NCBI GenBank assembly: GCA_012862575.1
Contig: BLSF01000030.1
Location: forward strand, 313,584-377,583
Source of the DNA: Parietichytrium sp. I65-24A
Lineage: Eukaryota; Sar; Bigyra; Thraustochytrida; Thraustochytriidae
DNA: 64,000 nt
Reading direction: 5' to 3'
A model generated the notes under the pieces. It saw only the letters and a list, made by a program, of their open reading frames with translations, did not search any database and was not told the origin of the DNA. The stretch's first letter is position 1, and each line of letters starts with the position of its first letter. Made by a program: the position numbers and the translations under genes. This document shows, in pieces, positions 1 to 64,000 of the stretch.

Positions 1-9
1 ACAGGTAGG

Positions 10-30
10 TAGATAGATAGATAGATAGAC
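10..30. repeat. (GATA)n microsatellite
   Basis: About five tandem AGAT units at the left edge of the window. Confidence 0.9.
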
Positions 31-2033
31 GGATAAAGAAAGAATTCAAGTTTTACTTCTTCATGATGGGAGAAATAGGCACCGCTGAGCAATTCGAGTA
101 CAACAAGTAGAGTTTCGATTCCGAGCACGACGCCAGCGAATTTGGACGGGTAGAGCTGGTTTTCTCACACCCGTCACAAAGTCAAGGCGTCTTTAACCAC
201 CTTACTTTTTTCGCTTGCGCCTTTGTCCAGACGATCTCTCCGAGAACTTGGTACTTGCGGACGACTCGTATTTTGAGGTCTCCCGTTCTCTACAGCAAGC
301 GTTGTTTGCCCAGCACCTTTTTTTTTTTTTTGCTTGTACTTTTGCCCGGCGCTGGTGCACTGACTGTGAGGAATCAAGCGCGACTGTTTCTCTTCCACCG
401 TTTCTGCTGTGGCCTGTGGTGTATTGGTGCATACTGCACTCAAAGCCTGCCACAAAGGGAGAACGAACACCTGCCTAGAGTGAGGAGCAGAGAAGAGAAA
501 CAGACCAAGAAATAAACCGCCGCTGGCTGGCTGGCTCACTGTCTAACCCGGGCCAGACACATCCTGATGCATAAGTTACTACCGCCGAAAGTATAGTAGT
601 CCCCAGACTTGTTCCGACACGCATATCCTGTTCGGCCAGCGAGTAGCTTCCTATTGCGGACCATTCCACAAACCGTTCAGTGTGCTCGGTGTGGTGTGAT
701 CAGTGTGACCTGCCTGCCATCTTGCCTGTTCGATCCTGGTTCGACCCTGAGATCCTCCAGTCCTTGGAGAAACAACGCCGGCCGCAGGCGCCAAAGTCTT
801 GCAAGCGAGGAATTCACCTGGCGCAGATTTGCTCGCAATCGGACAAAGTAAAAGCGGTGCAGAAGGCAGAGATCATCACCGCTGCGCGAGGTAAGTCAAC
901 ATTTGAGCGGGACTGGGAGAGGGGGATGGTGGGTGGGTGGGTGGGGGGTTGTTTCCAGTTATTCGACCAGCACGGCGCACATTCGTGAGAGATCGGCATC
1001 AGGCTCTTCATCTCCAGAACAGCTCAGCAGCAGCATGGCCGCTGGGACTGTTGTCAGTCCATGCGACTCCAACGTCGCTATGTCGGCAAAAGGGAACCAA
1101 TTCATAGGCGCGGACCCGCGAAGCTCACGGATTTAATTGGGGGAGAAGAAGGAGCAGGAGTTGTGCTTGAGCTTTTTGCGACTCGCACGCGAATCCGCGG
1201 AAAGGGATCCCAACCGGAAAACTGTTTGCCACATTTGTCGCACACCCGAACGTACCAGCATTAGATCGTTTAAGAGGCAAGTTGGCGCGGATCATGGTGG
1301 TGGTGGCAGCACGCGAATGTTGAGAGAATCAAGTGACACATTCTGTAGTACACTGTAGTTGCCAACCAGTTGCCCAGCCTGGAGCAAACGGAGCTTTCAG
1401 TGTCAGTCAATTCTCCACCGCTTTTCTCCCTCTGTCTCGGATGGCACTTTCCTGTCTCACAGATCCACACACCGAGCCCATTCGCAGTCAATTGACCATT
1501 CCACTCGAGCATTCGAGCATTCGGGAACGGTGTGTACGCCAATTGTACCCATTGGGTTTACCGAAAGTGAAAATGCACTCAAGCGATTGCATCGCGTGCC
1601 AAACCAAGATAGCTCTAGAGCTTTACTCTTTGAGTAGCTTCGCTTGCGACTCGGTTGTTCTTGCCAAACTTACGACTAGCCAACAGGGCGGGGCGACAAG
1701 AGGGGTGTGCCCTTACTGCGGTCGCACCTGGAGCGACTCGGCATAGTGCTCACTCCTGTAGTGCTCCCGCCCCCACTTTCTCTTCGCGCCACAAGACCAA
1801 CTCAGCCTCAATTTTCCATCATCAGCAGCGACGTGTGGCACAGGTGGCAGTGGGAGTGCTCTTGGCTGTCGTGAGTCTTGCCGTCGACAAAAGTTAGATT
1901 GTCTCTGTGACTTTTGTCTCATCTTTTCCACCCTCAACATTCGTTTAGTGGCTAGCTTCTGGAAGTACAATTCTCGGCACGCGACAGGGGAAGAAGACTG
2001 AGTGATCGATTGGCGCAGCGCAAACACACACAA

Positions 2034-2053
2034 TCTCTCTCTCTCTCTCTCTC
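2034..2053. repeat. (CT)n microsatellite
   Basis: Uninterrupted CT dinucleotide run of about ten units. A GA/GT-rich stretch follows at about 2270-2310. Confidence 0.9.
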
Positions 2054-2186
2054 GCGATTCTTCTTTGTCTTCTCTCAGGCACCAACCAACGCACACGCAA
2101 CTTGCTCGTCCGCTTGACATTTATTTCCTTTGACTCGAGATGGAAGCAAAGATTTCAACAATCAACAAGAGGCGAGTGCCGATTTC

Positions 2187-2235
2187 ATTGCTCATTGCTC
2201 ATTGCTCATTGCTCATTGCTCATTGCCCATTGCTC
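2187..2235. repeat. Heptanucleotide tandem repeat (ATTGCTC)n
   Basis: Seven consecutive 7-bp units, the sixth with one substitution (ATTGCCC). A clean minisatellite-like array in non-coding DNA. Confidence 0.93.
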
Positions 2236-3503
2236 GGTGGGTCGACTGACTGCGACAGCTCACAGTTCGTAGAGAGAGAGTGTGTGAGTGAGAGAGAGAG
2301 TGAGTGAGCGTTCGTTGGTACTTTTGCCCGCGTTCAAGTTGTGGAGCCTCCGGAATCGCGCAAGAATTTGTGTTCCTTCCTCCCTTTCCCTCTCCCACTC
2401 TACGCCTCTTTGGCCGGAGTGAGGAGACTGACTAAACTTTTAGTGTCGGAAGAGCGTCGGAAGAGTCACTTTTACACCGCTGCCACGCACGACTCTCCTA
2501 GCGAACGCAGTGACTGACTGCAGTCTCACTCGCTCACACACGCATTCTCTAGAAATCACTTTAGTCTCGCGTGGGAGGATGTGCGCAATACTCAGTAGTG
2601 GTATAGTGCGAAAGTGGAAATAAGTGCAAGGTGGAAAGTAAGCGCCACAGGTAGCCCGTTCCGAAACTTGGCTGCTACGCGCGTGCCCTAAATGCCGCGT
2701 AGTACCCCAGCTCGCAAGGTCCGCCAATTGCGTGCGAATCCGTGGATCGGCTAGGTCAGGTCGTCCGTTGTTGTTAGATCGCTCACTGCTCTTGCTCTGC
2801 TGGATGCCAACGAGCGCTGCTGCAACAACAAAGGACCTTTGGCACGGCGACCTGGGTGTCGGAAGGCAGCCAGCTTACTCGTTCCGTGCCTTTTTTTCAG
2901 TGCTGTTTTGTACTTGCGCTGGACCATTTACAAATTTGCAAACCAATACAACTTGGTGCCAATTCTGCAAATGTGGATTTGCCGCTCTGGGCACGCCCGG
3001 CCAGCTTGGCCTGATGGGACTTGCGTGGCTATGCATACCGAGAGACACAGGGGGATTCCAGCTCTGGTTTGGGCGCTGCCGAGAGAGGGGAAGAAACTGG
3101 GTCGCATGTGGCAAGTGTGACTGAAGAACCTCTTTCTCTCTCTCATTCTCTCACACATATGTATTCCCACCAGTGCCGAAAGTGCAATCGATTTTCACCA
3201 ACAAAGAAGGGTGTGCGCCGCAAGTTTTGCCACTTTGTCAAAGCACACTTTAGCCTATCTGAGCCTTACGGTCATCTAGCCCTAGAGCGCTTTAGTTCCC
3301 GGCTCCTCTCTTACTGTCAGACTAAGGAGACGCGGTAGCGTCGGAAGGAGGAGGGTGGAGGTAGGAGTAGCTAAAGAGTGAGCAGAGAGAGTCGCTTCGC
3401 CCCCTCGACGTCGAGGTGCTAGCGTAAGAAGTAGTATGTGGTAGAGGATGACGCGGGTAAAGATGGGCGAGCACTCGGCGCACATTTTGTGCGGAGGAGA
3501 GAT

Positions 3504-3528
3504 GATTGATTGATTGATTGATTGATTT
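3504..3528. repeat. (GATT)n microsatellite
   Basis: About six tandem GATT units. A similar shorter GATT run lies at about 5585-5610. Confidence 0.9.
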
Positions 3529-5716
3529 CTCAATCTTGAAATCAAAAGATCAAAATAAAGAGAGGAAAGCGAAAAGACAAACAAGAATTTTGTCTGAGGC
3601 GTAGCTTTTGGATCGCTGGTCGCACTGGCGCAGCTTACTGGTTCTCGAGTAGAAAAAGAGAGAGAGAGGGAGGGAGGGAGGAGTTGTTGTGTGGTCCTGA
3701 CAGTACAGTATCGAACAAAGTCGAATGCAACTGAGAGACTAACTTGCAGTGAACCAAAGTGACGTCTCCATCTGACCTCAGTAAACCGCGCGGTATACCC
3801 GCTACTACTTTCCATAGGATCTGTGTGGAAATCGAGCTGCTGAAAGAGCTCCTATCGCCTGCTATCGAAGCTGCATAAGAGTATTTGAGGAGGGCTGTAC
3901 ATTCAGTAAGTGCCAGGAGAAGACGTAGGGAAAGACGTAGGCTGAGTCAGGAAAAATTGTGTGAGTGAGAGGATTGATTGCAGTGAATTTCACTTCTGTG
4001 AAAACAAACTCTACCAATACTCCCTCTATCTCTTCCCTATACTCTCCATGCTCCCCTTTCTTTCTTTCCTTTTCTTCTATGTGTCTGTCTTTTTTTTTGT
4101 GCGATGCAATGCAATGGAATCCGTGACACTAACAAAATCATAAAATCGCGCTCTCTCTCTTTTATCTCCCTCTTGTTTACGACGAACCGAATTCAGTCGT
4201 CGCCGATTTGTGGTTCGGCAAGGGCCTGCCTCCTTCTAACATTTGCTATCACAAAGGCTAATCACTCGGTAAGTGCACGATGAAAAAAGAGGCTTGGTCA
4301 GGACTCTCCATCTTTTCCACTCTCCGCCACCTTTACCATTTCACCTGAGTGCTGGCTACCATAAGCACCGCCTCTCTCTCTCTTTTCCCTCTCTCTCTTT
4401 CTCTCTCCGTTTGTGAGTTTGGCTGGCCCGACCCTCTGTGTATCCCTCTGTCTTTTGCATTGCACAAAGGCCAATGTACAATGTACACTGCAATTCTCGC
4501 CTAGCGAGCTGGGTAGGACGAGACAGCGAGGCATGAACCGGGAGAGCGAAACTTGCACTTTAGAAATCTTGTTGACGTTGATCGTGGCTATCGTGGCTAT
4601 CGTGGCACACAAACAGACCAGACAAGATGGAGAAATGGAGAAACAGAGAAAGAGAGAGTGGACAAGCTCTCGCTTTCCGACGCTTGAGAGCCCTGAGACA
4701 GCACGCATTAACTTTAAAGAAAGGATGGAAAGGATGGAGGGGAGGAGGGAGGGCGATGGAAGTACAGGACATGTGACAGCAAGACGTTCGAGAGACTAAC
4801 TAGCAGGAGGCTATTGCCCGGGCTACTTGGGTAATGAAACGCAGATTGAGAAGATTTGGGACGGCTGGTCAGGGCAACCACCGGAAGGAGTGTTCAGAAC
4901 AAGTAATTAGTGGAGAATCCACCTGGTAGAAAAAGTCAGAACAGGAAAAAAGGCAGGAGAAGAAGGTAGGAAACCCTCGTTCTTCCTCCTCCTCCTCCTT
5001 CCCCCTCCGCACGCGTATCACTGCAGTGGCAGTACTCAGTCAGTACTAGTGCTGTACCGCAGCAGTTCCTCTTCTCCAGAGAGAGAGGGAGAGAGAGTAA
5101 GTTGGAGAGAGATTGGAACGGGGAGAGGGAAGGGGAAAGGAGGAAAAGAGCAAGAGAGCAGAAAAAGAAAAGCAAAGTCACACTCACGGCGAGAAAGACC
5201 GCCAAAAGCAAGAAAAGCAAAAGGACTTGAGCCAGATCGCTCGGCTAGGGCTTATCTACCTCCGACAATAGCTTGAGCCGTAGGTTTTCTGCCCTGATTT
5301 CGTCAATCTTGTGTCTGCAGTTTGTTTCCTTCCTCTCTTTCGCTCCTTTCGATAGATAGACTGAGAGACAGACAGACAAACGATCGTTTATCCACCTCCC
5401 CTCACTGCGCATTCATCGAGCAAAACAATCTCACTCCAGTGTGAGTTAGTGAGCCACTGAGTCAGTGAGAGGAGGAAAAGAAAGAAAGGAAGGAAGGATA
5501 GAAGGCACAGTCTTTCCCCGTTAGACATTGTTGCACTTGCTCTTTTCCTCCGGAAGGAGAAAAGAAGAAAAGAGAAGAAGAGAATTGATTGATTGATTCA
5601 TTGATTGATCGCTCACTGACCTGGTCACACTTTGTTGTCGCTGCATTCTTCGAAACACAGAACGAAAGCAGAGAAAGGAGAGAAGGAAAGAGCATCGTTT
5701 GCTCGATCAAGACTCC

Positions 5717-5742
5717 ATTCGTTCATTCATTCATTCATTCAT
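5717..5742. repeat. (ATTC)n microsatellite
   Basis: About six tandem ATTC units, about 0.7 kb upstream of the Myb start codon. Confidence 0.9.
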
Positions 5743-6407
5743 CGCGCCCATCCTTCGCGCGGTTGGCGTTGGCAGCGCGAGGCTGCAGCAGTCTTGTGCG
5801 TGCCGAGCGGTGCGTGACGCGTGGACTGGCTCCCGGTAGGTGGAAGAGTGGAAGAGTGGGAGAGCGCAGTTGATTGATTCAGCGGAGATAGGCGGTCCAG
5901 GCAGTCCGGCCAGTTTGGGATCGCTGAGATTGGTGTGTTGTTGGGAGCGATTGTGTGTCATTTGAGATTCGAAACCTGAGCTCGGAAGCCGGGATTTGCA
6001 GTGTCAAGTCGGCCGATTGCGATCTAGACGGAAGGAAGGAAGACTGATCGATCGATCCATCGATCGCTTGCTTGGTTGCGATTGCTTGGTTGGTTGGTTA
6101 TTAGAAGAAGGAGAAAAAACTGGAACAAAAAGTCCGAGCCAGTGCTGCTGAACTTGACAACAGCCGGGACGCCCTCCGAGCCACGTATTTCTTTCTGGTT
6201 GGAGGCCTCCAGCTCTTTGGAACGGCTGTGGTGGCCTGATTGGGTCTCTGTGGCGTTTGTGTTTTTTGTGTTGGAGGAGCCTTCGTGTCTGTGCGACTTT
6301 GTGCAAACGGGAAGCGCATCGGTGGTGCCGTTAAAGCGCGCGTCGCCGCTCGACACCTTTTCACAAACATTTACACTTTATTGTCACAAAGCGCAAAGCC
6401 AGGAAGA

Positions 6408-8159
6408 ATGGTGCTTCAAGACGGAAATAGCAGGGGCTCTCTTGCCGATCTCATCCTCGCGGCGAGCTCCACCGCCATGGCGCAGCAGCGCCATGCATCT
6501 GGCGCGAACAGCGCTAGCAACCAAGACGAAAACAGCACTCGACAGGCGAACTCCATGCCAATCAGCCGCCCGGCGCAGAAGGACTGCGGCAAGTTCACCA
6601 AGAGCGACAACCTCTCCGAGCGATCCTTCTCCAAGTCGAGCGAGGACGAGAAGGATGATGGCAATCTGAACGAAGGCGACTTGCAAGCAGACCCCTCCAG
6701 GCGCAAGGGCGCTTGGTCGCACAAGGAAGACGAGCTTCTCAAAAGTGTGCTAAAAATCCTCTCCATTCAGGACGATGCCCACTACTCAAAGTGGAGCACA
6801 GTGTCTTCGTACATCCCGGGACGGTCTGCCAAGCAATGCCGTGAGAGGTGGTGCTACAACCTTGACCCGACCATTTCCAAGGCGCCCTGGTCTAAAGAGG
6901 AGGATGACGTGCTCCTAGCGAGCCACCGGGTGTTGGGCAATCGTTGGGCTCAGATTGCGTCGCAACTTCCTGGTCGAACGGAAAACTCGGTCAAGACCCG
7001 CTTCAAATCTATTATTCGCGCCAAAAAGCGCGAGTGGACTCCAGAGGAGGACGAGGTCATTCTCAGCATGCAAAGAAGAGTGGGGTGCAAGTGGGATCTC
7101 ATCTCTTCGCAGCTCGAGAATCGCACCAAAAACGCAGTGAAGACCCGCTACAGACAGCTCTTTCGAGCATCTCGCTGGGTTGGCGCCGACGCAGAGAGCG
7201 AGACCGAGGAGGCTGCGGGAGATGCCGAAAAACAATCCAAAGATAGATCGCTGTCCAAGGCAAATGCCGATGCGCACAGACGTCTCAGTGAGACGAGCAC
7301 CATCAGCAGCGTGAGCACTACAGGGTTCTCTCCGTCTATTGTTTTTCCGCACAACGGCCACGGCAAGTCGGACTTCGACAAGGAGTCCTCCCATTCGATG
7401 AGCCGCGACATGCCGCCCCTCAAGCACCTACCTAGCATCCGTGAGCCCTCTGGTCTTGAGGAGCTTGACAAGAAACGACGCCGCGAAAGTGCCTTCTCGG
7501 CCCCAGACCTAGCAACCGATCGCGGAAACAAGCGACCAATGGTTGACATGGGCCCCACCCACATCAAGAGGGAAACTTCGTCGAGCTCCATTCCTTCCCT
7601 GTCTCCAAACCTCCTGTCGAGTCTCAACGGCATCGACCCTTCACAACTGGCAGCTGTCGCTTCGTCCATTGGCGGGTGCTCTCCAAACTCAAACGCTTCT
7701 CCGACTGCTTTCACCAGGGATTCCGAGATTTGGGCAGGAAACAGCGCAGGCGCACAGCGCTTGGCTTCCAGTGGGGCCGGAAACAGCAGCAACACCAACA
7801 ACATGCTTGCATCGCTTGCCGCTGCACTTGAACATAATGGCAATGCAGCACAGCAAAAGTTGCTTCAAGGTGGCAACGCCGACCCGATTCTCAATCTCCT
7901 GGTTGCCCAGTACGTCAAACAAATGCAGGAGCGCCAAAATCAAAACTTGCTCGCTTCTCAGCTTGCCGCCCTCCTCGCAGGGAACCACAAGCCAGCTATG
8001 CAGCAACAAGACCACATGTCGCAGTTGCTGGAGGTGCTCTCTCGCCAGAGTGGCAACAACAGCAGCAATTCTGATTATGCTCACAACAGCAGCAGCAACT
8101 CCAAGATAAACAGGCTTTGCTCTGGCGTCTTGCTTGTGGAGACTCACTTAGTCGGTTAA
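6408..8159 (+). CDS. R1R2R3 Myb-type transcription factor
   Basis: Predicted nuclear DNA-binding protein of 583 residues. The ATG at 6408 is the first in frame. Three Myb/SANT repeats are adjacent at about residues 97-152, 153-203 and 204-255. Each has the spaced tryptophans or a W-like residue and the closing helix (for example GRTENSVKTRFKSI and NRTKNAVKTRYRQL), as in animal c-Myb and plant or protist 3R-Myb proteins. Repeat 1 has a small insertion between its first two helices. The remaining 330 residues are Ser/Asn/Gln-rich and probably act in activation or interaction. 3R-Myb proteins commonly control cell-cycle genes; that role here is inference. No intron is evident. The C-terminus may be wrong: another frame opens at about 8075 and continues a Ser/Gln-rich tail to a TAA at 8243-8245, suggesting one missing base in the CAG-rich stretch. 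Confidence 0.93.
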   Translation: MVLQDGNSRGSLADLILAASSTAMAQQRHASGANSASNQDENSTRQANSMPISRPAQKDCGKFTKSDNLSERSFSKSSEDEKDDGNLNEGDLQADPSRRKGAWSHKEDELLKSVLKILSIQDDAHYSKWSTVSSYIPGRSAKQCRERWCYNLDPTISKAPWSKEEDDVLLASHRVLGNRWAQIASQLPGRTENSVKTRFKSIIRAKKREWTPEEDEVILSMQRRVGCKWDLISSQLENRTKNAVKTRYRQLFRASRWVGADAESETEEAAGDAEKQSKDRSLSKANADAHRRLSETSTISSVSTTGFSPSIVFPHNGHGKSDFDKESSHSMSRDMPPLKHLPSIREPSGLEELDKKRRRESAFSAPDLATDRGNKRPMVDMGPTHIKRETSSSSIPSLSPNLLSSLNGIDPSQLAAVASSIGGCSPNSNASPTAFTRDSEIWAGNSAGAQRLASSGAGNSSNTNNMLASLAAALEHNGNAAQQKLLQGGNADPILNLLVAQYVKQMQERQNQNLLASQLAALLAGNHKPAMQQQDHMSQLLEVLSRQSGNNSSNSDYAHNSSSNSKINRLCSGVLLVETHLVG

Positions 8160-10286
8160 ACTCCAGTAGCAGCAGCAGCAGTGTGCCAAACCTGGACAGC
8201 TTGCTGTCTTCATTGGGAATGCAACAGCAGCAGCTTCCAAAGTAAATGACCAAACCTGCGTGACGTGAACATGTGGCGAGCGAACGATCGTTTCGCTCCC
8301 AACTGTGAAGATGATGACCCCAGCCCTTTCCTTTTGTTCTTTTGTTTCGTTTTGTTGAATGAAAACAGCACCTACTTTCGTGCTTTGTCAAACACCGTAA
8401 TCGCCACCCGCGCCCTTGCTTCTTTTTTTAGTCATATTTTAATTATATTGTTCGAAGGCGTTCGGGCTGGCACATGGTACAACGCCATAAATTAACAAAG
8501 CACCAATTTTTGATTTCTTGCCACTTTTGATCTGTGCCTTTCTTGCCACCGAGCGAGTTTCTTCTTCGCCCCCAGTTTCTTCGTCAGCTTCGAACAAATG
8601 CGATGGGACCGACAAAAGTTGAACAAACGTCAACTCACACCCTCGGAATTTTCTACTATCTGTAGCCAGCAGCATGTCGACTGCAGCAAGCGAGCGCGAC
8701 CTCGGGATTTGCAGCGGGTTGCGCCATTTGGCCCAAGTACTAGTACACAGCTCCCTTCACGCGCCGAGAAAAGCGAGCGGAAAGGATTTGTTCTGAGCGA
8801 AATTGACACATGCCGTCCGGTATGTCTCAGGCTTCAGCTTGTTCAACTTGACAACAAGTTCCCTAGCGCATTTGCTCACTCACTCACTCCGCACTTCTCT
8901 CGCAGCAAATGAATAAAGCATTCCATTCTCACGTTCTCACTTTCTCACTGTGAATGCTTTGACCGACTTGTGTGAATGAGTGAGCGATTGAAGACATGCA
9001 CTTTTTTTCTCCAGATCCCAAACTCCAAACTCCAAATTCAGACACAGACTCAAACTGTTTTCGAAGAAGCAAATATAAGCAAATGGGCAACAAACCTTGT
9101 CTCCGATATCAGAAACGCAAGCGGCGCCCAGCAGCTGCGGGGGACCGCGGAGAGAAGATCGATCGGAGGGGGGCTCTAAAGTCAAAGTCAAAGTCAAAAT
9201 CAAAATATTAATAAATCAAACGAAAAGAAAGCGAGACGAATCGCAGTTTTTTACCCAAACTCTTTCCGCCATCGCCAACTCGACTCGCCACAATGCTTCT
9301 CCGATTCCTACAGCACATCTATCAGCCACTCTAGTCTTCCGTGTTCATCAGATCCACTCAGCTGAGGTGTTGCCGCTAGCACTATCTAAGTACTGGCTAG
9401 AGCAAGAACGTCTTGCAAGCCCACATGAGCCTAGCCTAGCCATCCCTACCGCAAACGCTAGCCCTCGCTTGCCTTCCTCAGGCACCAGAGACATGCACTG
9501 ATACCTTCCCTTCTACCGCCACCACTAAGACAAACTCCACTGCTAGGGCCAAACACTAGAACCCAAACAAAGACACAATCTACTAGCTCCGTCTACTACC
9601 AAGCGCCGGTAGGAGACAGCAAGAGTGGCACCTCTAGCACCCCTACGCAAAACAGCTACGAAATCCCACCTCCTTATAGTCGTGATAGCGCGTCCTACCA
9701 CTTCGAGAGAGTAGCGCCGGGTAGAGCGGGGTAGAGCAGCGTCGTAAGGATAAGTCCGTAGCAGCGGAGTGGCGTGGCGTAGTGGCGCGTAGTGTGTCGT
9801 AAGGGGACGTAAGGCTACACATTTGGTTGTTGTTTGCTTCTGTGCTGGGTTGGTTTCGAAGAAGGAAAGAAAGAAAGAAAAGAAAGAATGACAGAAAGAC
9901 AGAAAGAAAGCCAAAGCGCCGAACAGAGAGAAAGAGAAAGAGAGAGAGAGAGAGAGAGAGTGTGTGTGTGAGTGTGAGTGAGAGAGAGATAGAGAGAGGG
10001 ACAGCGGCCACAGAGGGAGAGGGCGAGGGCGAGCAAATCTCATCTCCTCACAAGAACCCGCCCGCGATCCCTTGCAGCTTGTGAGTGCCAGCGCGGCGCG
10101 AAATTGCGGTGCGCAACAGGTTTGCGGACCCAAGCGCTGCGAAGCACGGGACGCCGGCGCCCCACAGCTTGCGCGGCACAGCTTTCGTGCGTTTAATTCA
10201 AGACCCCGCGGACTCGCGGACTCGCGGACTTGCCGACTGGCCAAGCGAGTGAGTTTGTTTGTTCGAGTGAGTTTGAGTGAGTCAAG
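8160..10286. other. Intergenic region, Myb to PHD gene
   Basis: No convincing gene. It holds the Myb 3' flank, a hexamer run of AAAGTC-type units at about 9178-9206, a near-palindrome AAGTACTAGTACAC at about 8736-8749 and a GA/GT microsatellite at 9938-9970. Open frames here are low in complexity. Confidence 0.6.
9938..9970. repeat. (AG)n-(TG)n compound microsatellite
   Basis: A run of about eleven AG units passes directly into TG units, about 320 bp upstream of the PHD gene start. It is one of several GA-rich tracts lying in 5' flanks in this window. Confidence 0.9.
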
Positions 10287-12947
10287 ATGGAGATGAAGAT
10301 GCGCGAGAGGAGCGGCGCGGGCGGGGCGCACTCAGGTCGGTCGGGCGGGGCAAGGAAGGGCAAGCAAGCGAGCCAAGGGCGCGAAACGTGTCAGGTGTGC
10401 GGCGGAGGTGGGGCCGCGGACGGGCAGATGGAGGCGAAGGGCCAAGTGCAAAATGAGATGGTGCGGTGCCAGGGGAAAGGCTGCCAAGTGGTGGTGCATA
10501 GGGCGTGCTACGGGCTGACGAAGGACGAGGACGGGCAGCAGTGGATGTGCGACCCGTGCGCGGCTGTGGGAGGGAAGGGAATGGACGCATTTTTTCCCGA
10601 TGCGAGCTTCGACTTGAAAGCGAGGCGCAGAGACAAAGTGAAGTGCAATCTTTGCAATTGCATGGGCGGTGCGTTCAAGAAACTGCAGATTATCTCAAAT
10701 TCAAGATGGGCACATGTTGCGTGTGTCTTGGCGTACCCGGAAACGGGGTTTCGATGCCCGATCTCTATGGAGGAGGTCGTGGGCCACTGCTCCATCAACT
10801 TTTTAAAGCGCAAAGCACTGGTAAGTTTCAGGATGCTTGGGGCTGTCGCTCGACGCTCTCTCTGTCCACTAACCTTCTTGTTTTCCAACTTTCTCCTCGA
10901 ATGTTGTTCGCTAATTACTGCGAAGAAATGCTGCTCTTGCAGCAAAGCACCTGGAGCTTGTCTCAAGTGCACCGCTCCAAATTGTATTGCAGCGTATCAT
11001 CCTCTATGTGCTCAAAAACTCGGTCTTCGCCCGGAACTTAGTCCCAGAGTTGCGCCAAAATCCTTTTTCTGCCCTGTGCACGTCGGCGCTTACGGCCCTC
11101 CTCCCCCTCTTGGCATTTCTGCCAACCAGCCCAGTGCAGAGGCAAGTAACGGCACCAACACTTCTATACAGCAGCAAGTCTCCTCGAAACCTGCTTCTGC
11201 CACTGCCGACTCAAATTCTCTCGAAAAGCCCGCGCCTCGAACTGCGAAGAAAGGCAATACAAAAGCAGACGCCCAAACGAAAAAACTGGGCAGCGCTCAG
11301 CAGCCAGCAGCAAGTAAAAACTATTCGAAGGGGCAATCGAAGCCAAATGTCGGAACTGGCAAATCAGCGTTGTCATCACTAGCCACTTCAAGCAACTTTG
11401 GTAGCCTCTCGCAGCCTGCCTTTGGCTTTGCAGGTGAGGAAGCCCAAACACCCGCTAGTACGTCTACCACTTCGTTCTCTTCTTTTGCTAACAATGTTGG
11501 AGGAGCGCAGGCTGTGCAGCCAGGCGCCCAGTCAAACTTCCAGTCCACCCTCTCTGATCCGAACTACTTGCCCGCATCAAGAGGAGACGAGACAGCTGCA
11601 GCGACTTCAGCCCCAAGTCGCAAGCGGAGAGCATCCACCACAGTGTCTCGTAAGAAACCAAATGCAAAAGCTCAAAAGCAGGAGTACAGTGAGTATGCGC
11701 CTTCTACAAATACACTGGCGCCACCCTACGATCCATCGCAAACCGGCCAGTCACCGTACAACTACCATCACCAAGCCCATCAAAGTAACCAGCACAGGCC
11801 TAACTTTGACACACACCCAGTCAATGTGCAAGCTGAGCAAAACGGCCATGTATCGTTTCCTCCCGTGTCAGTAAACTCGCCGTACGGATCAATGTCAGCG
11901 GCATCTCACTTGCCACAGTCGCATCAAGCTGGAGGGTCGCTGAACATGCCCGGTCAAGGATACGAGCACTGGTATCAAGGTCGCCAGGTCTCCCAAGGGT
12001 CGTCCTCTTCGTCCTCCTCCGCAACAACTACTTCAACGCCCTCCATCGGAGCGATTGCTTCCAACGCGCGGAGAGGGAGCACTATGGTGGGAGAGAGCGG
12101 AGCACAGACAACCATCCCTTCGTCGAACGGACATGACTCTTCCCGGAATCCGCATTCATGGAGAACCCCGTCTGCCGGGGCATCGCAAGATGTGCCATTC
12201 TTCCAAGCTCAGAGGTCGGAGTTCTTCGGCTATCCTAACGATCTCAAGTCGAAGCACAATCACTGGCTGGAAGCACAGTGGCAGCACCAAAATTGGCTCC
12301 CGTTGAATCTGACCCTTACTAAAGATCGCGTCGAGTGGGTCCAGCAGATGCAGGCTCGCCAATCCTGGGTGCATTCGGAGTCATCAAGGCTCACCACACT
12401 TGAGCCGCTGTTTTTTAAGCGTGTCCAGAAAGACGAAGTTGCCGTCGTCATGGAGTATCTCCTTATGGTTACCGCGATTGAGAACGAGCCGAAAAGAACA
12501 AAGGCGGCGCGATCGAAGCGAGGCTCTCCTCGTGTTGGCGTTCAAGCAAGCTCCTCTGCAACAAATGAGCCACTGCAGCAGCCTCCTACTCAAGCGGCCA
12601 TGGCCTCGGGGCCACCAGCACAGCTGGCAAATTTGACCGAGGCCAGACCGCCGTCGCCACAGTCAACGAGCTCAAGCGGTGGCGGGGAAATGGCTGTCGT
12701 GAAGAAGTCGAAGGGGATAAAGCTTACGGTGGCGGAAACGATGCGATCCGAGAATCAAAAGCCTACGGAAATCAAAATCGCAAAACGCGCTCCGATTCCT
12801 CCTCCGCGCTCCGACTCGCCTTTGCTGTTCACGTTTTTACGCGAATCCGAATGCTCTGCTTCGTGCGCTGCGGTTGAACCACTGCCAGTGTGCCGAGACA
12901 AGATAACATTGCGCGTGAACGGCCACGAGTTCCCTCTCGCATCGTAG
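10287..12947 (+). CDS. PHD finger / extended PHD (PZP-type) chromatin reader
   Basis: The ATG is at 10287. An N-terminal PHD finger spans about residues 35-92 (CQVCGG, then the VVHRACYG core, then WMCDPC). Directly after it lies a zinc-knuckle plus atypical PHD: VKCNLCNCMGG, WAHVACVLAYPE, CCSCSKAPGACLKC, AAYHPLCAQKLGL and FFCPVH. This PHD-knuckle-PHD order is the PZP module of BRPF, JADE and AF10 proteins, which reads histone H3 tails. One intron is predicted at 10821-10925 (GTAAGT to AAG, 105 nt), giving an 851-residue protein. The rest is Ser/Ala/Gln-rich, with one conserved-looking Trp-rich block at about residues 595-700. I see no bromodomain, PWWP or MBT domain, so it is not a full BRPF. 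A scaffold role in a histone acetyltransferase complex is inference. Confidence 0.9.
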   Translation: MEMKMRERSGAGGAHSGRSGGARKGKQASQGRETCQVCGGGGAADGQMEAKGQVQNEMVRCQGKGCQVVVHRACYGLTKDEDGQQWMCDPCAAVGGKGMDAFFPDASFDLKARRRDKVKCNLCNCMGGAFKKLQIISNSRWAHVACVLAYPETGFRCPISMEEVVGHCSINFLKRKALVSFRMLGAVARRSLCPLTFLFSNFLLECCSLITAKKCCSCSKAPGACLKCTAPNCIAAYHPLCAQKLGLRPELSPRVAPKSFFCPVHVGAYGPPPPLGISANQPSAEASNGTNTSIQQQVSSKPASATADSNSLEKPAPRTAKKGNTKADAQTKKLGSAQQPAASKNYSKGQSKPNVGTGKSALSSLATSSNFGSLSQPAFGFAGEEAQTPASTSTTSFSSFANNVGGAQAVQPGAQSNFQSTLSDPNYLPASRGDETAAATSAPSRKRRASTTVSRKKPNAKAQKQEYSEYAPSTNTLAPPYDPSQTGQSPYNYHHQAHQSNQHRPNFDTHPVNVQAEQNGHVSFPPVSVNSPYGSMSAASHLPQSHQAGGSLNMPGQGYEHWYQGRQVSQGSSSSSSSATTTSTPSIGAIASNARRGSTMVGESGAQTTIPSSNGHDSSRNPHSWRTPSAGASQDVPFFQAQRSEFFGYPNDLKSKHNHWLEAQWQHQNWLPLNLTLTKDRVEWVQQMQARQSWVHSESSRLTTLEPLFFKRVQKDEVAVVMEYLLMVTAIENEPKRTKAARSKRGSPRVGVQASSSATNEPLQQPPTQAAMASGPPAQLANLTEARPPSPQSTSSSGGGEMAVVKKSKGIKLTVAETMRSENQKPTEIKIAKRAPIPPPRSDSPLLFTFLRESECSASCAAVEPLPVCRDKITLRVNGHEFPLAS
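10821..10925 (+). other. Predicted in-frame intron in the ePHD coding region
   Basis: Starts GTAAGT after codon 178 and ends in AAG directly before the Lys-Cys-Cys of the ePHD. It is phase 0, 105 nt long and free of stop codons. A pyrimidine-rich tract and CTAAC/CTAAT branch-like sites lie in its second half. Removing it restores the spacing normally seen between the knuckle and the second PHD. Confidence 0.8.
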
Positions 12948-13592
12948 ATGAAAAGTGGCGATTTTATCTCGTCATCGTAAAATGTGTGTGCGGCGAACAA
13001 TTTGCAGGGGCACTACTTTCCAATCGTGTGTTAGCAGCTGCTGCGGGGAATCCCGCCAGTATGCAAGCCTGAGCACGCAACAGCGAACGCGTTCTTGTGC
13101 TTTTGTGCCCTTTGTTAATGAACTCCTTTTAGGCCTTTGAGCCTCTTTTCCGCGTGACTGCCATATGCGAAAGGTACCGGCCCAACAAAATCTTTGTAAC
13201 AATTTTTTACGCTGTCTGTCTATCGTTCTCACAAAACAGCTGCGGCATGATGACTGGATGTGCCCATTTGTTGACTGAGACACAAAGCAAGACTGCAGAG
13301 GGGAGGTAACCTTTTGGTCTGTGAAAATAAAAGACTTTACTGTTTTATTTTTAAAAGAAAATCAGTATTCAAAGGTGATGATGTTTCTTTTCTTATATAA
13401 AAGAGCTTTTTAATCAAAATCTTTTTGCCACGTATCCTTTTTTTGCACAGCCGTAGCACTCTCCAATTCTCTTTCTAAAATCAACTCACTGACAACTCTG
13501 CAGGAAGAATTACACTTTTCTGTTCATAAGTTGCCATGATGGATGTGCGCACAAAATCATTTCGATGCAACCAACATACATTGTTCCACATG
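12948..13592. other. Convergent 3' flank between PHD gene and first GPCR
   Basis: Non-coding on both strands. It is AT-rich in its second half (13320-13440), consistent with two converging 3' untranslated regions and their polyadenylation zones. Confidence 0.6.
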
Positions 13593-16500
13593 TTACCCAG
13601 AGTGCGTTGAAGACACGATTTCGGTTTCTTGTGCAGGAGCTTTGTATCTGTTTGCAATTTCTGAACTCCCGTTATGCAGTGACGGTGCTTCAGACACATT
13701 TGCTATGTCGTCGGGATTGTCTGGAAACACCATGAACTCTGTTGGTGCCACCTTGCTCTCCCCGAATGACATAAACTCCGTACGCTTCGCATAGGAAGTT
13801 TCTGCTGGCAACTTGGAAACATTTGCGGAATTGACAGCGACTGACTTGGTGATGATTTCTCCGCCCACCCCAGATGTAATGTCAAATGCCGACGGAAACA
13901 TTTGGCTTGCAATCTTCGGCACCATGATCATCAAAAGAATCGACACATCGTTGAGAAACACCACTCCCGATCTAGTAAACATGATGGTGTCCGCACTGTT
14001 GCTCGTTATTGCCATTATAGGGATGCTAAGGATGAGCAGTTGCAGCGAAGAAAAAAGAGCAAACCGTATGGACTTCGCCTCCGAAAACGCTGTGCTAATG
14101 TGCAGACTCTTCGATGCGATGTATGTTACATAAAGGAGAATCAAGAGGTGGTACACCAAGATGACTGACACAAATACCAAGCTGTTTTCGCTCCAACACA
14201 ACGCCGCACTTTGCTGCGGATAGCCGTACACGAGATCCTGTGAAACGACTTCGCGCTTGTACTGGAGAGGATCCACTGCGGTCCATATCAAGCAAACGAC
14301 CACGTCCACCAAAATAAGCACACTGATCAACATACTCAATCTTTCGGTGGAAACTCGTCGCCGGCTTTGCTCCTGGACCTTGGCAGTCCCGAAATAAATT
14401 CTCGCTCCGAAATCTGAGTCAAATAAGAGGTTCACCTTGAACAGTTTTACCGCCAAAGGAGCGATGGTCACCATGAACCCCATACAGTACACCCAGACAG
14501 AGACCTGGCAAGCCAAGCTTGCCGCCTCCGAATCGTTTCGGTCGTCAACTGTCACTAGCAAAATTGTGGTGGACGAGAGGACACTGCCCAAGATGACAAC
14601 TACGAGAAACGGAAATTGTGCTGCGCGCACAATAACGTGGTTCTTATTTTTCACAATCCACCCAAGGCAAAACAAGGAGAGCGCAAAGCTCATCGAGAAT
14701 GCACAGTAGCACAGAGTTCTTGTGGAGTCCTTCGCTAATTGTCGATCTTCTTGGAAAACGGAAAACGAGATTGCCAACGATCCATTGAGGCCCGTGCTGT
14801 CTGTAATTGAAAACTCAACCTTGTCAGACACAGATTTGGACAATTCAGAGCAGTTCGGAACATAGGTGAGCATCATCTTGGAGGAGCGAGAACCCTTGCT
14901 CAAGATCTCGTCACTCTGATTGCTCAACACGTCGAGGTATTCTAGTGAGACCAATTCATCACCTAAATACAAGACACCATACACGGGAGCCTTGCTCAAC
15001 CCTACGGAGAAGTGATCTCCATCCATGTCCTCAGCAAAAATCGTCACACTAGACGAATTGGTCCATCCTTCTCCACAAAAGACAACTGGCTCAGCTGGGG
15101 TTGCCTTCATGCGAGGTGCATCGGCCGTGCCATTCAAGGCCAATGACACCGTTCCCTGATTTGACACCCTAAGACGATCCCCTCCACAGTCGTAAGCCGC
15201 ATAGGTAAAAGAGTCCTCCCCGTACGAATTCTCATTTGGGGTGTAAAACACCTTGGATGAAGAGGACCGCAAGAGCGCCTCTTGCGCATTTTCCGAACCC
15301 AATAACTTGACGTAATCCATGTAGTTCCAGTCTGAAATCCCTGTCTCCGACGAGGTGTCAAGCTCGATTCGGATCGCATTCGTTCGAAACGCAGGACGGC
15401 AAATCTCCTCATCAAAAATGAAATAAAACTGCTTCCCGTTTGTTTCGCTGTACTTGGTCTTTTGCGGAGCATCCTTGTACATGAGCACCCATTCTTGGGC
15501 CAAGGGGTTCCAGGCTTTCACCTGAACGATGCTACCTCCGCCCCTGGGAAAGCCTACTTCGACAGCTACAGGGAACACCGCTACATTGAACTTGACCTCT
15601 ATGAATTCCGTGTATCCTTCGCGCAAGTAATTCTCTTCTTGATCGTACACGAACGCCCACCTTTCGCCGTACACGATAGCAGAGCTACCATCGATTTCGC
15701 CCGGAGAATAACCCAGCGAGGCGGGGGACCACATGCCTTGCATTGTCCGCAAATTATCTCTTAATATCCCAGTGATGTACATTTCGTCTTCGCCTCTCGC
15801 CTCGGCCTCCTCTACACTGCAATTAGCGGGATAGCTCAAAGTGTCATTTGAAGATTCTCGAACGAATACACAGGGACGAACTGTCTTGCTATCCGGGGGC
15901 CAAAATCGATACATCTGTAATTGACGGGCCGTATACGTCGTGTCTCCATTCTCCGCAACATTGACTTGAGTGATATTGGAGGTGACATAGTGAGGGGTGA
16001 CGTTCTTTTGCCCTTCAAACATGTTTGCCGACACGATCATTCCTACAAATGGCTCAAAGTCATCATCTTTCAAACGTTCATCGTCGCACATGGTTGACGA
16101 CATGAAGCCCGCAGAATAGCACTCTGGCCTTCCAACCACCCTTAAGGGGTGCTTCGAAAAGTCGTCCTTTAGATTCGAGAATGTTGAGAAATTCCCAATA
16201 TCTGAGGCGTATTGCTCTATCACGGTGCCGACATCAAAAACATTGTAAGCACTGGTCACTGTCTTGAGTTCTCCGTTTTCGTCTAACATTTGCAGCGTGC
16301 CCTTCGACGGCAACGAAGAGACCACGACCACAGATCCGTATGTACCCTCGACGTCCGTGCCCACCAAATCGATTGCTATACCGGGCGAGGCTGTATCCTC
16401 TGTCACATTAACTTGGAGGTCGCTTACAACGGGAAGGTCGTCCAATGAATTGACAACAATCTTGACAGTCAGAATTTCGGAGCGCAGTCCAGAGGTGGGA

Positions 16501-18017
16501 GACACGAATTGTATCTGAAAGCTTTCGACTCCATTAAAGTGTGTGCTTGGCACATATTCCAGTGCCAAGCCCGAATCGTAGTTTAAAGTCGTTCCGGGAA
16601 CAACGGTTACGTTGCTGCTGACGTATCTTTGCCAGTATTTCCACGAAAGTTCGGAGGCGAGGGCATCAATTGCTCCGTGAGATGGGACGGAGATGAACTC
16701 GAGATCAATAGCTTCTCCAGTGGGAGAGACGAAGAGAGTCCCCAACTCTACCGCCAACGTCCCGCCTTCGCTCGTTTCAAATTCGACGACACTTTCTGCG
16801 GACACGTGGTTTGCAAAGTGCGGGGCCATATACGGCCAAATGTGAAACTCCTGTTTCTCACCAGTGCCATCCTGAAGCACAAAGCGAATCGGAGCGCTGA
16901 GAGCCGAGGTTGCAACAAATATTAACGCCGCTTCCGATGTCAGATCTGTCTCGCCATCGGAGAGTGTTGTGTTGTCACTTCCTCTGCGCAGCTCGCCCTC
17001 CTGCGGCCATATGACCACCTGCGTTGCGTCCGGGAGGTCAAATTGCAAACTCTGGCCTGGTAGAATCTGGCGAATGATAGGCGTATGCTTTGCAAACGTT
17101 GTTGAGGATATGTATTCGGGAGCAGAAGAGCGAGTGAGCGACGGGACATCGAAGAGATTTCCATCCCCATCCATATCAGTACTTTTGAGATATTTGAGCC
17201 CGTATCCGTAATCGTTATTGAGCTGGCCGAGCAAAAGATCATACTTGCGCCCCGCACTGCCGAGGTTGGGGATTCGTTTGTCTCCAGAGATGCTGCAAGA
17301 ACTGTCGGACAGATTCCATGCACCGTCATCGCAATTCTCCACCTCGAAGTTGAAGTAGAAGGGCATGTCTGCTGAAGGGTTCTCGACGTCCATTTCTTTG
17401 TACATGAGCTCCTGGATCTCGCTTGCGCTTAGCGGCCTCGTCCACATGGACATGTCATCGAGAGATCCTTTTAGACTACCAAGAATATTTGCTGCCACGA
17501 GTTTTGTAATGGGACCGCCAGTGTACATGAGAGCCCCGAGATAAAACGTCACATTGCTTTCCACGACTGAGAATCCAAGTTGCTCCTTGATTTGAATCAA
17601 TTGACCGTTTACATACGTCATGCCCCCGTTCTTGTCCCAAGTGATCGCGTAGTGGTACCACTTCTTATAATCAATGAACTCGGTGACACTCGAGCTCGAG
17701 CTCCAAAACATTGCGTAGGTCTCCAAAGACATCGACGATCCGTCCATTTGCGACTCGATAATATAGTTGTTCGCAAAACTCGCCAAGCGCCACGCAGTCC
17801 CAGAGAAAGCTTGGACCGGATCCCATTGCACCCAGAAAGCGAATGTGCCCCCGTCTTCGAGGTTCTCAAATCCTGCATCTGTGAAGTTAATCACGCCCGG
17901 AGCAATCCCCGCAACGGCGGTATTGCCCTGGAAGCGAAGGGCATACCCGCGTTCGCGAGCGCTACATCGTGTGAAAACCCCGGCCAGGACCAGAGACAGC
18001 AGCGCTATTATCCTCAT
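13593..18017 (-). CDS. Family C (GABA-B-like) GPCR with laminin-G-like ectodomain, paralogue 1
   Basis: Predicted plasma-membrane receptor of 1474 residues. The first in-frame ATG (18017) opens a signal peptide (MRIIALLSLVLAGVFTRCSA). The ectodomain carries a LamG/concanavalin-like fold (about 25-235, with FAFWVQW and GSLDDMSMWTRPLS). Tandem cadherin-like repeats follow (PSHG and FYTPNENSYGEDSFTY types). A discoidin or galactose-binding-like segment sits at about 780-910 and ends in DWNYMDYVKLLGS. About residues 1095-1375 form seven hydrophobic helices with family C hallmarks: HVIVRAAQ after helix 1, a Cys before helix 3, WTAVDPLQY, CWSENS in the second extracellular loop and FSEAKSIRF before helix 6. 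A tail of about 100 residues is Ser/Thr-rich. No Venus-flytrap ligand domain is present, so the ligand could be carbohydrate or matrix, which is inference. A close paralogue lies upstream in the same orientation. Confidence 0.88.
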   Translation of the reverse strand: MRIIALLSLVLAGVFTRCSARERGYALRFQGNTAVAGIAPGVINFTDAGFENLEDGGTFAFWVQWDPVQAFSGTAWRLASFANNYIIESQMDGSSMSLETYAMFWSSSSSVTEFIDYKKWYHYAITWDKNGGMTYVNGQLIQIKEQLGFSVVESNVTFYLGALMYTGGPITKLVAANILGSLKGSLDDMSMWTRPLSASEIQELMYKEMDVENPSADMPFYFNFEVENCDDGAWNLSDSSCSISGDKRIPNLGSAGRKYDLLLGQLNNDYGYGLKYLKSTDMDGDGNLFDVPSLTRSSAPEYISSTTFAKHTPIIRQILPGQSLQFDLPDATQVVIWPQEGELRRGSDNTTLSDGETDLTSEAALIFVATSALSAPIRFVLQDGTGEKQEFHIWPYMAPHFANHVSAESVVEFETSEGGTLAVELGTLFVSPTGEAIDLEFISVPSHGAIDALASELSWKYWQRYVSSNVTVVPGTTLNYDSGLALEYVPSTHFNGVESFQIQFVSPTSGLRSEILTVKIVVNSLDDLPVVSDLQVNVTEDTASPGIAIDLVGTDVEGTYGSVVVVSSLPSKGTLQMLDENGELKTVTSAYNVFDVGTVIEQYASDIGNFSTFSNLKDDFSKHPLRVVGRPECYSAGFMSSTMCDDERLKDDDFEPFVGMIVSANMFEGQKNVTPHYVTSNITQVNVAENGDTTYTARQLQMYRFWPPDSKTVRPCVFVRESSNDTLSYPANCSVEEAEARGEDEMYITGILRDNLRTMQGMWSPASLGYSPGEIDGSSAIVYGERWAFVYDQEENYLREGYTEFIEVKFNVAVFPVAVEVGFPRGGGSIVQVKAWNPLAQEWVLMYKDAPQKTKYSETNGKQFYFIFDEEICRPAFRTNAIRIELDTSSETGISDWNYMDYVKLLGSENAQEALLRSSSSKVFYTPNENSYGEDSFTYAAYDCGGDRLRVSNQGTVSLALNGTADAPRMKATPAEPVVFCGEGWTNSSSVTIFAEDMDGDHFSVGLSKAPVYGVLYLGDELVSLEYLDVLSNQSDEILSKGSRSSKMMLTYVPNCSELSKSVSDKVEFSITDSTGLNGSLAISFSVFQEDRQLAKDSTRTLCYCAFSMSFALSLFCLGWIVKNKNHVIVRAAQFPFLVVVILGSVLSSTTILLVTVDDRNDSEAASLACQVSVWVYCMGFMVTIAPLAVKLFKVNLLFDSDFGARIYFGTAKVQEQSRRRVSTERLSMLISVLILVDVVVCLIWTAVDPLQYKREVVSQDLVYGYPQQSAALCWSENSLVFVSVILVYHLLILLYVTYIASKSLHISTAFSEAKSIRFALFSSLQLLILSIPIMAITSNSADTIMFTRSGVVFLNDVSILLMIMVPKIASQMFPSAFDITSGVGGEIITKSVAVNSANVSKLPAETSYAKRTEFMSFGESKVAPTEFMVFPDNPDDIANVSEAPSLHNGSSEIANRYKAPAQETEIVSSTHSG

Positions 18018-19687
18018 CCTCAGCGACCTCGCTGCCCCACGCTCGAAAGTCAGTGCCGCAACAGCGCCGCCCGTACAGCCACCGCCAACATACGCAGCCA
18101 AGGTGCTGAGGCACACCGAGCAAACAAAGGAGTGCAAATTCTGCAACAGTCACTTTCTTTCTTCTCTTTTCCGAGTCCTTGCTTTCTGTTTGCCCGTCCG
18201 TCACGCTTGCAAAGCGTTAGTAGGTCTCAGTGATGTGGCCTCCAAGCCAAAGCTTGCAGAAACAACAATCATGTGGTGGCCAACACCTCTGCGAGTACAA
18301 ACCAACTGACTAACCTCTTCTCTCTCTATCTATCTTTCTCTCTGAGCCTGTTTGTCTGTCTGTCTGTCTGTCTGTCTCTTTCTATGTTACTTTCTCTGTT
18401 CCTTTGTTGCTTCTTTCGCTTTTCGCATTTTCGACTTCAGCTTTCAGCTAACAACTTTCTGTTGCCATGCGTTTGACGTTTACACAAATGTTACTCGCTC
18501 ACGGTAGGGCCAACCAAGCCTTGCATTAAGAAATGAACCGGAGGACTCGCAATTCTCAACGTTCATTTTTCTGCTCTTACTGCCCAGTACTCCAGTACCA
18601 GTGCTAGTACTGTGTTGCGTATCTCTTTCTGCATGCTCTTTCGCTTTCGCTCTTCCAAGTATCTTCAAGTTCAAGATGTGGCTCTTACGCGAGCGGCTAT
18701 CATGTAATCACAATGCGCTCGCTAGTGCAACACAGAAAGTGTGAGCCTTGAGCTTACGTACATGTCCATTGGAAAGAAAGTGATAGATGTGTGGAGCAGG
18801 TCAAGAGTCTCAGTCAGTCAGAGTTGATAGAGTGTTGACGGTTCAGAAGGCTGGCTTTTCCTTTTTCCTTTTTGTTTTTATAGTTTTGTAATCTTTGATG
18901 TTAGATTGTATCCCTGGGGTCTCTGACCCTCTCTGTGTCCCTCCGACCGTGAGCAAGCCCGCAGAATGAAAACGCAGAACGCAGGACGGGGACTTACGGG
19001 GACGCTAAAGTCAGGGAGGAGCCAACGTTCGTTCTCTCGTTGTCGCAATTCACTCAAGAGTCTCTCAAGCGGCTTCTTTTTCGGCTCAAAAATCAGGCTT
19101 GAGATGAGAGAGAAGAAAAGCATTTCTTACCTGCGAGGGTCCGAACCTTTCCATTAGCAACGGACAGATGCGGATTTTAGAATTTAGAAATATCGGACAA
19201 AATTCGGAAGATAAAGCATACAAATTTTGAATTAAAACACCTTGAAGAAAATGAAGAAAGCATACCCCTGCATGCCAGTGGTCTCGCGCCACTCAGATCA
19301 AGAGTCAACTAACGGGCCCACTGTCAGTGTCAGTGTCAGTACCGGTTCGAAAAGAAGATTCCGAGGCCACAATTCTAGACTCCTTCACCTGCACTATCCC
19401 GCTGGCTGGCGGGCAGAATTTCTAGCTCGGCTTTGATATGACCGTTGGAGAAGTCGCTGGACTCGGATCGAAACTTCTCCGCGAAAAGAATGTTCGCCTC
19501 TGTTCACGTGCTCTTTGTTCCAATTGATTGATTGATTGAGAAGGAATGATAAAGAAAGTGGTCTCCAAGCGAAGGAAGTCGCCGAGGCAGTTTTGAGAAC
19601 AAAAGGGTCGGTATTGACTGTGAAGGTTTACATGGATGACACGAGAAAGTAAAAGAGAAGAATGGTTCCTTCGCTAAACGTCGAAAA
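18018..19687. other. Intergenic region between the two GPCR genes
   Basis: Contains the 5' flank of paralogue 1 and the 3' flank of paralogue 2. I see a TGTC microsatellite at 18353-18378 and an inverted-repeat-rich stretch at about 18583-18614 with the core CAGTGCTAGTACTG. No gene is seen. Confidence 0.6.
18353..18378. repeat. (TGTC)n microsatellite
   Basis: About six tandem TGTC units inside a longer pyrimidine-rich stretch, about 340 bp upstream of the start of GPCR paralogue 1 (minus strand gene). Confidence 0.9.
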
Positions 19688-22600
19688 TTATTCAATTGCA
19701 CTAACTGCTGATGACAGTACATTCTGAGAACCAAGAGGTTGGCCACACGAGGGCTTCGACAAGGCGTTCGGGAGGACCTTTCCATACCTCATGTGTGAAT
19801 ACACTTTGGGGGCAATTATAATGAGCAATATAGACACATCGTTGAGCAGTACCACTCCTGATCGTGTGAACATGATGGTATCCGCATTATTGCTGGTGAC
19901 TGCCAAAATTGGGACGCTGAGGACCAGAAGCTGTAGCGACGAAAATAGCACAAAGCGAAGCGATTTGGCCTCAGAAAAAGCTAGGTCGATGTGCAGACTA
20001 TTGAACGCAATGTAGCTGACAACTCCAAGAATGAAGATATGATAGACTAGAATTGCGACCACAAAGCCGCCACTATTCTTGCTCCAACACAGACCGATGC
20101 TTTGGAGCGGATAATTGTGCGCAAGATCAGTTGATGTTGTGGTTCGTTTGTAGGTCAACGGGTCCAAGAGAGTCCATCCGAGGCACAAAACCATGTCGAC
20201 GGAGATCATACAAATGACCCAGACCCAAAGCCTTCTCGATGATATAACTCGTCTCGACTCGATCTGATCCTGCTCAGAGCCGTACCAAAGCTTGCTGCGA
20301 AAATCAATGCTGAAAAGTTTGTTCGCTCGGAACAATTTAGCTGCAAGTGGCGCAATAGTTGTCATGAAGCCAACACAGTAGAGCCATACCGATAGGCGAC
20401 AGGCCATGTTAGCTTGCTCCACGGAATTGCGATCGTCAATCGTCAGAGGCAAGATTGTGCTAGTGGAGACCATGCTGCCAATGATCACGAGAACTAAGAA
20501 CTCAAAGTGCGCGGCTCGCACAATAACATGCCCTCGGTTAGCGAGTACCCAAATCAAGGAGGCCACGCTCAGGCCCATACTAAAGACGAAACCACCAATA
20601 CTGAACGCAATTGTTGCGTCCGAGGCGAATTGCTTATTTTCCTGCAAAATTGTGATTTGAAGGCTGGAAGAGAAAGAGTTTCCGGCCTGGTCGACTACCA
20701 TCAGTTCAAATTTGTCGACAACTGACTCATATAACGTTGAACACTCCGGCAGATAATACAGAGGTATAGAAAAAACGCTGCCCATCGTGCTTCCGGAGGA
20801 CGTGAAATTAGATATGAAGCCTCCGTCTAACTTTGCATTGTCGTTCTCGCCCCAAAATAAGGTCCCATATCCTGGCTCGGTTACCAAATGCAGAGTCACG
20901 TCGTCGCCATCTTTGTCCACAGCGATTGCCGAGAAGTTTACACGAGAACTCCAACCTTCACCGCAGAACGATACCGGGCTACTTGGATCATAAGTAATCT
21001 CAGGAGTATCCTGCAAAGGCGAAATCGCAATGGATACCTTGGCTTCTTGCTTTGCAGCCCGAAGCCTGTCCCCACCACAGTCATAAGCCGTAAACTCGAA
21101 GGAGTCCTCTCCGTAGGCGTCCGAGTCCGGAATGTAAAAGACCGAATTCGAAGAATTTCTCAAGACTGCGCTTTGAATAGACTCCGAACCCAAAAGTTTG
21201 AGGTAATCTACGTAGTTCCAGTCTCGAATGCCAGTTTCTACCGAGGTGTCCAGTTCAATACGAAAAGTGTCGGCACGAAATGATGGTTGGCAGATTGCTT
21301 CATTGAAGACGAAATAGAAACCTTTTCCGTTTGTTGCCTCATTTTTTTCCCGCTGGACCTCCGCGTCGTAAATCGTCTGCCAGGAAGTGTACTCTTCGTT
21401 CCAAACTCGAATTCGGACTATACTCCCTCCTCCCCGCGAGAAACCAGCCTCCATGGCTATTGGAAATACTGGTGTTTCGTACTTAACAGTGATAAACTCT
21501 GTGAAACCTTGACTATTGTAGTTCTCCACTTGGGAGTAATTGTATGCCCACTCCGCTCCAAAGCGAATAGACGCCTCCCCTCCTACACTAAAACCAGGGA
21601 CAAGAACCTGCTTTGACGGAGCCCACGCCCCCAAGAGCTCTCGAAAATCGGCGCGACGGACGCCGGAAATGACGAGACCTTCAGAACCAAATTCGGCCGC
21701 TTCCTCTATGCTGCAATCATCTGGGTATATCGGCCACAAGTTTTCTCGGGAGGACATAACACACGGAACAAGAGTGGTGCTATTCGCTGGCCAATATCTG
21801 TAGTTTGGTAAAATGGTCACTGTAAATGTCTGCTCACTGCCTTCATCGTCGACAGCTGTTACTCTTCCGTCAACAAGTGTCACCCCTTCGCCATCAGAAT
21901 ACGCACTCGAATACGCACCGTCGTATTCTGGGCTTAGATATCGATCGATTCGTACGTACATTCCGATATATATCTCGAAGTCTGGATCTTCAAAACGCGA
22001 ATCGGTGCATTCCCCATGAAGAAGCTTGCCATCCGTGTAGCATTCCGGTGGTCCCGTAGCTCGAAGAGGATGCCCGTCGAACTCTCCCTTTCCGGTTCCG
22101 AACGAAGAGAAGTCCACCACAGCGGACGCATACTGTTGAGTCACTGTTCCAACATCGAAAATATTGAATGTTGATTCAATCGGGAGACGGCCGTCAATCG
22201 GGTCTTCCATATATAATTTTCCGTGAGATGGCAATTTGGTAATAACGATGTTGACTCCCGAGTCGCCCTCTTCATCGGTTGCGTTGAGCAGAATTTTCTT
22301 GCCTGGATACGCCAGGTCTTCGTCTATTTGCACCTCTTGCCCGAACGCCTCGGGGAGTTTATTGGACATTAGCGCCTTAAGGGAGATTGTCAAGACATCC
22401 GAAACCAAGCCCGATGCCCGCGATTTAGCTCGAATCGAAAAGCTCTCCGTTCCTTCAAAGCGTGCAGGCGTATTATACTTCACCGTCAACCCGTCTTCAA
22501 ACAGTAGGATTAATCCTACGGAAACCACGTCTTCATCCTCAAAGGCGGTACCAAACGCTTGTGTGAGTGAAAGCGATTGAGAGGTCAAGGTCCCATATTC

Positions 22601-23962
22601 TGGAACCGACTCGAAAATCACGTCGAAATCCTCTCCAATCGGAGAGAGGAAATAATTTGCTAGATAAAGGTAGGTTTCAAGCGTTTCATAGGTTTCCAGG
22701 CTGAAGGTCCGCGTTGAGGAGTAATCGGCGGCGAGTTCTGGTGCTGCATACGGCCAGATATGAAAGTCTTGAGTGGTCTGATTCTCGTCGCAGACTCGCA
22801 ACCAAACAGGACTGGAAAAACCCTGGGCTGATGTAACACGCAGAAGAGACTCTCCAATTACCTCCGACCCAACAGCAACAGCAGCACCTGAAGTCGTTGA
22901 GACTGTAAGCACCGACGGTATGCTAAGAATTGTGACGTTCTCCGGAACTGATATTTGAAAGGTATTCCCGCCAGTAGTGTAAACCGCAACCGCGGCGAAT
23001 GGCGAAAACGTCAGCTCGGAACCATCAGCTGGTGTGTTGGAGGCCGAGAGATGCGGAGAGTCAAATGCCAACGCTGTCGGAATCTGCTTCACGTCGCTGA
23101 CCGCAGAATAGGTCAAGCCATGTCCATAGTCGTCGTTCAGCTGCCCAAGCAAAAGATCATACTTTGCACCTGCAGTCCCAAGATTCGGAACTCGTTTGGA
23201 ATCCACCGGGAACTCACATGAAGCACTAGCTAGACTGTTCTGAGAGTCCGTAGAAACACAGCGCCCAGCGTCGAAAGTATATCCGATCAGAAGGTCATTG
23301 GGCACCGAGTCCGGCCTTAGAGTGAAGTTCAGTAAGTCGGCCACTTCATTTTCACTGAGCGCGCGAGACCAAACATAAAAGTCGTCCAGAGAGCCCTTGA
23401 AAGGTGTGTTCACATTCGAGGTTATTTCGCTATCGAATGGAGCGGAGTTATAAAGAATGACCCCGAAATAAAGAGTTTGAAAACTGTTCACGAGCGAAAA
23501 CCCCTCTTGGGTAGTTTCGCTGATCAGTTTGCCATCTACGTATGCTCGCGATAGTCCATCCTTGAGAGTGATGACAAAGTGGTACCACTTTTCGAACTGG
23601 ACTTCGAGGCCACCATTTTCCGGAGAAAACGAATTATAATTTTGGAGTGTAAGCCATCCGTCAAAGAACTCCAAATCAATAAGATAGTTGTCTTCCTTCG
23701 TCACGATTCTCCACACCACGCCCGGGTACTCATCTACGTGGTCAAATTTAACCCAGCAAGCTATTGTGGCACCATTGCTCAACGCTGCAATTGCATCGTC
23801 GGATTCAAAATCAAAGACACCGTTCGCTATGCCAGCGATCGGAACGCGCCCCTGAAACCTGAGATGATACCCGCGCTTCGATGCTGAGCTCGCCGTCAGA
23901 CTGCACAAGAGGACGCCAAAGAGAATCACTGTCCACACCGTCCCTACTCGCTTGGGTTGCAT
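19688..23962 (-). CDS. Family C (GABA-B-like) GPCR with laminin-G-like ectodomain, paralogue 2
   Basis: Predicted receptor of 1424 residues. The first in-frame ATG (23962) precedes a signal peptide (VWTVILFGVLLCSLTASSA). Domain order equals that of the downstream paralogue: LamG-like (ACWVKFD, GSLDDFYVWSRALS), cadherin-like repeats, a galactose-binding-like segment at about 800-926 (DWNYVDYLKLLGS) and seven helices at about 1115-1390. The helix region shares HVIVRAAHF, WTLLDPLTYKR, LCWSKNSGG and FSEAKSLRFVLFSSLQL with it. The cytoplasmic tail is much shorter (about 35 residues), so downstream coupling or trafficking may differ. Both genes point the same way, 1.7 kb apart, which indicates tandem duplication followed by substantial divergence; the seven-helix block is the most conserved part. 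No intron is evident in either copy. G-protein coupling is family knowledge, not visible here. Confidence 0.88.
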   Translation of the reverse strand: MQPKRVGTVWTVILFGVLLCSLTASSASKRGYHLRFQGRVPIAGIANGVFDFESDDAIAALSNGATIACWVKFDHVDEYPGVVWRIVTKEDNYLIDLEFFDGWLTLQNYNSFSPENGGLEVQFEKWYHFVITLKDGLSRAYVDGKLISETTQEGFSLVNSFQTLYFGVILYNSAPFDSEITSNVNTPFKGSLDDFYVWSRALSENEVADLLNFTLRPDSVPNDLLIGYTFDAGRCVSTDSQNSLASASCEFPVDSKRVPNLGTAGAKYDLLLGQLNDDYGHGLTYSAVSDVKQIPTALAFDSPHLSASNTPADGSELTFSPFAAVAVYTTGGNTFQISVPENVTILSIPSVLTVSTTSGAAVAVGSEVIGESLLRVTSAQGFSSPVWLRVCDENQTTQDFHIWPYAAPELAADYSSTRTFSLETYETLETYLYLANYFLSPIGEDFDVIFESVPEYGTLTSQSLSLTQAFGTAFEDEDVVSVGLILLFEDGLTVKYNTPARFEGTESFSIRAKSRASGLVSDVLTISLKALMSNKLPEAFGQEVQIDEDLAYPGKKILLNATDEEGDSGVNIVITKLPSHGKLYMEDPIDGRLPIESTFNIFDVGTVTQQYASAVVDFSSFGTGKGEFDGHPLRATGPPECYTDGKLLHGECTDSRFEDPDFEIYIGMYVRIDRYLSPEYDGAYSSAYSDGEGVTLVDGRVTAVDDEGSEQTFTVTILPNYRYWPANSTTLVPCVMSSRENLWPIYPDDCSIEEAAEFGSEGLVISGVRRADFRELLGAWAPSKQVLVPGFSVGGEASIRFGAEWAYNYSQVENYNSQGFTEFITVKYETPVFPIAMEAGFSRGGGSIVRIRVWNEEYTSWQTIYDAEVQREKNEATNGKGFYFVFNEAICQPSFRADTFRIELDTSVETGIRDWNYVDYLKLLGSESIQSAVLRNSSNSVFYIPDSDAYGEDSFEFTAYDCGGDRLRAAKQEAKVSIAISPLQDTPEITYDPSSPVSFCGEGWSSRVNFSAIAVDKDGDDVTLHLVTEPGYGTLFWGENDNAKLDGGFISNFTSSGSTMGSVFSIPLYYLPECSTLYESVVDKFELMVVDQAGNSFSSSLQITILQENKQFASDATIAFSIGGFVFSMGLSVASLIWVLANRGHVIVRAAHFEFLVLVIIGSMVSTSTILPLTIDDRNSVEQANMACRLSVWLYCVGFMTTIAPLAAKLFRANKLFSIDFRSKLWYGSEQDQIESRRVISSRRLWVWVICMISVDMVLCLGWTLLDPLTYKRTTTSTDLAHNYPLQSIGLCWSKNSGGFVVAILVYHIFILGVVSYIAFNSLHIDLAFSEAKSLRFVLFSSLQLLVLSVPILAVTSNNADTIMFTRSGVVLLNDVSILLIIIAPKVYSHMRYGKVLPNALSKPSCGQPLGSQNVLSSAVSAIE

Positions 23963-25765
23963 CTCGAACCCAACTCGCTGATGAGCCCATGCAAGCAACC
24001 AACCCGGATGAACTCCCCTATGGTGATGCGGCTCTGTCGATGCGCAGGAGTGTCAACCCTTTACGAGGGAGTGGTGTTCATTACACGATTTCAAAGTTCA
24101 AGCTGTAAAAACGAAACTTGACCTTACTGTTAGTCTGTAAGGCCACACTGCTCGTCATTTAAACTCATTACAACTCAAGCGAATACTCACAGTCAATTCA
24201 ACCCTCCAAAGGAGCTTGCCCACTCGTACTCTCAGAAAAGGCTCGACCCCCCCCTCATTGGAAATTTATTTATAAAGAGACCGATCTACGAGCTCATCAG
24301 ACTTATGTCGCCGCGATGTATTTGACCGCAGATGAGGGTTGCTCTGGGGAAGAGATTGTGTTTGACCAGGGTTTTTGTCCTCAAATTGGACGATTGCTTT
24401 CAACACAGCACTGATGTCAGTCACTGTAAACTCTATGTAAAGTTGGAAAAGAGGCTGTTAGAATTTTGGACACAGAACAAGTGCACGTCGACTTGACTGT
24501 GAGTACGAAAGCAAGACCGTTTGAGAGGAGCAACCGTCCAACCTAACCCAGGGCCAATGCCTAACCTGATCGAAACGGCTTCTGTGATAGTAACTAGCCA
24601 CGATAGCTAAGCATTTGGTGCAGAAGTGTCTCGCTCTTTCTGCATACCTCGCGTGCACTATAGCTACGGTATTGTATGACCTAATTTTCGCTTAATAAAT
24701 TTCGCGTGTTCATGCAGACAGAGACACAGAACCAGCAGAAGCGAACGACAGCGAGCAGCTTGTAGGTACCACCCCACGCATAGTGGGTTGCATTTCTTCT
24801 GACTGATACCGGTAATACGTACTGTACTAATTCTGCGAAACACTAATAGCTAGCTAGGATCCGAGCTAGCCGTTAAAATCGCGCTGAGCCTGAGCAGAAT
24901 AGCCTTGCCGCCCTCTCAAGATCTGAAGAGGCTTCATTTGCGTTTCACTTGTGAGCACGCCAATGCACGCCCCAAGGGTCTTGATTGTGGTTACTTTTGC
25001 TTTTCTTTTCTCAGTTTGATTTGGGTTTGAGAGGAACTTTTACAGCTGATCAGAGTAACAGTCTACAACCCTCATCATCGTGCGTCACCTCTCAATCCAC
25101 CACAGTGGCCATGTTGATCCAGAGTTGGCGAGAAATGGAACGTTAAAAGAAGCAAACAGCAATCGGGGGAGCACAGCTCGTTCTCATGGGAGATTACAAT
25201 CAGATGCGAGAAAGAGCCTTCCTCACTCGAATAGACCTCTCGATACACAAATTTCAGAAGTTTACAACTAGTCGACGTTCGAGCGGAATTTTGTGGATTT
25301 TTTCCTTCCTTTATGTTGGTTTGTCGTTGGCTCACCCTTGAGGAAAGCGACAGAGTTCCAGGAGGCTAAGGCAGTGAGGGCCTGAAGAAGATGATTTTTG
25401 TCAAAGAACAAGTGCCCCTAACCTTTCCAGCGGGTGTTGGAGCTCTGTAACAAAGGAGGCCTTTTGCTCCTCCTGCTAACCGTTATATTGTGCGGAGGAT
25501 ATCATCGAAGTTACCGCTCCACGAAAGTCTCTTCTTCCCTCTTTCATGACTTTCGAAACCTACCTTGTACCTTAGATGGATTTGATCAAGATGAAAACAA
25601 GTACTTTGCATTATGCGATACTATTTTCTGATCATGAACTCTCAAGTCTGACTCCGCCCATCTCAGATCCGCCAAGACGTCAAAGTAAGCTCATTCGAAG
25701 TTTTTTTCATCTCCTTGCGGCTTCGCAGTCCGCTGCCATCACCAAGCAAGTTCAGGCTACATGTA

Positions 25766-25783
25766 TTTGGTACCGGTACCAAA
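25766..25783. promoter_or_regulatory. Perfect 18-bp palindrome
   Basis: TTTGGTACCGGTACCAAA reads identically on both strands. It lies between divergent genes and about 30 bp from a second near-palindrome (CAGTACTAGTAC). It could be a dimeric transcription-factor site; function is unknown. Confidence 0.5.
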
Positions 25784-26396
25784 GCGCGTGAATCTGAGTA
25801 CTCACAATCAGTACAGTACTAGTACCCACGCATGGAACAAGGTCGCAGTCCCAGGAAGCAGTCACGCGATTCACATTTTGGCTACGGTCAAAGCCGAAGT
25901 CTTCATTCAGAGCTCCGTTTTTAAGTCCAACTCTTGATCTCCACCCCATCTTCCGCTATCAATCGTTACCTCGTTGCGCTTCATTCGAATGTGGCCGGCG
26001 AATTTGTAACGTTTTCCCCGTCGCGCTCTGTGAGAACCCTTCATACATGTACTGTTCATGAAAATGCGCTTCTGAAATAGAGGCAACTTTTAAAATGGTA
26101 ACTTTCTGTTATGAGGATTGCGAATCTCAAATTTCTGCACGCGGGCTTGCGCATGGCGCCAGATGGCAGTTCACACGTTCAAAGCGATCCTTTCGCTTCA
26201 GCCGCCTCAGGCCGCCGGTGATCGAACTTGTCTGTGAATGTAAAACCGTGCGGAGGAAAGTGAGCACAGAGTCCAAATAATCCAAACGGCCATTCGGCAG
26301 AGAGTCATCAATTCCGCTCATCCGCCTGGCTGAACGGGCGGTTCCATCCCGCGGCCATAGGCGGCCAACAAAGTCGGCAAACCTCTCGGATTTCAC

Positions 26397-26440
26397 CATC
26401 ATCAACATCAACATCGACATCAACATCAACATCAACAACA
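26397..26440. repeat. (CATCAA)n hexanucleotide repeat
   Basis: About seven imperfect CATCAA or CATCGA units, about 570 bp upstream of the kinesin start. Confidence 0.85.
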
Positions 26441-27006
26441 TAGCAACACCCAGCAACAGCGATAACTTAGCAAAAGCGTTCCGCAAGGCATTCAAAAGTT
26501 AATCTAACTGTCGCACACCTCTGGGTCCAGTGAGTGTTATGATTTGCCTAGCTGGTCCGCAGCTGTGTCGGCGAGTGCTAGGCCAGGGGTAACCGCGGGG
26601 ATTGCAAGTCCTATAGATAGTACTACACGCGGCATAGATGCTCCTACCTACTTTCGGGCTCGGTGGAAAGTCGCAGTTGGAAAAGAGCTCGAATTGAAAG
26701 CGATTTGAACGGTGTGATTTAAAAATGCCATGTGCGAGCTCTTGTTGTGGTCTTCCGGGAGAGCAGCAGAACCGAAACAACCTCGGCAAAGACACACTAG
26801 TACTATAACGTGCTGCGGGCCAGGTGGTTGGAGCACGGTCGATCGGTGATTGGCAGTTAGTTGGTCAGCAGTTGTGAATTGCGGATTGTCGGGCGAAAGC
26901 GCGCAAGTTCGAAAGTTGGAAAGTTGGAAAGTGCGATAGTGCGATAGTGCAAGCTGCGCGAAAGGGGACTTTGTGAGGAGACGCGGTTAGTTGGAACGCT
27001 GCGAAA

Positions 27007-30000
27007 ATGAGCTCGAAAGAGAGGCTGAGTCTGGACGATGAGGAAGAAGGCTTCGATGAAGCAATCTCCGTGTCAGTGAGGGTGCGCCCCATGAATAGCA
27101 AGGAGCTGCGGTCCAGCAACAACGATGCGTGGAAAGTGGTGGAGGGAAAGTCGATATACTCGAATGTGGAAGGCTCGTCCCATACTTTTGACAATGTGTT
27201 TGATGCAAGCACGAGCACCCGCCAGGTTTACGATAGAGTTGCGAGACCGCTTGTGTCTTCAGTTCTGGAAGGCATGAACGGGACGGTCTTTGCATACGGG
27301 CAGACCGCCTCTGGGAAAACATACACTATGCAAGGAGAGCCAACCAGTCCTGGTATCCTGTTGCTGGCTGCGGAGCAAGTCTTTGAGGAGATAGAGCGCA
27401 AACCACACTTTCAATTCCTTCTCCGTGTGTCCTACATTGAAGTTTACAACGAGCAGATCAAAGACTTACTCAGCGATAGTGACACTAATTTGCGCATTCG
27501 CGAAGACAGAGACAAAGGTTTCTTCGTGGACAATTTGCAGATGAAGAGCATTGTGTCCGTCGACGAGCTCTGCATCGCAAAGGAAGAAGGCGAGCGTCGA
27601 CGCCATGTCGGAGAGACTAACATGAACATGCGGTCAAGCCGGTCGCACACCATCTTTAGCATTCGCATCGAGATGCGCGACACGCGCGTCGGAGGCGAGG
27701 AAGACGAGGAAGACGACGAAGATCAGCTCAAGTCCAATGGCAAGCGAAGATTGTCACAGCAAGACGACGACCGCAGATTCGGAGTGCTGGTTGGTCAGCT
27801 CAACCTTGTGGACCTCGCTGGATCCGAAAATGCTCGGTCAACTGGGGCTGAGGGAGGCCGGCTCAAAGAGGGAGGAAATATTAACAAGAGCCTTCTCACA
27901 TTGTCGCGGGTAATCTCCCAGCTCGCAAGCACCAAGGGCAAGATTGGGTTCATCAATTGGCGCGACAGCAAGCTCACACAGATTCTGCAGCCTTCACTTG
28001 CTGGCAATTGCCGGACTGCCATCGTGTGCTGCGTCACCCCGGCGTCCAAATACTCGGAAGAAACGAAAAGCACCCTGAGCTTTGCCAGCCGCGCCAAGCA
28101 GATTCGAACTCGCGCTATTGTAAACGAGGTTTTGGATGGTGAAGGCGAGATGCGCAAGCTAAAGAGAACCATTCAGTCGCTCCGCATGGAGCTCGCGTCC
28201 CAGCAGGAGATCAACGCCGAAAAGTCCGCTCTTGAGGTCAAAATCAGGGATCTCAAAGCTCTGCTTCTGACAGGAGGAGCCAGGGTTGACCAAGAGGGAC
28301 CTGCTATCGAGGAGTCTGCTGTTGCTAATGTCGACAGTGACGCGCAGGCTTCGAAGCGCCGAAAGAAGAAGCATCGCGAAACCTGGTGCCCGGGAGACTT
28401 TTTTGCGCCACTTCAACCAGGCACAGGTACAAAGAACGCCATGGTGTCCGTCGGCGAATCCGAAGAAGATGACAACATCAACGAAGAGATTGAGAACAAG
28501 GAAAACGCAGCCCCTGCAAGCATGCGTGATGAAAACACCGTCGAGGAACCGCTCTTTGCTGAGGAGCGAATTGCGGCACTCAAGAAGAAATTGAACGAGA
28601 AAACCGAGAAGATTGTGGACCTTGAAAGCATCCTCTCGAAAGAACGTCAAGAGTTTAGCGAGAGAGCAAACACTCACAGCGAGGAGCTATCCAATGTGAA
28701 AACCCAATTCGAAACTATGGAGAACAATCTCCTGGAGCGCATAGCGGACTTGGAGTCCGAGATGGAGGTCTTCAAAACCAATGCACACGAGAAGGAAACG
28801 TCCATGAAAGATGCAAAAGATACTGTCCGTGCCCGTCTAGAAGAACGAACTGCTGAGTGCGCAGATCTCAAAGACAAAATCGTTAGACTTGAAGCGGACT
28901 TGGAAGAGAAGGAATCCGCCACTCGTGCCCTGGAGAGCTCTTTGGACCAATCGCGTCTTCGTGAAACGGAGCTCCAGGACACCCTTGACGCGGAGCGTGC
29001 TGCACTGTATGCCAAAGCAGAATCACACAAAGGCATCTCGTCGGACATGCAGAACACAATAGCATTGCTCGAAGGGCAGGTTGAGGAGCTCAGCAAATCA
29101 CTCGCAAAAGCGAAGGAGGATCACTCGGTCGCTCGTGGCGAGGAAAGCAGCGAGATGGATGCTCGCCTTGCAGCTCACGCAGCCTCCCAGGACCTTCTTG
29201 AATCCCAGATTACCTCACTCAAAGCGGAGAACACTCAGCTTGAGGCAAAGGTGCTAGAGCTTGAGGACGTCTTAGTGAACGCGGAGCTTGACACTGAAAC
29301 CAAAGCTTCTGAGGTCAGCGACCTGAGAAAGCAGATGGAAGCCGGAGAATTGCGTCTTGCCGAGTTGATGAAAGCCGTCCAAGAGGCAGCTCAGCAGGAA
29401 TCAATGTTTGAGTCAGCAGAGCAATGCATCGTGTCCATCAAGACACTCTTCTGCGAAAGAACGCAGGCCGGTGCATCGGCAGAGCAGCTTCAGCAAGAGA
29501 AGGCTGCATGGGAGTCACGCGTGGCCGAACTTGAGGCTCAGATTGGTGTTCTTCAGGGTCAGTTGGACGCTCGTACCGAGTCTGAGGATAAAGCTGTCGC
29601 TGAAGTGGAAGTATCTCGCAGCGAGCTTGGGAAAATCAAGGAGGAACTCGCCGAGAAAGAGTCGCTTCTGGTTGCTCTTGGCGAGGAAGTCGATGCGCTC
29701 CAGACACGAGAGGATACATTGTGTGAGGAGGTTGAAACTTTGAAAGAAGAGCTGAGCGCTCGGGACACCACTGTTCTTCAGCTTGAGGAGCAGATTGCCA
29801 ATGCCGCAGCTTCTCGCGAATCTGAGAACGGAAGCGAAGAGATGCTTGTTGGCCTTCAAGAGCGACTGGCAGAAAAGTGCAAGGAGCTTGAAGAGAACCA
29901 TGCAAGCCTCACATCTCTTTCTGAGGTTCTTCAGGCCAAGGAGCAGGATTACGAGAGAATGTCTTCCGAGCTTGAAGCGCGTGTTGTTGAGCTGAAGAGT

Positions 30001-33000
30001 GAACTTGAGAACCGGGAAGAGAGTCTCCAAAAGAAGGCAGAGGAACTCTCAAGTGTCAGCGAGTTGCTTGAAGCATGCAAGAACGAGTTGGAGTCTCTTC
30101 GGGCCGAGCACAAGAGCGAGAGTGAAAACGCCGACTTGGTTCCACGTGCAGAACTTGACATTGCCATCGAAATTATGCAATCTGAACTTGACGCCGCGCA
30201 TGCATCTGCGGAAGAACAACAGACCAAACTTGACGCCTCCGTCACTTCGGCAGCGGAGCTGCAAATGAAACTGGATGCCGCGAATCTCGCTATGGAGGAG
30301 TTGCGAGCTGGAGCTGACGCTGCGAGTGTCACAGTTCAAGAGAGAGTCGCCCAACTCGAAGATGCGAATGCCGTGATCGAAGAATTGCGCGCCGTGTCGA
30401 AGGAGACGGCCGCAAGTTCTGACGAGAAGCAGGCTCAGCTCGCTGCTACGCTGGAGGAACAGCAACTCGAGCTCAGTAGTCTTCGCGAACAAGCTTCTAT
30501 GCTCCAAGAAGATGCCCGAGGGGCACACGCGACGGCGGAGCGTTTGCGTCAAGAGTTGAGCGAAGTCCAGGAACGCAACAGCTCGGAGAGTGAGGACTCG
30601 GAAGGAAGACTCGGCGAGTTAAAGGAGGCCCTTGCAAGAGCTTCCCAAATATGCGAAGAAAAGTGCAGCGAACTTGCTGAAAAGGATGTGCGTATTTCCG
30701 AACTTGAAGACGGCCTTGTCCAAGCGCAATCCATCTTGGAGGACTACGGGTCTCGTCTTGCCGAGGCGAGCTCGAAGCTGAGCGAGGCGGAAAATAGAAG
30801 CAGCGCGTCGGTGGATGAGAAGGAGTTCGAAGCGATGAAAACTCGCCTCGAGGCCCTGATCGAGAGCCAGGCCGCGGAGTTGTCTGAACTTCGGGAAGCT
30901 GGTCAGAAGACTGTTGCTCATCTAGAATCAATTACTGAGGAGGCTTTCCGCAGAGTCGACGCAGCAGAATCGATGGCTGAAGGCGTTCAGGTGGAGCAGT
31001 GCTTGAGCCACCTTGTCTCGAAGGTTGAAGTGGACGCCATGGCCGAGGTAGTTGAAGAATACAAAGAGTGCATCAAGCGATACCAGAGCCGCTCCTCGCT
31101 TGGGTTCGAAGATGAGGAACTACAGAGCAAGCTGCGCAATCTCTCCCAGTTGGAGGCTGCTAACGCTAATCTGCGTGGAGAGATGGAGCGCAAGCAGCGG
31201 GAAGCGAATGATGATCTGGCTGAATCCAAAAAGCGGGTTCACATGCTCGAGAGTGAAGTGGAAACTTTGGAGCAGATTGTGGACGAGCAAACGGACGATC
31301 TTGACCAGCTTCGCTTGCGCGAAGACCAACTCAAATCGACCGTGAATGGACTGGAAGCAGAGATCAAGATGCTTCAAGGCCGCATGGAGGAGGACATGGA
31401 AACCTCCAAGGTATTGGCCACCAAGGCTACCGAGCAAGTCAGTGATGACATGCTGGAGGTCTTCAACACCAAGATCTCCCAATTGCAATTGCGCGTGGAC
31501 TTGGCAGTTCAAGAGCGCGACGGGGCAATCTCAAGGATTTCTGAGCTCGAGGCAGAACTTAAGCGCCGCGAATCGGACTCTTACAGTGACATCAACGATT
31601 GGAAGAGTAAGGTGGTCGAGCTTGAGGGTCAAGCTGCTCAGATCCGTAAAGAGAGGGCCAGTGTTGCCGCAGCTCTTGACGAAGCGAAAGAAGAGCTCGC
31701 TGCTCTTAAAAATCGCGAGCAGATTGTCATGGAGGAGCATCAGCAGAGGGTTGCTGACTTGGAAGAGTCATTCGAGCTCAAGCTCCGAGACGCTATCACA
31801 GAAGCCTCAAACAAAGCGACTGAAGGGGGCGCAGGGAAGGAGCAGCTCCAGAACGCTGTACAAGCACTTGAGCGCAAGTGCGAGTCTCTCCGCGAGACGA
31901 TTGAAGAGAAGAGTGGAGTAATTGAACGACTGAGCGAGGCACGGGAAGAGCTTGAGAATGAGCTTCACTCAGAGCGGGAGGGTAGAAGCCGTGACGCTCA
32001 GTCGGAGGAGCGGATTGCGAACCTGGAGGAACAACTGGAGGCTGCGTCCGTAAAGGCTTCTGAAGCTGTTCGCGATCTCGCCGAATTGCAAAACAGGCTT
32101 GAAAGGCAAAAGGCGTCGTCTTCTACAATTGCTGCTGAACGCGATCAGCTAGAGGAAAGGGTCCAGGAACTCGAGCGTCAAATTGAGGAGCTGAAGACCG
32201 AAGGTGCAAATGTCGAGGAGCTTCGGTCTAAACTCGAGGAATTGCAAGGTGCTTACGAAGAGGAGGCGGCGGCGCGTGCAACGGCCCAAGAGGAGTCCAA
32301 CGCTGCCAAAGCGCGTTGTGTGGAGCTGCGGGAAAGACTCACGGAAGCCAGTTCTTCCCTTGAGAAGAGCAAAGAGGCGCTAGCAAATGCACAGGCCGAC
32401 CAAGAGAGTAACGCTCAAAAAGCACTTGCGGAGGCCAATGCAAAGCTGCGCGAGACGGAGAGCGAATTGGCGTCTTGTCACGAGCGCATAAGTAAGCTTG
32501 AAAAGGTGAAAATGACCAATTCACACCTGCAAAAGTTTGCGGACACTCGTACTGCGCTCAAGGAGCTTAAAATCAAGCACGCCGAGGTCTCGGCTTCGAA
32601 CGAAGTTCTTACCGAATCTCGGCAGAAGCTTCGTGAGAAGCTTGCAGCGTTGCAGCAGAAACTGGAAGATTTAGCTGAATCTGTGAAGCAGACGGCGCGC
32701 AAGTTTGGCATTTTGGAAGAGGTTTCTCCAAAAGATTTTATTGCCATGCTCTCTTCTCGTTTGAGCACGGTGCAGTCTGAGCGCGATGCGTTTGAGACCC
32801 AGGTCCGCGTTCTTGAGGTTCGCGAAGATGAAAGCGAAAACCTTGAGGAGCTGGGCCGTCAGCTTGGTAGCCTGAAGCGCAAGCTTCAGGATGCCGAGGC
32901 GGCCCGTGACGAGGAGCAGGAGAGGACGGAGGAGATTAGTCTTCAGCTGCGAAACTTGAAACACAAGCTTCAGGAATCGGAAGTGATGCGCGAGAAGCTC

Positions 33001-33624
33001 TTGGAAGAGCTCTCCGCAACCAAACAAAGCATTTCTTCGCAGGCTGCTGCAAGCGCGGACCATGTTACCCTCAAGCAGGAGTGCGCAAAACTGCGCGCCA
33101 GGTTGCGTGAATTCGAGGAGGATTTCCTGAAGATCAAGGAAGAGAACGAGAAGGCAAGGGCGGCGCTGCAGTCCGAGCTTGAGGACGCGAAGAGTGACAT
33201 CAAATATTTGGAGGCGGAAAACCTAAAGATGATGGTTAACCTTCGGGAAGAGCGCGACCGCTCTACCGCTACGAAAGGTTCATCCCAGGGCAGCTCCTCC
33301 TCCGGAACCACCCCGGCAGCAAAGAAGGCAATGTCTACAAGGAAAGCGTCCCCTCTCCGCGACGTGGAGAACACTGTGGGCCAGGCGGAGGTATCAAGAA
33401 CCCATTCGACAGTCCTGCCGCCCCATCGCCGGTGCCGTCCGCGCAGAAGCCGCGGAGCTCAAGGAGAACACCGGCGGCGCTCGAGAAAGAGAACCGGTCT
33501 TCCGAGCAGCTCGCGAGCGAGCCTGCTCTGGACGACAATACGGGAGAGTGCAAGCAGCAGTAGTTCGCGGGCGCCTGTATTGTACGTGCACTTTCTGTTT
33601 TGTGGGATTTTGAATTTAATTTAA
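27007..33624 (+). CDS. Kinesin-7 (CENP-E-like) motor with very long coiled coil
   Basis: Plus-end-directed type kinesin, 2205 residues as read. The N-terminal motor (about 15-375) has the P-loop GQTASGKTYTMQG, switch I NMNMRSSRSHTIF, switch II VDLAGSEN and the microtubule-binding INKSLLTLSRVISQL. The TASGKT form of the P-loop and the overall plan fit kinesin-7/CENP-E, which links kinetochores to microtubule plus ends. An acidic insertion of about 35 residues sits just before switch II (GGEEDEEDDEDQ). About 375-2110 is nearly continuous heptad-rich coiled coil. The gene has no intron in 6.6 kb. The last 80 residues look wrong: a second frame entered near 33378 encodes a basic Pro/Ser-rich tail (GGGIKNPFDSPAAPSP) ending at TAG 33561-33563. 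One missing base in a G run would explain this, making the true product about 2185 residues. Confidence 0.93.
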   Translation: MSSKERLSLDDEEEGFDEAISVSVRVRPMNSKELRSSNNDAWKVVEGKSIYSNVEGSSHTFDNVFDASTSTRQVYDRVARPLVSSVLEGMNGTVFAYGQTASGKTYTMQGEPTSPGILLLAAEQVFEEIERKPHFQFLLRVSYIEVYNEQIKDLLSDSDTNLRIREDRDKGFFVDNLQMKSIVSVDELCIAKEEGERRRHVGETNMNMRSSRSHTIFSIRIEMRDTRVGGEEDEEDDEDQLKSNGKRRLSQQDDDRRFGVLVGQLNLVDLAGSENARSTGAEGGRLKEGGNINKSLLTLSRVISQLASTKGKIGFINWRDSKLTQILQPSLAGNCRTAIVCCVTPASKYSEETKSTLSFASRAKQIRTRAIVNEVLDGEGEMRKLKRTIQSLRMELASQQEINAEKSALEVKIRDLKALLLTGGARVDQEGPAIEESAVANVDSDAQASKRRKKKHRETWCPGDFFAPLQPGTGTKNAMVSVGESEEDDNINEEIENKENAAPASMRDENTVEEPLFAEERIAALKKKLNEKTEKIVDLESILSKERQEFSERANTHSEELSNVKTQFETMENNLLERIADLESEMEVFKTNAHEKETSMKDAKDTVRARLEERTAECADLKDKIVRLEADLEEKESATRALESSLDQSRLRETELQDTLDAERAALYAKAESHKGISSDMQNTIALLEGQVEELSKSLAKAKEDHSVARGEESSEMDARLAAHAASQDLLESQITSLKAENTQLEAKVLELEDVLVNAELDTETKASEVSDLRKQMEAGELRLAELMKAVQEAAQQESMFESAEQCIVSIKTLFCERTQAGASAEQLQQEKAAWESRVAELEAQIGVLQGQLDARTESEDKAVAEVEVSRSELGKIKEELAEKESLLVALGEEVDALQTREDTLCEEVETLKEELSARDTTVLQLEEQIANAAASRESENGSEEMLVGLQERLAEKCKELEENHASLTSLSEVLQAKEQDYERMSSELEARVVELKSELENREESLQKKAEELSSVSELLEACKNELESLRAEHKSESENADLVPRAELDIAIEIMQSELDAAHASAEEQQTKLDASVTSAAELQMKLDAANLAMEELRAGADAASVTVQERVAQLEDANAVIEELRAVSKETAASSDEKQAQLAATLEEQQLELSSLREQASMLQEDARGAHATAERLRQELSEVQERNSSESEDSEGRLGELKEALARASQICEEKCSELAEKDVRISELEDGLVQAQSILEDYGSRLAEASSKLSEAENRSSASVDEKEFEAMKTRLEALIESQAAELSELREAGQKTVAHLESITEEAFRRVDAAESMAEGVQVEQCLSHLVSKVEVDAMAEVVEEYKECIKRYQSRSSLGFEDEELQSKLRNLSQLEAANANLRGEMERKQREANDDLAESKKRVHMLESEVETLEQIVDEQTDDLDQLRLREDQLKSTVNGLEAEIKMLQGRMEEDMETSKVLATKATEQVSDDMLEVFNTKISQLQLRVDLAVQERDGAISRISELEAELKRRESDSYSDINDWKSKVVELEGQAAQIRKERASVAAALDEAKEELAALKNREQIVMEEHQQRVADLEESFELKLRDAITEASNKATEGGAGKEQLQNAVQALERKCESLRETIEEKSGVIERLSEAREELENELHSEREGRSRDAQSEERIANLEEQLEAASVKASEAVRDLAELQNRLERQKASSSTIAAERDQLEERVQELERQIEELKTEGANVEELRSKLEELQGAYEEEAAARATAQEESNAAKARCVELRERLTEASSSLEKSKEALANAQADQESNAQKALAEANAKLRETESELASCHERISKLEKVKMTNSHLQKFADTRTALKELKIKHAEVSASNEVLTESRQKLREKLAALQQKLEDLAESVKQTARKFGILEEVSPKDFIAMLSSRLSTVQSERDAFETQVRVLEVREDESENLEELGRQLGSLKRKLQDAEAARDEEQERTEEISLQLRNLKHKLQESEVMREKLLEELSATKQSISSQAAASADHVTLKQECAKLRARLREFEEDFLKIKEENEKARAALQSELEDAKSDIKYLEAENLKMMVNLREERDRSTATKGSSQGSSSSGTTPAAKKAMSTRKASPLRDVENTVGQAEVSRTHSTVLPPHRRCRPRRSRGAQGEHRRRSRKRTGLPSSSRASLLWTTIRESASSSSSRAPVLYVHFLFCGILNLI

Positions 33625-33852
33625 AAAGTTAGTAAATATCTTTCAATTGACAAACCGTATTCATCCGTCCAACACCCTTGGCTGACAATCTCCGAGTTGA
33701 TTGACAGTGATTTTTTTTCGTTGTTTGTTTGTTTATTTGTTGTATAAAAATGAAGGAAACTGTATCATCGTTTTACGTTCTATCTCTCAAGTCCATGGCA
33801 GTCACGCAAGTTTATTAGGCTCTTCACCGCCAGCAACGAGGCTGTGGTGGGC

Positions 33853-33880
33853 TCAGAATCTCAGAATCTCAGAATCTCAG
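33853..33880. repeat. (TCAGAATC)n octamer repeat
   Basis: Three tandem 8-bp units plus a partial fourth, in the short gap between convergent genes and directly beside the stop codon of the THUMP gene. Confidence 0.85.
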
Positions 33881-33882
33881 TA

Positions 33883-35004
33883 TCAGTCAGATTTCCCCTG
33901 AGAAGGGGAGGCGCTGGTGGTCTTTGCTGCCTCTGACTCGGTGCTCTTGAGAGCAGCGTGAAAGTTGAGTTTGGAAAACTCGCCAAAGTCATCGATCACC
34001 GCCACGCCGGCCATGTTCTTGAGCGTCTCCACGAGGATGACCACATCGGGGTTGTCCAGGTCTGCCTTGAGCTCTCCTTTCGGGTTTTCCTTGCGGATGC
34101 TTGCCAGCTTGTCTGCGATGGCGCTGATCACTTCGGCGCGCTTCATGGCTGCGCTCAGCCTGATGCGCGTCTGGATGGCAAACTGCGGTGCGTGACGCAT
34201 AACGCATGACGCATGGCGCACAGAGCACGTTGCGAGACGCAGGGCAGAGAGAAGACGGGTCAGCGTCAGTATCAGCGTCAGTCTGGTAGCACCGAGACCA
34301 CTTTCCATTCACGTTCACGTTCACATTCACATTCACGTTCACGTTCACGTTCACAAGCACAAGCACAAGCACAAGCACAAGCACAACCAACTCACCTTGA
34401 CCGTCTGCCCCTCCTGAATGTTCGCGAATCGCTCCTTGAGCATGGGCTCGAGCGCGTCCACGACGTCCTGCACCGCCGCGTAGCAGCACTTTTGCATCGG
34501 CGCCAGTGAGAACACGCTTGGCGCCCTCGTCTCGCCCTCCCTGCGCACCTCCCTGAACACGCTCTTCACCACCTCCACCGGGTCCACCGCCGCCAGGCTC
34601 TCCGCACTCCCCAGCGCCAGCACCATGCACCCCTTGCTACCGTTCATGTCCACCGCCTCGATCGCCCGCGCCTCCTCTCGCGCCGCCGCCAGCTCCGCCG
34701 CCAGCCCCCCCTTCTCATTCTCATTCTTCTCCATCTTGTCCGCATTCTCCGCAATGGAGGAGTTTGGCGCGGACGCGGAGGAGGAGTTGGAGGAGTTGGA
34801 GGAGGAGATGGCCACGGCGGCCACGTGCTCGCGGAGCCAGTCGCCCATCTGCGCGCGGACCTGGCGGGCTCGCGCGCTGTCGTAGGTGAGGATGAAGCCG
34901 CGGCGGGAATGCTTGAGGTCGCCCAGCTGCAGCAGCCCCGAACGACGCCGCTTGCGAGAGTCCGCGCCGGGGACCGCGCCGCCCTTGAACCTGCGCTTGC
35001 TCAT
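33883..35004 (-). CDS. THUMP-domain tRNA acetylation adaptor (Tan1/THUMPD1 family)
   Basis: Two exons: 35004-34396 and 34182-33883, joined across a 213-nt intron (GTGAGT to CGCAG, phase 0), giving about 302 residues. Exon 1 begins MSKRRFKGG and contains GFILTYDSARARQVR, a Ser/Asn-rich linker, then SVFSLAPMQKCCYAAV and ALEPMLKERF. Exon 2 completes the THUMP fold with FAIQTRIR, RAEVISAIADKLA, ADLDNPDVVILVETLKN and AGVAVIDDFGEFSKLNF. Yeast Tan1 and human THUMPD1 have this order and length. The family partners an N-acetyltransferase (Kre33/NAT10) to form N4-acetylcytidine in tRNA-Ser and tRNA-Leu. The start is the first ATG before the conserved basic segment. The intron is full of hexamer repeats and, if read through, gives a Leu-Cys run that is not protein. 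The gene converges on the kinesin gene. Confidence 0.88.
34307..34387. repeat. Hexanucleotide array (ACGTTC/ACATTC then ACAAGC) inside intron
   Basis: About seven ACGTTC/ACATTC units followed by about six ACAAGC units, filling over a third of the THUMP gene intron and starting close to its 5' splice site. Confidence 0.9.
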
Positions 35005-35039
35005 CGTGCAACACTTGACTTGAGCTGTACGCGCCCGCT

Positions 35040-35070
35040 GCGGGGAACTGCGGGGAACTGCGGGGAACTG
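35040..35070. repeat. Decamer tandem repeat (GCGGGGAACT)n
   Basis: Three tandem 10-bp units in the immediate 5' flank of the THUMP gene. Confidence 0.9.
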
Positions 35071-36262
35071 AACTGCGGGGGGCCTGGGGGGACCTGCTGT
35101 TGCGGAACAAGGGAAGAGGGATCCAACTGCGGGGGAGAGGACGCTTGCTGTGGGGACGGAGGTTACTGCGGGAGAGAGGGGAGTGAGTGGGTGGCCAGCA
35201 GGAAAGAGGTGTGCGCGTGTGGAGATGATATGAGGGACGGAGAGATGGGAGAAGAGGAATGAGTGGACGAGAGTTTTTGTTTTTATCTTGTTCTGAGACG
35301 CGCAGGATGCGGCGCTCTGGGCTGCTGTAGAGAGAGAGTGTGTGTGTGAGAGAGTGAGACAAGAACAATTGAAAGGGTGGGACGTCCACTGTGAGTCGAA
35401 TCCAAATCGCATCCGCAATCTCAGTCGCAATCCCTCTCTCTCCCCTGTTCCCTATTCCCTGTTCCTTGTTCCCTCACCGCTCTCCTGCTCGCGCACAGCG
35501 CACAGCGCACAGCGCACGGTGCCGGCTCCTAACGCGGCACGTACGGGACGTACGGTACCTACGCCTAGCGCTGGGCGCGAATGTGCACGCGGCGATCGTA
35601 GCGGCTGACGCTGCTGCGCTGGTCCTGCTGCTGCGCTGACGCTGGTTGCTGCGGCTGCGGGGGGTCCTTGCGCTCCTGCTCCACCCCCAGCGGCTGCACC
35701 GACCCCAACGGGAATCCCATCTTCGCTCTGTCCTTCTTTCGCTCCGTCGCTATCCTTCGCTAGCCTTCTCGCTCTGTCGTTCGCGCGTTGCCCAACGACC
35801 GTCGCCACGGATACGCCGTAGGAGATGGACGAAGGACGAAGGACGAAGGAGGCACGCAGAGCGCGGGCTCTGCCAAGCTATAAGCTATAAGCTATGGGCG
35901 AAGCAGACGAGGGCGCGGAGCTGAGGAAGGGATGAAATGGTTTGGCGGAAGGAGCGACGCACGCCAAAGTTAGACCCGGCGCGCTCCATCGCGCAAGAGG
36001 CCCTCGGTCAGAGGCTTGCAAAAGGGTAGCGGCAAGGCGTCGTCGTTTCTGAGCTCGCAGAGTTGCAAAAGAAAAGTGTTGTAACGTCGTTGCCTCCCTC
36101 ATCGCGGAGAGAACGCAGCTCGTCTTGCGAAAGATAGTCGGCACTGACATCGGCGCCAAGCCATGCACACGGCCACCTCAAAGCGATCTGGCGCAGCCCT
36201 CTGGAGCATCTCGTCTTGATCGATCTCCTTCAGCGCTCCAAGAGCTTGCAGCCAGCCGCGAT

Positions 36263-36313
36263 TGGAGATGGACGATGGACGATTGGAGATGGACGATGGA
36301 CGATGGACGATGG
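36263..36313. repeat. Tandem GGACGAT / GGAGAT minisatellite
   Basis: Interleaved GGACGAT and TGGAGAT units in tandem, about seven copies with small variations. Confidence 0.85.
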
Positions 36314-37027
36314 TCGATGCATCGGCCGTGCAATAGTGTGCAATAGTGAAATCCGAAATTCAGAGCGTGTGAGAATCAAAGCCCCGCGTCTCTCCAATGG
36401 GTTCCAACCGATGGGTTCCAACCGATGGGATCACCGGCGTTTGCACAACTGGATCTGAGATTCGTCATCGCTTTCTTTCTTTTGATTGTCTTTGTGATTG
36501 ATTGTTCTGAAGTAAACAAGTACTCTGACGACGTGCAAAGATTGGGTGTAAACATTGCAAACTGTATTTATTACCTTTATGTAAGGGAATTTCGCTTGTC
36601 CGGTATTCTCTCCACCGCACATTCATGCCCTGCTATTACAAACCCAGTGCCAGTCTCACAGGCTACTAGCTAGCTCGAGCACTATCTGTGGCTAACAGTC
36701 CGCCTTGTGTCTGTGTATTCCTGGCTTTCCCACTATCCGACTACCACCTCATAAGCCCTCCTACTCTCCTCCCTAACCCCGCATCCACACACCGACCCAC
36801 ACATTTCCATTTCTACCCTCGCCGCTACCCATCTACTTCAACCATACCCATCTGCCTACTCGCGGCTAGCGAGGGGAGCATGCACCTTACCCCGCAGCCA
36901 GGGATACGCCTGGTGATCTGGAGAGGGTAGCGAATCGCTTAGCAAGTACTACTTAACGAGGAAGATAGAGCCTAGGATAGCCGGAGACACTAAAGATATG
37001 ACATGATGCGGAGTGAAAGTAGTAAAC

Positions 37028-37157
37028 GAGAGAGACATGAGTGACGAGAGACAGAGAGAGAGAAAGAGAGAAAGAGAGAAAGAGGCTGCGAAGGAAGCAA
37101 GCAAAAGCAAGGAGGGAAGTGAGAGAGTGAGAGTGAGAGAGAGTGAGAGAGAGAAAG
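37028..37157 (+). repeat. GA-rich purine tract directly 5' of adenylate kinase
   Basis: About 130 bp of nearly pure purines (GAGA and AAGAGAG units) running up to the start codon, so probably the 5' untranslated leader or core promoter. Comparable GA/CT tracts lie upstream of several other genes in this window. Confidence 0.75.
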
Positions 37158-38337
<1,180 letters not shown>

Positions 38338-39802
38338 TTTCTTAAACCAAAGGGAAACTATTTTCTCTCAAAACGATCGGAATATCTGATGTATCTGTGT
38401 CTCGCGGCCCCCAAACTCGTTTCGGGAAAAACCCCACGCGTTTGCCGGTGCCTGGCACTCACTCGTCTCTGTTGTGCTGCTACATCCTTGACACGATCTC
38501 GCAATAGCTTCTCCACGATCCGGGAGCCTCCGAACCGGGGTCAGCCTGTAGAGCCTTGCGGTAACAGGTCAGCGTGTTGAACGCCACCTCGGACTTCTTC
38601 AAATGAGTCTTGGTTTCTTTTGCAGAAGCATCTAGAAGGCGTCGGGTGGTGACCGTCTTCGTTTATAAAAGTGGTGGTTCCAGTGGTGACTTCCGTCATA
38701 CCTCGTTCTTAATGCGTCGGTGCTTTTCCTTCCTTTCCTTTCATTTCTCCTTCTCTTTCCCAATTTATAAAATGTGAATCGGCTGTAGTGCACTCTGCCC
38801 TCTCTCGCGTGTTTGAGAGGGGGGAAAACCAAACCCCTCTCTTGTGAATCTACAGAAGATGAAAAAAAAAATCAGAAAGCCGCTGCAATGGCCGATACGA
38901 GGTCTTGGTTGCCAAGGTGGTCAAGGTCGTCAAAGTTTCAAAGCTGCCTAAGCCTGTGACCGTCAACGATGAACAGACTCAAGCCATGTACGTCATAGCA
39001 GCCATCAAAATGACCACCATTCTGAGTTTGGGCGCGTAACGAGCAATCGACCTTGGCTGCTGAGAACATGCAGGCAGATACGGTTTCTCCTCAAGAAGCA
39101 GGGCACAATTCAAACAAGCAGCGCTAAAGAACCGAAGGAACACGTGTGGGAGGAAAGTCTGGGACGACGGAGAATCTTTCCAACTGAGACCAATCGAACT
39201 AACTGAACAATTTATTTTGGTACAAAAATGAAAGCCCCGCGTTCTATGTTTGGACGCATGACCAACGTCAAGGCATGAATGGAAGGAGCAGAAAGAGGGC
39301 AAATTCAGCATGCTTGCGGGACAGTTTCCGTTCTGACGAGAGCTTGGAGGGGCCTTGAATCTGCCACCAGCCTAGAAAATAGCTCAAAAACCAATCCGCA
39401 GCCAAAGCTGCTCCCGGAGTTCCGTCCCATGAGCCATAGCTTATAAAGAAAGCCCAGACATCCTCTCTCCAGCGGAAGAGTTTGTTTCTTTATCTAATTT
39501 GTTTCGGCGTCCTTTCAGCTTTACCAGGAGCCATTCAACTTTGTGGTCACATCTCTTTTCTTGGGTATCGCACATGACCTTTGAATCTCTGTTCAATTTC
39601 GTTTCCAAATTCTCATAAACTTTTGAATTGAATGACTGTGTAACATCGTTCAAGAATGAACACTTTCACAATCGCGCTGGCAGAATCTTGCTCTCCTTCC
39701 CGTCCACCTCGGCAACTCCTTGAGAACGGAAAGCAAACAATTGACGCTTCAATCAATTCGCTATGCTCGTAGAGTTCGCCACACCAATTCCAAGAGGTTC
39801 GC
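38338..39802. other. Convergent intergenic region, adenylate kinase to TIR-NACHT gene
   Basis: No established gene. A 61-codon minus-strand frame without a start codon at 38480-38662 has a protein-like composition (see next entry). The rest appears to be 3' flanks. Confidence 0.55.
38480..38662 (-). other. Possible coding relic, weakly TPR-like
   Basis: Open frame bounded by stops, with no ATG before the informative part. It reads ETKTHLKKSEVAFNTLTCYR and then KALQADPGSEAPGSWRSYC. The Y-x-KAL-x-x-DP pattern resembles the end of a TPR unit, but one weak motif is not proof. It could be a last exon, a relic or chance. Confidence 0.2.
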
Positions 39803-42800
39803 TCAAGTGGCTTTGCCTTTGCAAACACAGCAAATGTGCAATACATTTTCACTCCAAACTACCACTGTATCAGGGTCATGGCATACGTCTTCAATCGAAC
39901 CTTCCACCGATATACCAACCACGTCATCTGCTGAGAGCTGATTGCCGCTGATAGTATATACAGCGCTAGAACCAGGCAACGAGGTCTGCGTGCTGTGGGT
40001 GGCACGGACAAGCCGCTTGCCGGTACTTGCGCTCCACACAAGCGTGGATCCGCTCTCATCGACGCTCACAATCCTGTCCCCGTCGATGGCCACGCTACGC
40101 ACCCAACTAGTGTTTCCCTCCAGAATGTAAAGCCGCGCGCCGTCCTTGGCACTCCACACGCGCACCGTCTTGTCATTACTGCCGCTCACAACCCTGTCCC
40201 CGTCGATGGCCACGCTACGCACATAGTTTGTGTGTCCCTTCAGAGTGTGAAGCCTCGCGCCGTCCTTGGCACTCCACACGCGCACCGTCTTGTCATCACT
40301 GCCACTCACAATTTTGTCCTTGTCGATGGCCACGCTGGTCACTGTACTAGTGTGTCCCTTCAGAGTGTGAAGCAGCGCGCCGTCCTTGGCACTCCACACG
40401 CGCACCGTCCTGTCCCAACTGCCGCTCACAATCCTGTTCCCGTCGATTGCCACGCTTCCCACATACCAATCGTGTCCCTGTAGAGTGTGAAGCAGCGCGC
40501 CGTCCTTAGCACTCCACACGCGCACCGTATTGTCCCAACTGCCGCTCACAACCCTGTCCCGGTCGATGGCCACGCTTCTCACTTCGTCAGTGTGACCGAC
40601 GAGCACCTTGCGAAGAGCGGACCGCGCAGGCGTGAGTGTGGGCTGGAGAAACTTGAGCCACCGCCTTGGCATTGCGTCCTCAAACTTGTTTTGTTCGAGC
40701 ATCACATGGTCGCGCGGAAGCCGGCCCCACAGCTGGGAGGCCAGCTCGAGCGGGTCGCGAGCCAGGATGTTTGATGCCATATCGAGAACCCGAAGCACGT
40801 CATCTGCATTCTGGCCGCGCTTCTCTTCAGGGTACGCTTCATCCATGTCCGCCACCAGCTGGCTCGCTTGAACGCCATCCCGTAGCGCACGCAAGAGCCA
40901 CCCAAAGTCAAACAAGTGCTTGTCTGCTTCGTCAAACCTCTCAGCCTCGCAGAGGTGGAACAGCAAATGCTGGAGAGAATACGCGGCGCTCTCTTGCTCG
41001 AGGAGCAAGTCAGCCATCTCGTTAGCCGCGGGCTCAAGGTTGCCAAACACGAGGTGCTCCGACTTGCCATCAAGGTCGTCCACTAGCCAGTCAGACATGG
41101 ACTTGTGCACGAACTGCAGGCGTCCTTCCGGACTCAAGTAGAGCATATTTTGCGTGTAACCCAAAAGCTTCTTCACACCTTCATCGCGTTTCTTGTTCCG
41201 GGCTTGCTCCTTCCTTTGCTTGCGCCAGTCATCTGGCACGTGTTTCACCAGCACCTGCTCCACGAGCGACTGCGGCATGGGCTCACGAGCCACCAGCATG
41301 AGCGCAAGCAGCTCCCTGTACAACTTGTCCCCGAGTATGTTGTACAGACGGTCGTAATACACTGCGTACAATTCTACTAAACCAGATGGGAATCTGTTGT
41401 GTTCTTTAAGGGACTTCAACGACAGTGGGGCTGCGTTTGCGAGCATGTCGTTCAAGAATCGAACGTATATGAACTTGCCTTCCGAGCGTTTCACCAGCTC
41501 ATCCACGACTGGCTTCATCTCGGACTCTTGGACAATGCCGGACAAGCGCGACCGGAGGTAGATAGCCATATCCTCCTTATTCTTCTCCTCCTCGGCTTCG
41601 ATTGTTGTAGGGTTAAATTTACTCAGCTTGTCTGGGATGTAGCTCTCCGGGCGAGAGGTGAGTATTGTCCCAAGCCATTTTGGTGTGTCTTTCATCCATT
41701 TGTTGTGAAGCACAGCAAAGAGTTTCCTCAGAGACTCTTCCTCGCACTCGTCCAGAGCATCAAAAATGACCAAAATCCGAACGAAAGGGTCCGAAACATT
41801 TCTGCACGGGGTTGCAATCAAAACTTGAAAGGCTTCGGGGATTGACATTTTGCTCAGCTTGGTCAACATTTTACCTGGGTCTGACGTGCCATCCTCTGCC
41901 GTTGCAAGCTCCTCTAAGCTGGTGGTCAACTCCTTCTTGAAGCCAGGAATGGCGCGAATCAGTTGGTTGGCGATGGATTTGAATGCTTGGAGCAGGTCAC
42001 TCGTTCTGGAGTCGTCATGTTTGAAGGAGTGGATGGCGCCTACTTGAACCTCTCCGCTTTGCTTTGGCACACTTTTACGTAGGGACAAGCCTTGAGAGAG
42101 CCGCTTCACAATCGATGGCTTGCGCTCTTCTTCAAGGGTTTGCAAAGATATTTTCTTCTTGTCGTACAACCCCCCTCGCCTCGCCAGCTCTGCGGCTAGG
42201 GTGGACTTACCCACTCCAGGGCCGCCAAGAAGTGCAAAAGCCCTTGTCCACTCGTCCTCCGGTCTTGTGTACCATTGATAGACCGCGTCCAGGATCCACT
42301 GCCGTGTACCAGGTGCAAACTCCTTTGCCCTCGACATGGCTTCGCTCACTGGGTTCGGAAGCTGAACTCGAAAGTAATTGACACGTGATTTGCCAAAAGA
42401 GCTTAGTCCATACAACTCGTCACTACACTTGTCCTCCACGTACTCTTTCAATAGCTGAGCAATGCGGTCCACTCGCTCCGAGTCGTCCTTGTCGTGGCAT
42501 CCGTCCACGACTTCGAGATCACCAAGATCCATCTTGAGCCGGTCTCCCCACCGCTCCTTGGCCTTCATCTCTGGCTCCATCACCAGCGCAATCATTCCAG
42601 TGATGCCTTTCTCCGTCACTGATCCATTGAACTCGCGAAGGCAATTGTCATTCGCTCTGGTGCCAGCCCACGTCCATATCAATCTTGCTGCTGTAATTGG
42701 CGGTCACGCAGACGACAACTAACCTGGACTTCTTGATTCCATTAGCCATGGCGTGACCAATGCCAGGCCCTTTCGCCATGTCACCTTTCCCGTTCTCTCG

Positions 42801-43323
42801 GGCATCCACCCACACTTTGAGTCCCAAATTTTCCAGTCGGTTGGCGATGGAAACGACTTTGCTGTGGTTGATGCTGTCTTTACCCCAGTCATGTGATAGA
42901 AAAACATCCCAGACCTGGTCGTCTTTGTACTCGACGTGCGATGCGAGACGTGAGGCCATCTCGCTGGCAACTTTAGACTCCGCGCCGGCGGAGGTTGCAT
43001 CAATGTACAGCGACTCTCCGAGCTCCATCTTGAGACGTGGTGTCCAAGCCGCCTGATTCCTCATCCCCGCACTCAAGACAACCGGCACCATCCACTGCAT
43101 GCCCTTTTCTTGCACTGCGAGATCAAACTCACGCAAGCAGGCCTTATTCCTGTTTGAGCCCCCGCCGCCGACGCTCTGGTTGTACTCTTCGTCCACAAGC
43201 ACGAACACCATGTCTGCGGCGGTGATAGTGTCTGCCTTCAATCTGGTCAGAGACTTGCGCCCGCCATCGGCAGCCTCGTTGAACGTAGATGAGGCAGACA
43301 CAGTCAGGCCGTGCTTCTCCTCG
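39803..43323 (-). CDS. TIR-TIR-NACHT-WD40 STAND protein, copy A (lacks N-terminus, frameshifted)
   Basis: Carries the complete C-terminus but stops at the assembly N at 43324, so it lacks about the first 30 codons. It also has an extra C at 42671 relative to copy B. That base breaks the frame inside the second TIR domain, splitting the reading into 43323-42648 and 42682-39803. Downstream it encodes the NACHT ATPase (GGPGVGKSTLAAELARRGG, ILVIFDALDECEEES), a helical region and the whole WD40 block at about 40620-39990, with five near-identical 40-residue repeats. The last repeats and a 70-residue tail exist only in this copy. It is best read as the 3' part of one gene whose 5' part is copy B: the spliced-together length (about 1201 codons) stays in frame. 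Alternatively it is a decaying tandem paralogue. Confidence 0.85.
40141..40620 (-). repeat. Near-identical 120-bp repeats encoding WD40 units
   Basis: The same segment (ending in CACTCCACACGCGCACCGT on the + strand) recurs at exactly 120-bp spacing at 40141, 40261, 40381 and 40501, so each unit is 40 codons. Units differ mainly in codons for the residues after GH and around SxD. A fifth, more divergent unit lies at about 40020-40140. Confidence 0.95.
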
Positions 43324-46240
43324 NGTCCTGTCCCAACTGCCGCTCACAATCCTGTTCCCGTCGATTGCCACGCTTCCCACATACCAATCGTGTCCCTGTA
43401 GAGTGTGAAGCAGCGCGCCGTCCTTAGCACTCCACACGCGCACCGTATTGTCCCAACTGCCGCTCACAACCCTGTCCCGGTCGATGGCCACGCTTCTCAC
43501 TTCGTCAGTGTGACCGACGAGCACCTTGCGAAGAGCGGACCGCGCAGGCGTGAGTGTGGGCTGGAGAAACTTGAGCCACCGCCTTGGCATTGCGTCCTCA
43601 AACTTGTTTTGTTCGAGCATCACATGGTCGCGCGGAAGCCGGCCCCACAGCTGGGAGGCCAGCTCGAGCGGGTCGCGAGCCAGGATGTTTGATGCCATAT
43701 CGAGAACCCGAAGCACGTCATCTGCATTCTGGCCGCGCTTCTCTTCAGGGTACGCTTCATCCATGTCCGCCACCAGCTGGCTCGCTTGAACGCCATCCCG
43801 TAGCGCACGCAAGAGCCACCCAAAGTCAAACAAGTGCTTGTCTGCTTCGTCAAACCTCTCAGCCTCGCAGAGGTGGAACAGCAAATGCTGGAGAGAATAC
43901 GCGGCGCTCTCTTGCTCGAGGAGCAAGTCAGCCATCTCGTTAGCCGCGGGCTCAAGGTTGCCAAACACGAGGTGCTCCGACTTGCCATCAAGGTCGTCCA
44001 CTAGCCAGTCAGACATGGACTTGTGCACGAACTGCAGGCGTCCTTCCGGACTCAAGTAGAGCATATTTTGCGTGTAACCCAAAAGCTTCTTCACACCTTC
44101 ATCGCGTTTCTTGTTCCGGGCTTGCTCCTTCCTTTGCTTGCGCCAGTCATCTGGCACGTGTTTCACCAGCACCTGCTCCACGAGCGACTGCGGCATGGGC
44201 TCACGAGCCACCAGCATGAGCGCAAGCAGCTCCCTGTACAACTTGTCCCCGAGTATGTTGTACAGACGGTCGTAATACACTGCGTACAATTCTACTAAAC
44301 CAGATGGGAATCTGTTGTGTTCTTTAAGGGACTTCAACGACAGTGGGGCTGCGTTTGCGAGCATGTCGTTCAAGAATCGAACGTATATGAACTTGCCTTC
44401 CGAGCGTTTCACCAGCTCATCCACGACTGGCTTCATCTCGGACTCTTGGACAATGCCGGACAAGCGCGACCGGAGGTAGATAGCCATATCCTCCTTATTC
44501 TTCTCCTCCTCGGCTTCGATTGTTGTAGGGTTAAATTTACTCAGCTTGTCTGGGATGTAGCTCTCCGGGCGAGAGGTGAGTATTGTCCCAAGCCATTTTG
44601 GTGTGTCTTTCATCCATTTGTTGTGAAGCACAGCAAAGAGTTTCCTCAAAGACTCTTCCTCGCACTCGTCCAGAGCATCAAAAATGACCAAAATCCGAAC
44701 GAAAGGGTCCGAAACATTTCTGCACGGGGTTGCAATCAAAACTTGAAAGGCTTCGGGGATTGACATTTTGCTCAGCTTGGTCAACATTTTACCTGGGTCT
44801 GACGTGCCATCCTCTGCCGTTGCAAGCTCCTCTAAGCTGGTGGTCAACTCCTTCTTGAAGCCAGGAATGGCGCGAATCAGTTGGTTGGCGATGGATTTGA
44901 ATGCTTGGAGCAGGTCACTCGTTCTGGAGTCGTCATGTTTGAAGGAGTGGATGGCGCCTACTTGAACCTCTCCGCTTTGCTTTGGCACACTTTTACGTAG
45001 GGACAAACCTTGAGAGAGCCGCTTCACAATCGATGGCTTGCGCTCTTCTTCAAGGGTTTGCAAAGATATTTTCTTCTTGTCGTACAACCCCCCTCGCCTC
45101 GCCAGCTCTGCGGCTAGGGTGGACTTACCCACTCCAGGGCCGCCAAGAAGTGCAAAAGCCCTTGTCCACTCGTCCTCCGGTTTTGTGTACCATTGATAGA
45201 CCGCGTCCAGGATCCACTGCCGTGTACCATGTTTAAACTCCTTTGCCCTTGACATGGCTTCGCTCACTGGGTTCGGAAGCTGAACTCGAAAGTAATTGAC
45301 ACGTGATTTGCCAAAAGAGCTTAGTCCATACAACTCGTCACTACACTTGTCCTCCACGTACTCTTTCAATAGCTGAGCAATGCGGTCCACTCGCTCCGAG
45401 TCGTCCTTGTCGTGGCATCCGTCCACGACTTCGAGATCACCAAGATCCATCTTGAGCCGGTCTCCCCACCGCTCCTTGGCCTTCATCTCTGGCTCCATCA
45501 CCAGCGCAATCATTCCAGTGATGCCTTTCTCCGTCACTGATCCATTGAACTCGCGAAGGCAATTGTCATTCGCTCTGGTGCCAGCCCAGTCCATATCAAT
45601 CTTGCTGCTGTAATTGGCGGTCACGCAGACGACAACTAACCTGGACTTCTTGATTCCATTAGCCATGGCGTGACCAATGCCAGGCCCTTTCGCCATGTCA
45701 CCTTTCCCGTTCTCTCGGGCATCCACCCACACTTTGAGTCCCAAATTTTCCAGTCGGTTGGCGATGGAAACGACTTTGCTGTGGTTGATGCTGTCTTTAC
45801 CCCAGTCATGTGATAGAAAAACATCCCAGACCTGGTCGTCTTTGTACTCGACGTGCGATGCGAGACGTGAGGCCATCTCGCTGGCAACTTTAGACTCCGC
45901 GCCGGCGGAGGTTGCATCAATGTACAGCGACTCTCCGAGCTCCATCTTAAGACGTGGTGTCCAAGCCGCCTGATTCCTCATCCCCGCACTCAAGACAACC
46001 GGCACCATCCACTGCATGCCCTTTTCTTGCACTGCGAGATCAAACTCACGCAAGCAGGCCTTATTCCTGTTTGAGCCCCCGCCGCCGACGCTCTGGTTGT
46101 ACTCTTCGTCCACAAGCACGAACACCATGTCTGCGGCGGTGATAGTGTCTGCCTTCAATCTGGTCAGAGACTTGCGCCCGCCATCGGCAGCCTCGTTGAA
46201 CGTAGATGAGGCAGACACAGTCAGGCCGTGCTTCTCCTCG
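40407..46240. repeat. 2.9-kb direct duplication meeting at a single N
   Basis: 40407-43323 matches 43325-46240 almost perfectly. By eye I find about eight substitutions and one 1-bp indel, six of the substitutions clustered at about 42254-42331. The match ends exactly at the N on both sides, which is what two overlapping unmerged contig ends would look like. Confidence 0.95.
43324..43324. other. Single ambiguous base (assembly join)
   Basis: The only N seen in the window. It joins a sequence ending inside the first TIR codons to one starting inside a WD40 unit. Confidence 0.95.
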
Positions 46241-46326
46241 AGCAATTTGCGAAGCACTTTCGCGATATCGCTGGAGGCGTTGCCGTGCGACAGGAACACA
46301 ATTGGCCGGCTCTTTTGATTGCTCAT
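43325..46326 (-). CDS. TIR-TIR-NACHT-WD40 STAND protein, copy B (5' part, intact frame)
   Basis: The ATG is at 46326 (MSNQKSRPIVFLSHGN). The first TIR-like domain spans about residues 8-150 and contains NRNKACLREFDLAVQEKG. A second TIR spans about 160-300, with VWDVFLSHDWGKDS, GLKVWVDAREN and RANDNCLREFNGSV. In TIR NADases the glutamate of the C-x-x-E motif is catalytic; both domains keep CLREF. A NACHT/STAND ATPase follows, with Walker A GGPGVGKST at about 392 and Walker B ILVIFDALDE at about 545. Helices follow, then WD40 repeats from about residue 932, cut off by the N at 43324. STAND proteins of this order act as ligand-triggered innate sensors or cell-death switches in bacteria, fungi and animals; that role here is inference. 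Copy A supplies the missing C-terminus. Confidence 0.9.
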
Positions 46327-46472
46327 TTTTCTTTATCTCGCTCTTTATTTCTTCCCTCTCACAGCTCTTGCTCTCCTCTCTCCTCTCTCCTTCCCGTACT
46401 TGCTTGCCTTCCGCGTTCCTCTGCTGACCCGACCCTTCGCAATTCGGGTTTGAAGACTGCCCATGGTATGTG

Positions 46473-46501
<29 letters not shown>
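46473..46501. repeat. (CT)n microsatellite
   Basis: About fourteen CT units, 150 bp upstream of the TIR-NACHT start codon (GA on its coding strand). Confidence 0.95.
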
Positions 46502-46505
<4 letters not shown>

Positions 46506-47031
46506 GAACCAAACGTTTGCAAATGGTGCGCAACCTTTGTCCTTGTGTCCCTTGAGTCATCTTGAGTCCCTTGAGTCCCATGCCGTCGCAATGTATGTGT
46601 CGCTATACTCTGACTGGAGCAAAATTTGCTGGTGCACACATTTGGTTAGCTTTTGAATGCATGATATGATACTCGAGTCGTAGACCGTCCTGTCACATGT
46701 CACAGGACGCGTCCTGTCCGTCCTGCAAAAGACACGAATGAAAGAGGGAACTGGACATAACTGGGCACCACGCGGCAACACAGGAGCAACGCGTGGCAGT
46801 AACGCATCCGAAGGGACCGAAGGGAGAGTGGTGAGAGACAAATCGTGTTTCCATGCGGAGCACACGTTCGAGTAAGGAAGGGGAGAAAAGAAGCACAAAG
46901 GAAGAGTAGAAAAGTATGGGAGTGCACTCGCCGAAGACAATTCGGTTAGACTGATAACATGGATCCATCCGAGTCTCAGACTTTTAAAAACTAAAAGTTA
47001 TTTCACACTGAACTGTTGTTTGTTGTAAAAT

Positions 47032-47229
47032 TTTGACTCGATTGAGAAGATCCCGGTGAGGTCGCAGTTGGAAACCGAGTTCTTGTAGAAGGCGCTGCCC
47101 GCGGACCCACCTGAAAACCCGGAGAAGTGGGACGTCATTTGGGATGACTTTCAGAAGCACGTGCTTCCTGGCATCACCCGTTGGCAGAGCCCGAGGTTTT
47201 TCACGTACCTTGCGCAGCTGATGAGTTTA
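47032..47229 (+). pseudogene. Relic of a PLP-dependent aromatic L-amino acid decarboxylase
   Basis: One frame reads FDSIEKIPVRSQLETEFL, then a TAG stop at 47086-47088, then KALPADPPENPEKWDVIWDD and FQKHVLPGITRWQSPRFFTY. This is the N-terminal region of the DDC / tyrosine / tryptophan decarboxylase family, where PV-S-x-V, LP-x-xAP, ILPGxTHWQSPxFFAY are diagnostic. The rest of the enzyme, including the PLP lysine region, is absent, there is no start codon and homology stops at about 47229. It is therefore a broken fragment of about 66 codons. Its presence implies a parent gene elsewhere in the genome. It lies head-on to the SWR1 gene. Confidence 0.8.
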
Positions 47230-47491
47230 CGGGGCAGGTGGTTTGCTCTGAGTGCACAAGTTTGGGCGAGCGGCAAGGTCAACTCCGAGTCTTTCCCCTG
47301 CCCATGAATCTTGCGACCAGCAGAGATTAGCAGAGCTTTTAAAACGGAAACAAAGAAAAAAAAGAGTGACATCAACTTTTGCTCTGCTAAGATAGGCAAC
47401 TAAACACATTGCGCCTGGCTGGTGCAGGCCCACATATCAATACTTGTTCTAACAATTCACTGCGGAGTCCCATCGTCCAAATACCCGCAAA

Positions 47492-50400
47492 CTATCGCGT
47501 CCTACGCTTTTTCCCACCAGAAGACCCATTCGAAACACCCCCACGCTTCTTTTGGTGGCTACTGTTTTTGCTTGCTACGCTCGCGCTCTCGTCCAGCACT
47601 AGCTGCTTGGCGCGAGACGCGGCTGCCTTGTCCATCACATCGTATTCGTCGTCGTCCTTCTCAAGTGGCCAAGGCTCTGGGCTGAACTGGTCAGTGTCGA
47701 CTAACAAGGTATTCTTGACTTGAACGTGTTTCTGCGCATCAAATCTCTCCGGGATTGCGACCGCCATCTCGTTGTTGTCAGTCAAGTCACAATCCTCAAG
47801 ATTTAACTTGGCGCGCACTTTGAGTGTCTCGCAAGGGATCACGGAGATGGCATTTGTGTTGCCAAAGATGACGCACCTCCTTGCACTGACAGATCCAACA
47901 CCTACGGTGATCCCATCTCTCCCATTAAGGCAGATATCGCAAGCCAGCAAAGATAACATCCCGCGACGAAGCTCTATGCCAGACTCTGGCGAACCTGATA
48001 CTTGACATCTCGTGAGCATGCAAAGCGCTCGCGGACCGCTCACGACCAGAGCTGTGCTATGTCCGTAGAGCTGGCTGATTGTGCAATCGTCCATCCAAAC
48101 ATGGGCGTTCTCCCCTACCAAGACACCGTCTTCGATGCGACCATCCCTTGGAGGCGGCTCTGCGTGGAGCATTGGCCTAAAAACGCAGATTCCTCGGAAA
48201 ATGGCCTCGCTCGAACCTTCAAAGTGCAAACCGTGCCCGTGGCACTCAACTCCTGTGGCTTGCGAATATGACCAGAGTGTGTGCTTTTGCTCGTCTTTTC
48301 TTTCGGCAGCCACCGCGGGAGACCTTGCGCGAATGCCAAACGAACACAAGTCTTCCTCCAGCTTGCGCTGCACATGCCGATCGGTGAGATGATCCTTTTC
48401 GCTGGATTCAATTCCAATCACTTCTACGGGCGGAGGAGGAGTCGGCTTTTGTGCATTGGCTGGTGCTTTGGAGATCCCGGATTGTTTCACATGCACGTTC
48501 AGCGGCCCTGTTGGACCGCCTGCGTCGTACTCGCCAGCGATGGAAGTCCGAACAAACGCCTTGGCGCCACGAATTTCTGCCAGAGCTTGCTCGCCGATGA
48601 TCATCACGTCTTGCCGGATCTTGGCCGACTCCACCTTGTGGATGCCGGCGCGGAGCACAATAACTTCACCTGGCTGAGCAATCTCCAACGCTTCGCTCAA
48701 AGTCGCGACTCTCCGCGGATCAGGCGGCCGGGGACCACAGCCAATGAGGCTAGCGTAGTATTTGTTAAATACTCCATACGGTGGCGACCCATCAGCTGGA
48801 GAAACGTAGTTGTACCTGCCGCCCGAATCCACACGCAGCATAGACCTGCGAAGGCCGTCCTCCACAAATCCATCCGTGTAGGTGACCTGGTAAGTCCCGT
48901 CCTGATGCACGTCAGAGATCATGCAAGGATACCAAACTTCACCGTCAGCGTACAACGCCTCCACCCACGTTCCAATAGACATCCAGTCGTCGTGAAACTT
49001 GGGAGCACGGTGATTGATGCATTGGCGGTGGTATGGATCGGTCGCGTTACTCACCCAGAGATACATTTCTGGGCGAAGAGATGCGATATGCCAACGTTTG
49101 CAAACTGCACCCCACCGCACCCTTTCCGTTGGCGAATCTGCAAACTGAAAAATTCGGATCAAAATATTATTGTGGAGGGCAGTCCAAGTATGCCTCCTCA
49201 TGACTCGAAGGTTTTCGATTCCTCGAAAGACATTGGGCTTGGTCCAGGTCGACTCTCCGCTCTCGCGATTCCAGTAATAGCGCCTATTCTCGCGACTCAG
49301 GTGAGTTTCCCACGCAGAGCAGGTTAGCAGCTTGAGAATTTTGGCGCTTTGGATAGCGCTCCGAGCAGCAAGGTACTGTGTTACATCGAATTTGTTGCCA
49401 TCGGTGGCCATGATCAGCTCCTCTTCACCTTCCTCTTCCATTAACAGCTTTTCTTCCTCGATGCGATCCATTTCCCAGGACTCCTGCTGAGCCCGCTCCA
49501 TTTCCAACAGCTCCATCTCCGCCTGCAGAGTATTGACTATTGGATACCAATACGTTCTGAAAACGATCGAGTACCTCTCCACAGGTCTCAGCTGGCTCTC
49601 AATCTCCTGAAACTGATCCTGGGTTAAAGCAGCGCTTGCGGGATCCACTTCGGTAGAATTTGGGTCAGTGCTCTCCACAGCCTCTTCAGTCGGCGCTGGG
49701 GTCCCTCCGTTTACGGAAGAAGCGGCATCAGATTGCGTCTTCTTAGATGACTTGGACTTCTTCTTCTTCTTCTTGGAACTCGCAGCAGTGGTTTGAGACA
49801 CGACCGACGGAGTCGGAGAGTCACTGCGCGGAGGGACAAGGTCCGCTTCGTCAAATTCGTGAGCATCCTCGTCAACCTCGTCTTGCGCTCGTTTCGCAGC
49901 AAGCTTATCGGACTCGTCTTCTACTGAAGCCATGGCTGCTTCTATCTCGTGCGCAGACAGGGCCGGGCCGGACCCAGGCTTGCTCCCCGATCCATCCTCT
50001 TGCACCCCTAGGAGCTCAGAGAGCTGGCCGCCAGAACTCAGGAAAGAGCTTACTGTAAACTTTCCATCTTCGACTGAAAGCTTGTTCAGCTCTCTCTTTT
50101 GATTCGCTTTGCTAAGAATGTTTTCCTCGATCGTGTGTTCACTCACAAGGCGATATATGTGGACATCACGAGTCTGGCCGATTCGGTGTGCTCGATCTTG
50201 AGCTTGGGCGTCCATGCTTGGGTTCCAATCAGAATCGTAAAAGATGACGGTGTCTGCACCTGTCAAGTTGATTCCAAGACCACCACTCCTCGTGCTCAAA
50301 ATGAACGCAAATATTTTCGTGTCGCGGTTAAATTTCTCCATCATTCGTTGACGGTCCTCCACTTTAGTCGCGCCATCCAGCCGAAAGTACACGTGCCCAT

Positions 50401-53400
50401 GGATGTTGAGAAAGATCTCTAAGATGTCCAACATTCGAGTCATTTGCGTGAATATAAGTACGCGATGCCCGCCCAACTTCAAGTCTCGGAGCATATTTGC
50501 CAAAACCTGAAGTTTTCCACAGTCATACTGAACAAGCATCTTATCTGGGAACGAAATGGACAGACGCACTGATGCCTGGTGAAATATGCTCGCGCTCATC
50601 AATCTTTTCTCATCGTAAGACCGAATTGAAGTTGCGGCTCGGTCCTCTAACTCGGTATGATTGCTAATCTCTTGCAGCGTGTCGCCGGCATCTATCCCAG
50701 CTGTGCCAATCATATCCAACACTGGTGTCGGAGCTCGCGCTCTGGGGGTAATGAACGCAAATCGCTCCAAGACCGGAGTAATCGAAGCCACACGCTCCGC
50801 AAGTGTAGGCACGAGATTTTCTAGCACATGGCTGGACTCTGGAGTCCATCTGAGATGTCCGCACTTTCTCCATTGCGCAACAAAGCACTCATTGTATGCA
50901 CCAGCAACTCGGCAACTACCCACCGTAACTGCATCACGAAGATCAATGCCATAAAGTGGCGAAAATCGGCTCAAGTTGTGGCCACGAGCAACGATGTTCT
51001 CCAATCGAGCGCCCACAGTGGCTTCAAGCTCAGCCCTCAAGCGTTTCCGTTCCGCGTCCAACACGGCCCGGGCTTCACTTCCGAGATTGCTATCGTCAAA
51101 AGTCTTGAACTGCTTGAATTCGTCACCGGAAAACTCCACAGATTGCAACACTTGAACAAACTGCTGCCTCAGAGGCGTCAAATCATGCAAACGCTTTGCA
51201 TCCGATTTTGTTGGCACAACGCCAGGGTAGTCCCCGACTTCGCGGCTTGCAAAACCGAATTCACCGCCAATGTCAAGCTCCAAGCCGGCTAGTGGCTCTC
51301 TCCCGCAGAAGGAGCGATAGTGCCGCCTACGCACTCTGAACGAGAGCGCCGCGGTCGCGAGTTTTATAGGATCCATGTTGAAGGGCGACTCAATGACCCG
51401 AGGCTCGAAAATATCCGGATGGTTACAAACCATTCGGAGTTTCATCAGAATGGACATCATTCCGAGGTAACCACCGCTTGTGAGTGCCTGGCGAGTAGAG
51501 CTTCGGGAAATGAAGTCCTCGTATAAATATTTCTGCCGACGCGAGAGTGGGACACGGACAATATGCTCGTATTTTCCCGGTAGCTGCGTGGCAACGTCGA
51601 TTTTCAGGCGTCTCAAAAGAAAAGGGCGCATCACAGTATGCAGACGTTTGATAATTGCAGCATGATGGCGATCTTGCTCTTGTCGAGCGATTGCTGCCTG
51701 AGCAGCGCTCACTTTACCCTTTCCTTCGACAACAGCGTTGAGGGGGTTGGAAAACCAATATTTGAATTCGCTTTGCGAGCGGAAAATATGCGGCATCAAA
51801 AAGTGCATGAGTGACCACAATTCCATCAGAGAATTTTGCAGAGGCGTACCGGTGAGCAAAAGACGGCGCTTGGTGTTGAAGTTTAAAAGCGTTTGCCAGC
51901 GTTGCGACCGGAAATTCTTGATATTGTGAGCTTCGTCAAGAATCATGTAGTACCACTTTTTGCGCTTAAGAATGTTGGCGTCCTGCACTGCAAGCTGGTA
52001 AGACGTGATGCACGCGTGGAAAGAGTTTGGCCGCGTCCAGCCAGTGCGCTTTAGTTTGCGCTCCTTTGCGGACCCGTAGTAGGTCAACACCTTGAATCCA
52101 GGGCAGAACTTTTTAAACTCCATTTCCCAGTTCAGCAACACACTCGTTGGAACTATAATCAAATGCGGCCCCCAGATGCCCCTTTCGCTAGCGAGGTGCG
52201 CGAGAAGTGTGATAGTCTGCAAAGTTTTACCTAGTCCCATCTCATCTGCCAGAATGCCATTGAGATGACGGTCCCACATTGAGACAAGCCAATCAAGTCC
52301 AGCGCGCTGATATTCTCTGAGAGTGATTTCCTTGGAAATGAGAAACGGCACTTGGTTCTGCGGGGCGCCGACCTGAAGTCCGGAGGGATTTGCTGAGGGT
52401 TTGGCCTCTTCGGTGACTTGGTCCACTTCTTCCATCTCCTCGCCGCCATCCTCATGTTTCACGGAGTCCTCGGTTTCCATTTTCACATCGTCATCGTCTT
52501 CATCGTCGTCGCTGGATTCGGTTTGTACACTTGCATGATCGAGCTCGCTTCCGCTATTCGAGAAATCGTCTCCTCTTTCACTCGCCATCTGGCGATACTT
52601 TGCTATGAGCTCTTCTTGTGACATTTCCGCCTCTCGCTTCAGAGTGTCCAGCTCATCCTGCACCTGATCTGGGGCCGTTTCATCGGCAACATCAATGGTG
52701 TCTTCGTTGTCTTCCTCTTCCTCCCCATCCCACTCCAGATCGCTGGCCTCAGAACCAGAGTCTTCTTCAACAGCACCGCGAAGAGAAGATCTTTTGTCAC
52801 GACTGGGCCTTGGCATGCTTTTTTTGTTCTTTTTGGACGGCTTGTCACCGTCACGAGATCCGTTCTCGATATCGTCATTGCCGTCCTCGTCAACTTCGTT
52901 GCATTCTTCGTGCTTTTCCTGCATACCCGTGTAGAGCTTGAGGAGTTCTTCACGGCTCATTTCTGCCTCTTGCTTCAAAGTCGCGAGCTCAGCGTCGACA
53001 TCTTCGGGCCTGGTTTCATCTTCTTCATCCATGCCAGCTTCGTCGTCTTCGCTCAACTCCTTAACATCCCATTCGTCATCCTGTGCATCGTCATCGTCAT
53101 CTTCCTCGCCGTCTTTGCTGTTTCCAGATGCATCGGAGCTCGCCGCCTCGGCATCTTCTTCGCCATCGCTTTGGTCCTCATGCGCATCCATATTTGCATA
53201 CATTGCAAGGAGCTCTTCGCGAGACATTTCGGCCTCGCGCTTCAGGGCATCAAGCTCATTTTGAACTTCTTCTGGCTTCGTTTCGTCCTGCTGCTCGATG
53301 GTGTTTTCGTCGTCGAGGCCATCACTCGCGGCTTCCCACTCATCGTCGTCTTCTCGGTCTGCAACTTCTTTGGACAAAGAACCGAGCATCGATTTCCTTC

Positions 53401-54433
53401 CGCGCAAAGCCCTCTTTTCGTCCCCCGACTCCGTCTCGTTCATTTCTTCCTTTATGCTCACCTCGTTTCCTGGTGACGAGGGCCCCATGTCTTCGTTTAG
53501 ACCGTACAAGCGCATCAACTCCTCGCGGGACATTTCTGCCTCTTGCTTTAACCCATTTAGCTCGTCGTCGACGTCTTCAGGCTTGGTTTCGCAATCCTGA
53601 TCCATGGTCTCCTCGTCATCGACCTCCTCCTGTCCCTCCCAATCAATGTCTTCTTCGCTATCTAGATCGCTATCTTCTCCGCGAGAGCCACTGCTTGTTT
53701 CATCGCGCTTGGCACGCTTCACGGGCCTCCGCTCCAGTAATTCTTGTTCCGAGCCGTCATCGGGTTCACTATCTTTATCCGCGATTTCATTTTCTAGCTC
53801 TGCAGCAAAACTATCCTTTGCGCCGCCGCTATCTTTGGGATCGTTTTGTACCTCTTCATTCGACTCAGCCTCGTTTTGGGTGTCCATGATGGCGCCAATC
53901 TTCTTTGCCCCCGCGGCAACTTCTTGGCCTTTCAGCTTGTTCGCAAGAAGATTCGAATAGCGCTCCGTCTGACTCACAAGATAGTTCAAGTGTTTATCCA
54001 TCGCCGCTTGCTGTTTGGCTTGAAACTCCGTCTTGTGCTTGTACACGACAACTCGATCAATCTTCTCCCAGAACGATCGCACCTCGCGAGCCATTCGAGT
54101 ACAAATCTTTCTCGCTGTCTGCCGAAGCAGTTTGGAGTTTTGCATGTCTCTATTAAACATCTTCTCTCTACCGCGCAGCGCGGACTTGCCGATCCGTTTT
54201 TGCTGCTGTTCTTTCCATTTTGCTTCGCTTTTAAAATCCTTCGACATCCATTCCATCTCCTTCAGCAAATATTCCCAATGCGCAGTTCCTTCTCGAACAT
54301 CGTCTTGCGGCCGCCCGATGCGAGCATTCAGCACTGCCCCGCCCAAGGCAGCCAACCGCTCTGACAATCGAGCTTTCTCCTCCAGCAAGCTCTGTTTCGT
54401 GGCGCCATCATCGCCGAGATCCACCGTCTCCAT
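47492..54433 (-). CDS. SWR1/SRCAP-type chromatin remodelling ATPase fused to WW, F-box, Tudor-like and beta-helix segments
   Basis: Uninterrupted 2313-codon frame; first ATG at 54433. An HSA domain (about 53-125, HWEYLLKEMEWMSKDF) precedes an acidic region with four copies of a motif ending EAEMSREELLxxY (about 280-318, 375-416, 465-505, 573-614). The SNF2 ATPase starts at about 700: GILADEMGLGKTLQTITLLA, ILDEAHNIKNF, LLTGTPLQNSLMELWSLMHF. A long insertion typical of the INO80/SWR1 class follows, then the helicase C lobe at about 1308-1450 (RSGGLGINLTGADTVI, AQDRAHRIGQTRDV). SWR1 exchanges H2A for H2A.Z. Unusually, the frame continues through a WW domain (about 1706-1733), an F-box (about 1748-1795), a Tudor/agenet-like segment (about 1816-1866) and a right-handed beta-helix (about 1905-2245), ending in a basic tail. 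F-box plus beta-helix resembles FBXO11-type ubiquitin ligase adaptors. I know of no such fusion. Confidence 0.93.
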   Translation of the reverse strand: METVDLGDDGATKQSLLEEKARLSERLAALGGAVLNARIGRPQDDVREGTAHWEYLLKEMEWMSKDFKSEAKWKEQQQKRIGKSALRGREKMFNRDMQNSKLLRQTARKICTRMAREVRSFWEKIDRVVVYKHKTEFQAKQQAAMDKHLNYLVSQTERYSNLLANKLKGQEVAAGAKKIGAIMDTQNEAESNEEVQNDPKDSGGAKDSFAAELENEIADKDSEPDDGSEQELLERRPVKRAKRDETSSGSRGEDSDLDSEEDIDWEGQEEVDDEETMDQDCETKPEDVDDELNGLKQEAEMSREELMRLYGLNEDMGPSSPGNEVSIKEEMNETESGDEKRALRGRKSMLGSLSKEVADREDDDEWEAASDGLDDENTIEQQDETKPEEVQNELDALKREAEMSREELLAMYANMDAHEDQSDGEEDAEAASSDASGNSKDGEEDDDDDAQDDEWDVKELSEDDEAGMDEEDETRPEDVDAELATLKQEAEMSREELLKLYTGMQEKHEECNEVDEDGNDDIENGSRDGDKPSKKNKKSMPRPSRDKRSSLRGAVEEDSGSEASDLEWDGEEEEDNEDTIDVADETAPDQVQDELDTLKREAEMSQEELIAKYRQMASERGDDFSNSGSELDHASVQTESSDDDEDDDDVKMETEDSVKHEDGGEEMEEVDQVTEEAKPSANPSGLQVGAPQNQVPFLISKEITLREYQRAGLDWLVSMWDRHLNGILADEMGLGKTLQTITLLAHLASERGIWGPHLIIVPTSVLLNWEMEFKKFCPGFKVLTYYGSAKERKLKRTGWTRPNSFHACITSYQLAVQDANILKRKKWYYMILDEAHNIKNFRSQRWQTLLNFNTKRRLLLTGTPLQNSLMELWSLMHFLMPHIFRSQSEFKYWFSNPLNAVVEGKGKVSAAQAAIARQEQDRHHAAIIKRLHTVMRPFLLRRLKIDVATQLPGKYEHIVRVPLSRRQKYLYEDFISRSSTRQALTSGGYLGMMSILMKLRMVCNHPDIFEPRVIESPFNMDPIKLATAALSFRVRRRHYRSFCGREPLAGLELDIGGEFGFASREVGDYPGVVPTKSDAKRLHDLTPLRQQFVQVLQSVEFSGDEFKQFKTFDDSNLGSEARAVLDAERKRLRAELEATVGARLENIVARGHNLSRFSPLYGIDLRDAVTVGSCRVAGAYNECFVAQWRKCGHLRWTPESSHVLENLVPTLAERVASITPVLERFAFITPRARAPTPVLDMIGTAGIDAGDTLQEISNHTELEDRAATSIRSYDEKRLMSASIFHQASVRLSISFPDKMLVQYDCGKLQVLANMLRDLKLGGHRVLIFTQMTRMLDILEIFLNIHGHVYFRLDGATKVEDRQRMMEKFNRDTKIFAFILSTRSGGLGINLTGADTVIFYDSDWNPSMDAQAQDRAHRIGQTRDVHIYRLVSEHTIEENILSKANQKRELNKLSVEDGKFTVSSFLSSGGQLSELLGVQEDGSGSKPGSGPALSAHEIEAAMASVEDESDKLAAKRAQDEVDEDAHEFDEADLVPPRSDSPTPSVVSQTTAASSKKKKKKSKSSKKTQSDAASSVNGGTPAPTEEAVESTDPNSTEVDPASAALTQDQFQEIESQLRPVERYSIVFRTYWYPIVNTLQAEMELLEMERAQQESWEMDRIEEEKLLMEEEGEEELIMATDGNKFDVTQYLAARSAIQSAKILKLLTCSAWETHLSRENRRYYWNRESGESTWTKPNVFRGIENLRVMRRHTWTALHNNILIRIFQFADSPTERVRWGAVCKRWHIASLRPEMYLWVSNATDPYHRQCINHRAPKFHDDWMSIGTWVEALYADGEVWYPCMISDVHQDGTYQVTYTDGFVEDGLRRSMLRVDSGGRYNYVSPADGSPPYGVFNKYYASLIGCGPRPPDPRRVATLSEALEIAQPGEVIVLRAGIHKVESAKIRQDVMIIGEQALAEIRGAKAFVRTSIAGEYDAGGPTGPLNVHVKQSGISKAPANAQKPTPPPPVEVIGIESSEKDHLTDRHVQRKLEEDLCSFGIRARSPAVAAERKDEQKHTLWSYSQATGVECHGHGLHFEGSSEAIFRGICVFRPMLHAEPPPRDGRIEDGVLVGENAHVWMDDCTISQLYGHSTALVVSGPRALCMLTRCQVSGSPESGIELRRGMLSLLACDICLNGRDGITVGVGSVSARRCVIFGNTNAISVIPCETLKVRAKLNLEDCDLTDNNEMAVAIPERFDAQKHVQVKNTLLVDTDQFSPEPWPLEKDDDEYDVMDKAAASRAKQLVLDESASVASKNSSHQKKRGGVSNGSSGGKKRRTR

Positions 54434-54755
54434 CTGCGGAGCTACAAGGTCCTCCCTCTTCCCTTCTGCCAACGTTCACAATTGCAGCAGCCCTTTCGTA
54501 TTGATCCTCGTCGATATAAACCTGGCACTTTGGCACTCTGGAAACTCGACACACGCTTCCCGTGTCCTTTAATAAAACAGCAACCACGCTCCAAAACGCC
54601 TCAGAGCCTCCAAGCTCGCCCTCACAAGTGCAGATTGAAACTTGTCCTTGATACTGACACCTGACACCACGCATGCAAAGTCTCCCTGCCCGCTGCCAAC
54701 TTCTGCCAATAATAGCACGCGACCCGACCAGCTAAGATCCGACCTGATCCGATCC

Positions 54756-54779
54756 TCTCAGCTCAGCTCAGCTCAGCTC
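54756..54779. repeat. (CTCAG)n pentamer repeat
   Basis: About five tandem units, 320 bp upstream of the SWR1-fusion start. Confidence 0.9.
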
Positions 54780-54826
54780 CGAACGAACCCCCACACCAGC
54801 GCGCACTGCGGATCTCGCGCGTACAG

Positions 54827-54855
54827 CGTCCCACGCGTCCCACGCGTCCCACGAG
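54827..54855. repeat. (TCCCACGCG)n nonamer repeat
   Basis: Three tandem 9-bp units, each with an ACGCGT MluI-box-like core except the last. Confidence 0.85.
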
Positions 54856-55545
54856 TTCCCCTCGAATAAGAAGATTCAAGAGTCCCGCCAGTGTCAAGAG
54901 TCGGCTGCCAGCCACTCTCTCCGTGTCTGAGGACACCCTTCTCTCCCTTCTCCCTTCCTCGTGTGCGGCTCCAATTTCCTGCTTCCTCCTTCCTCCTCTC
55001 CGCTCTACCACTCTCTACTCCTTCGCTAACACCCGCCTATCCCTGCCTCTCTCTACTCTTTAACTCTCTAACTCTTTAACTCTCTCTCGCTCTCCTCCCG
55101 AGCACCGCTAACGGCGGGTACCGGAAACAGTAGGCCGAAAGTACGGATACGGAACACTGGGCGAACAGAGAACTGATCTCCGGGTTCTCCGATGGAAGGA
55201 TCGAAGGCAAGAGAGAAGAGAGAAGAGAGAAGAGAGAGCTGAGAGAGCTGTGAACTGGAGAGAAGGAAGAAGGAAGAAGGAAGGGAGTGAGCGATGAAAG
55301 AAACAAAGGAACAAAGAACCAAAAAAGAAATGGAAAGTTGACTGTGTGGGGTGTCTATCACAATGTGCATTTTGCTGCGCTGCGCAATTTTGCGAGTTGC
55401 GAAATCCTATCTTAGCACCAATTACCGGTACGGTAAGACTAGTGAAACCAGAGAGGGGGACGGACGCAAGCTTGAGGTGAGAAACAAGAAATAACAATTA
55501 GCCGAAACGGTGTCCGCGAGGACACCAGAGAAGCGGAGAGCGGAG

Positions 55546-56223
55546 ATGGAGGACAATTTGGTAGATTTTGGGGAGTTCTTGGTCTGCTTCGTCCACATGG
55601 TGCTGTGGAAGCGCGAAATGTACGTGACCTTGGAGGTGGAAGCGCGGGATAGCGGCGAGCTGAGACTAACAAAGTGCGTTTGAGCGACCGTTTATGTTGC
55701 GTTCAGATACCCGAGAGAAGGCTTTGACAGAAAAGTGCGTTGGGGAACGAGCGTGTACGTGCACAGGCACGAGAAAGTTTGTAGCTACGTCTCAAAGTAC
55801 GTGTCGGAGGCGCAGGGGTGGCTGAACCAAGGGCTTCTTAGCGAGCTGGTGGTGTCGGTTCGGACGCGGAATTCGGTACAACCCGTGGAGAATTTTCGGC
55901 TACAGTTCCACACGGCCAAGCAGGAATCGTATTTCGACGAGTTTGTGCAAGAGAGACTCTTTCGGACGGTTTTCGAAAAGCTGTACTGGAAAAAGTTTGT
56001 TCGCGAACTGCCAGCGGATTCTGAGCCAACGTTCCGCCTTCTTGTTGTCTGTCACGACATGGAACAGGACAAGTTCTTGAACAACTGGGTAGAAGAGTCC
56101 AGGAAGGCGCTGGCGCTGACGCAGGGCTCTAGTGACAAAGGGGCTTGGGTAGACCCCATTGTAACGTTGCAACCCGCACCAGGCTGCGAGCTTGATCTAT
56201 GGTGCGAGACCGTTGACATGTGA
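55546..56223 (+). CDS. HORMA-domain protein, REV7/MAD2L2 orthologue
   Basis: Two exons: 55546-55619 and 55707-56223 (87-nt intron, GTACGT to TTCAG, phase 2), giving 196 residues; human MAD2L2 has 211. Exon 1 encodes DFGEFLVCFVHMVLWKRE and the splice creates REIYPREGF, matching the REV7 segment around its conserved R-x-x-YP. Exon 2 has the HORMA core (VRWGTSVYVHRHEKVCSYVS, PVENFRLQF) and the C-terminal seatbelt strand region (DPIVTLQPAPGCELDLWCET). REV7 is the adaptor of DNA polymerase zeta in translesion synthesis and has roles in repair choice and cell-cycle control. The R-x-x-YP signature favours REV7 over MAD2 or meiotic HORMA proteins. The gene is divergent from the SWR1 fusion and convergent with the kinase gene. 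No targeting or extra domain is seen. Confidence 0.87.
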
Positions 56224-56590
56224 GGGAGGTCTTGCCTTGCACATTCTCCATGAAAGCAATTCCAAATTTCCGGCTGCAATTGAAGGATGGGAGTGGAAGC
56301 TGGAGCAGAAATATCTGACGGACAGAACAGAAAGGTAACAACAAACAGACAGGAGTATTGAATGCGAAAACAGAGATTCAGTAGTGAACATGCACGCACC
56401 AGTCCTTCCTTCCGCATTCGGTTCGGAGACACCGAGTGCGCTGGTCTACGAAGAAGCTGACCGTGAGGAATTGTTCGGTGTCGGTGACCTGGGGGAGACT
56501 GGTGCCACTCCAAACTTGATTGAACAGATCAAATGTTGACGTGGAAACCGATCCGTCGAACACGAATTGCACCTCATTGCGAAGGATGGC
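56224..56590. other. Convergent 3' flank, REV7 and kinase genes
   Basis: Short non-coding gap in which both genes terminate; I see nothing else in it. Confidence 0.6.
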
Positions 56591-59257
56591 TTAAGCTTCC
56601 GTGAGAAATTGGTAAAGCTTGACTCCCTCCAGACGATTTGCTTTCCTGTGAAACTGCTGACACATGCGAGTGATTTGGGTCCACATGCCGCTATAGGCTT
56701 CCACGCGGTCAATGAAACGCCCCCTGACTCGGGGGTTTGTAGTGTAGTTTATTAAAGTCTCAACGTGATTTGCCCTTTGCATCAGCACATCCACCAGAAC
56801 TTCCATGCGGCTCCAGAAGGAAGCATGCTTTTGTAGGAGGCGATCAATCTGCTGAAGCATCGCCAAAGCCTTGGAGATTGGCTCAAGATCATACTCGCCA
56901 TCAATGATCATGTATTCGTTTCCTTCGGCGTCGCGCATCGGAACCATTGCCATTTCGTGACCCTCTCTTCCTTCGCCTTCTGCATGCTTTGCGGCAACCT
57001 TGGCCGCAAGCTGTCTATGAAGTGGGCCTTGAGGTCGAGGAGGAGAGTTCTTTTGCTCCTTCTCTCGGATGGTTTGCTGCAACTCGCTTCGTTTCAACAC
57101 GTCCAAAGACTCTCTCTCACCGGCCTCCGCAGCCTCGATTGCACCAGCGCTGGCTCCGCTTCCGCTCGAAGTCGCTGTATTGTGCGCAAGCTGGCCCTCA
57201 AGCGCGAGTGCATCTGTAACACTGAAGCCAGCCTTGGTTGCCACGCGAACTCGGTGTCTCCGTCTGGCAAGCTGGAGCGTGTTGTTTACAGCGGCAATGA
57301 CCTTGACATTTGCCTTGAGTAGGTCTTGTGATTCGACTTGGATTGATCGAATCCACTCCTTGATCGTGTCAAAGCAGGTCACGGCCATTCCAAATTCACC
57401 TTCTTCAACGGCAATTTTCATGTCTGGCAACAGGTCAAGTACAGAGAGCGATGTTTGCTCAAGTTTCTTCAAAATCGTTTCTGAAGCTGCAAGCAGCTCT
57501 CGGCTTGCCACGGCACTCGACACGATGCCGGGTGACACCACATCGTCGTTCTTAAACGCCTCGAACGACTGGTGAAAGCATTGCGCAATGTTCGTTTGTA
57601 ACTGCAAAAGCAGTTCTGGATTCACCAAATCCTCGTTTGCGTGGACACTCAACAAGGATCCGTTTGCCTCCCTCTCAGCTGATGGAAACATTCTCGGAAC
57701 CAGCATTCCGTCGTCGTCTACAGCCTCCTTGCCTGCACCATAGCCACGTTCTGGGTCATCTGAAGCCTCGCTATTTTGACGCCCAACGGTATCATCGTCG
57801 GTGTTGGCGTCGCTCGTTGCCTCCTTGAACGGTCCCCAAACTCCGTTCGCGGCACCTGGCAAGTTGATTACTTCGATCGACGACCGTGACCCTGACTTTT
57901 GGGAAGAGACTGACTGATTCCGGGGCCTATATTCATCCTCACGTCCCTGCCGAGTGATCTGTCGCTTAACTCCGGATATTTTCGCGTTCGTGTCTTTCTC
58001 GTCGCTGTTGAGTCTCTCCACACGATCGTATATCGGAGATCCAGGTGACGAGCTCGGGGCCGCTCCATCGCCGAGGTTGTGCTCGCGAGCAAATGCCGTG
58101 TCCACCAAAATGCTTCCCATCGATTCCTCCTTGTCCAGATCCTCATTATGATCAGAAAATCCCCTGAATATCGACGGTTTGGGTATATGGTTCTCGTTGC
58201 TGAAAAGTTTCGAAAAGTCGGTTTTTCCGGCCTCAGCGGACTGAGCGCCCCAAGATGGTGCCACAGGTGGAGACGGCGAGACCAACTCCTCGAGCCCGGC
58301 AATGCGAAGTGCTGCGCGGGCTGCGTTTGGATGGTGCTGGACGACCCACGGGTGCTGCAGCGCGTCAGACATGCTCATCCGCGCCTCTGGGAAGGGAGAC
58401 ATGAGTTTCGCAATGAGATCTTTGGCGCCAGTGGACACCTTGGCAATCCGCTGGTCAGTAAAAATAACTTGCTGATCTGAATCAAATTGGGGAAAGCAAG
58501 CTGAGAGCATCACGTGAAGGAGGACTCCAGATGAGTAGCAATCCACCTTCTCCGTGTACGACGAAACTTCCGGGTGAAATGCAGAGGAGCCGAGCTCACG
58601 ATCCTTTCGTCTCATTCTTTCTCCAATTGCCACAATTTCTGGCGCAACGTAGCGCGGGGTACCAACCAGACTCTTGGCGAGTGACCCCCCTGCGTCGTTT
58701 CCCATGACTTTGCTGAGACCAAAATCTATAAGTTTCACTTTGGGCTTGAGATGCTGGAACGCGTCTTTGAACACCGCTTGCTGCGCAATCTCTGAAGGGT
58801 CGCCTGTTGAGCCCTGAATCAGGATGTTTTCTGGTTTGATGTCGCGATGGATTACGCCTTGCTTGTGCATGTACGCGAGGGCAGAGGCAATCTGGACGAA
58901 AACAGCGCAAGATTCGGATTCGCCCATTCCAGACACGGCAATAATCATTTCAAACAGCTCCATACCAAGAACCATCTCCATCACCATGAGAATAGCGTCT
59001 TCCGCCTCGATCGTTTTGAATAACCGCACCACAGAAGGGTGAGAAAGTTTCTCCAGCACCGAGCATTCCCGCATCAGCCTGTCAAGAACAAAGTGAGGCT
59101 GCATTCTCAGCACCCTCAGGTCCACCTTCTTCACAGCGTAACTAATTTGTGTTTTCACATCTGTACACCTGAACACCGTCCCAAAACTCCCTTTTCCGAT
59201 TTCTGGACCGAGCACCAGCCCGTCCCTCAACAGCATTTGCTTCAAGTGAGGCTCCAT
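56591..59257 (-). CDS. Ser/Thr protein kinase (CAMK-like) with long unrecognised C-terminal region
   Basis: The ATG at 59257 is the first in frame; the product is 888 residues with no intron. The kinase domain occupies about 15-315: GKGSFGTVF glycine loop, AVKKVDLR lysine, VIHRDIKPENIL catalytic loop, KLIDFGLSK, and GTPRYVAPEIV activation segment. All catalytic residues are present, so it should be active. Between the HRD and DFG motifs sits an insertion of about 20 residues (GSTGDPSEIAQQAVFKDAFQ). The sequence resembles CAMK-group kinases such as CHK2 or DAPK, without an FHA or calmodulin motif I can recognise. A Ser/Asp-rich linker follows, then helical segments at about 560-680 and 780-888 (ending around FWSRMEVLVDVLMQRANHVE and YSGMWTQITRMCQQFHRKAN). 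I do not recognise these; they may be a dimerisation or adaptor module. Confidence 0.9.
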   Translation of the reverse strand: MEPHLKQMLLRDGLVLGPEIGKGSFGTVFRCTDVKTQISYAVKKVDLRVLRMQPHFVLDRLMRECSVLEKLSHPSVVRLFKTIEAEDAILMVMEMVLGMELFEMIIAVSGMGESESCAVFVQIASALAYMHKQGVIHRDIKPENILIQGSTGDPSEIAQQAVFKDAFQHLKPKVKLIDFGLSKVMGNDAGGSLAKSLVGTPRYVAPEIVAIGERMRRKDRELGSSAFHPEVSSYTEKVDCYSSGVLLHVMLSACFPQFDSDQQVIFTDQRIAKVSTGAKDLIAKLMSPFPEARMSMSDALQHPWVVQHHPNAARAALRIAGLEELVSPSPPVAPSWGAQSAEAGKTDFSKLFSNENHIPKPSIFRGFSDHNEDLDKEESMGSILVDTAFAREHNLGDGAAPSSSPGSPIYDRVERLNSDEKDTNAKISGVKRQITRQGREDEYRPRNQSVSSQKSGSRSSIEVINLPGAANGVWGPFKEATSDANTDDDTVGRQNSEASDDPERGYGAGKEAVDDDGMLVPRMFPSAEREANGSLLSVHANEDLVNPELLLQLQTNIAQCFHQSFEAFKNDDVVSPGIVSSAVASRELLAASETILKKLEQTSLSVLDLLPDMKIAVEEGEFGMAVTCFDTIKEWIRSIQVESQDLLKANVKVIAAVNNTLQLARRRHRVRVATKAGFSVTDALALEGQLAHNTATSSGSGASAGAIEAAEAGERESLDVLKRSELQQTIREKEQKNSPPRPQGPLHRQLAAKVAAKHAEGEGREGHEMAMVPMRDAEGNEYMIIDGEYDLEPISKALAMLQQIDRLLQKHASFWSRMEVLVDVLMQRANHVETLINYTTNPRVRGRFIDRVEAYSGMWTQITRMCQQFHRKANRLEGVKLYQFLTEA

Positions 59258-60775
59258 TTTGCCATACAATTTCTACAAACAGCGCCGCCACAACCCCAAG
59301 GTGTCTACGTGCCCAAGTCTCGCGCAGAAAAAGCACACCGAAGCTAAATCAAAATCAATCGTGAACTTCTCGGCGCCAAGAAAAAAGAACAGCAAAACCC
59401 GAGTCTACTTAACGCGAGCAAACCCAAAGTGTCCTTGCCCTGCCAGTCTGTACTCTACTGCTGGGGACCAGTGAGAGAGAGTACTCTTTTCCTTTCGCGA
59501 CAATTTTCTCTGCGCCGCCGGGAAATTCCCGCGCCTTCGTAAGCGTCAAAACCACAATGTCCTGTTCCCGGATGATCCGGATGATCTGGAATTTCCCTCA
59601 ATGCTTCCGCACTAATTTCTGAGTTTGCGAGTGCTCCCGCCCGCCTCTCGCCCGCAGACGAGTGCCCTAGCAGCGATAGATGTTCGCTTGAGGGGGCGAT
59701 TCTGCGATGCGCACTTTGTGGGGGAAAATTGGACTGAGAGGAAAACGTCCTCGCGTACCACTGGGAAAAGGACTAGCTAGCCTAGTACTACTGGGCATCC
59801 GAGAGGGCCTATGGATTACATAGGCAGTTCTATTGAAAAAATTGTGCACCTCTCAGAGAGCAAGAGAATGTTCATAGGAACTCGTGTGTATTAATGTAAA
59901 GTGTAAGGAAGTAGGTACTCTTCGAGTGGGTTCTTCAGAACAAAGAGGAGTTCCATTTTATTCACTGGCGACTGGGCAAATTAGATAGGACTAACCACAC
60001 TTGTTTCGGAAAGATTCGCGCTCGATAAGCACTGCCACGGCTTACACTATCTCAACAACTTTCCCACAGTGACCTTGATTGCACAATCCCATAAGCACCC
60101 CCTACCGCGACTAACCCCCCGAAATCGCTGCCCTAGACGACTCGGGAGGACGAATCTGGGTCGTGTATTCCTCGCACCAAACTGCCTGGACAGAGCACAG
60201 CTTCTCCCTTTTTGCGTGTGCTTCTGAGGACATTTATTCACAAACAGTCACCTTTTGGACACCGCAAATTCGGGAGCAGCAGGGCCAATCGGAGGCAGCT
60301 TCCTTCGAAGAGAGAGAGAGTACCACACAGAGACAGACACAGACAGACACAGAGAGAGGGGCGAAGAGTTTGTTGGGAGAGGGCCTCGCCAACTCTTGGA
60401 AACGGTGGGAAAGGGGGGTCGAAGTTGGCACATTGTTGTTGTTGTTGTTCTTGTTGAACGTTGTTGAACGTTGTTGGGGTTGAACAGGCTCGCTGGAAGG
60501 TCCAGTTTGCGAAGAGTAAGATAGGCAGAAGCGGACGCTTTTGCTCAGAGGAGCGGGCTGGTAGAAGGTAAAAGTCGGAGTCATTGTAGTTGATGGTGTA
60601 CAAGCCGTTTGAGGGCACCTTTTCAAAGTTCGAAGTTCGCGGGACACTTTTTTTCGCGTCAGGTCTGAACGTATTGCAAACATTGCGACGCCAGAGTGCC
60701 AGAGTGCCGTGAGACGGTGAAGAAGGGAGCAAAATACAAGGGGCTGAATACGGAGGCAGATAAAGTTTGGGGGAA
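59258..60775. other. Divergent intergenic region, kinase to F-box gene
   Basis: No gene supported. It contains a GA/CAGA-rich tract at about 60318-60357, a (TTG)n stretch near 60432-60480 and CTAGTACT-type motifs near 59780-59790. This is probably the shared 5' flank. Confidence 0.6.
60318..60357. repeat. GA / CAGACA-rich tract
   Basis: GAGAGAGAG followed by tandem CAGACA units, about 430 bp upstream of the F-box gene start. Confidence 0.8.
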
Positions 60776-62608
60776 ATGGGTTGGCTTAGCGACCATCCGA
60801 AGGGATGGAGCGCTGTTCAGACTGTTTGTACTACTACAACTCATTTATCCAAAAGCGAGCTGCGCGTTCCGGCGATCAAGGTCGGTGCGAGGAAGCCAAG
60901 GTTGGCGCAGTGCTTGAGTCCTCCTTCTGTCGAAACGACGCAGTGGACTTCAGAGTGCGCGCGCATTCTTGGGCTGGACAAGCTTCCTGACGAAATAATT
61001 CTCTACGTTGCGCTCTTTGTGGCCGCGAGCCCTTCTGACATTGCAAATTTGTCATTCGCAGGCAAAAGGTTCGCCTTTGTTTTGGAAGATGAGATGGTTT
61101 GGTTTGTGGCGATGATGAGCCTGCTTGGCAAACAGTCCTTGAAGAAAGAGATGTTTTCTACTGTCTCGCCGACGCTGTACTCTGATATGAAGTCGAGGTT
61201 GTCCATGGCCAGATTAAGACAGCCAGTTGCTTCCAAGTCTTGGAAGTCTATATTGAAGAATGTTATTCACGAGAAGGCCGTGCATCCAATCAACATAAGA
61301 GGGTTTTTTACTGATGGTGGGCATGATATGAGCATCTCGGGAGCAGACATGCGACGGAGGCACTGTAAGTTGTCGCGAGGTAATCTTTTTTTCTCAGTTG
61401 TACCACATTTTTACTCTTGAGGTGACCCACTGACCGGATTGACGTGGTGCAATTTGTTAGGGGCCGGAAACATGTTTCGTCCCGACAGCAAGTCTTTCTA
61501 TTGCTCACAGCTAAGGGGAGACATCCTTGTCTGTGGTGCTCTGGAGCCTCGTCGAGAGTCAAGCGATCCTGACAGCCAGCTTGAGAAACGCGAAGTCCAG
61601 CGCCGGCTCGCAATGCTGGCGGGGCTGAAGGGGAGTTACTACGACATCTCGACCCGCCCACAAATTCTGCGTCGGGCAAGCACTGCAGAGCTGGAGAAGA
61701 TGTTTGTCGACATTGTCCAGAACCCTACTGGTCTGGATCTCCTGGTTGCAGCGAAGTTTGGTTGGTATGGACTTCCGTTCTTTTTCGGCACCTCGCGAGC
61801 TTCTCGAGATTCGTACAGGGAGGGACTTCGATCTCTTGCTCGCAAAATCTTCCAAGAAAGAGAACGACAACACGAGAGGGACCTTTTGGCAATTTCGGAA
61901 GCCTCGCGGTTTGGAGCACGCCTTCTCTTTGAAGGGGTGTACGCTCTCGATACGGCGGAGTATCTTGTCGCCCGGCCGAGCGTGGTGTCTTCACTTTTTT
62001 CAAGTCAGTCTGAAGAGCAAGCTCTCATCAGCCGGTTTGTCGTTGAGCGCGAGGGCAACTTTACGTGTCCTGTCAATTGTGCCGCAATATTTGTGTCTCA
62101 GAGACTCCTTCAAACCTCTGAGGCTCTCGTGCGCTCTGGTCTCTCGGCATCAAGTGAGTTGCATGTGGCTCAGCATTCTTTAGCCAAAACTATCGCGAAA
62201 GACGTTTCAAGAATTAGAGAGATTCCGATCGTGAAAGCTTTGGACGGCGTAAAAAGTCTCACTTCAGTGAAGGATCTTTCAGCCGCAGGGGTGTTGCCTC
62301 GCATCGTAAAGAACCGCAGGCTCCTCGGCGGGGTGTCTATAGTCGAGTTCGAGCCCCGAGTCGAGCCCGGCGACGAATCTGGGCTGCAGCTCGTGGCCTG
62401 GTTTCGAGTTGCAGAGTTCAACAGTAGAACCAGGTTTGAGATTTCGCTAGGAATCCCTCGCCTCGCGCGCTTCATCGTGGCCAAATTGATTAGCTCGGAG
62501 GATCGCATGGCGATGGCTGGGCAAACGCAAGACTCTCCAAACATTGATTGCTCAGGAATTTACGCTTACGGCCAGGTGCTGGAACTCTCTGGGAACAAAG
62601 CCTTGTGA
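60776..62608 (+). CDS. F-box protein with unrecognised C-terminal region
   Basis: Two exons: 60776-61364 and 61461-62608 (96-nt intron, GTAAGT to GTTAG, with CTGAC branch-like site), giving 578 residues. The splice joins CAC-T with GG-GCC and keeps frame. The first ATG is at 60776. An F-box lies at about residues 64-110 (LDKLPDEIILYVALFVAAS, DIANLSFAGKRFAFVLEDEM), so it is probably a substrate adaptor of an SCF ubiquitin ligase. The remaining 450 residues contain no LRR, WD40 or Kelch pattern. They include a mixed helical stretch (ELEKMFVDIVQNPTGLDLLV, FGARLLFEGVYALDTAEYLV) and a beta-rich end (GVSIVEFEPRVEPGDESGLQ). The gene is unrelated by eye to the F-box in the SWR1 fusion. The exon 1 start is the weakest part of this model. 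Confidence 0.75.
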
Positions 62609-63176
62609 TATAGTTGTGTGTGCAATTGATGGCCGCGCACAAGTAGCGCTGCTTTATGTAAATACGTGCGTGTACGATATTTTTTATTATTACCGTGAGA
62701 AAACTGAAGTTTCTTTTATTTTTTTCTCATCTATATCTTTAAAAACGTTATGTTCTGCGCAACGCTTGAGTCAGTGGAAAATCGCTGTAGAGCTTGGGAT
62801 GGTGGACAAGAGCTGAACATCATCGTACTTTTCAAGCTATAAAAAATAAAAAATAAAAAATGAGCATATGTGTCTCTTTTAAAATCTTGTGTATCTATTT
62901 ATAATTACATTCGCAACTTTTACCAGCTTCAACTTTGGTCGCCAGGAGTGCTTTTCAAAACCCACGGCCACAACCATCAGAGCATCTCTCAATCACCGCT
63001 CCTTGACCTAAATACGCCACATTACAACTGCAAAGATCGCGAGCCTGGAGACTACCGCGCAGTCTATCCCCAGAACGAAACGCAAAGTCCTCACACTGGG
63101 ACACGCCAGCTCCAAACCAGTACCTGGGGCGGGAGCGCCACTCCCGATTCAGCCATTCGAAAATGATGACAGACAT
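62609..63176. other. Convergent 3' flank, F-box gene and coiled-coil gene
   Basis: AT-rich in its middle part, including AAATAAAA-like repeats near 62840-62860 and probable polyadenylation zones for both neighbours. No gene is seen. Confidence 0.6.
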
Positions 63177-63752
63177 TCAGAGGACCACCTCCACCTTGAG
63201 CCGTTTGGTCCTCCTGTCGTGGTCCTCGGCATCGTCCATCTCCCTGAGCACACCACAGTTCATCAGCGCTTGCACAGCCTCCGCGTCCGCTTCATCTCCT
63301 TCGAGCGCCATGCTCTTTGGCGCGTCCAAAATCTTGTCCCACAGTCCTTGCGGATCATCCGGGAACGCCGTTTTCGCCACATGTCGTATTGCGCTTTCGA
63401 TGGCCTTTTCAATCCCCTCTCGCGCAGCGCTGCCGGAATATTCCTCGCCGTTCTCCTTTGCAGCGTCGGAAAACGCGTTATTTCCGAGTGTGTCCGCGAG
63501 GACAGCGAGTTCAGCGCGGGTTTTCTTAAGCGCGAGTACTCGCTTCTCCAGAGCGCGCACTTGCTCCGCCGCCGTCGATTCCGCTAAGATCAGCGCGCGC
63601 GTCTCCTGCCGCACAACCTCCCGCGCCACTGCGGTGCCGACCGCAGCGGAATCCGCGCACGGCGCGCGCCATTCCTGCAACAGCTCCGCGCTCAGTCCGG
63701 CCTCTTGCGCGTGCAACGTGCGCAGCGCCGCCGGCGCCGAGTCCGCGTTCAT
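63177..63752 (-). CDS. Unrecognised small acidic protein with coiled coil
   Basis: A 191-residue product from the first in-frame ATG (63752). I do not recognise the family. It is Ala/Glu-rich, with a probable coiled coil at about residues 57-92 (AAEQVRALEKRVLALKKTRA), a middle helical segment (REGIEKAIESAIRHVAKTAF) and a C-terminus that is acidic and then basic (DDAEDHDRRTKRLKVEVVL). The basic KRLKVEVV end could be a nuclear localisation signal or could fit a small subunit of a nuclear complex such as a kinetochore or replication assembly; both are speculation. The coding frame has the GC-rich third positions typical of its neighbours, which supports a real gene. The open frame extends upstream without an ATG, so an upstream exon is possible. 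Confidence 0.6.
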   Translation of the reverse strand: MNADSAPAALRTLHAQEAGLSAELLQEWRAPCADSAAVGTAVAREVVRQETRALILAESTAAEQVRALEKRVLALKKTRAELAVLADTLGNNAFSDAAKENGEEYSGSAAREGIEKAIESAIRHVAKTAFPDDPQGLWDKILDAPKSMALEGDEADAEAVQALMNCGVLREMDDAEDHDRRTKRLKVEVVL

Positions 63753-63937
63753 CCGCACGCAACACGCAACACGCTCCCACACCTGTTCACTGTTCAGTGT
63801 TAAGTGTTCAGTGTTCACTATTCGCGGACACCGCCCGGAGCGCCACTTGGATCAGATCGAAGGCGGTCGCGCAACACTCTTCCTCGTTAGGGGAACGTTC
63901 CGGGAGCGACGCCGAGTGTCCAGAGAGGGAAACCTGT

Positions 63938-63986
63938 ATGCGTATGTGTGTGTGTATGTGTGCGTATGCGCTTATGTGTGTGTTGG
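63938..63986. repeat. (TG)n / TATG microsatellite
   Basis: TGTGTGTATG-type repeats at the right edge of the window, about 190 bp upstream of the coiled-coil gene start. Confidence 0.85.
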
Positions 63987-64000
63987 TGTGGGGTCCTCTG

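What the first reader, a model, noticed from the sequence alone, without database searches (positions are those of the whole stretch)
47492..49320. SWR1-type remodeller fused to a WW / F-box / Tudor-like / beta-helix tail
A single stop-free frame links a full INO80-class SWR1 ATPase to an F-box plus right-handed beta-helix, the FBXO11-like ubiquitin ligase plan, with WW and Tudor-like modules between. It suggests a remodeller that could itself recruit SCF to chromatin, for example to turn over histones or H2A.Z-bound proteins. I know of no described protein with this architecture.
Basis: partly seen in the sequence, partly recalled or inferred. Interest (0 to 1): 0.85.

Follow-up and report, generated by a model that had tools for sequence, protein, structure and literature searches.

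The report
SWR1 remodeller with built-in F-box tail
In one eukaryotic microbe, the motor protein that normally swaps a histone variant into chromatin is read in a single unbroken gene with a tail that looks like the targeting part of a ubiquitin ligase, which would tie chromatin remodelling to protein tagging in one molecule if the tail works as it looks.

Summary
One minus-strand frame (47492-54433, Met + 2312 residues) has no internal stop. It joins an SWR1/SRCAP-class ATPase (HSA, split SNF2 motor with a ~300-residue insert) to WW, F-box-like, Tudor/Agenet-like and right-handed beta-helix stretches. By sequence the motor is SWR1, not INO80 (SRCAP 845 bits, yeast Swr1 702, INO80 at most 459). 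The significant SRCAP match ends 171 residues before the WW domain. The F-box and beta-helix pass Pfam cut-offs when the tail is scanned alone and fall just below them in the whole protein. Tudor/Agenet stays below its cut-off. The F-box lacks the usual LP proline. The genome also encodes an H2A.Z-type histone, a YL1/Swc2 candidate, Skp1, cullins and Rbx1-type RINGs. Best reading: a SWR1 remodeller that is also an F-box (SCF-type) adaptor. Skp1 binding, ligase activity and substrates are inferred. The FBXO11-like plan is only partly met. SNF2 proteins with an F-box are already reported in soybean (SHPRH subfamily), so this is a new variant of a known kind. No eukaryotic relative was available, so it may be a clade trait or unique to this genome.

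The parts
47492..54433 (-). Single open frame, Met + 2312 residues, SWR1-class ATPase with WW / F-box / Tudor-like / beta-helix tail
54179..54289 (-). HSA domain (residues 48-84)
   Evidence: Pfam PF07529; also found by the genome search
52555..53590 (-). Four copies of an ETxPEDVxxELxxLKxEAEMSxEELLxxY motif (starting near residues 281, 383, 472, 584) within an acidic linker
   Evidence: human SRCAP shows similar EGELxxEELL stretches in the alignments printed
51413..52312 (-). SNF2 ATPase lobe 1 (707-1006)
   Evidence: Pfam PF00176
50513..51415 (-). About 300-residue insert between the lobes, as in INO80/SWR1-class motors (class rule recalled)
   Evidence: distance between Pfam matches
50177..50515 (-). 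Helicase_C lobe 2 (1306-1418)
   Evidence: Pfam PF00271
49421..49624 (-). Possible SWR1 C-terminal motif (residues 1603-1670, QLRPVERYSIVF...; SRCAP QLTPIERYAMKF...)
   Evidence: collinear but not significant by itself (-2.9 bits); no match when searched alone
49235..49315 (-). WW domain (1706-1732)
   Evidence: Pfam PF00397 above cut-off; PDB match to pre-mRNA-processing factor 40 homolog A, 2.7e-6
49055..49168 (-). F-box-like (1755-1792), LP proline replaced by H
   Evidence: Pfam PF12937; comparison with other F-boxes of the genome
48863..48979 (-). Tudor/Agenet-like stretch (1818-1856), below cut-off
   Evidence: Pfam; partial matches to several long frames in the same genome
48557..48700 (-). 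Possible first turns of the beta-helix (NosD-like, residues 1911-1958), weak
   Evidence: NCBIfam TIGR04247, E 0.0084, 14.7 bits against a cut-off of 300
47753..48133 (-). Right-handed beta-helix (2100-2226)
   Evidence: Pfam PF13229

Best explanation
This is a SWR1/SRCAP ATPase, probably the genome's only intact one, with an F-box adaptor tail added at its C-terminus by gene fusion. Shown by sequence: one open frame, an SWR1-class motor, WW and F-box-like domains, a beta-helix. Inferred: the F-box docks Skp1 and a Cul1-type cullin, so that an SCF ligase sits on the remodeller at H2A.Z sites. The beta-helix, as in FBXO11 (recalled), and the WW and Tudor-like modules pick or position the client. 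Likely clients are the evicted H2A-H2B dimer, misplaced H2A.Z, or proline-rich or methylated chromatin proteins at promoters. The four EAEM-EELL motifs in the acidic linker are probably an enlarged version of the family's H2A.Z-H2B handling region.
For: Motor: SRCAP 1e-252 and 845 bits, yeast Swr1 702, p400 484, INO80 at most 459. The stretch from lobe 2 onward matches SRCAP and Swr1 at 294 bits, and INO80 at most at 185. F-box and beta-helix above Pfam cut-offs when the tail is scanned alone. Skp1 4.4e-27; five cullin matches; Rbx1-type RING profile, best 1.1e-23 of 32 matches. SWR1 partners: a YL1 match (57.5 bits) and a histone that reads as H2A.Z by eye. Analogues: the F-box and helicase domains of S. 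pombe Fbh1 have indispensable, distinct roles and SCF assembly is needed for its nuclear localisation (PMC2294136, abstract); the human FBXL10-RNF68-RNF2 ligase is recruited to DNA lesions, and loss of its H2A mono-ubiquitylation inhibits H2A.Z incorporation (PMC6037479, abstract).
Against: No binding, expression or structure evidence. The F-box lacks the LP proline, and its profile match starts at position 7 of 47. In the whole-protein scan the F-box and beta-helix are just under cut-off. The AlphaFold2 models, made without an alignment, were poor (tail pLDDT 33.7; F-box piece 52.1), so no structure comparison was made. The beta-helix showed no clear hydrophobic period. PDB sequence search of the tail matched WW domains, with no F-box or beta-helix chain among the 38 sequences at E<=1. 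No relative of the tail was found in viral or prokaryote contigs, which is expected for a eukaryotic gene, so conservation is untested.
Confidence: 0.5

Rival explanations
1. The fusion is real but the tail is a chromatin-reading and docking module without ligase function: the F-box remnant is structural, and the WW, Tudor-like and beta-helix parts target SWR1, taking the place of the SANT domain or other C-terminal readers of relatives.
For: LP proline missing; Tudor-like and WW modules are typical readers and dockers (recalled); SANT/Myb is not among the listed Pfam matches here but is present in the decayed paralogue L017.
Against: The core F-box pattern (ILIRIF ... VCKRWH ... LW) is kept, and F-box plus beta-helix in one chain is the FBXO10/11 plan (recalled).
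Confidence: 0.37
2. Two neighbouring genes, or an assembly error, read as one frame.
For: No transcript data; a single assembly of one genome.
Against: No stop or frameshift over 2327 codons. The significant SRCAP match ends at residue 1534, 171 codons (513 bases) before the WW domain; the collinear but by itself non-significant PVERY match would leave about 105 bases. Third-position GC stays 0.51-0.65 throughout.
Confidence: 0.06
3. The F-box serves self-control: the remodeller brings SCF to its own complex or to H2A.Z chaperones to limit SWR1 dose, without acting on histones in chromatin.
For: Auto-degradation is common among F-box adaptors (recalled); no test here distinguishes it.
Against: No direct evidence either way.
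Confidence: 0.07

Closest known systems
SWR1 / SRCAP / PIE1 ATPases
   Same: HSA, split SNF2 motor with a long insert, post-helicase match
   Different: No SRCAP or Swr1 match was listed for the tail at E<=1; the WW / F-box / Tudor-like / beta-helix tail is extra
Soybean GmCHR36 and GmCHR11 (SNF2 proteins with an F-box)
   Same: F-box and SNF2 motor in one protein, proposed E3 link (PMC10138738, passages)
   Different: SHPRH subfamily of the Rad5/16-like group, not SWR1; no beta-helix or WW mentioned in the passages seen
FBXO11 / FBXO10 (F-box + beta-helix; recalled)
   Same: F-box followed by right-handed beta-helix
   Different: No zf-UBR match listed here; WW and Tudor-like stretches; attached to a remodeller; LP proline absent
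FBH1 (F-box DNA helicase)
   Same: DNA helicase that forms an SCF through its own F-box (PMC2294136, abstract)
   Different: Different helicase family (UvrD-like, recalled) and a role in recombination
KDM2A/KDM2B (FBXL11/FBXL10) and Toxoplasma FBXO13
   Same: Chromatin-type enzyme with an F-box in the same chain (KDM2: recalled, with the listing of PMC7000146; FBXO13 with JmjC: PMC11570480, passages); the FBXL10 ligase affects H2A/H2A.Z exchange (PMC6037479, abstract)
   Different: JmjC enzymes, not remodellers
Rad5 / Rad16 / HLTF / SHPRH
   Same: SNF2 motor with a built-in ubiquitin-ligase part (recalled)
   Different: RING, not F-box; repair group

Membership tests
SWR1/SRCAP ATPase | HSA domain before the motor | tested here: met
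   PF07529 1.9e-8, residues 48-84
SWR1/SRCAP ATPase | SNF2 motor split by a long insert | tested here: met
   about 300 residues between the SNF2 and Helicase_C matches
SWR1/SRCAP ATPase | closer to SWR1/SRCAP than to INO80 and other SNF2 groups | tested here: met
   845 and 702 bits against at most 484 (p400) and 459 (INO80); 294 against at most 185 for residues 1290-1700
SWR1/SRCAP ATPase | partners H2A.Z and YL1 in the same genome | tested here: met
   L043 reads as H2A.Z by eye; one YL1 match of 57.5 bits; other subunits not searched
SWR1/SRCAP ATPase | H2A.Z-H2B binding region next to lobe 1 | tested here: inconclusive
   four acidic EAEM-EELL motifs; no PDB match for that region alone at E<=1
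F-box protein | F-box profile match | tested here: met
   above cut-off when the tail or the F-box piece is scanned (24.7 and 28.9 against 24.3); below it, 23.4, in the whole protein
F-box protein | LP motif that contacts Skp1 (recalled) | tested here: not met
   L-H here; 11 of 16 other F-boxes read from the genome have P, placed by eye
F-box protein | Skp1 binding | not testable with these tools
   only the presence of Skp1, cullins and Rbx1-type RINGs was tested
FBXO11/FBXO10 | F-box followed by right-handed beta-helix | tested here: met
FBXO11/FBXO10 | C-terminal UBR-type zinc finger (recalled) | tested here: not met
   not among the 7 families listed for the 642-residue tail at E<=10; HMMER filters drop most matches above about 0.1

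The most novel reading that the evidence does not exclude
A histone-exchange motor that carries its own SCF adaptor, so that removal of H2A-H2B (or misplaced H2A.Z-H2B) and its ubiquitylation happen on one enzyme in one cycle, with a fourfold dimer-handling linker feeding the exchange.
Probability: 0.2. Interest if true: 0.85.

Novelty: new variant of a known kind. Interest (0 to 1): 0.58.

Why it matters
F-boxes fused to chromatin or DNA enzymes are known (KDM2, FBH1, plant SHPRH-type SNF2 proteins), but my searches listed no SWR1-class remodeller with one. If the tail works, it would give a single-chain system in which to test whether ubiquitylation drives or follows H2A/H2A.Z exchange, a link that the FBXL10 work suggests in human cells (PMC6037479, abstract).

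Tried and rejected
Paralogue search with the tail (41 matches): one is the window itself. The other 40 are partial and none reaches the beta-helix; the furthest ends at query residue 286 of 642. Most lie in the Tudor-like stretch. Two touch the F-box stretch: C19:42295 (query 22-118, 24 percent, E 0.0017), which by eye is a multi-WW/IQ-like protein (L015), and C22:557199 (99-218, 25 percent, E 0.044; L016); neither was scanned with Pfam. So no stand-alone donor gene was found in G000, though the search is exon by exon and can miss. The beta-helix family search of G000 (4 matches) did not list the window's own beta-helix, so it cannot show absence elsewhere. Relatives in viral and prokaryote contigs: none confirmed (2 and 19 pattern matches). 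AlphaFold2 without an alignment: poor, so no fold search was run. Hydrophobicity autocorrelation of residues 2096-2230 gave no clear period (highest z 1.96 at lag 24, lowest -2.35 at lag 18, lags 18-29). Sigma-70 promoter and terminator scan of 49200-50200: none found, but it does not apply to a eukaryote. INO80 identity rejected by score. Phmmer of residues 1451-1700, 244-700 and 1590-1700 alone gave no relevant PDB match. I recalled an Arabidopsis SNF2/F-box annotation for At3g54460; the passages seen in PMC522872 do not say so, and I do not rely on it. Passages of PMC2408969 and PMC7047200 gave nothing used here.

A 42.5 Mb gene-dense genome would fit a labyrinthulomycete or other stramenopile; that is a guess from recall.

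Full report
What is there. The minus-strand frame 47492-54475 is open for 2327 codons. From the first ATG at 54433 it encodes Met plus the 2312 residues kept as P0001 (numbers below are those of P0001). Pfam finds HSA (48-84), SNF2 (707-1006), Helicase_C (1306-1418), WW (1706-1732), F-box-like (1755-1792), Agenet (1820-1856) and Beta_helix (2100-2226). In the whole-protein scan WW is above its cut-off, F-box-like and Beta_helix lie just below (23.4 against 24.3; 25.3 against 25.9) and Agenet well below. With the tail or its pieces alone, F-box-like (24.7-28.9) and Beta_helix (28.4-30.1) pass; Tudor_5 (at best 24.3 against 31) and Agenet (at best 23.7 against 27) do not. A weak NosD match (E 0.0084, far below its cut-off) covers residues 1911-1958, where the beta-helix might begin. 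From base composition a 612-codon tail without a stop has a chance of about 2e-12, and the other five frames reach at most 351 codons.

The motor is SWR1. Against solved structures P0001 gives SRCAP 845 bits, yeast Swr1 702, p400 484 and INO80 at most 459. Residues 1290-1700 give 294 bits for SRCAP and for Swr1, and at most 185 for INO80. In G000, SNF2-family lobe 1 gives 30 matches, some of them pieces of one gene. I read the frames at 14 of the 29 places outside the window. The HSA family search of G000 gives two matches, the window gene and L017, and the motor of L017 is decayed. Among the places read, the window gene is thus the only intact HSA-SNF2 gene; 15 places were not read, and the HSA search can miss weak matches.

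The join. The significant SRCAP match ends at residue 1534. A further collinear match (residues 1603-1670, QLRPVERYSIVF against SRCAP QLTPIERYAMKF) is not significant by itself (-2.9 bits), and the stretch searched alone found nothing relevant. The WW domain starts at 1706. A second gene would need its promoter and the first gene's end inside 513 bases, or about 105 bases if the second match is accepted, all without a stop in this frame. Third-position GC is even, 0.51-0.65, in blocks of 150 codons. I take the fusion as real in this assembly; a transcript would settle it.

The tail. No full-length relative was found in G000: of 41 matches one is the window itself and the other 40 are partial, mostly to the Tudor-like stretch; none reaches the beta-helix. 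Against PDB sequences the tail lists WW domains and chance-level matches, no F-box or beta-helix chain (38 sequences at E<=1). The F-box core ILIRIFQFADSPTERVRWGAVCKRWHIASLRPEMYLW is recognisable, but the match starts at profile position 7 and LP reads LH. Of 20 F-box matches in G000 one is the window; I read 16 of the other 19 and left out the three below the cut-off. Eleven of those 16 have the proline, placed by eye. Structure models without an alignment were of too low confidence to use, and the beta-helix showed no clear hydrophobic period.

Partners. G000 has one Skp1-family match (4.4e-27), five cullin matches, four of them nearly complete, 32 matches to the Rbx1-type RING profile, best 1.1e-23, one YL1 match and three H2A-type histones, one of which (L043) reads as H2A.Z by eye. 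The parts for both SWR1 and SCF exist, which is expected for a eukaryote and does not show that they meet.

N-terminal repeats. Between HSA and the motor there are four copies of ETxPEDVxxELxxLKxEAEMSxEELLxxY, 45-55 percent identical to the first, with 17 invariant columns. SRCAP shows at least two similar EGELxxEELL stretches in the printed alignments. A region of SRCAP next to the ATPase N-lobe is described as an H2A.Z-H2B chaperone domain (PMC13426437, passages), and the Swr1-Z domain is said to recognise H2A.Z-H2B (PMC10853557, passages). That the repeats bind dimers is inference; the region alone had no PDB match at E<=1.

Literature. Searches for SWR1 or SNF2 with F-box, fusion, stramenopile, oomycete, thraustochytrid, FBXO11 or beta-helix (open-licence PMC papers only) listed no SWR1-class protein with an F-box; I saw listings and, for a few papers, passages or abstracts. 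The nearest is the soybean SNF2 survey: an F-box only in GmCHR36 and GmCHR11, SHPRH subfamily (PMC10138738, passages). Functional parallels: Fbh1 (PMC2294136, abstract), FBXL10 in H2A/H2A.Z exchange (PMC6037479, abstract), and an F-box with JmjC in Toxoplasma (PMC11570480, passages).

Verdict. Real architecture, confident SWR1 identity, probable F-box and beta-helix, doubtful Tudor, and an untested ligase role. New variant of a known kind (chromatin enzyme with an F-box), interest 0.58.

Noticed in passing
L017 (G000:C1:1135500-1144500), frame +1299..8261: 2321-codon frame with HSA, a decayed SNF2 lobe 1 (704-811; by eye the DEAH-like motif reads IWDLTADN) with no Helicase_C match listed, and a C-terminal Myb/SANT domain; closest to SRCAP and p400. 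It looks like a p400/Eaf1-type scaffold with a dead motor, a possible intermediate between p400 and Eaf1.
   Followed up: partly
L020 (G000:C15:567000-573500), frame +1842..6137: SNF2 motor with a C-terminal leucine-rich repeat region (one LRR family above cut-off), recalling a Rad16-like protein fused to a Rad7- or FBXL-like part; no F-box or RING match listed at E<=0.01.
   Followed up: partly
52555-53590, minus: Four copies of an EAEM-EELL motif in the acidic linker of the SWR1 protein; SRCAP shows at least two similar stretches.
   Followed up: partly
39803-46332, minus: Two tandem long frames, nearly identical over long stretches by eye; the one at 43144-46326 has TIR_2, an NPHP3/NACHT-type domain and WD40 repeats, an immune-receptor-like plan. 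The other was not scanned.
   Followed up: no
13593-18146 and 19688-23998, minus: Two frames of the same plan with a Laminin_G-type domain, cadherin-like repeats and a class C GPCR 7-transmembrane domain.
   Followed up: no
L023: 1489-2004 minus and 494-1123 plus: Skp1 (171 aa) beside a frame of 209 aa on the opposite strand that looks Skp1-like by eye.
   Followed up: no
L041: An H2A that ends in SSSQEY, an H2A.X-type ending (motif recalled).
   Followed up: no
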